Positions 1 to 29,553 of a stretch of 29,553 bases of DNA are shown piece after piece. The first letter of the stretch is position 1; each line of letters opens with the position of its first letter. The notes below the pieces were generated by a model. It was given only the letters and a program-made list of their open reading frames with translations. It searched no databases and had not been told where the DNA came from. Position numbers and translations under genes: made by a program. Source of the stretch: a virus; IMG/VR virus record IMGVR_UViG_3300020463_002175, positions 1 to 29,553 of that record. One strand, 5' to 3'.

Positions 1-1
1 A

Positions 2-55
2 GTATTCTTGGGAACACCAAGATATGCAAACATTGGTTTGACAATCAACTTCTAA
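2..55 (+). CDS. 3' end of an upstream gene (partial, unidentified)
   Basis: An open frame enters from the left edge and stops at TAA 53-55; its last residues read TPRYANIGLTINF. The other two forward frames give less protein-like text and stop elsewhere. Ending in Phe after alternating hydrophobic residues is compatible with a beta-rich structural or outer-membrane-type protein, but 17 residues are too few to name it. The GC hairpin follows directly, which fits the end of a transcription unit. Confidence 0.35.
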   Translation, partial: VFLGTPRYANIGLTINF

Positions 56-61
56 TTTTGA

Positions 62-81
62 GGGGGTCTTAACGGGCCCCC
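62..81 (+). terminator. GC-rich hairpin, possible terminator or boundary element
   Basis: GGGGG at 62-66 pairs with CCCCC at 77-81, and 67-69 can extend the stem to 74-76 using wobble pairs, leaving a four-base loop. In this very AT-rich DNA such a stem stands out. The run that follows (82-87) is A, not T, so it is not a textbook intrinsic terminator on the + strand, and the - strand lacks a U tract as well. TTTT at 56-59 can also pair with the following A run, lengthening the stem past an internal mismatch. It sits between a gene end and a promoter, so a terminator or mRNA-end role is inferred from position. Confidence 0.4.
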
Positions 82-90
82 AAAAAATAC

Positions 91-119
91 TTGACATTTA
101 CACAATTTATTATTATATT
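91..119 (+). promoter_or_regulatory. sigma70-type promoter upstream of the DNA polymerase gene
   Basis: TTGACA at 91-96 matches the -35 consensus exactly. A 17-base spacer follows, then TATATT at 114-119 as the -10. Transcription would start near 126, giving a leader of about 30 nt with the AAAGGAG ribosome-binding site at 142-148. An early or middle phage promoter read by host RNA polymerase is the natural reading. A TATTTATT element at 116-123 overlaps the -10. Confidence 0.6.
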
Positions 120-154
120 TATTAACGGAATCTTACAACCAAAAGGAGTTATAC

Positions 155-2659
155 TTGTATCAAAATATCTGGTTTGACATAAAAAAGAATACAATGAATG
201 TTTGGGACGACCAAAAGGGACATTTACAAATACCATATAGAAAGTATGCTTATGTAAAAGATTCTTCTGGTCAGTATATTAGTTTATATGGGGAGAGATT
301 AAAGAAAGTTAGTTCATACGACAAAGACGACCCAACACTTCACGAATCAGATGTTCCACCAATGACAAGATTTTTAGTTGACCAATATGGAGATTCAGAT
401 GAATCATCAGTAGGACACAAAGTTGTATTTTTTGATATTGAAGTAGAGGTAACAGAAGGTTTTCCGGATGTTCAAAAAGCGTATAATCCCATTACATCTA
501 TTGCGTTGTATGATACTACAACAGAAAAGTATTTCACTTATTGTTTTGACCCACACAAAAGAATCGAAAGTTATGAAAGGGGAGATGAAGTTGTAGAGTT
601 CTATGAAACTGAATACGAAATGTTAACTAAGTTTTTCCAGAAGTATTTAGAAATTAGACCAACAATATTAAGTGGTTGGAATTCAGAGTTCTTTGATATT
701 CCTTATCTATATAATAGAGCGGTTAGAGTATTGGGACCAGAAGTAGCAAATTTATTATCACCAATATCAAAAGTTATTTATTCAGAATACAAAAAGAAAC
801 ACACAATCGCTGGTGTTTCATCATTAGATTATTTACAATTATATAGACAATTTACATTTACTCAACAATCAAGTTATCGTTTAGATTATATCGGTGAAGT
901 AGAAGTCGGTATGAAAAAGGTTGATTATGAGGGAACTCTTAATGACTTGTATGATAATGACTTACAGACATTTATAGATTACAATATCCGAGATGTAAAA
1001 ATATTAGTTGAGTTAGATAGGAAGTTGAACTTTATAGATATTGCAAGAGGTATTGCTCACCTTGGACATATACCTTATGAAGATATCAATATGTCAAGTC
1101 GTTGGTTAGAAGGAGCAATCTTGGTGTATCTGAAAAAGATTGGAGTAGTAGCACCTAACAAACCAGGAAGACCAAAGAAGTTTAATAATGATGAAAAGTT
1201 TGCAGGAGCATATGTTCAAGAACCACAATCAGGAAAACACGATTGGGTTTATGACTTGGATATTACATCAATGTATCCAAGTGTGATTCGTAGTTTGAAT
1301 GTATCACCAGAAACAAAGATTGGTAAGGTAGAGGGTTGGAACGAAGAACAATTCTTGAAGTCAACAAACAACAAAACATATTCGGTTATGAATAAACAAG
1401 GTAGAGAAATTGGTAAGATGACCGAAACAGAATTACAAGACTACTTTGACAAATCAAAAGTATCAATCGCATCTAACGGAGTAATTTATAGAACAGACAA
1501 ACAAGGTTTGATTCCAGCATTGTTAGAGAAATGGTTCAACGAAAGAGTTGAGATGAGAAAACTCGTAAAGAAATACCACGAACAAGGTGATAAAGAAAAA
1601 GAACAATACTTTGATAGAAGACAACACATTCAGAAGATTGTATTGAACTCGTTGTATGGTGTATTGGGATTACCAGTATTCAGATTCTATGATTTGGATA
1701 ATGCAGAAGCGACCACATTAACGGGTCAATCATTAATTAAGTTTAGTAAAAAGATAACTAATCACTTCTACAATAAAGAATTAGGAACGAATGAAGATTA
1801 TGTTATATACATCGATACAGATTCTATTTTCGCATCTGCGGTTCCATTAGTCGAAAAGAGATTTCCTAATCAAGAACTCACAGAAACAATGATGACACAG
1901 AGAATTATGGAAATATGTGCAGAGGTTCAGGATTATCTAAATGAAAGTTACAATTACTTTGCCAAGAAGTTTTGTAATATTGATAAGCATGTATTTGATA
2001 TTAAACAAGAGGTGATAGCCAAGACAGGTTTATTCATTACGAAGAAACGATATGGATTACGAATCATCAATGACGCGGGTAGAAAAGTAAACAAAACGCA
2101 TGTAAAAGGATTGGATACCATTAGAAGTAATTTCGCAGTCGCTATGAAAGAATTATTATCAAATGTATTGGATGACATTCTGGCAAATGTTCCAAAAGAA
2201 AAGATTGATGAAAGAGTATCATTGTTTAAAAGAAATATGCATAATTTATCTTATGATGTTATGGCAAATCCAATCGGTGTAAAAGGTATTGGAAAGTATG
2301 AGGTAAAAGATGAGGAGTCATCATTTAGTAAGTACAAGAAAGGTGCACCAGTTCACGTTAAAGCGGCAATCAATTATAATTCATTGATTGAACATTGGTA
2401 CGAGGGTAAGAAATATGAAAAGATATCCAATGGAACAAAGATTAAATGGGTTTACTTAAAGGAGAATCAGTTTGGATTTGACGCAATCGCATTCAAAGGA
2501 CACGAAGACCCAAAAGAAATATTAGAATTAATTAAGAATCACATAGACCATAGTAAAATGTATGAACAAGCGATGTCAAAGAAACTCGGTATGTTTTATA
2601 AAGCAATGCATTGGGGTGGGGTAGAGGATGTCACAACATCAATGAATAGGTTCTTTTAA
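155..2659 (+). CDS. 43: Family B DNA polymerase, T4 gp43-like
   Basis: Replicative DNA polymerase with 3'-5' proofreading. Seen in the 834 residues: Exo I D94-I-E96, Exo II GWNSEFFDIPYL (174-185, D181), Exo III Y276-x3-D280, polymerase motif A DITSMYPS with catalytic D369, motif B KIVLNSLYG (494-502) and motif C YIDTDS with D554 and D556. All catalytic acidic residues are present, so it should be active in both functions. T4 gp43 is somewhat longer (898 aa); this length suits marine T4-like phages. It starts at a TTG (155) placed six bases after a strong AAAGGAG at 142-148; no upstream ATG is available. The C-terminus ends in SMNRFF, a hydrophobic tail like the clamp-binding tail of gp43 (inference). 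It is followed by gp45 and gp44, its processivity partners. Confidence 0.97.
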   Translation: MYQNIWFDIKKNTMNVWDDQKGHLQIPYRKYAYVKDSSGQYISLYGERLKKVSSYDKDDPTLHESDVPPMTRFLVDQYGDSDESSVGHKVVFFDIEVEVTEGFPDVQKAYNPITSIALYDTTTEKYFTYCFDPHKRIESYERGDEVVEFYETEYEMLTKFFQKYLEIRPTILSGWNSEFFDIPYLYNRAVRVLGPEVANLLSPISKVIYSEYKKKHTIAGVSSLDYLQLYRQFTFTQQSSYRLDYIGEVEVGMKKVDYEGTLNDLYDNDLQTFIDYNIRDVKILVELDRKLNFIDIARGIAHLGHIPYEDINMSSRWLEGAILVYLKKIGVVAPNKPGRPKKFNNDEKFAGAYVQEPQSGKHDWVYDLDITSMYPSVIRSLNVSPETKIGKVEGWNEEQFLKSTNNKTYSVMNKQGREIGKMTETELQDYFDKSKVSIASNGVIYRTDKQGLIPALLEKWFNERVEMRKLVKKYHEQGDKEKEQYFDRRQHIQKIVLNSLYGVLGLPVFRFYDLDNAEATTLTGQSLIKFSKKITNHFYNKELGTNEDYVIYIDTDSIFASAVPLVEKRFPNQELTETMMTQRIMEICAEVQDYLNESYNYFAKKFCNIDKHVFDIKQEVIAKTGLFITKKRYGLRIINDAGRKVNKTHVKGLDTIRSNFAVAMKELLSNVLDDILANVPKEKIDERVSLFKRNMHNLSYDVMANPIGVKGIGKYEVKDEESSFSKYKKGAPVHVKAAINYNSLIEHWYEGKKYEKISNGTKIKWVYLKENQFGFDAIAFKGHEDPKEILELIKNHIDHSKMYEQAMSKKLGMFYKAMHWGGVEDVTTSMNRFF

Positions 2660-2672
2660 AATAAATTAAATT

Positions 2673-2701
2673 TTCACAAAATAATATTATACTTATATAT
2701 A
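2673..2701 (+). promoter_or_regulatory. Candidate promoter upstream of the sliding clamp gene
   Basis: TTCACA at 2673-2678 (five of six matches to the -35 consensus) and TATATA at 2696-2701 are 17 bases apart. Transcription would start close to 2708, leaving only about 12 nt before the ATG at 2720 with GGAG at 2711-2714. The whole 60-base gap is AT-rich, so a chance match is possible. It is the only gap between gp43 and gp45, and separate, stronger expression of the clamp is expected. Confidence 0.38.
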
Positions 2702-2719
2702 AACCAAACAGGAGTTACA

Positions 2720-3451
2720 ATGAATAAAAATCAATTAACTAATTTCATTAACAAATACACATTAGGTGGAGAAATTCAATCTACCAAATGGGTTTCCAAT
2801 GGTGATAATTTAACAACAAGATTTATCTCAGGTGATAAGTCAGTTGTTGGAAAGGTTGTTCTCAGTAAATTTAAACATCTTGAACCTTGTGAATTAGGTG
2901 TTTATAGCACAGGACAATTATCTTCATTATTATCAGTATTGGGTGATGATGTTGATGTAAGTTTATTACGAGCAGGTGATAAGTTTATTTCTATGGAATT
3001 AGAAGATACTAAAAGAAAAACAAAATCTAAATATATGTTGAGTGATTTGTCAGTTATACCAACACCACCAGAACTTAAGAATCTACCAGATTCATTTGAG
3101 TTGGGTATCAAGGTAGACGCACATTTTATCAATACATTTATTAGTGGTAAGGGTGCTTTGTCAGACGCAGAAACCTTTACGATATTAACTGATAACGACA
3201 AGGCAGAAATTGTGATTGGATATGCAAGTATCGCATCTAATCGTGTAACAATTCCAGTTGAAACTACAAAGTTCAAAATGATGGAACCAATCTCATTCAA
3301 CGCCAATATGTTCGCATCTATTCTACAATCAAACAAAGATTGTGAAAGTGCAACATTAGAAGTTAGTTCACAAGGGTTATCAAGAATTAAATTCTCAATC
3401 GATAATTACGATTCAGAATATTTCTTGGTATCAACACAAGCAGTTAATTAA
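2720..3451 (+). CDS. 45: Sliding clamp, T4 gp45-like
   Basis: Ring-forming processivity factor that tethers the polymerase to DNA; in T4 it also activates late transcription with gp33 and gp55. The 243-residue product is slightly longer than T4 gp45 (228 aa). It shows the family's alternating beta-strand pattern, an interior region around residues 100-120 (KYMLSDLSVIPTPPE) and a C-terminal strand FSIDNYDSEYFLVST. Identification rests on overall sequence character and on direct linkage between gp43 and gp44, as clamps have few invariant motifs. The ATG follows AGGAG with normal spacing. The stop overlaps the gp44 start by one base (TAATG), indicating coupled translation. Confidence 0.9.
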   Translation: MNKNQLTNFINKYTLGGEIQSTKWVSNGDNLTTRFISGDKSVVGKVVLSKFKHLEPCELGVYSTGQLSSLLSVLGDDVDVSLLRAGDKFISMELEDTKRKTKSKYMLSDLSVIPTPPELKNLPDSFELGIKVDAHFINTFISGKGALSDAETFTILTDNDKAEIVIGYASIASNRVTIPVETTKFKMMEPISFNANMFASILQSNKDCESATLEVSSQGLSRIKFSIDNYDSEYFLVSTQAVN

Positions 3452-4374
3452 TGGAAAGTCTAAAACATAGTTTATGGGTGGAGAAATACCGTCCAAACAA
3501 GTTAGACAATTATATCGGTAATGACCATTTAAAATCCAAGGTGTCGGTATATTTAGAATCAGGAGATATACCACATCTATTATTATTTGGTAGAGCAGGA
3601 ACAGGTAAAACTACTCTTGCCAAACTACTGGTCAATAATATAGATTGTGATTACCTTTATATAAACGCATCTGATGAGAATAGTGTAGATGTAGTTCGTG
3701 AGAAAGTAAAGAACTTCGCATCAACATTAGGTTTCAAAGATATGAAAGTTATTATCTTGGACGAGTGTGATTACATTACACCAAACGCTCAAGCAGCACT
3801 TCGTAATCTTATGGAAACTTTCTCTAAGAATTGTCGTTTTATCCTAACTTGTAATTATGTGGAAAGAATAATTGACCCGATACAAAGTCGTTGTCAGTCA
3901 TTCCAGATAGTTCCACCAGACAGAAAACAAGTCGCACAACATTTGGCAAACATATTGACAAATGAAGAAGTTCAATATGATGTTAAAGATATAGCTACCA
4001 TTGTAAATGGTGGTTATCCAGATATCAGACGAGTAATCAATGGTGCTCAAAGACAGGTCGTAGATTCTAAACTAATGATTGATGAAAATACTATTGTTCA
4101 AAATGATTATAAAAATCAAGTGATGGATATATTGAAAACACAAGATAAAAAGAATTCATTTAAAAACATTAGACAATTGTTGGCAGATTCAAAAGTAACA
4201 GACTTTAGTGATTTATTTAGACTAATGTTTGATACGGTTGATGAGTGGGGAGCAGGACACATCGCTGAGTGTATATTGATTTTGAGTAAATACCAACAAT
4301 CAGACGCAGTAGTGGTTGATAAAGAAATCAACATTATGGCTATGTTTGTAGAATTAATAGGGAGTATTAAATGA
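3451..4374 (+). CDS. 44: AAA+ clamp loader large subunit, T4 gp44-like
   Basis: ATPase that opens the gp45 ring and loads it at primer-template junctions together with gp62. Visible motifs: N-terminal WVEKYRPNKLDNYIG (9-23) typical of clamp loaders, Walker A GRAGTGKTT (47-55), Walker B IILDECD (101-107), sensor 1 LTCN ending at N135, and the SRC motif (146-148) that supplies the arginine finger in trans. The length of 307 aa is close to T4 gp44 (319 aa). It starts on the last base of the gp45 stop codon and ends four bases into the next gene (ATGA). Its usual partner, gp62, is not adjacent; a candidate lies about 7.4 kb downstream at 11760. Confidence 0.96.
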   Translation: MESLKHSLWVEKYRPNKLDNYIGNDHLKSKVSVYLESGDIPHLLLFGRAGTGKTTLAKLLVNNIDCDYLYINASDENSVDVVREKVKNFASTLGFKDMKVIILDECDYITPNAQAALRNLMETFSKNCRFILTCNYVERIIDPIQSRCQSFQIVPPDRKQVAQHLANILTNEEVQYDVKDIATIVNGGYPDIRRVINGAQRQVVDSKLMIDENTIVQNDYKNQVMDILKTQDKKNSFKNIRQLLADSKVTDFSDLFRLMFDTVDEWGAGHIAECILILSKYQQSDAVVVDKEINIMAMFVELIGSIK

Positions 4375-4625
4375 GTAATCCAAATGGACCAGTACCACCA
4401 AAAGTACAACCACAACTCGACTTGACAGACGCAGATACTATACAATGTGAGGATTGTGGAAACGCAGCATTCACACCGGCTTTCTTTTTAAAGAAGATAT
4501 CGGCGTTAGTATCACCAACAGGTAAAGAATCAATCGTTCCGATTCAAGTTTTTACTTGTGGTAGTTGTGGAAAAGTTCCACAAAATATGTTAGAGTCAGC
4601 AGGTTTAGCAAAACCAGGAGTGTAA
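4371..4625 (+). CDS. Small four-cysteine putative zinc-ribbon protein
   Basis: An 84-residue protein with two CxxC pairs: C26-E-D-C29 and C63-G-S-C66, separated by 33 residues. This is the spacing and residue style (CEDCGN, CGSCGK) of a zinc ribbon. The N-terminus is Pro/Gln-rich (NGPVPPKVQPQ) and probably disordered. I do not recognise a named family. It overlaps the gp44 stop by four bases (ATGA) and its own stop overlaps the next start by one, so it is made with the replisome genes. A role in binding nucleic acid or another replication protein is only an inference from position and fold. Confidence 0.75.
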   Translation: MSNPNGPVPPKVQPQLDLTDADTIQCEDCGNAAFTPAFFLKKISALVSPTGKESIVPIQVFTCGSCGKVPQNMLESAGLAKPGV

Positions 4626-5401
4626 TGAACTGGGTAAATAAACTCTGGAGACCACAAACAGGTAAAGAAATCGGACTTACAAAAGAAGATACATTTTTTA
4701 CTAAAAAGGTATTGGAATATGTTCATAAGTATTATTACGATAATATACAGATTCGTGAGAAAGCAGATAACATTGAATACTTGGGTGAAAGACCATTGTG
4801 GTTAAGTCAAACCACAAGTAGAGAAGTTGACCCGAAGTATAATGATATAAATGCACCACTACAAATTCATACTTTCGGAGATAGTTGGACATATGGTTGG
4901 GACATTGAACAAGAAAGAACCTTTACACACTTACTCGGAGATGAGAATACTTCAGTATGGAATCACGGAGCAGGTAAAACTGGACTGGATTATGCAGCAA
5001 AAAAGATAGCGGAAGTTTATCAAAAATATAAACATTACGAAAATGATAATTTCTTATATGTGATTACGGTTCCACACGCATTCAGAAGAATGCACTTTGA
5101 TGAACAAAATATTGGTCGTAGAAGTTGGGCAAAAGAAAACGCAATAAAAGAAACTGAATACAACCATTACTTGTACTTTTTACATCACTATGAACTTTTA
5201 AATAGTTTAGTCGGTAGGGATAAAATCATTTGGGGAACTTGGGATGCTGAAATACCACACGATAAAATGGATATATTTTTTGAAATACACGACTTCATCG
5301 GACCAACTCACCATCCAGGACCAATCGGTCATAGAAAGTATGCAGAAAAGATAAAGAATATTCTTAGAAAAAATGGTTGGTATAGTGAAGAACAAACATA
5401 G
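4625..5401 (+). CDS. SGNH/GDSL-type hydrolase-like protein, copy 1
   Basis: SGNH-fold enzymes are esterases or deacylases, often acting on acylated glycans. Seen in the 258 residues: FGDSWTYG with Ser87 as the expected nucleophile (block I), NHGAGKTGLD (113-122) as a block II glycine region, hydrophobic VITVPH (146-151), and THHPGPIGHRKYA (228-240) with H230 as the likely catalytic His. The Asp normally three residues before that His is replaced by Pro227, so the Asp of the triad is missing or displaced. Start chosen at ATG 4625, overlapping the upstream TAA by one base; an upstream in-frame ATG at 4565 would lie inside the preceding gene. The paralogue at 5902 shares most blocks, including GRDKIIWGTWD. 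Confidence 0.75.
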   Translation: MNWVNKLWRPQTGKEIGLTKEDTFFTKKVLEYVHKYYYDNIQIREKADNIEYLGERPLWLSQTTSREVDPKYNDINAPLQIHTFGDSWTYGWDIEQERTFTHLLGDENTSVWNHGAGKTGLDYAAKKIAEVYQKYKHYENDNFLYVITVPHAFRRMHFDEQNIGRRSWAKENAIKETEYNHYLYFLHHYELLNSLVGRDKIIWGTWDAEIPHDKMDIFFEIHDFIGPTHHPGPIGHRKYAEKIKNILRKNGWYSEEQT

Positions 5402-5909
5402 ACTTGGCAGTTTAGAATTTATACTTGACACAAAATCACCAACTGATGAGATGTTTAATCAATGGAGAGATGAATTCTTATCACTCTCACAAACTGATAA
5501 TTATAAAGTATGGATTACTGGTGGTTGGTTAGAGGATTGGGAAACTAACGATATCGATATTATACTGACCGGTAAACCTAATTACAAAGAAGTAAGAAAC
5601 TTATTGTATCAAGCCAGAATTATAGGTGTAAAGTATGGTTTACTAATTGACATATCACATTGGGATACAGAACCTTTATATATTTATGAAAACTATCCAA
5701 GTGCTTGGGGTGTAGGGAGTGGTGTTGAAAAGTTTGTAGTGGAAAAACTAAATGTAGATACCAAACTATTTATTAATGACGAACTAATAAAAGAAGTAAA
5801 AGAATATGAAAAAGTTATAAAGGGATTATACAGATACAAATTCACATACCCAACAAAAAAACAATTAACAAGAGATTATAAATCAAAACCAATATTATTA
5901 AATGGATAA
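5373..5909 (+). CDS. Nucleotidyltransferase-fold protein
   Basis: The 178-residue product contains ITGGWLEDWETNDIDIILTG (48-67). This is the G-G ... D-x-D signature of the polymerase-beta nucleotidyltransferase superfamily (G50-G51, D60 and D62). The substrate is unknown: the family covers CCA-adding enzymes, antibiotic nucleotidyltransferases and toxin-like enzymes. A third metal-binding carboxylate may be D74 or later, but I cannot fix it. The start overlaps the upstream gene by 29 bases if ATG 5373 is used; GTG at 5385 is an alternative and neither has a clear ribosome-binding site. It sits between two paralogous SGNH proteins, so it may have been carried with one of them or belong to the same pathway. 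Confidence 0.7.
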   Translation: MVGIVKNKHRLGSLEFILDTKSPTDEMFNQWRDEFLSLSQTDNYKVWITGGWLEDWETNDIDIILTGKPNYKEVRNLLYQARIIGVKYGLLIDISHWDTEPLYIYENYPSAWGVGSGVEKFVVEKLNVDTKLFINDELIKEVKEYEKVIKGLYRYKFTYPTKKQLTRDYKSKPILLNG

Positions 5910-6687
5910 AAAAATAAAATATAATGTAGAAAAGTTTTACTACGACAACCATAGAGTAACCACGAATGCAAGAGATGGTTATCCAGAAGGAGAACACGGA
6001 ATGAAACTTTATCAACACAAAGATGATGAAGGTAATTTTATTTATGTAAATGATGAAGGGGAGTATGTAAAATCTCATTTAGAAGCACTCAATATCTATG
6101 AAAATAACAATGGTAGATTAGAGGGTGGAAGACAACACGACCCAATCTATAATGACATTAATGCAAAATATCAAATCTATACTTTTGGTTGTAGTTGGAC
6201 TTATGGTTGGTGTTTAGAACAAGAACAATCATTCCCACATTTGTTAGGTGATAAGGATACGACAATTCATAATTATGGAGCAGGTGGAACAGGTTTAGAT
6301 TTTGCAGTCAAGACCTTATCAGAAGTTTACATACCAGAATCAAGACGACAAATATTTATCATTACGGTTCCACATTACTTTAGAAGAACTTGGTTTGATG
6401 ATGATGGAGTTGTTTATAAAGCTTGGGAAGTAAAGGAAAAAGTTGATATCAATGAGTATAACAATTATTACAACTTTCTACATCACTACAATATGTTGAA
6501 TACTTTTGTGGGTCGTGATAAAATCATATGGGGGACTTGGGACGGAGATTTACCACAAGATATGTTTGATGTAATTTTTGAAATAAATGATTATACCGAT
6601 GACAAAATACATCCAGGTCCAAAATCACACAAACAATATGCAGAACAAATAAAAAATGTATTACAAGATAGATTTAAAAAATTATAA
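5902..6687 (+). CDS. SGNH-type hydrolase-like protein, copy 2
   Basis: A 261-residue paralogue of the protein at 4625. Shared blocks: YTFGCSWTYGW with Ser98, NYGAGGTGLDFA (124-135), FIITVPHYFRR (152-162), GRDKIIWGTWDGDLP (204-218) and a C-terminal DDKIHPGPKSH. Here the D234-x-x-H237 dyad is intact, but the classic Asp of GDS is Cys97, giving GCS. Copy 1 shows the opposite pattern (GDS kept, D-x-x-H broken). GCS variants are common in phage members, so activity is still plausible. The first 80 residues are unlike those of copy 1. The start overlaps the nucleotidyltransferase stop by eight bases (ATGGATAA). Confidence 0.75.
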   Translation: MDKKIKYNVEKFYYDNHRVTTNARDGYPEGEHGMKLYQHKDDEGNFIYVNDEGEYVKSHLEALNIYENNNGRLEGGRQHDPIYNDINAKYQIYTFGCSWTYGWCLEQEQSFPHLLGDKDTTIHNYGAGGTGLDFAVKTLSEVYIPESRRQIFIITVPHYFRRTWFDDDGVVYKAWEVKEKVDINEYNNYYNFLHHYNMLNTFVGRDKIIWGTWDGDLPQDMFDVIFEINDYTDDKIHPGPKSHKQYAEQIKNVLQDRFKKL

Positions 6688-7108
6688 AAAAAAGGTAGTT
6701 CCATTTTACGATACATTTGACAATTACAAAAGTCTCAAATGGGAACAAGTAGAAATGTTATCAGAAGAATTGGAAAACTTTCAAGATTCATTTGGAAAAC
6801 CTTGGGATGAATGGGACTTAACGGATTTACAACATAGATTAAAAGATGATTGGAGTTTTTATTTAATTACAGATAATGTAGGAATAAAAGCTTGGTCGTT
6901 CATCGATTGGAGTAGGAGATATCCTTACTTATGTAATCGTTATGTTGTTCCAAAACATAGAAACAAAGGTTTAGGAAATGATTTAGTGTGGTTGAGGTGT
7001 AATGAAATTAAAGAACAAGGATATGATACCGCTATGATTAAGTTAGAGGATTGGAATAAACCAGCACTATCGGTTATGAAAGAGAATATCTTTACTAAAA
7101 TGGACTAA
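6656..7108 (+). CDS. GNAT-family N-acetyltransferase
   Basis: Transfers an acyl group from acyl-CoA to an amine. In the 150 residues the acetyl-CoA pyrophosphate loop is HRNKGLG (101-107) at the end of a strand YLCNRYVVP (91-99), followed by a helix (108-120), a strand DTAMIKLE and NKPALSVMKE (135-143), the usual N-x-x-A/S helix near the C-terminus. Motifs A and B are therefore visible. The N-terminal third is less typical. The start at ATG 6656 overlaps the previous gene by 32 bases; no better start appears in frame. Acceptor unknown; with the SGNH proteins next to it, sugar acetylation and deacetylation is a reasonable guess. Confidence 0.8.
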   Translation: MYYKIDLKNYKKKVVPFYDTFDNYKSLKWEQVEMLSEELENFQDSFGKPWDEWDLTDLQHRLKDDWSFYLITDNVGIKAWSFIDWSRRYPYLCNRYVVPKHRNKGLGNDLVWLRCNEIKEQGYDTAMIKLEDWNKPALSVMKENIFTKMD

Positions 7109-7113
7109 ATTGA

Positions 7114-7121
7114 TATTTATA
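7114..7121 (+). promoter_or_regulatory. TATTTATA element upstream of the Hint gene
   Basis: One of five notable gaps between genes in this window. TATTTATA lies 13 bases upstream of the ATG at 7135, just before AGGA (7125-7128). Read on the - strand it is TATAAATA, the T4 late-promoter box, but in the wrong orientation for this gene. The identical octamer occurs before the probable gp62 gene (11734-11741), with TATTTATT before gp43 and before the gene at 14341. Function is inferred only from recurrence. Confidence 0.3.
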
Positions 7122-7134
7122 AGTAGGAAAAATT

Positions 7135-9399
7135 ATGTCAGCTGAAACAAAAATAACAAATTTATTAAATTATATTACAGGAAGTGCAGGTGGATGGCCA
7201 TCAAACACTAATGTTAGTATCCTAATGGGTGTTGATTATTTTATAGAAACCGGTTCCAACAACATTTACTTTAGTGAAATGAACACTGCTTGTGGAGTGG
7301 GTGGTGAGTTATCAAGACAAGAGGATACTTTTGATAAGGTTTCTGATTATGCGAATCAACAGGGTTGTACAACCGCTTATGTGTATGGTCAAAACGATGA
7401 TGTTAAACATAACCCTTCATCATTTCAAGAACCATTGATTAGTTCAAGTTTTGCAAGACACAACATTTCGGTAAATTTTGAGTACAATGGAAATACATCA
7501 CACACTTATTTCTCACAAAGAGGACAAAATCAATTCACAGGAAGTTTTCATCTCTGGATGCAAACACCTTGGTTTAGTGATGACACATTATTAAACATAG
7601 CGAGTGGTTCGTTTAATAAAGGTTCTTTTAGAAACATTGTTTCATCTTCACCAGAAAGTGATAGTTTAATACCTTTATTTGATAAAGATAATTACACACC
7701 CAATACTAACTTTCCAGATTATGTAACAAAACAACCAACAGCTCACTCTTCATTAGGAACTCATAGTATAGGATTTAAAAAATATCAATCAGGAACTACC
7801 ACTTATCAAGATGCGGTGGATAGTGGTTACATAACTGAAAAGTTTATAGTATCGAGTGGTGGTTATAGTGGTGGAAGAGGACATTTACTTACAAATAAAA
7901 AATACTATTGGGTGACACCAACAGAGATTATAAATGCTGGACAGGATATTGACCAAAGTGTAACTTACTCAAGTCAGTTCATTATGTCGGGAAGTGAAGC
8001 ATATCATCCACAACCAAGATTTTTAAGAATAGTGGCGAGTGGAAGTTTAGTCAATATGTATGACAATTCAACAAAACAAATCCAAGATGTAGAAGTCGGT
8101 GATGTTGTTAAATCATATCAACCGATTGGTATGCCAGATGAATCAGAGGGTATAAATTGGGAAAGTTATACAACAACAGATTTAAGTGGTTCATTTTCTT
8201 CCGGTTCTATTGTCATTGAAACAACAAATAAACAAAGTTATGGATATTATTTAATCAACGGAAGTATAAAAGTTCCAGCAGTTCCACACACTATGCACGG
8301 AGGTGGAAAATTCTTTTGTAAAACAGGAGATACTTGGAGTTGGAAACAATCAAATGATATATCAGTAGGAGATTACTTTTTAAATAGTGATGGTAGTGAG
8401 TTAGAAATTACATCAAAAACTGATGTTCTATCAGATGAAACATTTTATGGATTAAATGTTGAGGACATTGATACATACTTTCAATCAAATATATTAGTTC
8501 ACAATATTCCACCATTTTGTTTTGTAGAGGGGACACCAATCACAATGGGTGACGGAACTACAAAAGCGATAGAACTTATTGAAGTAGGTGATGAAATTAA
8601 AAATTATGACTTTGATACAAAAGAAATCAAAGTAGGTAAAGTGTTATCAATCGATACACCAACACACGCAGATATCATAGAGATTAGTTTTGGTGATAAA
8701 AAAACAAAGAACACATTTGACCACCCATACTGGATAGTTGGAAAAGGTTGGTCATCATACAAACCACAATGGACAGAAAAAAGATATAACATTAAATCTG
8801 AACAATTAGAAGTTGGAGATAAATGCTTAGAACTTCAAGGTAATAAAATTGTAGAAACCAATATAACAGACATCCAAGAAGACATTAATCCAGTTCAAAC
8901 ATATTCATTAGGGGTAGAAACACACAAAAATTATTTCGCTAACGATATGTTAGTTCACAACAAAGGAAGTTTTTGTTTCACTTATGAAACTATGATTACA
9001 TTAGCAGACGGGACATATCAACCGATATGTAAAATTAGACCAAATGATATGATAAAAACATATGATGTTGAAACTGGTAAATTACAAAATTCAAAAGTGT
9101 TAGAAACCGTAAAAGTTCTACACGACAATATGGTTACATATAAATTTAATGACAATACAAAAATTGAGGCAACTGATGACCACCCATTTTACATAGTTGG
9201 GGATTCCGAAGTAGATTCAGATTACAGACCATTAACTATTGGTGATGTAGTATTGAATGACGAATTACAAAAGATAGAAGTTGTCAATATAGAGGTAAAT
9301 AATGTGGAAAAAATTACATACAATATCAATAGAACTGATAATGGTAAAAATTATTTCGCAAATAGGGTTTTAGTTTCTGATGAGTTTGATACAGAATAA
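7135..9399 (+). CDS. Large protein with three tandem Hint (hedgehog/intein) domains
   Basis: 754 residues. Residues 1 to about 295 form an unrecognised domain; FSEMNTACGVGG (about 46-57) faintly recalls the Mg-binding E-x-N of ATP-grasp enzymes. Then come three Hint self-processing modules. Hint1 (about 299-457) starts IVASGSLVNMYD and ends LVH456N457; it lacks a Cys or Ser at the first position. Hint2 (462-609) starts C462FVEGT, has TFDHPYWI, and ends LVH608N609, so it is complete. Hint3 (614-754) starts C614FTYET, has DDHPFYIVG, but ends RVLVSDE without His-Asn. Four-residue linkers IPPF and KGSF separate the modules. Expected chemistry is acyl shift at Cys and Asn cyclisation, giving splicing or cleavage. 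The ATG follows AGGA. It may be a virion or secreted protein matured by autoprocessing (inference). Confidence 0.85.
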   Translation: MSAETKITNLLNYITGSAGGWPSNTNVSILMGVDYFIETGSNNIYFSEMNTACGVGGELSRQEDTFDKVSDYANQQGCTTAYVYGQNDDVKHNPSSFQEPLISSSFARHNISVNFEYNGNTSHTYFSQRGQNQFTGSFHLWMQTPWFSDDTLLNIASGSFNKGSFRNIVSSSPESDSLIPLFDKDNYTPNTNFPDYVTKQPTAHSSLGTHSIGFKKYQSGTTTYQDAVDSGYITEKFIVSSGGYSGGRGHLLTNKKYYWVTPTEIINAGQDIDQSVTYSSQFIMSGSEAYHPQPRFLRIVASGSLVNMYDNSTKQIQDVEVGDVVKSYQPIGMPDESEGINWESYTTTDLSGSFSSGSIVIETTNKQSYGYYLINGSIKVPAVPHTMHGGGKFFCKTGDTWSWKQSNDISVGDYFLNSDGSELEITSKTDVLSDETFYGLNVEDIDTYFQSNILVHNIPPFCFVEGTPITMGDGTTKAIELIEVGDEIKNYDFDTKEIKVGKVLSIDTPTHADIIEISFGDKKTKNTFDHPYWIVGKGWSSYKPQWTEKRYNIKSEQLEVGDKCLELQGNKIVETNITDIQEDINPVQTYSLGVETHKNYFANDMLVHNKGSFCFTYETMITLADGTYQPICKIRPNDMIKTYDVETGKLQNSKVLETVKVLHDNMVTYKFNDNTKIEATDDHPFYIVGDSEVDSDYRPLTIGDVVLNDELQKIEVVNIEVNNVEKITYNINRTDNGKNYFANRVLVSDEFDTE

Positions 9400-10006
9400 C
9401 GATTTCAAATATTCAATTCAAATACCTACATTTTTATCACACGAAAAGTGTGATGAGTTGATAGAACAAATAACCAACACAGAACAAAAAGTTATTGGTG
9501 GTGTTGGTGGTGAAAAAGGTGAAGCAGCAATTATACCAGAGATAAGAGTTACTGAAGAATGGTATTTATTTGACCAACCAATCAATCCTTACAGACCAGA
9601 TAAATGTAATGGGGATTGGAAATGGTTACAAGACAAAATATATCAAGTTGTAAAAATGGTAAATCAAGGTGTTTTCAAGTTTGATATTGAAGGTGCTGAT
9701 GATGAATTGAAACTCATAAAATATCACGAGGGTGGATTTTATGGTTGGCATACAGATTTTAATGCAGGTAGTTGTTCAATTAGAAAACTTGTAGCAATAA
9801 TCCAACTAACAGACCCGAGTGAATACGAGGGTGGTGAAGTTCAATTTGGTATCCAAGATAAACATACAAAAGAGTGGTACTCAATGAACCAACTAAAAGG
9901 TTCTTTAACTATATTTCCTACATTCTTATCTCATAATGTAACACCAGTCACTAAAGGAACCAGATATGTTATACAAGAATTGTTCGTGGGAAATCACTTT
10001 AAATGA
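9380..10006 (+). CDS. 2OG-Fe(II) oxygenase, prolyl-hydroxylase type, copy 1
   Basis: Non-haem iron enzyme using 2-oxoglutarate and O2, of the prolyl 4-hydroxylase/PKHD type. In 208 residues the facial triad is H124-T-D126 (GWHTDF) and H185 (LSHNVTPV), with R195 (GTRY) to bind 2-oxoglutarate. IIQLTDPSEYEGGEVQF (140-156) is the characteristic strand-turn of the fold. All active-site residues are present. The start at 9380 overlaps the Hint gene by 20 bases and the stop overlaps the next gene by four. It is the first of four adjacent paralogues that share N-terminal F(Q/K)(W/Y/F)...FLS and a C-terminal G-x-x-F-K/R. Substrate unknown: a protein side chain, sugar or nucleobase are all possible. 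Confidence 0.9.
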   Translation: MSLIQNNDFKYSIQIPTFLSHEKCDELIEQITNTEQKVIGGVGGEKGEAAIIPEIRVTEEWYLFDQPINPYRPDKCNGDWKWLQDKIYQVVKMVNQGVFKFDIEGADDELKLIKYHEGGFYGWHTDFNAGSCSIRKLVAIIQLTDPSEYEGGEVQFGIQDKHTKEWYSMNQLKGSLTIFPTFLSHNVTPVTKGTRYVIQELFVGNHFK

Positions 10007-10509
10007 GTAAAGACTTTCAATGGTATCTTACAAGAGATAACTTTTTATCTCAAAAAGAGTGTGAAGAGGTTATAGAAATAATTGATACTAATCGTAATAA
10101 CTCAGATTCAACACAAGCGATAGAACTAAAAGAAGATAAATATTTAGACAAAGTTTGGAAGATTATGAAACTCTCAAATGATATACATTACAATTTTGAT
10201 ATTGATTGTGTTCAATTACAAGAGGGAAAGTATTACAAAAGGGGAGTTTACAAAGAGGAAGAAACACTACACTCAGACTTCGCAGCGGGACCAGATAGAT
10301 TAGTGGATGTTAATACAAAACTGACATCAGTTATTTTTTTGAATGATGATTATTGGGGTGGAGGATTACAGATTTGGAACGATAAAATAGAATCAAAACA
10401 AGGTAGGATAGTAATATTTCCGGCATTCGCAGCACATAAGGTTTTACAATTTCACGATAAGGATAGATATACAATGTTAACTTGGATACAAGGGAAAACT
10501 TTTAGATGA
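10003..10509 (+). CDS. 2OG-Fe(II) oxygenase, copy 2 (short)
   Basis: The shortest of the four paralogues, at 168 residues. The triad is H90-S-D92 (LHSDF) and H145 (AAHKVLQF), with R155 (DRYTML) as the 2-oxoglutarate ligand. The N-terminal DFQWYLTRDNFLS and C-terminal GKTFR match its neighbours. It has lost about 30 residues before the HxD motif relative to copies 1, 3 and 4, and GWH/DWH is replaced by TLH, so it is the most divergent. It still looks catalytically competent. It is joined to both neighbours by four-base ATGA overlaps. Confidence 0.87.
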   Translation: MSKDFQWYLTRDNFLSQKECEEVIEIIDTNRNNSDSTQAIELKEDKYLDKVWKIMKLSNDIHYNFDIDCVQLQEGKYYKRGVYKEEETLHSDFAAGPDRLVDVNTKLTSVIFLNDDYWGGGLQIWNDKIESKQGRIVIFPAFAAHKVLQFHDKDRYTMLTWIQGKTFR

Positions 10510-11099
10510 ACAATAACTTTCAATGGTTTACACACACACCTTTTTTGTCTAATGAACAATGTGATGATGTAATTAAGAAATTACAGGAAGAAACTAATTG
10601 GGTGTCTGGTTATGAAGGAGCTCATATTGTAAATGCAAATGAAAAGTCATTTGATAATGTAGTCAAGGATAGAACTTTTGTAGAATTATATGCATTCCAA
10701 AATACAAAACACGACTATACTTGGATTAATGATAAGTTGGAACCATATGTGGAAATGTTAAATAAACAAGTTTGGAACTTCAACATAAGTGGAGTATCAA
10801 AAGATTTAAAAGCGTTAAAGTATAGTGGTAGTGACAGATTTGATTGGCACGCAGACTATGATAAAGGTAAAGTATCAACAAATAAACTAACTTGTTTAAT
10901 CCAATTGTCAGATGAGAGTGAGTTTGATGGTGGAGATTTACATTTCGCATTTGTAAATGACGGAGAGTTTTTTAAAACACCATACAAAAAAGGATATGTA
11001 CTAATATTTCCATCTATCATTAGTCATATGGTCACAGAGTTAACGAATGGAGAGCGATATATTATGAGAGAAATTATTTCAGGAGAACCTTTTAAATGA
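10506..11099 (+). CDS. 2OG-Fe(II) oxygenase, copy 3
   Basis: 197 residues with H115-A-D117 (DWHADY), H174 (ISHMVTEL) and R184 (GERY), the complete iron and 2-oxoglutarate site. LIQLSDESEFDGGDLHF (131-147) is the core strand pair. The N-terminal NFQWFTHTPFLSNEQCDD and C-terminal GEPFK are shared with the adjacent paralogues. Four-base overlaps on both sides imply that the array is translated as a coupled unit. Substrate unknown; the variable loops around residues 30-60 and 148-160 differ most from copies 1 and 4, as expected if the copies have separate targets. Confidence 0.9.
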   Translation: MNNNFQWFTHTPFLSNEQCDDVIKKLQEETNWVSGYEGAHIVNANEKSFDNVVKDRTFVELYAFQNTKHDYTWINDKLEPYVEMLNKQVWNFNISGVSKDLKALKYSGSDRFDWHADYDKGKVSTNKLTCLIQLSDESEFDGGDLHFAFVNDGEFFKTPYKKGYVLIFPSIISHMVTELTNGERYIMREIISGEPFK

Positions 11100-11704
11100 T
11101 AAAGAAAAAAAACTTTCAGTTTGTACTACATAGAGAAAACTTTTTGACATCAGAACAATGTGATGAGTTAATAGAAAAGTTTGGACAATCTAATTCACAG
11201 AAATCCACTGTCGCAGGAACTTACAAAGGAGATGACTCGGATGTAATAAATGAAGAAGTTAGAAAAGTTCAAGAGATAAGATTAAAAAATGATGTGGTTT
11301 TATCAGACGGATTCAAATTGACAAAAAATATAATAATGGCGTGTGAGATGTCTAATTTACTTAATTTTCAATTTGACTTGAAAAAACCATATGAATTAGA
11401 AGATATCGTTGTTTTAAGATATCAAGATACTGATAAGTACGATTGGCATTTAGACATAGGTGATTGTTCTACTTCACTAAGAAAGATAACAGGTATAATC
11501 CAACTATCAGATGAAAATGATTACGAGGGTGGGGAGTTTGAATTTAGTATGTCAAACGATAAAGGAGATGATAATTGTTATGGTTCAAGGAAAAGAGGTT
11601 CATTAATATTGTTCCCTGCATACTTAGGACATAGAGTTAGACCAGTAACGAGTGGTGTTAGATATTCAATAGTTACTTGGATTCTTGGAAACTCTTTTAA
11701 ATAA
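11096..11704 (+). CDS. 2OG-Fe(II) oxygenase, copy 4
   Basis: 202 residues with H118-L-D120 (DWHLDI), H179 (LGHRVRPV) and R189 (GVRYSI). IIQLSDENDYEGGEFEF (134-150) is nearly identical in pattern to copies 1 and 3. The N-terminal NFQFVLHRENFLTSEQCDELIE and C-terminal GNSFK place it in the same paralogous set, closest to copy 1 by eye. It is the last gene of the array; a 55-base gap with a TATTTATA element follows, so the transcription unit may end or be re-initiated there. Confidence 0.9.
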   Translation: MIKKKNFQFVLHRENFLTSEQCDELIEKFGQSNSQKSTVAGTYKGDDSDVINEEVRKVQEIRLKNDVVLSDGFKLTKNIIMACEMSNLLNFQFDLKKPYELEDIVVLRYQDTDKYDWHLDIGDCSTSLRKITGIIQLSDENDYEGGEFEFSMSNDKGDDNCYGSRKRGSLILFPAYLGHRVRPVTSGVRYSIVTWILGNSFK

Positions 11705-11733
11705 TTTACATTTTCAGTTTCATACCAACTATT

Positions 11734-11741
11734 TATTTATA
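11734..11741 (+). promoter_or_regulatory. TATTTATA element upstream of probable gp62 gene
   Basis: An exact copy of the octamer at 7114-7121, here 18 bases before the ATG at 11760 and just ahead of AAAAGG (11745-11750). It lies in the 55-base gap after the oxygenase array. No clear -35 is visible. The - strand reading is TATAAATA, identical to the T4 late box. Recurrence in otherwise rare gaps is the only evidence for function. Confidence 0.3.
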
Positions 11742-11759
11742 TCTAAAAGGTTATTCACT

Positions 11760-12191
11760 ATGAAAACAAAAACACTATTTGACCATATAAAACAAATTAC
11801 TAATGTTCAGAACCAATTGTATTGGGATAACATTACAGAAGCGGACAAGAAAACTTGGTCCAATTATATGGTACATAGATTCTTGTCAATGAAACCAGAG
11901 TGGATAGAAGTTGTAAATGAAATACAACGATACTGGGAATTGAAACCAAAGTCGGTTTATCAATTCTATACAAATCTACTTCCGAGAGGAAATACATACT
12001 TAAGATATACGAAATCTAAAAAGAAATCTAAGATTGAAAAGTGGGCTATGGATATATTATGTGATTACTTTCAAGAAAGTTCACAAAATATTGAAAAAAC
12101 ACTTGACATTATGGGTAAAGATGTTGTATATTCAATTATATCAAAGTATGGTGTAGATGAGAAACAACTAAAAAAAATATGGAGTAAATGA
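11760..12191 (+). CDS. 62: Probable clamp loader small subunit, T4 gp62-like
   Basis: gp62 forms the clamp loader with four gp44 subunits and does not bind ATP itself. The 143-residue product has WSNYMVHRFLSMKPEWIEVV (33-52) and VYQFYTNLLPRGNTYLRYTK (66-85). The second resembles the LMAAVPRGKRYGKW segment of T4 gp62, and the first resembles marine phage homologues as I recall them. It is shorter than T4 gp62 (187 aa). The start is set at ATG 11760, after AAAAGG nine bases upstream; an in-frame ATG at 11685 lies inside the oxygenase gene and has no support. The identification is by pattern and by need for a partner for gp44. It overlaps the next gene by four bases. Confidence 0.7.
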   Translation: MKTKTLFDHIKQITNVQNQLYWDNITEADKKTWSNYMVHRFLSMKPEWIEVVNEIQRYWELKPKSVYQFYTNLLPRGNTYLRYTKSKKKSKIEKWAMDILCDYFQESSQNIEKTLDIMGKDVVYSIISKYGVDEKQLKKIWSK

Positions 12192-12610
12192 TGGCGATTA
12201 AAGACGCACCTACAAAAGTAGGAATACCAAAGGCAACCTTAACCAAAGAGGACCAGGAAATGGTAGACACACAAGATGTTGTAAGATATATGGAGAGAAC
12301 TTATCCTGAAATGACAGGTGAGTTTCTAAAAATACAATCAGAACAATATGAATTGTTTTGTAGAAAACAATATGATTATGGTCCACAAAATATAGCAGTA
12401 GGAACAATTCTAAAAACACCAGAGGATATTAAATTATCGTTGTTAGGATTGTGGTTCAGAATGAACGACAAGATAGAAAGAATGAAAACATTATTATTGA
12501 GAAATGGAACAAACTCAGTTGAGGGAGAACCAGTAACAGATAGTTTTTCAGATGTGTCAAACTATGGAGTTATGGCACAAGTAGTAGCGAGGGGTAAATG
12601 GGCAAAATAA
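12188..12610 (+). CDS. DUF1599 protein (nucleotide modification associated domain 1)
   Basis: 140 residues. The stretch FLKIQSEQYELFCRKQYDYG (46-65) followed by NIAVGT, TPEDIKLSLLGLWFRMNDKI (78-97) and a C-terminal DVSNYGVMAQVV is the pattern of DUF1599, also called Nmad1, a family found in phages and predicted to be linked to nucleotide modification. It is mostly helical. The exact reaction is not known to me. The start overlaps the gp62 stop (ATGATGG; the second ATG at 12191 is equally possible), and it ends 13 bases into the nuclease gene. Its location between replication genes fits a role in the nucleotide pool or in phage DNA. Confidence 0.75.
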   Translation: MMAIKDAPTKVGIPKATLTKEDQEMVDTQDVVRYMERTYPEMTGEFLKIQSEQYELFCRKQYDYGPQNIAVGTILKTPEDIKLSLLGLWFRMNDKIERMKTLLLRNGTNSVEGEPVTDSFSDVSNYGVMAQVVARGKWAK

Positions 12611-13431
12611 GTTATAGTCAGTTCGCAATGTGGGACAAATGTCCTTACACTTGGAAAGCAAATTATGTGGATAAAGCAGAAACTTTCAAAGGTAATATCT
12701 ACACATTATTCGGTAGTGCTATTCACGAAACTATTCAAGCATATTTGGTATGTTATTACGAAAGAACAATCAAAGAAGCAGATGAATTACCACTTCAAGA
12801 TATTCTAATCTATCGTATGAAAGAATTATACAAAGAAGCCAAAGAAAGATATGGTGACGGATTTGAAGTAACCAAAGAAGAAATGACAGAGTTCACTCAA
12901 GACGGATTCAATATTATTGATGAGTTCTTAAAGAGAAAGTCAAGTCACTTCAAAAAGAAAGATACTGAGTTAGTTGGTATTGAAATGAATTTAAACTATA
13001 ACTTACCTAAAGATATGAAGTTCGTTGGTTATATGGATGTTGTTCTACACGATAAGAAAACTGGTCGTATGAGAATTATCGATATCAAATCATCTACTAT
13101 GGGTTGGAACAAGTATATGAAAGCCGACAAGAACAAAACCAATCAGTTATTATTGTATAAACACTTTATGGCAAAACAATTAGAAATATCGGAAGATAAA
13201 ATAGATGTTGAATATTTAATATTAAAGAGAAGATTATATGAAAATATGATGTATCCACAGAAAAGAATTCAAGCGTTCTCGCCGGCAAGTGGAAAACCAA
13301 GTGTTAATAAGGTTATGAATAGGTTACAAGAGTTTATAGATGAGTGTTATGATGACAAAGGTAAAATCATTTCACACGACTATGAAAAATGTGAAAAACA
13401 CAAAAAGTGTAGAAGTTGTAAGGACTTATAA
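12598..13431 (+). CDS. PD-(D/E)XK nuclease, RecB/Cas4-like, with four-cysteine Fe-S-type motif
   Basis: 277 residues. Core motifs: FGSAIHE with H43, GYMDVVL with D147, IIDIKSST with D162 and K164, and Q183-LLLY (motif QxxxY), together the active site of RecB/Cas4-type exonucleases. C15 in the N-terminal DKCPYTWK and C265, C271 and C274 at the C-terminus match the one-plus-three cysteine arrangement that holds a 4Fe-4S cluster in Cas4 and AddB. N-terminal SYSQFAMWDKCPY is also typical of this class. Expected to process DNA ends during phage recombination-dependent replication. The start overlaps the previous gene by 13 bases; the stop TAATG overlaps the next start. Confidence 0.88.
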   Translation: MGKISYSQFAMWDKCPYTWKANYVDKAETFKGNIYTLFGSAIHETIQAYLVCYYERTIKEADELPLQDILIYRMKELYKEAKERYGDGFEVTKEEMTEFTQDGFNIIDEFLKRKSSHFKKKDTELVGIEMNLNYNLPKDMKFVGYMDVVLHDKKTGRMRIIDIKSSTMGWNKYMKADKNKTNQLLLYKHFMAKQLEISEDKIDVEYLILKRRLYENMMYPQKRIQAFSPASGKPSVNKVMNRLQEFIDECYDDKGKIISHDYEKCEKHKKCRSCKDL

Positions 13432-13925
13432 TGATAGAACCAGGTTTAAGAATTAAAGTAACAGACTTTTTAGCGACTGAATACGAACAAGAGGTATTTC
13501 AGGAACTGATGAAACTAAAACAATTACCGGATATGCAAGGAGTCGGCTTTCCATTATACTTCTGGTATGATAGAGAAAATGAAGCGGTAGACTTGAATAC
13601 ATTAGAACCATTTATTAAGTATTGGAAATCTTCAGGTGAACACGCAACTAAACTCACCATATATCCAGAACTATTTGACACTCAAAATGATTTTATTTGG
13701 TATGACATAAGACCAAGAAACTCAATTGACTATTTACCTAATCCAACACTTTCATATCTACAATATTACAGATTCGCATACCTTTACGATGACCCAAAAA
13801 TTGGAATACTTGAAGGTCTAAAAGACTTTTACAAAAAGTATAGTTTTGTAAATTCCAATGATTCATCCGAAACCAAGAAAAGAAAACAAAAAAGAAATGA
13901 CGATGAAGATAGCAATCATAGGTAG
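13431..13925 (+). CDS. Protein of unknown function
   Basis: 164 residues, not recognised. The first 140 residues are compact and aromatic-rich (FPLYFWYDRE at 40-49, NPTLSYLQYYRFAYLYDD at 103-120). The last 20 are a charged, probably disordered tail (SETKKRKQKRNDDED) that overlaps the start of the next gene. No signal peptide, membrane segment or catalytic motif is apparent. The PRNSIDYLPNPTLS stretch with many aromatics could suggest an oxygenase-like or beta-sandwich domain, but I cannot support that. It is coupled to the nuclease by a one-base overlap. Confidence 0.7.
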   Translation: MIEPGLRIKVTDFLATEYEQEVFQELMKLKQLPDMQGVGFPLYFWYDRENEAVDLNTLEPFIKYWKSSGEHATKLTIYPELFDTQNDFIWYDIRPRNSIDYLPNPTLSYLQYYRFAYLYDDPKIGILEGLKDFYKKYSFVNSNDSSETKKRKQKRNDDEDSNHR

Positions 13926-14301
13926 TAGGACCTACACCAATAAAAGAAACATTAAGAACTTTATGTTCCGATTGAAAATGGAACACCCAGGAGTTGAAGT
14001 AGTTAGTGGTGGTGCAAAAGACGGAGCAGATAAATACGCGAAGAAATTTGCATTAGAGTTTAAAATACCTTATAGTGAATTCCCACCACAACACCAAACC
14101 CACAATATGTATTGTGTAATGGAAGCTTACAATTATGGAAAACCTTACAATGTAGGTTATTATCACAAGAGAAATAAAGATTTAGTTAAATATTCAGATA
14201 AGGTTGTAGCATTTTGTAAAGACGGAGAGATTACCAACGGAACAAAATCAGCATTAGAATATTGTAAAAAAATAAATAAAAAATTCGTTATTTTGAGTTA
14301 A
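13897..14301 (+). CDS. DUF2493/YspA-like SLOG-family protein
   Basis: The Rossmann-like SLOG superfamily binds nucleotide-type ligands. Seen in 134 residues: N-terminal strand KIAIIGSRTY with GSR at 9-11, VVSGGAKDGAD (35-45), FPPQ, KRNKDLVKYSD (91-101) with the family RN pair, VVAFCKDG, and NGTKSALEYCKK, which is the GT motif near the C-terminus. This order matches DUF2493 proteins. Starting at ATG 13897 or 13903 gives a normal N-terminus; an in-frame ATG at 13858 lies inside the previous gene and would add a charged non-family extension. No good ribosome-binding site is visible. Role in phage unknown. Confidence 0.8.
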   Translation: MTMKIAIIGSRTYTNKRNIKNFMFRLKMEHPGVEVVSGGAKDGADKYAKKFALEFKIPYSEFPPQHQTHNMYCVMEAYNYGKPYNVGYYHKRNKDLVKYSDKVVAFCKDGEITNGTKSALEYCKKINKKFVILS

Positions 14302-14330
14302 ACTAACTATTTATTATATATACATATATA
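14293..14330 (+). promoter_or_regulatory. AT-rich promoter/operator-like region with inverted repeat
   Basis: TTGAGT at 14293-14298 and TATATA at 14317-14322 are 18 bases apart. TATTTATT lies at 14309-14316. The run of alternating T and A at 14315-14330 is broken by a single C and forms a near-perfect inverted repeat. The gene that follows encodes a small ribbon-helix-helix-like protein; such proteins often bind short inverted repeats in their own promoters. Low sequence complexity makes chance matches likely. Confidence 0.33.
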
Positions 14331-14340
14331 TAGGAACAAT

Positions 14341-14535
14341 ATGAAAGAAGAAAAATTAACATCAGTAAAAATCATAGATGAACTATACAAGAAGTTCAAA
14401 GAAAAGTCTATTCGTGACGACTTTTCATTACAAAAATTAGTAAATCGTAGTTTAGACTTATTTGTTTATGACGAAGAGTTCGCTAAGAAAGTCTTAGACT
14501 ATCAGAATTTAGAAGAGAGTGGTTCAAAATATTAA
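14341..14535 (+). CDS. Small ribbon-helix-helix-like DNA-binding protein
   Basis: 64 residues. The N-terminal KLTSVKIIDELYKKFKEKS gives a beta strand then a helix, and DDFSLQKLVNRSLDLFVYDE gives the second helix with the S-L-Q-K-L-V-N-R pattern of MetJ/Arc-type dimers. T7, V9 and I11 would be strand residues alternating toward and away from the DNA groove. The ATG follows AGGAAC. It has its own upstream gap with promoter-like elements and precedes the long glycosylation block, so it may regulate that block or its own transcription. The assignment is by fold pattern only. Confidence 0.65.
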   Translation: MKEEKLTSVKIIDELYKKFKEKSIRDDFSLQKLVNRSLDLFVYDEEFAKKVLDYQNLEESGSKY

Positions 14536-14550
14536 ATTAAAGAGGTTTTA

Positions 14551-15984
14551 ATGGATTTACCAAAATTAAAAAAAGTTACAGAAACACAAAAAAGAAAAAA
14601 GAAGAAAATTTTATTATTATCAGATGACTTGAGAATGTCAAGTGGTGTCGGTACAATGTCAAGAGAGATTGTTGTTGGAACTATTGACAAGTATGACTGG
14701 GTTCAACTTGGTGGAGCAATCAAACACCCAGACAAAGGAAAAGTTTTTGATATGAATGACTCTATGATTGAAGAGACTGGTATTCAAGACGCTTCATTAA
14801 AGATATATCCGATTGATGGGTATGGGGACCAAGAAATGTTAAGAAGTATTCTTGATATAGAAAAACCAGATGCTATTCTTCACTACACAGACCCAAGATT
14901 CTGGAAATGGTTGTATGATATGGAACACGAAGTAAGACAAAGTATTCCAATTTATTACTACAATATTTGGGATGACTTACCTTATCCAATGTGGAACGAA
15001 CCATTTTATGAGAGTTGTGATTTGATTATGAATATTTCAAAACAAACTCACAATATCGTTCAGAATGTATGCCAGAACAAACCAAGAACAGATTGGGATT
15101 CAACTTATGTTCCACACGGGATTAGTGAAAAATATTTCTATCCAGTAAAGAATGAAACAGAAAGATTAGAAATGAACAAAATGAAATCTGAATTATTTCA
15201 AGGTAAGGACATAGAGTTTTGTTTATTCTACAATAACAGAAATATCAGAAGAAAAATGACATCAGATACTATTCTGGCATTTAAAACTTTTGCAGACAGA
15301 CTACCAAAAGAACAAAGAGACAAGACGGCATTTGTATTACATACACAACCGATTGACCCAAACGGAACAGACTTACCAGCGGTAGTTGAAGAAATATGTC
15401 CGGACTTAAATATTATATTTTCAACCAATAAATTATCAGCACAACATCTGAATTATTTATACAACATAGCAGATGTCACGATTAATTTGGCATCCAACGA
15501 GGGATTCGGATTAGGAACTTGTGAATCTCTAATGTGTGGAACACCAATCATTGTTAATGTTACGGGTGGACTACAAGACCAATGTGGATTTAGATTGAAT
15601 GATAAATTATTAACTTATCAAGATTATAAAGATATACATTCACTACACGATTGGAGAAAGTGGGAACACAATGAAGACCTATCTCACGGAGAGTGGGTAA
15701 AACCAGTATGGCCTAAGACTCGTTCATTACAGGGTTCACCACCAACACCATATATTTTTGATGACAGAGCGGATTGGGTAGAAGTGGCAGACTCTATCCA
15801 ATACTGGTATGATTTAGGTAAAGAGCAAAGAGATGAGTGTGGATTCAAAGGACACGAGTGGGTTTGTGGTGATGAAGCGATGATGAGTGCAAGGGCTATG
15901 TGTGGTTTATTTATAGACCATATGGAAACTGCATTTGATAAATGGACACCAAGAAAAAGATTTGAACTTATGGAGGTAGTATAA
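14551..15984 (+). CDS. GT-B glycosyltransferase (GT4/group 1-like)
   Basis: 477 residues. After a basic N-terminus (LPKLKK at 3-8), KILLLSDDLRMSSGVGTMSR begins a Rossmann domain with a glycine loop. The C-terminal domain carries NEGFGLGTCESLMCGTPII with the E317-x7-E325 motif that binds the nucleotide-sugar in retaining GT4 enzymes, then a GG at VTGGLQDQ. Length and order fit a complete enzyme. Donor and acceptor are unknown; acceptor could be a glycan, a protein or modified phage DNA. AGAGG lies five bases before the ATG. Its stop overlaps the next glycosyltransferase by one base, and both proteins share the LPKLKK peptide. Confidence 0.88.
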   Translation: MDLPKLKKVTETQKRKKKKILLLSDDLRMSSGVGTMSREIVVGTIDKYDWVQLGGAIKHPDKGKVFDMNDSMIEETGIQDASLKIYPIDGYGDQEMLRSILDIEKPDAILHYTDPRFWKWLYDMEHEVRQSIPIYYYNIWDDLPYPMWNEPFYESCDLIMNISKQTHNIVQNVCQNKPRTDWDSTYVPHGISEKYFYPVKNETERLEMNKMKSELFQGKDIEFCLFYNNRNIRRKMTSDTILAFKTFADRLPKEQRDKTAFVLHTQPIDPNGTDLPAVVEEICPDLNIIFSTNKLSAQHLNYLYNIADVTINLASNEGFGLGTCESLMCGTPIIVNVTGGLQDQCGFRLNDKLLTYQDYKDIHSLHDWRKWEHNEDLSHGEWVKPVWPKTRSLQGSPPTPYIFDDRADWVEVADSIQYWYDLGKEQRDECGFKGHEWVCGDEAMMSARAMCGLFIDHMETAFDKWTPRKRFELMEVV

Positions 15985-17306
15985 TGAAACCAATGGTATT
16001 AGTAACAGCACCAGTTCAGACTCGTAGTGGTTATGGAAATCACTCACGAGATATTTGTAGAGCATTGATTGAGAGTGACAAATACGATGTCAGGATACAG
16101 GCAGTTCGTTGGGGTAATACACCACCAAATGCATTAGAGAGTGGGAATAAACATCACCAAGAAATATTTAAAAGAATTATAAGAGAAGCAAATCTTGAAA
16201 GACAACCAGACTTACATATTCACATCGTGATACCAAATGAATTTCAACCATTGGGTAAAAAGAACATTGGTATTACCGCAGGTATAGAACATACACTACC
16301 ACCGGCACAATGGATTGAGGGTGTAAATCGTATGGATATGACAATATGTACTTCAGAGTTTACCAAAGAAGGTTTTAAAACAACCAAGTATGATAAACAA
16401 GATGTTAGAACGAAACAACCGATTGGAAGTTTAAGTGTAGAGAAACCATTAGATGTATTGTTCGAAGGAGCAGACCCAGAAATATACAAAGAAACTAATT
16501 TATTCTCAACCGATATCGTGGACCAGTTTTCAAAAATAGACAATGATTTTTGTTTTCTATTCGTAGGACATTGGTTAGGTGGAAATCTTGGTGAAGATAG
16601 AAAAGATGTTGGTATGATGTTGAAAGTATTCTTAGAGACATTTAAGAATGTAAAGAATCCACCAGCATTAATTTTAAAGACAAGTGCAGCAGGATTTTCA
16701 ATAACAGATAGAAATTCAATTTTTGAAAAAATAAATATGATTAAGTCAGATATTAGTGCAAATACTCTACCTAAAATATATTTATTACACGGAGACTTGA
16801 CTGATGAAGAAATGAATCAAATGTATAATCACCCGAAAGTGAAAGCACATTTGACATTTACTCACGGAGAAGGATTTGGAAGACCATTGTTGGAAGCCTC
16901 ATTTAGTGGTAAACCAATCATCGCACCAATCTCAACAGGTCAAGCGGACTTTTTGGATAAAGATTATACCATTGAGTTACCACACACAATGACAAAAGTT
17001 CCAAGAAGTTCTTTACCAAAAGAGTATTTAAATGATGAAGCCCGTTGGTCAACCGTAAATTATAACACAGCGAGTAGATTATTGAAATCGGTATTTACTG
17101 ATTACAAAAAATATCAACTTAAAGGTAAAAAACAGATGATTGTAAATAGAGAACTATTTACTCACGAAAAAATGGGTAAAAAGTTAGAGTCTATTGTTGA
17201 TAAGATGTTAGATAGTATAGCTCAAAAAGTGGAGTTAAAATTACCTAAGTTGGAAGAGAAAACAGACTCAGTAAAATTAAAACTACCAAAATTAAAAAAA
17301 GGATAA
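15984..17306 (+). CDS. GT-B glycosyltransferase (group 1-like)
   Basis: 440 residues. TAPVQTRSGYGNHSRDI (8-24) is the N-terminal nucleotide-fold loop, FLFVGHW marks the start of the C-terminal domain, and HGEGFGRPLLEASFSGKPII carries E296-x7-E304. The C-terminal 30 residues repeat a short motif: LKLPKLEEK and LKLPKLKKG, separated by about ten residues. The same LPKLKK occurs at the N-terminus of the preceding enzyme, so the two may dock to a common partner or to each other (inference). It overlaps the upstream gene by one base. A related but distinct sequence suggests two steps of the same glycan assembly. Confidence 0.88.
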   Translation: MKPMVLVTAPVQTRSGYGNHSRDICRALIESDKYDVRIQAVRWGNTPPNALESGNKHHQEIFKRIIREANLERQPDLHIHIVIPNEFQPLGKKNIGITAGIEHTLPPAQWIEGVNRMDMTICTSEFTKEGFKTTKYDKQDVRTKQPIGSLSVEKPLDVLFEGADPEIYKETNLFSTDIVDQFSKIDNDFCFLFVGHWLGGNLGEDRKDVGMMLKVFLETFKNVKNPPALILKTSAAGFSITDRNSIFEKINMIKSDISANTLPKIYLLHGDLTDEEMNQMYNHPKVKAHLTFTHGEGFGRPLLEASFSGKPIIAPISTGQADFLDKDYTIELPHTMTKVPRSSLPKEYLNDEARWSTVNYNTASRLLKSVFTDYKKYQLKGKKQMIVNRELFTHEKMGKKLESIVDKMLDSIAQKVELKLPKLEEKTDSVKLKLPKLKKG

Positions 17307-17307
17307 T

Positions 17308-17760
17308 ATGGCAGAGATAAAAATAACTTGTCCAAATTGTTTCAATGATGAGAAGTGTTTTGAAGACAATCTGGAGATAGAAAAGTTCAGTTCTTTTATG
17401 TGTTTTAATTGTGGATTCACAAGTAATTCACTTTATAAAAACGATACAGAACATTTAACTAAGGTTCAAGAGTCTTCAACAGAATTAATGAATGAAATCA
17501 GTATGTATGATTATGACAGACAAATACATTGGTTTCCTTCTATATTGAATATGGGTAAAATGGGAATCATATATCCAGAAGGAACTAAAAACAACTGGAT
17601 ATGGAAGTTAGCAGAAGTTCGTAAGTTATCACCAGAGGAACAAAAAGACCCACAATATGAAGGACACGAACACACATTAGATATTGAGAATGCAAAAGAG
17701 TATGGACAATATGAATTCTTAGATGCGTGTAAAGAAATGGGAATCGTTAAAGAACTATGA
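17308..17760 (+). CDS. Zinc-finger-like protein of unknown function
   Basis: 150 residues. The N-terminal 36 residues have C8-P-N-C11, C17 and C32-F-N-C35, a zinc-ribbon arrangement; the rest is acidic with WFPSILNMGKMGIIYPEG (about 75-92) and EYGQYEFLDACKEMG near the end. I do not recognise a named family. It is linked to the next gene by a four-base overlap. A nucleic-acid-binding or regulatory role would be a guess. Confidence 0.72.
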   Translation: MAEIKITCPNCFNDEKCFEDNLEIEKFSSFMCFNCGFTSNSLYKNDTEHLTKVQESSTELMNEISMYDYDRQIHWFPSILNMGKMGIIYPEGTKNNWIWKLAEVRKLSPEEQKDPQYEGHEHTLDIENAKEYGQYEFLDACKEMGIVKEL

Positions 17761-18245
17761 GGAATACTATTTGGCAAAAAGTTCAACCAGGACAAATAGT
17801 TTCTTTCTTATACAAAAGTAAAAACTCATCACGAGCAGAGAAAAGAACCGTATTATGTATAGACCCAGAGTATACTTACAGAAAGAAATCAACTAAACGA
17901 AATGTTAAGTTATTCGTCGGACTACAATTAGAAACAACTTTAAGAGGTCCTATAAATGCCAGAACATTGGACCAAGCAATCAGATTACTTGGTGGTGCAA
18001 AATTAGATAGAGGTGTTACCGAGATTGGAGACTTCGAAGACTCTATGGATGATACTGATGTTGAGTTGATTTACACAAGATTGAAAAGATTTGTAAAAAA
18101 ACACGATGTATTCAGAACTTTCTTTTTAAGAGAGTGTAGAAAAAGAAGAGTTTATTTGATTGACAACTATCGTAGATTACCGGCAAGTCAAACTAAAAAA
18201 ATAATACTTGAACAAAACTTGGAGAAATTAACGAATGAGTCTTAA
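17757..18245 (+). CDS. Protein of unknown function, basic
   Basis: 162 residues, Lys/Arg-rich. The first part looks like a small beta-barrel (PGQIVSFLYKS, RTVLCIDPEY, KLFVGLQLE at about 11-57). The rest is helical, with LIYTRLKRFVKKH and FFLRECRKRRVYLIDNYRR. There is no catalytic motif I can name. The basic helices are compatible with nucleic-acid binding. The start overlaps the previous gene by four bases and the end overlaps the next start by 11, so it is a real member of the operon. Confidence 0.7.
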   Translation: MRNTIWQKVQPGQIVSFLYKSKNSSRAEKRTVLCIDPEYTYRKKSTKRNVKLFVGLQLETTLRGPINARTLDQAIRLLGGAKLDRGVTEIGDFEDSMDDTDVELIYTRLKRFVKKHDVFRTFFLRECRKRRVYLIDNYRRLPASQTKKIILEQNLEKLTNES

Positions 18246-18903
18246 AATTAGTTATAGTATAACTTGTTACAATGAACACAAAGAATTAGACAACTTATTA
18301 GACCACTTGTCTAAACATATTAGAGAAGAAGATGAAGTGGTGGTTACAAGAGATATATCAAAAGTGGGTACAGGTGTATTTGAACCTGAGTTTTACGCAC
18401 TTGATAAAGTATTAGAAAAATATGAGTATGGAACTTACTTTAAACCAAGACAATTAAAGGTAACAACATTTAAATTTAAAAAAGATTTTTCTAAATTAAA
18501 GAACTTCGCTAAAGAACAATGTTCAGGTGATTTTATATTTAGCATTGACGCTGATGAAATTCCAAATGAAATATTACTAAATCAATTACCACAGATATTA
18601 GAAATCAACGATACAGATTTAATATGGGTTCCAAGAATTAATATAGTTAATGGTATTACGGACTGGCATTTACATCATTGGCATTGGAGACAAACTGAAC
18701 AAGGGTGGATTAATTTTCCAGACTATCAGGCAAGAATATTTAGAAACACAGATGACATTAAGTGGGTTAGAGAAGTTCACGAGGTGATTGACGGAGCAAA
18801 AACATACTCTCACTTACCACCACAGGAAGAACTGACCTTGAAACACGAAAAAGATATCAAAAGACAAGAAGAACAAAACAGATTATACGATACAATTATA
18901 TAG
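18235..18903 (+). CDS. GT-A glycosyltransferase, family 2-like
   Basis: 222 residues. ISYSITCYNEHKELDNLLDHL is the N-terminal strand-helix of family 2 transferases, with YNE at 12-14. FIFSIDADEIPNE contains the metal-binding D105-A-D107 and E108. WHLHHWHW and YQARIFRN (about 163-170) are typical of the later acceptor-side region of short GT2 proteins. It is shorter than usual GT2 enzymes but similar to many small phage and bacterial members. The start overlaps the previous gene by 11 bases. Sugar specificity unknown. Confidence 0.87.
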   Translation: MSLKISYSITCYNEHKELDNLLDHLSKHIREEDEVVVTRDISKVGTGVFEPEFYALDKVLEKYEYGTYFKPRQLKVTTFKFKKDFSKLKNFAKEQCSGDFIFSIDADEIPNEILLNQLPQILEINDTDLIWVPRINIVNGITDWHLHHWHWRQTEQGWINFPDYQARIFRNTDDIKWVREVHEVIDGAKTYSHLPPQEELTLKHEKDIKRQEEQNRLYDTII

Positions 18904-18914
18904 GAGACACCATA

Positions 18915-19895
18915 ATGAGTGACACATTAAATATAGAAAATATTGGACATAAATTTACAGAAATAGTTGAATCTGAACAATGGAAAGAATTACAAGAAAA
19001 ATATAATTATTGTAATGATATTTTTGTACTGGGACACGGAGGAAATATGGCGATAGCGGACCATACAGCAGTTGATATGTCAAGACTATCAAATGGGACT
19101 AAAAACGCTATGTGTCCAGGTAGTTGTGTTGTCGCAACATCTTTGATAAACGATACTAACTTTGACCAATGGATGGTTTCTTGGTTGAAACAAATGACTT
19201 CTACAAGAACAAAATCTCAAATGGATAAATCATTAGTGTATGGTATATCATCATCAGGAACTTCAAAGGATACACTAAAGGCGTTACAATGGGCATCTGA
19301 TAATGGTATGAAAACTTGTCTAATTACAGCGAAAGATATTGAAGATGAGATTAAAGGATTGACAAAAGTTGTTCTGGGATTAGATTATTATCACACTTCG
19401 GAGTGTCTAAGTTTATTATTACAATACCAATTAACACACGGGAGTGGAAAAACTTGTCCACCTATCGGAAAGAATAGTCCAGAGGAACTTGAAAAATTAA
19501 ACTGGAATGGTGAAGAGATTAGGGAAAATAGTTTTCCAGATGAACTGACAAATATTGGTGTTGACTTTGACGGAGTGATTCACAAAAACTCAAAAGGATT
19601 TTACGATGGAACAATTTATGATGAACCATTAGAGGGAGCAAGAGACTCACTTGAAAGACTATCAAAAGACTATAATGTAATTATATTCACTTGTAAATCC
19701 AAGTCAGATAGAGGTTTGATAAATGGAAAAACTGGGACCGCTATGGTTTGGGATTGGTTAAAAAAATATGATATGGATAAGTTTGTAACCAAGGTAACAG
19801 CAGAAAAACCAAGAGCAGTTCAGTACATTGATGACAAGGGTTATAAGTTTACTACTTGGGTAGATTATTGGGAGAATAGTGATGATAAAATCTAA
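18915..19895 (+). CDS. SIS (GmhA-like) sugar isomerase fused to a HAD phosphatase-like domain
   Basis: 326 residues with two domains. Residues 1 to about 185 are a SIS domain: VLGHGGNMAIADHTAVDM (38-55) and YGISSSGTSKDTL (109-121) correspond to the phosphosugar-binding loops of phosphoheptose isomerase GmhA, and HTSECLSLLLQYQLTH (160-175) to its C-terminal helix. Residues about 210-320 are HAD-like: D217-F-D219-GVIH (motif I), FTCKSK (motif II region), K298 and IDD 305-307. In bacteria GmhA and the HAD enzyme GmhB act in the same ADP- or GDP-heptose pathway, so the fusion may join two such steps (inference). AGGAG precedes the ATG. The substrate could also be another phosphosugar. Confidence 0.85.
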   Translation: MSDTLNIENIGHKFTEIVESEQWKELQEKYNYCNDIFVLGHGGNMAIADHTAVDMSRLSNGTKNAMCPGSCVVATSLINDTNFDQWMVSWLKQMTSTRTKSQMDKSLVYGISSSGTSKDTLKALQWASDNGMKTCLITAKDIEDEIKGLTKVVLGLDYYHTSECLSLLLQYQLTHGSGKTCPPIGKNSPEELEKLNWNGEEIRENSFPDELTNIGVDFDGVIHKNSKGFYDGTIYDEPLEGARDSLERLSKDYNVIIFTCKSKSDRGLINGKTGTAMVWDWLKKYDMDKFVTKVTAEKPRAVQYIDDKGYKFTTWVDYWENSDDKI

Positions 19896-20304
19896 TGATG
19901 TAGTACAAGTATTAAAAGATGATGGTATTGAAGATGTTAGTTGGGGACAATTAAGAAAATTTGAAAACACCACATCAGTAAATCTTGAAGAATTACGAGA
20001 AAAGTTAGGAATGGGCTCTTGGGCAGTACGAATAGCGTTTAATGAAAGATTTGGTGGAGTTGTTATTCAACAACAACCAGGTGAAGGAAATAGAAAACAC
20101 TATCATCCAGACGCTGATGAAAATTGGGTAGTTATGGAAGGTGAGTGGGAATGGTGGATAGAAGGAAAAGGAACACAACGAGTGAAAGAGAATGATATAA
20201 TAGTAGTACCTGCAAAAGTTAGACATCAAATAACTTGTGTCGGAGATAAAGTTGGTGTAAGATACGCGATAACTAAACCAGATGTGGAACATATTTATGG
20301 CTAA
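19882..20304 (+). CDS. Cupin-domain protein
   Basis: 140 residues forming one cupin barrel. Motif 1 is H73-Y-H75 ... E80 then G87 (GEGNRKHYHPDADENWVVMEGE); motif 2 ends VPAKVRHQI with H115. These would bind a metal. Single-domain cupins like this act in sugar metabolism as isomerases or epimerases, or as small-molecule sensors. The ATG at 19882 is preferred: GGGAG at 19870-19874 lies seven bases upstream, whereas a GTG at 19879 would be too close. It overlaps the SIS-HAD gene, and an SDR follows, so a step in making a nucleotide sugar is the likely job. Confidence 0.85.
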   Translation: MIKSNDVVQVLKDDGIEDVSWGQLRKFENTTSVNLEELREKLGMGSWAVRIAFNERFGGVVIQQQPGEGNRKHYHPDADENWVVMEGEWEWWIEGKGTQRVKENDIIVVPAKVRHQITCVGDKVGVRYAITKPDVEHIYG

Positions 20305-20980
20305 TATTAGTTGGAATTTTAGTAATAGGAAAGTTCTCATAGTTGGAGACTCGAGAGGAATAGGTGGATGTCTTCGTGCAAACTTCGTAAAGTCTGGTGC
20401 TAAAATTTATGGTATTAATAGTAGTAATTGTGACATCAGTAGTAAAGACGATATAGATAGATTCTTTACATACGAACTACCAGACGAATTAGATATGTTA
20501 GTCAATGTGGCAGGTATAAACTTTACTAATAAAATAGAAGAGGTTTCAATGGACGAGTGGGATAAAGTAATTGACACAAATCTTAGAAGTTTTTTCTATA
20601 TAACACAACAGGTTTTATATAAGATGAATAATGGTGGTAAGATAGTAAATGTATCTTCAATCGCCGGTAGAAATAAAAGTTTAGTAAGTGGTGTTCATTA
20701 TACTTCCAGTAAAGCGGGTATAATTGGATTAACAAAACAAGTTGCACACGAGGTTGGTAACAGAGATATCACCGTAAATGCGGTTTGTCCAAGTCAAACA
20801 CAAACTGAGATGTTAGACAAATCTATGACAGAAGAAGAGTTAAAAGAGTTGGGAGAGTCAATTCCATTGGGTAGAATTGCAACACCACAAGAAGTTGTAA
20901 ATGGAATATTATTTTTGTGTTCTGATGAGTCGTCTTATATCACAGGAACAACACTTGATATAAATGGTGGTCAACTATGA
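20297..20980 (+). CDS. Short-chain dehydrogenase/reductase (SDR)
   Basis: NAD(P)-dependent oxidoreductase of classical SDR type, 227 residues from ATG 20297. Coenzyme motif VGDSRGIGG (16-24), N70-V-A-G, NVSSIAG with the catalytic Ser near 120-121, and Y135-x3-K139 (HYTSSKAG). C-terminal VNAVCPSQTQTEM and GTTLDINGGQL are typical of FabG-like enzymes. The first Gly of TGxxxGIG is preceded by V rather than T. An in-frame ATG at 20282 has no ribosome-binding site and would add five residues; the chosen start overlaps the cupin stop by eight bases. Within a sugar cluster it probably reduces or oxidises a sugar intermediate rather than an acyl chain. Confidence 0.9.
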   Translation: MANISWNFSNRKVLIVGDSRGIGGCLRANFVKSGAKIYGINSSNCDISSKDDIDRFFTYELPDELDMLVNVAGINFTNKIEEVSMDEWDKVIDTNLRSFFYITQQVLYKMNNGGKIVNVSSIAGRNKSLVSGVHYTSSKAGIIGLTKQVAHEVGNRDITVNAVCPSQTQTEMLDKSMTEEELKELGESIPLGRIATPQEVVNGILFLCSDESSYITGTTLDINGGQL

Positions 20981-21618
20981 TAACAGCGGTAGTTGCCGTA
21001 AGAAAAGGTTCACAAAGAGTTCCAAACAAAAACATTAAACTATTTGGTAATTCCAATCTACTTCAAATGAAGTTAGATATACTGAAACAAGTAGACGGAA
21101 TAGATGAGATAGTTGTTAATTCAGATTGTGATAAGATGTTAGAAATTGGAAGAATGAACGATGTCAAAACACACAAGAGAGATGAATACTTTGCCAGTTC
21201 CAAGGCGACTAATAGTGAGTTTCACGGACATATTGGAGAGGTAACAAACTCTGATGTAATATTTTTGGCACCAGTATGTTCACCATTCATCACAAAGGAA
21301 TCACATCAAAATGCAATAGATTATTATTATGGTGGGTTCGATAGTGTTACTTCAACACAATTAGTCAAGAACCATTTATGGAGAGATTTACAACCATTAA
21401 ATTACGATTTAGATAGAGTTCCCAACTCACAGGATTTACCAGATATTTTTAAATTAACTTATGGTATTACGATAGTGGATAGAGATATTATGAGACACAA
21501 AAAAAGAGTGGTTGGAGACAATCCAGGTTTTATGGAGTTGGGTGAAATAGAATCCATTGATATAGATACAGAATTTGATTGGATGATTGCGGAACATATT
21601 TGGGATAAATACAATTAA
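20977..21618 (+). CDS. CMP-sugar synthetase, NeuA/KdsB-type cytidylyltransferase
   Basis: Activates an acidic sugar such as sialic, legionaminic or pseudaminic acid with CTP. In 213 residues: VVAVRKGSQRVPNKNIKLFG (5-24) with the R-x-G-S-x-R-x-x-x-K-N CTP-binding signature, VVNSDC (46-51), VIFLAPVCSPF with the conserved P and S/T, and IDIDTEFDWMIAE near the end, the D-x-D metal region. Slightly shorter than bacterial NeuA (about 230 aa), but all blocks are present. It overlaps the SDR by four bases. Its presence suggests the phage makes or activates a nonulosonic acid or similar sugar; the exact sugar cannot be told. Confidence 0.87.
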   Translation: MITAVVAVRKGSQRVPNKNIKLFGNSNLLQMKLDILKQVDGIDEIVVNSDCDKMLEIGRMNDVKTHKRDEYFASSKATNSEFHGHIGEVTNSDVIFLAPVCSPFITKESHQNAIDYYYGGFDSVTSTQLVKNHLWRDLQPLNYDLDRVPNSQDLPDIFKLTYGITIVDRDIMRHKKRVVGDNPGFMELGEIESIDIDTEFDWMIAEHIWDKYN

Positions 21619-21627
21619 GATTATAAA

Positions 21628-22311
21628 ATGCAAAAGACTATACAAGAATTAAAAGATAAACACAAAGGAGAAGACATTTGGGTGATAGCGGCAGGTTCAT
21701 CTATGGATTATGTCGATGAAAGTTTCTTCTCAAACAAAATAGTTATAGGTCAAAATCAAACCTACAAGAAGTATCCTTGTGATTATATTGTTATGAAAGA
21801 TTGTAATGAAGAACCAAGGTTTCCAAGAAGTATAGAAAAGTTAGATGAGTTAGGAATACCTTTAATATTTTCTGAATATTTCAAGGGAAATCATTGGAAA
21901 GGTAAAAATGTAGTGAAACACAAAGATTCTTATATGTTTACTCACCAAAATCGTCAACTAACTGATAGTTTTGAAGGGCATATCTCTAATCTAAATGATG
22001 AGATGATAATAGTGAGTAAATCAACCATTACAAGTATAATCCATATAGCAGCACATATGGGAGCGAGTAATATTATCGTGTGTGGTCACGATTGTGGAAC
22101 ACTTGATGGTAATTTATATTACGACGGATATATGGAAAAGGATTGGATTTCTTCAGAAAATTGGGGAAGTATAACGACTTGGATGGAAACAATAGGTAAT
22201 GACACAGAATTATTAAGAGATTACTTAAACAAAAGATATGGTTGTAATGTTTATTCATTAAACCCATTTCTGAACTTTGAATTAGAAGGACACAAATATG
22301 AAAGATTGTAA
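21628..22311 (+). CDS. DUF115/Maf-like (MptE-like) protein, possible sialyl- or nonulosonate transferase
   Basis: 227 residues. IWVIAAGSSMDYVDE (17-31) is like the G-x-G/S-P/S-S loop at the start of DUF115 and GT42-type domains; IGQNQTYKKYPCDYIVMKD (40-58) gives the N and the D expected in the second strand; GASNIIVCGHDCG (near 148-160) resembles the GxD region in Maf and DUF115 proteins. Maf proteins transfer CMP-pseudaminic or legionaminic acid to flagellin, so location next to a CMP-sugar synthetase supports a transferase role (inference). A pterin pyrophosphokinase-like activity is the other known function for this fold. Confidence 0.6.
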   Translation: MQKTIQELKDKHKGEDIWVIAAGSSMDYVDESFFSNKIVIGQNQTYKKYPCDYIVMKDCNEEPRFPRSIEKLDELGIPLIFSEYFKGNHWKGKNVVKHKDSYMFTHQNRQLTDSFEGHISNLNDEMIIVSKSTITSIIHIAAHMGASNIIVCGHDCGTLDGNLYYDGYMEKDWISSENWGSITTWMETIGNDTELLRDYLNKRYGCNVYSLNPFLNFELEGHKYERL

Positions 22312-23164
22312 AAATATATTAGTTACAGGTGGAGCAGGTTTTGTCGGAACAAACTTAATCAAAAGGTTACTAAAAGACGGACACAATGTTGTCAGTATTG
22401 ACAACTACTCAACAGGTAAAGAGGAAAATGAACAAGAAGGTTGTACATATCATAATGTAGATATCAGAGACGCGGTTGATTTTGATTTCTTTATGGAAAA
22501 ACCAGATATTATTTATCATCTGGCAGCACTTCCAAGAATACAACCTTCATTTGAATTTCCGGCATTGACTATGGAAATCGGTATGTTAGGAACTATGAAT
22601 ATATTAGAGTGGGCAAGAACCAAAGATTATGGACCTATGGTAATTTATGCAGGTTCATCATCAGTTCATAGTGGACATTACTCAAACCCATATACTTTTT
22701 CAAAAGTGATGGGTGATGAACTTTGTATGTTTTACAAACAAACTTTTGGAGTTGACACTAAAATTTGTAGATTTTATAATGTATATGGTCCACACCAATT
22801 AACTGAGGGAGAATATTGCACGGTTATTGGTGTATTTGAAAAACAATATAAAGAGGGTGTAGAATTAACAATCACAGGTGACGGATTCCAAAGAAGAGAT
22901 TTTACTCACGTGGATGATATCGTAGAGGGATTAATATTGACTTTTGAATCAGAGAATTTTGAATTGGATTATGTTGAACTCGGAAGAGGAAAGAATTATT
23001 CAATAAATGAGTTAGCAGGAATGTTTGGTTGTGGTTTTACATACATACCAAAAAGACCAGGTGAAGCGGAAGTGACACTTTGTGATATATCACTCACTAA
23101 AAGAGATATCGGTTATGAACCAAAAGTAAACTTAGAAGACTATGTTAAGGAAGTTATAAAATGA
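22298..23164 (+). CDS. NAD-dependent sugar epimerase/dehydratase (UDP-glucose 4-epimerase-like)
   Basis: Extended SDR of 288 residues. LVTGGAGFVGTNL with G11-x-x-G-x-x-G17 binds NAD; D35-N-Y (VVSIDNYSTG) follows; YHLAALPRIQPS (73-84) and SSSVHSG with Ser at 121-122 precede N130-P-Y132-TFSK136, the YxxxK pair. FYNVYGPHQ and RRDFTHVDDIVEG are diagnostic of the GalE/WbpP group. Slightly shorter than GalE (338 aa). It would interconvert a UDP- or other NDP-sugar at C4 or a neighbouring carbon. It overlaps the previous gene by 14 bases and the next by four. Confidence 0.9.
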   Translation: MKDCKNILVTGGAGFVGTNLIKRLLKDGHNVVSIDNYSTGKEENEQEGCTYHNVDIRDAVDFDFFMEKPDIIYHLAALPRIQPSFEFPALTMEIGMLGTMNILEWARTKDYGPMVIYAGSSSVHSGHYSNPYTFSKVMGDELCMFYKQTFGVDTKICRFYNVYGPHQLTEGEYCTVIGVFEKQYKEGVELTITGDGFQRRDFTHVDDIVEGLILTFESENFELDYVELGRGKNYSINELAGMFGCGFTYIPKRPGEAEVTLCDISLTKRDIGYEPKVNLEDYVKEVIK

Positions 23165-23925
23165 AAAATGTAGTATTTATGACTTGTTTCGAGAAAGCAC
23201 CAGACTTTCTTGATTATAAACAATGGTGTTTCAAAACTTGGAAACATTGGTGTGATAAACATAATGTAGAATTATTAATATTGGAAGATGAGTTGAGAGA
23301 TTCTGGTGGTGGAGTATTCAATAATGGAGTTGGTATGAAACCGACTTGGCAAAGGTGGCACGTTTGGGATGTGTTAGAAGCGAACAATATAGACGCCGAC
23401 AATGTCGCTTTAGTTGATATCGATACGATGGTCCATTGGGATTGTCCTAATTTCTTTGAAGAGGCGAATGGTGAATTTGGTTGTGTTCAAGATAAATTCT
23501 TTTTAGAGTGGACAATCAATAGTATAAAAGGTTATCAAGACTTCTGGCCAGATGTAAAATTTGATTGGACAACATACTTCAATTGTGGTTTCATTGTATT
23601 GAACAAGAAACATAAAGAGTGGTGTAAAGGTGTTACTGATTTCTACTATGAAAACGAGTTAGAATTAAAAACAAGACAACACCAAACCGTGAAGAAAGGT
23701 TCAGACCAAACACCAATTAATTATATGATACGAAATAGTAAACACCCGATAAACTTTTTAGACGAAAGATTTAATCTACAACAATTACACATCAGAGGTA
23801 TATTGAATCCTATGATTACAGAGGCCGGTTGGGTTTGGCACTTCAACGGATTTGATAAAGAGGGGAGAAATGATGTGATGAGACAAGTATGGGATTTAGT
23901 GAAGGATAATTATGAAACTAAATAA
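23161..23925 (+). CDS. GT-A glycosyltransferase (GT8-like)
   Basis: 254 residues. VALVDIDTMVHWD contains D86-I-D88, the metal- and donor-binding DxD; FNCGFIVLNKKH (about 140-151), SDQTPINYM (about 180-188) and a late WHFNG reproduce the order seen in family 8 and related retaining GT-A enzymes (DxD, NSG-like, DQ, H-x-x-G). KPTWQRWHVWDVL fits the K-x-x-x region before the DxD. No membrane segment. Donor and acceptor unknown. It overlaps the epimerase by four bases and the next gene by 14. Confidence 0.8.
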   Translation: MKNVVFMTCFEKAPDFLDYKQWCFKTWKHWCDKHNVELLILEDELRDSGGGVFNNGVGMKPTWQRWHVWDVLEANNIDADNVALVDIDTMVHWDCPNFFEEANGEFGCVQDKFFLEWTINSIKGYQDFWPDVKFDWTTYFNCGFIVLNKKHKEWCKGVTDFYYENELELKTRQHQTVKKGSDQTPINYMIRNSKHPINFLDERFNLQQLHIRGILNPMITEAGWVWHFNGFDKEGRNDVMRQVWDLVKDNYETK

Positions 23926-24916
23926 CAAATATGTAATCGGAACTAACATTATGTGGTTTGAAATTGAAATGTATAAGGATTTCATTGATGGACTTGTAAA
24001 CCTACTCGACACAAACATAGAGAACAAAGAGAATGTCACAATTGATTTATGTTTGAATCTTTCACAACACTTAGAAAAATTAGATACCAATAAGATTACA
24101 GAAGATGATATTGTTGATAAATTCTATAAGGGTGTGGACAGAATAAAAGAACTTGGGTATGATGTAAATACATTTCAAGTAGAGAAAGATGAGTTTTACT
24201 TTCACGCAGATTACAGAAGAGATTTAAATTACAACTATTGTAAAAAAGTAGATTATGTAATGTGGGGTGAAACAGATAGTTTCTTTCCTAAAGAGGCGTT
24301 TTGGGGATTGGAGACATTATCAGAATACACCGAACAACAAAATATCCACAAATACATAGCGTGTTTCGGTGATAGAAAAATGTGGGATAGTAGTTGGGAC
24401 GCTACCGTTCATAATGATTATGTAGATGTTCAATTTGTTGATGATGATAAACAACATCTCAATCCAAATCAAGCAAAGTCACCATTACCTATCGAAACTA
24501 TGAATAAGATAAATGAAAAGGTTGAGGAATTTGATATAGGAATGATTCAATATCCCAAGTTAGATGGAAGTTGCTTAGTAATGTCATCAGACTTAATAAA
24601 GTATGGAGTAAACATACCACCTTGTATGATTTACAATGATGACCACGGAATGTCAATTATGTCTCAAAAACTAATGGGTCAAAACTATAAACAATTTGTA
24701 TTTAAGAATTTACTGAAAGTTCACGCCAGAAGACACCCGAATAAAAGAAAGTACATTTTAGAGGAAAACAACCCAAACTCATTTGAAGATAAAAAGAATA
24801 AAAACTTTCTAACATTTAAAAACTTATCAGACCAAAATATTCAAATGTTAGTTCAAAATAATAACAAGAAGTTTTACGAGTACGAAGATTACAAAAAGAT
24901 AGTGGAGCAGAAATGA
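23912..24916 (+). CDS. Putative GT-A glycosyltransferase-like protein
   Basis: 334 residues, not firmly recognised. YVMWGETDSFFPKEAF has E120-T-D122 where a GT-A enzyme would have its DxD, after DYRRDLNYNYCKK, a region that often contacts the donor base. DGSCLVMSSDLI and YNDDHGMSIMSQKLM (about 242-256), then NLLKVHARRHPNKR, resemble the acceptor and late His region of family 2-type enzymes. The N-terminal 95 residues could be the nucleotide-binding half. AAGGA precedes the ATG at 23912. It lies within a run of transferases and sugar enzymes, which supports the call more than any one motif. Confidence 0.6.
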   Translation: MKLNNKYVIGTNIMWFEIEMYKDFIDGLVNLLDTNIENKENVTIDLCLNLSQHLEKLDTNKITEDDIVDKFYKGVDRIKELGYDVNTFQVEKDEFYFHADYRRDLNYNYCKKVDYVMWGETDSFFPKEAFWGLETLSEYTEQQNIHKYIACFGDRKMWDSSWDATVHNDYVDVQFVDDDKQHLNPNQAKSPLPIETMNKINEKVEEFDIGMIQYPKLDGSCLVMSSDLIKYGVNIPPCMIYNDDHGMSIMSQKLMGQNYKQFVFKNLLKVHARRHPNKRKYILEENNPNSFEDKKNKNFLTFKNLSDQNIQMLVQNNNKKFYEYEDYKKIVEQK

Positions 24917-25878
24917 AGAGAGCATTAATTACAGGTATTACAGGTATGGACGGAAGTCATATGGCAGATTTCCTATTAGAAAAAGGATATAAAGTATTTG
25001 GTATGGAAAGGCGTTCATCTACACCTAATAGGGAGAACACAAAGCATTTAGAAAGTAATGAAAACTTTCAATTTGTAAACGGGGATTTAACAGACCAGAA
25101 CTCAATTTTCAGAGTATTGAGAGAAACAAAACCAGATGAAGTTTATAATCTGGGTTCTCAATCTTTCGTAGGAGAGAGTTGGAACACACCGGAACAAACT
25201 GGTGATGTGACTGGATTGGGTTGTTTAAGAGTATTAGAGGCCATTAGAGAATATGGAGAAGATGTAAAATTTTATCAAGCATCAACATCGGAAATGTTTG
25301 GTAAAATGGAACAATTTGCAAGTGAAAACACAATGTTTTATCCAAGAAGTCCTTATGGTGTAGCGAAATTATACGGACATTGGATTACAATTAATTACAG
25401 AGAGTCATATGATATGTTTAATTGTAGTGGAATATTATTCAATCACGAATCAGAAAGACGAGGACACGAGTTTGTATCAAGAAAGATTACAGACGGAATA
25501 GCAAAGATACATTTAGGATTACAAGACAAGATATATTTAGGTAATCTTGAAACTAAAAGAGATTGGGGATACGCTCCTGACTATGTAGAAGCGATGTGGT
25601 TGATGTTACAACAAGACAAACCAGACGACTTCGTAATAGCGACAGGTGAAGTAAGAAGTTTAGGAGAATTTTTGGATAGTTCGTTTCAACATATTGGTAT
25701 TACTGATTGGTCTAAATATGTAGGACAAGACCCAAGATTTATGAGACCGGCAGATGTGTTTTATCTCGCGGGAGATTCATCAAAGGCAAAAAGTGAATTA
25801 GGGTGGAAACCAAAAACATCGTTTGATGATATGGTTGAGAGAATGGTAAAAAATGACATTGAGATTTTGAGTAAATGA
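24913..25878 (+). CDS. gmd: GDP-mannose 4,6-dehydratase-like
   Basis: Converts GDP-mannose to GDP-4-keto-6-deoxymannose, precursor of fucose, rhamnose, perosamine or colitose. In 321 residues: LITGITGMDGSHM (5-17), the Gmd-style NADP loop; VYNLGSQSFVGESW (77-90); T125-S-E127-MFG; R145-SPY148-GVAK152, the YxxxK; LFNHESERRGHEFVSRKIT (175-193), nearly the family motif; and RDWGYAPDYVEAMW. It is about 50 residues shorter than E. coli Gmd, mostly loops. Heptose-specific relatives (DmhA-like) share these motifs, so GDP-heptose is an alternative substrate given the SIS-HAD gene upstream. It has four-base overlaps on both sides. No GDP-fucose synthase is evident. Confidence 0.93.
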   Translation: MKRALITGITGMDGSHMADFLLEKGYKVFGMERRSSTPNRENTKHLESNENFQFVNGDLTDQNSIFRVLRETKPDEVYNLGSQSFVGESWNTPEQTGDVTGLGCLRVLEAIREYGEDVKFYQASTSEMFGKMEQFASENTMFYPRSPYGVAKLYGHWITINYRESYDMFNCSGILFNHESERRGHEFVSRKITDGIAKIHLGLQDKIYLGNLETKRDWGYAPDYVEAMWLMLQQDKPDDFVIATGEVRSLGEFLDSSFQHIGITDWSKYVGQDPRFMRPADVFYLAGDSSKAKSELGWKPKTSFDDMVERMVKNDIEILSK

Positions 25879-26546
25879 ATTTAGTTGTAGCGATTGATGA
25901 TTTACATCCTGAACAAGGTTGGGGTTGTGAGGGTGATGTCCAAGTTGATTATTTAAGGTCGTTAAACGACGAATTTGGGGTTAAATTCACACTATTCTGC
26001 CCAAGTTATTATCACCACAAATATAAATTAACAAAGGACTGGGTGTCGTATTGGAAACAATTTGACTGGGTAGAACTGGCAAATCACGGACATTATCACG
26101 ATGTTAAGAAATATCCAAAGGACCAAATTGGTGAACAGGAATTCTTAGAATTGAATCATATAGAAGCGACAGAAAGAGTTCAAGATAGTTTAGATTTGTG
26201 GGAACAATGTGGATACAAACCAAAAGGATTCAGAGCACCAGGTTGGGGTATTACACAAGAGGCGGCAGATGTGGTGTCAAGTTATTTTGATTGGGTCGCT
26301 CAACACGAAATACACAATCAATCTATAAACTTTGGAACAAAACATTTTGTTGGTTGTGACGGGATACATAAATCAGATAACATCAGTCTATATGGAGAAA
26401 CTTTTATGTTTCAATCACACATTCAAGGAGATTGGAATGACAATGTCTGGAATGAAAAAAATTATTTACATTTTCAAAGAGTTTTAAACTATTTATTATC
26501 ACAATACAATAAGTTACAATTCAAAACAATATCAGAAATAAAATGA
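25875..26546 (+). CDS. Polysaccharide deacetylase (NodB/CE4-like)
   Basis: Metal-dependent N-deacetylase of sugars. In 223 residues: VAIDDLHPE with D8-D9 (motif 1), ANHGHYHD with H71-x3-H75 (motif 2, metal site), GFRAPGWG with R120 (motif 3), and a C-terminal MFQSHIQGDW with a His in the place expected for motif 5. Length is typical of a bare catalytic domain. No signal peptide, so it acts in the cytoplasm on a nucleotide-sugar or lipid-linked intermediate, or after lysis. It is coupled by ATGA overlaps to the dehydratase and the methyltransferase. Confidence 0.85.
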   Translation: MNLVVAIDDLHPEQGWGCEGDVQVDYLRSLNDEFGVKFTLFCPSYYHHKYKLTKDWVSYWKQFDWVELANHGHYHDVKKYPKDQIGEQEFLELNHIEATERVQDSLDLWEQCGYKPKGFRAPGWGITQEAADVVSSYFDWVAQHEIHNQSINFGTKHFVGCDGIHKSDNISLYGETFMFQSHIQGDWNDNVWNEKNYLHFQRVLNYLLSQYNKLQFKTISEIK

Positions 26547-27223
26547 ATACCAATGAACTAAACAAAATACTGACTGAAACGCCAGATAAGATTGAGTGGA
26601 AAGAAACAACATCTCTCAAACTTAAAACAGATTTGATTGAATTTTTTGGAGAAGATTTTAAAGACAAAGATATTCTTGAGGTGGGTTGTCACGTTGGACA
26701 CACATCCAGAGTATTAAGTTATTTGTTTAAAAAAGTATACGCGATGAATATAAATGGTCCACTATTCGGTGATAGAACACTTTGGGAAGTAAATGACCTT
26801 ATATTTGAAAATCATACATACAAACACTATTCAGTCAATGTCAAAACAACATTTGATAAAAAATTTGACAATATCGATTATTTAGAAATGGACTCGTACA
26901 ATCCAAGAGGATGGCCTATTGAATTACTATCAGATGTTTCAGTAGTGTTTATTGACGCGATTCATCAATATGACGCAGTTCTCTCTGATATACGAAATGG
27001 AATTACATTAGGTCCTAATGTGGAGTATTTAGTATTTGATGATTATGGATTACCTTGGTATCAAATGGATGTGAAAGCGGCAGTTGATAGTAAAATAAAT
27101 GACGGAACACTTGAGGTTGTAAAAAAGATAGGAAGAGAACCAGGTAGTGAAGTCGCTTTTAATTTACAAACAGGTCCAGTATTATCAATTGACTGGGAAG
27201 GTTTAATATGCAAGATAAAATAA
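26543..27223 (+). CDS. SAM-dependent methyltransferase, class I (Methyltransf_24-like)
   Basis: 226 residues. Motif I ILEVGCHVGHTSRVL (44-58) binds S-adenosylmethionine; YAMNINGP follows in place of the acidic strand-2 residue; VVFIDAIHQYDAVLSDI (134-150) is the F-I-D-x-x-H-x-Y pattern with metal-binding character common to sugar O-methyltransferases of this group; YLVFDDYGLPW (about 164-174) is motif V-like. Sugar O-methylation is the likely role in this cluster. It overlaps the previous gene by four bases and the next by 16. Confidence 0.83.
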   Translation: MNTNELNKILTETPDKIEWKETTSLKLKTDLIEFFGEDFKDKDILEVGCHVGHTSRVLSYLFKKVYAMNINGPLFGDRTLWEVNDLIFENHTYKHYSVNVKTTFDKKFDNIDYLEMDSYNPRGWPIELLSDVSVVFIDAIHQYDAVLSDIRNGITLGPNVEYLVFDDYGLPWYQMDVKAAVDSKINDGTLEVVKKIGREPGSEVAFNLQTGPVLSIDWEGLICKIK

Positions 27224-28131
27224 TATTTTTTTCAGAGAGTGAAACTTTTGGAAAAGCTCCAAGAGATTTTGAAGACGCGAGAACTGAATTTGGTTGGTCA
27301 ATAATGTTAGACGCCGAATGGTGTCCGATTAATGTTAGACCAAAAAAGAGATACGATTTGGGTATTGTTATCATACCAAAGAATAATCCAAATGTTAACA
27401 TTGAGTGGTTTAGAGAAGTTTGTGATAAGGTAGCGGTAATGCAAGAAGGACCACATTGGTATTTCCAAGACTATTCAGTTGATAAACAAATACATTATAT
27501 AAACACATTGAGAAGTGCAGATTGGGTATATTGTCATAACGAATCTGATGTTGACTATTACTTGGGATTAGATTGTAAAGATGTTAGAGTAATGAGGTCT
27601 ATGATGATTCCAGAAAGATTAAATTCAGTTGGTTATTCAAAAGAAAAAAGTGGAACATTATTGGGTGGTAATTTTGTTAGTTGGTATGGTGGTATGGATA
27701 GTTACTTAGTAGCGTCTGATATTCCAGAGAAGAAATATGGTGTTTCAATGGGTAGAAAACAAGAACAAGAAGAGTCAATTGACGATATAGAATACCTACC
27801 ATATTTAACTTGGAGAGAGTGGATGAAGAATATCGGTCAATATAAATTTGGTGTTCACTTAATGAGGACACACGCCGCGGGAACATTCAGTATGAATTTA
27901 TCATTTCACGGAACACCGGTTATTGGATACTATGGATTAGATACACAAGAATTATTACATCCGAACACCACCGTAGCGGTTGGGGATTTGAGAACAGCGA
28001 AATTCCTTATGAGAAAACTATACGAAGACGAGAGTTTTTACAAAGAGTGTTCAGAAGAAACACTTCATCTATTCCAAAAACATTATAGTGAAGAAGCGTG
28101 GATGGAAGATTGGAAGATTAGAAATGGATAA
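27208..28131 (+). CDS. Putative GT-B glycosyltransferase
   Basis: 307 residues. The N-terminal half has IIFFSESETFGKAP and, at 50-56, DLGIVIIP, a Rossmann-like strand; DWVYCHNESDVDYY (105-118) is like the domain junction in group 1 transferases. HAAGTFSMNLSFHGTPVIGY (222-241) resembles the E/G-F-G...E...G-x-P-V/I segment that binds the donor, but with A-A-G in place of E-G-F-G and without the first Glu. The identification is therefore by layout rather than by catalytic residues. A partially degenerate or distinct family is possible. Confidence 0.62.
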   Translation: MQDKIIFFSESETFGKAPRDFEDARTEFGWSIMLDAEWCPINVRPKKRYDLGIVIIPKNNPNVNIEWFREVCDKVAVMQEGPHWYFQDYSVDKQIHYINTLRSADWVYCHNESDVDYYLGLDCKDVRVMRSMMIPERLNSVGYSKEKSGTLLGGNFVSWYGGMDSYLVASDIPEKKYGVSMGRKQEQEESIDDIEYLPYLTWREWMKNIGQYKFGVHLMRTHAAGTFSMNLSFHGTPVIGYYGLDTQELLHPNTTVAVGDLRTAKFLMRKLYEDESFYKECSEETLHLFQKHYSEEAWMEDWKIRNG

Positions 28132-29341
28132 AACAATATCATTTATACAACCATCAAGAAACAATCTTAAATACTTGAAATGGTCATACGAGTCTATTAG
28201 AAAGAATCTTGGATATAGACACGAAATTTGTATGGCGGATGATTTTTCAGATGACGGAACTTGGAAGTGGATGAAAAAGATAGCGGAAAAAGACCAAAAT
28301 GTCAAAGTATACAGAAATAGTGGTCCTGAAAGATTAGGACACACGATTCTATATGATACATTAGTTGATATGGCGACAAATGATATTGTGATGATATATC
28401 ACGCCGATATGTACGCTTTACCAGGTCTTGATGATGAAATGCTAAAACACATCAAACCAGGTGTGGTTGTGAGTGGAACAAGAATAGAACCACCACTACA
28501 CCCAGATGGACCAGAAAAATTATTGATTGACTTTGGTATTGAACCAGAGGAATTTAAAGAAGATGAATTATTGAGTTGGTATAACACATACCCAGAACTA
28601 ACTCACTCAAAGTTAGGAAAGGAAACAACCGAAGGAATATTTGCACCTTGGGCAATATATAAAAAAGATTTTCAATCTATTGGTGGACACGATGATTTAT
28701 ATGCACCACAATCAAAAGAAGATAGTGACATATTTAACAGATTTGTTCTAAATGGATATAAAACAATACAGACTTGGAGAGGTTTCGTATATCATATGAC
28801 TTGTAGAGGAAGTAGATTTGCTGAGGGAGCAAAACGAAATCCAGAGGGTGAAGTCGCTATGATAGGAAGAGAAACAGACGAGTGGTTAACACAGAATGAA
28901 AGGTCTACAAGAAACTTTTCAAGAAAGTGGAGTTCATATTGTTTACACGATGATTACTTAAAACCATATATTCAACCAAAATATGATATTGGATATGTGG
29001 TTAAGAATTGTGATGTGAATGGACTAAGAGGACTGGAACCTTGGTCTGATAGTATGTATATAGATGATAAAGAATTAGTTGAGCAATATATTAATGAAGA
29101 ACAACCACAAACAAAGTTTGATTTAAAAGAAAGACTATTAAAATCTGAAGTAGATAATGATATAGTTGTTGAGTTTGATTTACAAAGACTGACTCAAAAT
29201 GACTACGAAATGTTAATTATGTTACCAGAGATTATTAAAGATAGTGGTAAAATTGGTGAGTTCACATTAGGAATATTTGATATTAAGATAAAGTCATTAC
29301 AAACATATGAAAAGGAGTTGATTAAGTGCGATTCAAATTAG
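28124..29341 (+). CDS. GT-A glycosyltransferase, family 2, with C-terminal extension
   Basis: 405 residues from ATG 28124. ISFIQPSRNNLKYLKWSYES (5-24) and MADDFSDDGTWKWM (37-50) are the family 2 strand and the D-D-x-S-x-D-G-T nucleotide site; IYHADMYALPG with D95 is the metal-binding position. GHDDLYAPQSKEDSDIFNRF carries the E-D pair expected to hold the catalytic base. The last 100 residues, beginning near YIDDKELVEQYI, form an extra domain of unknown role. A GTG at 28088 in frame would add 12 residues; ATG is preferred because GGAAG lies upstream and it makes an eight-base overlap (ATGGATAA) like several others here. Confidence 0.87.
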   Translation: MDKTISFIQPSRNNLKYLKWSYESIRKNLGYRHEICMADDFSDDGTWKWMKKIAEKDQNVKVYRNSGPERLGHTILYDTLVDMATNDIVMIYHADMYALPGLDDEMLKHIKPGVVVSGTRIEPPLHPDGPEKLLIDFGIEPEEFKEDELLSWYNTYPELTHSKLGKETTEGIFAPWAIYKKDFQSIGGHDDLYAPQSKEDSDIFNRFVLNGYKTIQTWRGFVYHMTCRGSRFAEGAKRNPEGEVAMIGRETDEWLTQNERSTRNFSRKWSSYCLHDDYLKPYIQPKYDIGYVVKNCDVNGLRGLEPWSDSMYIDDKELVEQYINEEQPQTKFDLKERLLKSEVDNDIVVEFDLQRLTQNDYEMLIMLPEIIKDSGKIGEFTLGIFDIKIKSLQTYEKELIKCDSN

Positions 29342-29505
29342 TAAATAAAAGAACAGACGAAGTGGTAGACAGAGTTGGAACAAGATTGTTAGAATATGCG
29401 ATAGAGTATTTTCAAGTTAAAAAACAATTAGATGAGAAATCCTTTAACAAGTTGTATGAAGTTAAAGAGGAAAAATATGACGGAAATAGACCTACACGGT
29501 TTTAA
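29326..29505 (+). CDS. Small basic protein of unknown function (59 aa)
   Basis: A short gene beginning with GTG at 29326, eight bases after an ideal AAAGGAG (29311-29317) and ending at TAA 29503-29505. The 59-residue product starts MRFKLVNKRTDEVVDRVG and is rich in Lys, Glu and Arg; EYAIEYFQVKKQLDEKSF is probably helical. No family recognised. It overlaps the preceding transferase by 16 bases and the next gene by 29, the same packing as elsewhere. The strong ribosome-binding site is the main support. Confidence 0.65.
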   Translation: MRFKLVNKRTDEVVDRVGTRLLEYAIEYFQVKKQLDEKSFNKLYEVKEEKYDGNRPTRF

Positions 29506-29553
29506 ACACGACGAGGTAGAGGATAAGTTAGCAAACTTATTGATTCTACATTA
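29477..29553 (+). CDS. N-terminal part of an Smr-domain protein (cut by window end)
   Basis: ATG at 29477, six bases after AGAGG (29466-29470), opens a frame to the edge of the window. The 25 visible residues include IDLHGFKHDEVEDKLANLL, the start of the Smr (small MutS-related) domain with its L-D-L-H-G motif and following helix. Smr proteins nick or cleave branched DNA or RNA. The rest is outside the window, so length and the second motif (usually T/H-G-x-G) cannot be checked. Confidence 0.65.
   Translation, partial: MTEIDLHGFKHDEVEDKLANLLILH

Follow-up and report, generated by a model that had tools for sequence, protein, structure and literature searches.

What does a phage do with four adjacent 2OG-Fe(II) oxygenases, and on what do they act? 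Marine phages very commonly carry such enzymes, and current ideas about their role there include DNA repair, drawdown of 2OG and unspecified auxiliary metabolism. The window analysed here, i.e., the whole stretch of 29,553 nucleotides of IMG/VR record IMGVR_UViG_3300020463_002175, comes from an uncultured, probably marine T4-like phage. The nearest isolate, Microcystis phage Mel-JY01 (43.5% at the polymerase), does not carry the island that holds the oxygenases and is too distant for a host to be assigned from it. Our leading reading, held tentatively and at somewhat less than even confidence, is that the four enzymes (OXY1 to OXY4, Table 1) would be peptidyl hydroxylases that tailor a polypeptide of their own cassette, which we infer to be their substrate. 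The evidence suggests that, through the cassette as a whole, the phage may chemically modify a peptide or protein.

Table 1. Features of the oxygenase island and its borders (positions in the window).
Feature	Position	Strand	Details
gp44-like clamp loader subunit, left fixed border	3451..4374	+	PHROG_168 2.8e-87
Exchangeable block	5384..11729	.	blastn; replaced as unit in L139
ATP-grasp N-terminal domain, residues 1-297	7135..8025	+	circularly permuted fold, glutathione synthetase/YgiC-like
Hint 1, residues 304-457	8044..8505	+	Ser at position 1, His-Asn end; translation
Linker I-P-P-F, Hint 1 to Hint 2	8506..8517	+	+1+2 are IP or LP in 118/118 relatives
Hint 2, residues 462-609	8518..8961	+	Cys1, HN end; Intein_splicing best stretch 472-609, 7e-12
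Linker K-G-S-F, Hint 2 to Hint 3	8962..8973	+	sequence
Hint 3, residues 614-754 plus stop	8974..9399	+	Cys1; PT-HINT best stretch 620-741, 1e-14
OXY1, P4H-like 2OG-Fe(II) oxygenase	9380..10006	+	208 aa; PF13640 2.8e-13; H124xD126, H185, R195
OXY2, shortest of four	10003..10509	+	168 aa; PF13640 3.7e-11; separate 25-row clade, support 100/98
OXY3, accessory copy	10506..11099	+	197 aa; PF13640 2.1e-9
OXY4, P4H-like	11096..11704	+	202 aa; PF13640 5e-14; H118xD120, H179, R189; model pLDDT 90
gp62-like clamp loader subunit, right fixed border	11760..12191	+	PHROG_225 3.9e-14

The original prediction described four intact oxygenase genes in a row at 9380-11704, joined by 4-base overlaps and each with a complete HxD...H...R site, and in these respects it was accurate. 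The open reading frames are recognised by both PF13640 (51.1, 44.3, 38.6 and 53.5 bits for OXY1-4, all above the cut-off of 27 bits) and the phage 2OG-Fe(II) oxygenase family PHROG_61 (1.8e-29 to 6.5e-37, with OXY2 at 2.3e-18), and all three of their junctions are ATGA overlaps. A genome-wide six-frame search recovered three of the four, missing OXY2. The 3' end of the preceding ATP-grasp/Hint gene overlaps OXY1 by 20 bases, and gp62 starts 55 bases downstream of OXY4. OXY2-4 share 32–36% pairwise identity with OXY1, and the HxD, the distal H and the R are invariant columns in the four-copy alignment, as is the predicted C-terminal G-x-x-F-K/R. The N-terminal motif is shared less completely than predicted, with FLS in OXY1-3 but FLT in OXY4.

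These features extend to the relatives. H118, H179 and R189 of OXY4 are invariant among 39 homologues, and D120 is nearly so. The motif is present in 101/103, 20/21, 17/17 and 34/45 orthologues of OXY1, 2, 3 and 4, respectively; the listed OXY4 misses retain HxD..H..R, the search pattern having required Y, F or N after the R. All four genes are under purifying selection (median dN/dS of 0.158, 0.148, 0.053 and 0.061 for OXY1-4; 0.086 for gp62), which makes chance or decayed open reading frames untenable.

The four copies did not arise by recent duplication. Each falls in a deep, well-supported orthogroup of its own, common to a group of uncultivated T4-like phages. Local duplication, for which a phylogeny had been suggested as the check, was neither supported nor rejected: p-AU was 0.54 for OXY1, 3 and 4 as a single clade and 0.48 for all four. 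The significance originally attached to four retained copies stands in so far as they are under selection and diverged long ago, but multi-oxygenase arrays are not unusual in phages. Cyanophages carry up to five 2OG oxygenases each (Sullivan 2010, PMC3037559), and adjacent copies were found in S-SM1, HTVC008M, S-RSM4, HTVC023P and HTVC033P. Such arrays are already known, and many lack any ATP-grasp/Hint protein. A recognisable gene of the window's ATP-grasp/Hint type was absent at all 17 distant oxygenase loci, two of which (L042 and L045) carry a divergent ATP-grasp/Hint-like gene. For cellular relatives, a four-sequence profile scan of genome contigs gave 163 pattern matches, none of them confirmed.

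The predicted structure of OXY4 is a P4H-type double-stranded beta-helix that best resembles peptide and protein prolyl hydroxylases. Its top match is 4iw3, the P. putida P4H in complex with EF-Tu (Z 20.1, 3.0 A, 181 aligned), followed by PHD2 (Z 19.3), the Chlamydomonas P4H with (Ser-Pro)5 (19.1) and vCPH (18.5). Our claim is that the OXYs would work like a peptidyl prolyl hydroxylase, not that they are one.

The gene before OXY1 encodes a 754-aa protein in which a glutathione-synthetase-like ATP-grasp fold is followed by three tandem Hint domains. The AlphaFold model of the first domain (pLDDT 85, pTM 0.84) matches 3kal (VIA Z 12.8, rmsd 4.8 over 258 residues). The top 27 structural rows are all glutathione synthetase, glutathionylspermidine synthase or YgiC-type ligases, with the next fold at Z 6.5, and E48-x-N50-T51 is invariant among 45 relatives. 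A Pfam search with residues 1-310 returned no family and a PDB sequence/profile search with the domain no credible match, so the modelled resemblance to glutathione synthetase is at the level of the fold only, and we claim no ligase activity from it. The Hint domains match their profiles and carry the terminal catalytic residues (S1 or C1, and HN), although Hint 3 ends in SD, without HN. Hint 1 ends in HN in all 118 relatives, with GS at its first residue in 76/76 matched, and is followed at positions +1+2 by IP or LP in 118/118. The leading protein is predicted to cleave itself. The segments after Hint in the window's own family are only about 2–5 residues long, so short that the proline at +2 might be there for the Hint fold and not as a target. 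No isolate phage record searched yielded the ATP-grasp/Hint protein.

Between gp44 and gp62 lies a larger cassette, of which the OXY array is the variable part. In the non-redundant set of 105 ATP-grasp/Hint relatives, the gene that follows is always an oxygenase; these loci are related to each other and so not independent. The leading gene and first OXY overlap by 17–26 bases in 78 of them. This adjacency upholds the idea that the self-processing neighbour is relevant to the oxygenases. Replication as their target, which had been suggested from gene position, is unsupported: the replication genes do no more than frame, as its fixed borders, an island that is exchanged. In L139 the block was swapped whole while the flanks remained 95.7–97.7% identical to the window (blastn). 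Every one of the 91 loci complete to gp62 carries two to five oxygenases, among them OXY1 and OXY4 in all 91, OXY2 in 80 and OXY3 in 22 (it is cleanly missing in L011/L192). The number of Hint domains (1–4) had no obvious link to the number of oxygenases in a cross-table judged by eye. Accessory enzymes occupy the same slot in some islands, including a radical SAM enzyme (PF04055 4.6e-11, with a weak B12-binding match) in 42/91 relatives though not in the window itself, an Asp/Asn hydroxylase and a SET protein (PF00856 1.2e-8). Nothing was found in the literature searched on a phage Hint/ATP-grasp/2OG combination, and both the coupling of ATP-grasp to Hint and the exchange of the block appear to be new.

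Longer segments after Hint occur in more distant proteins. In L042 and L045, ATP-grasp/Hint-like proteins near OXY genes have a proline-rich segment there (10.9% and 11.9% proline vs 3.0% and 3.7%); a relatives search with the long-extein protein of L045 returned its own contig only. A freshwater family, the other lineage with such proteins near OXY genes, likewise has 11.1% vs 2.9%; together with the IP or LP of the window's own family, this makes three lineages with proline enrichment after Hint. In 28 freshwater phages this segment is a hypervariable, cysteine-rich peptide with an even cysteine count in 28/28. With an hhalign probability of 2.9% over 58 columns, profile comparison does not establish homology between the freshwater and window ATP-grasp parts; an alignment was obtained for the Hint parts alone (E 5.6e-5, probability 66%).

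In the mechanism that we propose, OXY1-4 would function as 2OG/Fe(II)-dependent hydroxylases, P4H/PHD in structural type, within an exchangeable and hypervariable cassette at whose head stands a self-processing ATP-grasp/Hint protein. The latter may cut itself at its Hint domains, exposing or releasing proline-containing segments, and the linked hydroxylases would oxidise residues, probably prolines, of the leading polypeptide or of the product of the ATP-grasp domain. The B12-type radical-SAM, SET or Asp/Asn-hydroxylase-like enzyme could add further marks in some islands. Different cassettes would yield differently modified products, presumably to the benefit of the phage, which would explain their swapping among near-identical phages.

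A RiPP-like maturation is a bolder version that we regard as doubtful. Here the ATP-grasp/Hint protein would replace leader peptide and protease, and the cassettes would be modules swapped in an arms race. The Hint self-cut would free a proline-rich product (cysteine-rich and hypervariable in the freshwater version), to be modified by the OXY array along with radical-SAM and other enzymes. Linked tailoring enzymes of the RiPP type are present, with 2OG oxygenases in all relatives; no RiPP-type precursor with a hypervariable core was found in the window, and the cassette has no separate small gene. Only the freshwater family, which lies outside the window, showed a hypervariable core peptide.

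Alternatively, the OXYs might hydroxylate virion proteins (tail fibre, baseplate, adhesin) and thereby vary host range or receptor use, with the ATP-grasp/Hint protein as a virion or adhesin part. Related oxygenases do lie beside tail-fibre genes in DLP_6, baseplate genes in PhiXhv-12, neck genes in HTVC008M and a structural protein in P-SSM7. Moreover, phage NCTB encodes, in the midst of tail-fibre genes, a large protein that is a Hint relative, and cassette exchange looks like tail-fibre exchange. However, the window's island sits among replication genes and its leading protein begins with an ATP-grasp ligase fold, not a fibre, and we consider a virion target unlikely. We give rather little credence to a small molecule, sugar or surface glycan tailored together with downstream glycosyltransferase and nucleotide-sugar genes. 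The run of glycosyltransferase, epimerase, SIS, cupin and cytidylyltransferase genes at 14551-29341 would fit, as would a cyanophage cluster with multiple 2OG oxygenases proposed for halogenated metabolite or polysaccharide decoration (PMC7824862). Yet the best structural matches are peptidyl hydroxylases, and in L139 GT1/GT2 are 97–100% identical though the oxygenase block is replaced, so that glycan genes and oxygenase block vary independently.

Reprogramming of the host through hydroxylation of one of its proteins, e.g., a translation factor, is improbable. It is suggested by the EF-Tu complex as top structural match, but PHD2, algal P4H and vCPH follow within about 1.6 Z units, so this match is not specific, and the fixed ATP-grasp/Hint linkage and block exchange would be left unexplained. 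Oxidation or repair of nucleic acid by AlkB- or TET/JBP-type enzymes accords with the surrounding replication genes and with the DNA repair suggested for cyanophage 2OG oxygenases (PMC3037559). It is nevertheless very improbable: PF12851 (Tet_JBP) matched none of the window's OXYs, PF13532 (AlkB-type) gave only a sub-threshold score with OXY3 (13.5 bits vs a cut-off of 31.2) while PF13640 is well above cut-off in all four, and the OXY4 fold is of the P4H/PHD type. In 2OG-Fe(II) oxygenases, turnover of 2OG is normally tied to that of a primary substrate, which counts against a role mainly in altering cellular 2-oxoglutarate. Such a role, directed at the host's control of nitrogen and calling for little substrate specificity, was put forward for cyanophages (PMC3037559) but needs neither several conserved orthogroups nor a fixed ATP-grasp/Hint linkage, and is hardly credible here.

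Several known systems resemble parts of the cassette that we read as modifying its own polypeptide. The cyanophage metabolite cluster (Iyer et al. 2021, PMC7824862) also sets several 2OG oxygenases beside other tailoring enzymes, but has carbamoyltransferases and a halogenase, neither of which was seen in the cassette family of the window. The profile of PHROG_61 (T4-GC 104/240/412/611, cyanophages and pelagiphages) matches each of the four window genes; unlike the phage arrays of that family, they form their own orthogroups and have an ATP-grasp/Hint protein at their head. Peptidyl prolyl 4-hydroxylases (PHD2, algal P4H, PBCV-1 vCPH and the P. putida P4H that acts on EF-Tu) have the same fold, HxD...H and peptide-binding class, although the window OXYs are only 15–24% identical to them. 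The PKHD-type hydroxylase PiuC is among the best PDB sequence-profile matches, but is a chromosomal iron-uptake factor (PDB title) encoded by a single gene, not in arrays, and its structural match (Z about 17) is lower than those of P4H/PHD2. Residues 1-297 share fold and E-x-N-T motif with the glutathione synthetase/YgiC/glutathionylspermidine synthase group, whereas the window protein is about 10% identical to it and belongs to a family fused to 1–4 Hints; no glycine-rich ATP loop is evident, and the domain may therefore be inactive. Bacterial intein-like (BIL)/Hint domains share the profile matches, Cys/Ser at position 1 and the HN end, while in the window's family the residue after HN is commonly I, L, K or S and tandem sets of 1–4 Hints stand behind an ATP-grasp domain. 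The fixed ATP-grasp/Hint link offers a concrete candidate substrate within a one-operon system. If the peptide reading is true, phages would carry a pathway for post-translational modification in which Hint self-cleavage takes the place of the leader protease.

OXY1-4 are all intact, each scores over the PF13640 cut-off and each keeps HxD...H...R; the original prediction of four adjacent oxygenases with complete sites, joined by 4-base overlaps, was thus confirmed by open reading frames, PF13640 and alignment. Their median dN/dS values against relatives (OXY1 0.158, OXY2 0.148, OXY3 0.053, OXY4 0.061) lie near that of the clamp-loader gene gp62 (0.086). In a tree of 74 oxygenase sequences, OXY1 (support 95/91), OXY2 (100/97, inside a 25-row clade of 100/98), OXY3 (100/100) and OXY4 (100/99) each formed their own orthogroup, with OXY1 and OXY3 weakly sister (96/66). 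As each copy has its own supported orthogroup, the tree indicates that their divergence is old and that they are maintained rather than freshly duplicated. The local duplication raised in the original prediction was neither shown nor rejected when a single origin was enforced in the AU test (p-AU 0.54 for OXY1, OXY3 and OXY4; 0.48 for all four).

The 29,553-base window is a complete IMG/VR virus record, with T4-type replisome genes in its left part. Its island between gp44 and gp62 holds two SGNH-like genes, one nucleotidyltransferase-like gene and one GNAT gene, then the 754-aa Hint protein and the four oxygenases. The GNAT gene exceeds its Pfam cut-off; the SGNH-like and nucleotidyltransferase-like labels are readings from sequence. 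Both SGNH-like genes carry FG[DC]SWTYGW, and a Pfam search of the pair returned no family over its cut-off. An SGNH-like gene is kept in locus L189, where the oxygenases are lost. Further right lies a long series of glycosyltransferase, nucleotide-sugar epimerase, SIS, cupin, CMP-sugar synthetase-like, DUF2334 and methyltransferase genes.

Features of the window and of compared loci from other phages
Feature	Locus	Coordinates	Strand
DNA polymerase	window	155-2659	
Sliding clamp	window	2720-3451	
Clamp-loader gp44	window	3451-4374	
SGNH-like genes	window	4565-5401, 5902-6687	
ATP-grasp/Hint protein	window	7135-9399	+
OXY1	window	9380-10006	+
OXY2	window	10003-10509	+
OXY3	window	10506-11099	+
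OXY4	window	11096-11704	+
Clamp-loader gp62	window	11760-12191	
Exonuclease	window	12598-13431	
Glycosyltransferase-containing series	window	14551-29341	
ATP-grasp/Hint-like protein, sister lineage	L045	8349-11018	
ATP-grasp/Hint-like protein, sister lineage	L042	6782-9436	
Freshwater 501-aa protein	L050	6081-7586	
Radical-SAM protein	L139	5868-7943	
SET-domain insert	L135	7340-7723	
Small P-loop proteins	L078	9210-9848	
	L162	4785-5384	
	L050	12611-13171	
'Large intein domain protein', phage NCTB	L274	1566-5480	
PSSM7_034, phage P-SSM7	L207	2538-3116	
'Ferrochelatase' genes	L202	3225-3845	
	L197	6179-6820	
	L208	3459-4103	
	L209	2594-3160	

Residues 1-297 of the leading protein, modelled from 45 relatives (pLDDT 85), are predicted to adopt a permuted ATP-grasp fold as in glutathione synthetase, YgiC and glutathionylspermidine synthase (Z 12.8, 4.8 A over 258 residues); the top 27 rows of the structure search were all such ligases, and the next fold followed at Z 6.5. 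Because Pfam and PDB profile searches gave no sequence-level match for this domain and its glycine-rich loop is not evident, ligase activity is only putative. Three tandem Hint domains follow, relatives having one to four, with protein length changing in steps of ~148 aa. In 118/118 relatives, the terminal HN of Hint 1 precedes I-P or L-P, mostly I-P-P. Most HN sites lack Cys, Ser or Thr directly afterwards, which, from intein chemistry, argues for cleavage rather than splicing. A 1304-aa protein of phage NCTB, adjoining tail-fibre genes, has a Hint resembling Hint 1 of the window (31.9%).

Loci pooled from queries with OXY genes, gp62 and the ATP-grasp domain yielded 105 non-redundant ATP-grasp/Hint genes with sufficient sequence downstream, 91 of them complete to gp62. 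An oxygenase is the gene directly downstream in all 105, overlapped by 17-26 bases in 78. As all these loci are related, the counts do not represent independent events. The complete islands carry three oxygenases in 58 cases, four in 26, two in 6 and five in one; labelled by best blast match, OXY1 and OXY4 each occur in 91/91, OXY2 in 80 and OXY3 in 22. OXY3 is missing from two loci (L011, L192), and both OXY2 and OXY3 from another (L040), the breaks falling at gene junctions; similar sequence at the 3' ends of the OXY genes (CTTTTAGATGA, CTTTTAAATGA) may be a short recombination site. One locus that lacks oxygenases, L189, has just a 164-aa Hint protein in this part of the island.

Identity between the window and locus L139 is 97.0% (4190-5383), 95.7% (11730-12194) and 97.7% (12220-19084) in the flanks, whereas only patches of 74-79% occur inside the block at 5384-11729, so that the block has been replaced as a unit. 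After the oxygenases, 42/91 islands carry a radical-SAM protein (690-738 aa, before gp62) and 7/91 an Asp/Asn-hydroxylase-like gene, identities that rest on Pfam search of example proteins (Radical_SAM 4.6e-11, with a B12-binding match below cut-off). One small insert within an array, of 127 aa, has a SET domain (PF00856, 1.2e-8). Small P-loop proteins recur inside arrays or between oxygenases and gp62; their matches to sulphotransferase profiles are weak or absent.

No window-type ATP-grasp/Hint gene was recognisable in 17/17 distant OXY loci with enough upstream sequence, and the coupling is therefore not universal. In a sister T4-like lineage, inspection of two contigs (L042, L045) revealed an 884-889 aa protein adjoining an OXY gene; in L045 it lies on the side nearer gp44 in the same island. 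The protein shows an E-x-N-T motif and a Hint-like region, and its C-extein of 318-320 aa is rich in proline (10.9-11.9% versus 3.0-3.7% in the body). In a freshwater family traced from contig L050 (loci L275-L314), a 501-aa protein of similar layout carries the invariant motif IEHN, after which comes a hypervariable tail of 31-55 aa, with 18.7% cysteine and 11.1% proline against 0.6% and 2.9% in the body. Tail cysteines are even in number (6, 8 or 10) in 28/28, and non-cysteine tail identity is 16-66% where bodies are 82-90% identical; the protein resembles a precursor that would release a disulphide-rich peptide by self-cleavage. In most of these loci, oxygenase genes are located no more than 7 kb away, and L050 also has a radical-SAM gene. 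On 12 large freshwater contigs, ~10 of 23 PF13640 matches fall within 7 kb of the ATP-grasp/Hint-like gene, versus ~3 expected as calculated by hand from hit positions (Poisson p 0.001). In profile comparison the freshwater and window proteins align over their Hint parts (probability 66%, E 5.6e-5), whereas the match between their ATP-grasp parts is weak (2.9%), so common descent is likely for the Hint part and unproven outside it.

A model of OXY4 (39-sequence alignment, pLDDT 90) superposed best on P. putida P4H bound to EF-Tu (Z 20.1, 3.0 A, 181 residues), followed by PHD2 with HIF peptide (19.3), algal P4H with (Ser-Pro)5 (19.1) and chlorella-virus collagen P4H (18.5), these four spanning only ~1.6 Z units. 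The predicted fold is that of the superfamily branch whose members hydroxylate peptides and proteins, although fold alone does not show the substrate. Given this P4H-type fold, the fixed linkage and the post-Hint proline enrichment or invariance in three lineages, we tentatively favour a cassette of peptidyl hydroxylases that act on a polypeptide encoded within it: most probably, the oxygenases would hydroxylate the self-processing ATP-grasp/Hint protein or what it releases. The chief weakness of this reading is the window itself, where post-Hint segments are just ~2-5 residues. Hydroxylation of virion proteins is unlikely, tailoring of glycans or metabolites somewhat more so, and hydroxylation of host proteins improbable. 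Oxidation of nucleic acids is very improbable: Pfam profiles found no Tet_JBP match in OXY1-4, and the AlkB-type model PF13532 gave a sub-threshold match for OXY3 only. Drawdown of 2OG is the most remote of these readings.

Among phage relatives, PSSM7_034 is annotated as DNA endonuclease V, yet it exceeds the PF13640 cut-off (31.7 bits versus 27) and has HxD...H; its denV label (T4-GC 100) therefore looks wrong. Pelagiphage and cyanophage 'ferrochelatase' genes show H-x-D...H-W-R and could encode additional 2OG oxygenases; a Pfam search with three of them (L202, L197, L209) matched no family. If they are oxygenases, the reported oxygenase-ferrochelatase pairing would change.

Cyanophages (PMC3037559) and pelagiphages (PMC9599517) are known to carry several 2OG oxygenases each, often side by side, and isolate phage records likewise show several; a cyanophage metabolite cluster with several 2OG oxygenases is a published proposal (PMC7824862). 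Among the papers searched, none was found to describe a phage ATP-grasp/Hint fusion coupled to an oxygenase array, and the window ATP-grasp domain matched nothing in isolate phage records, where hits were confined to the Hint part. We therefore rate oxygenase arrays in phages as already known, and their coupling to an ATP-grasp/Hint protein as apparently new.
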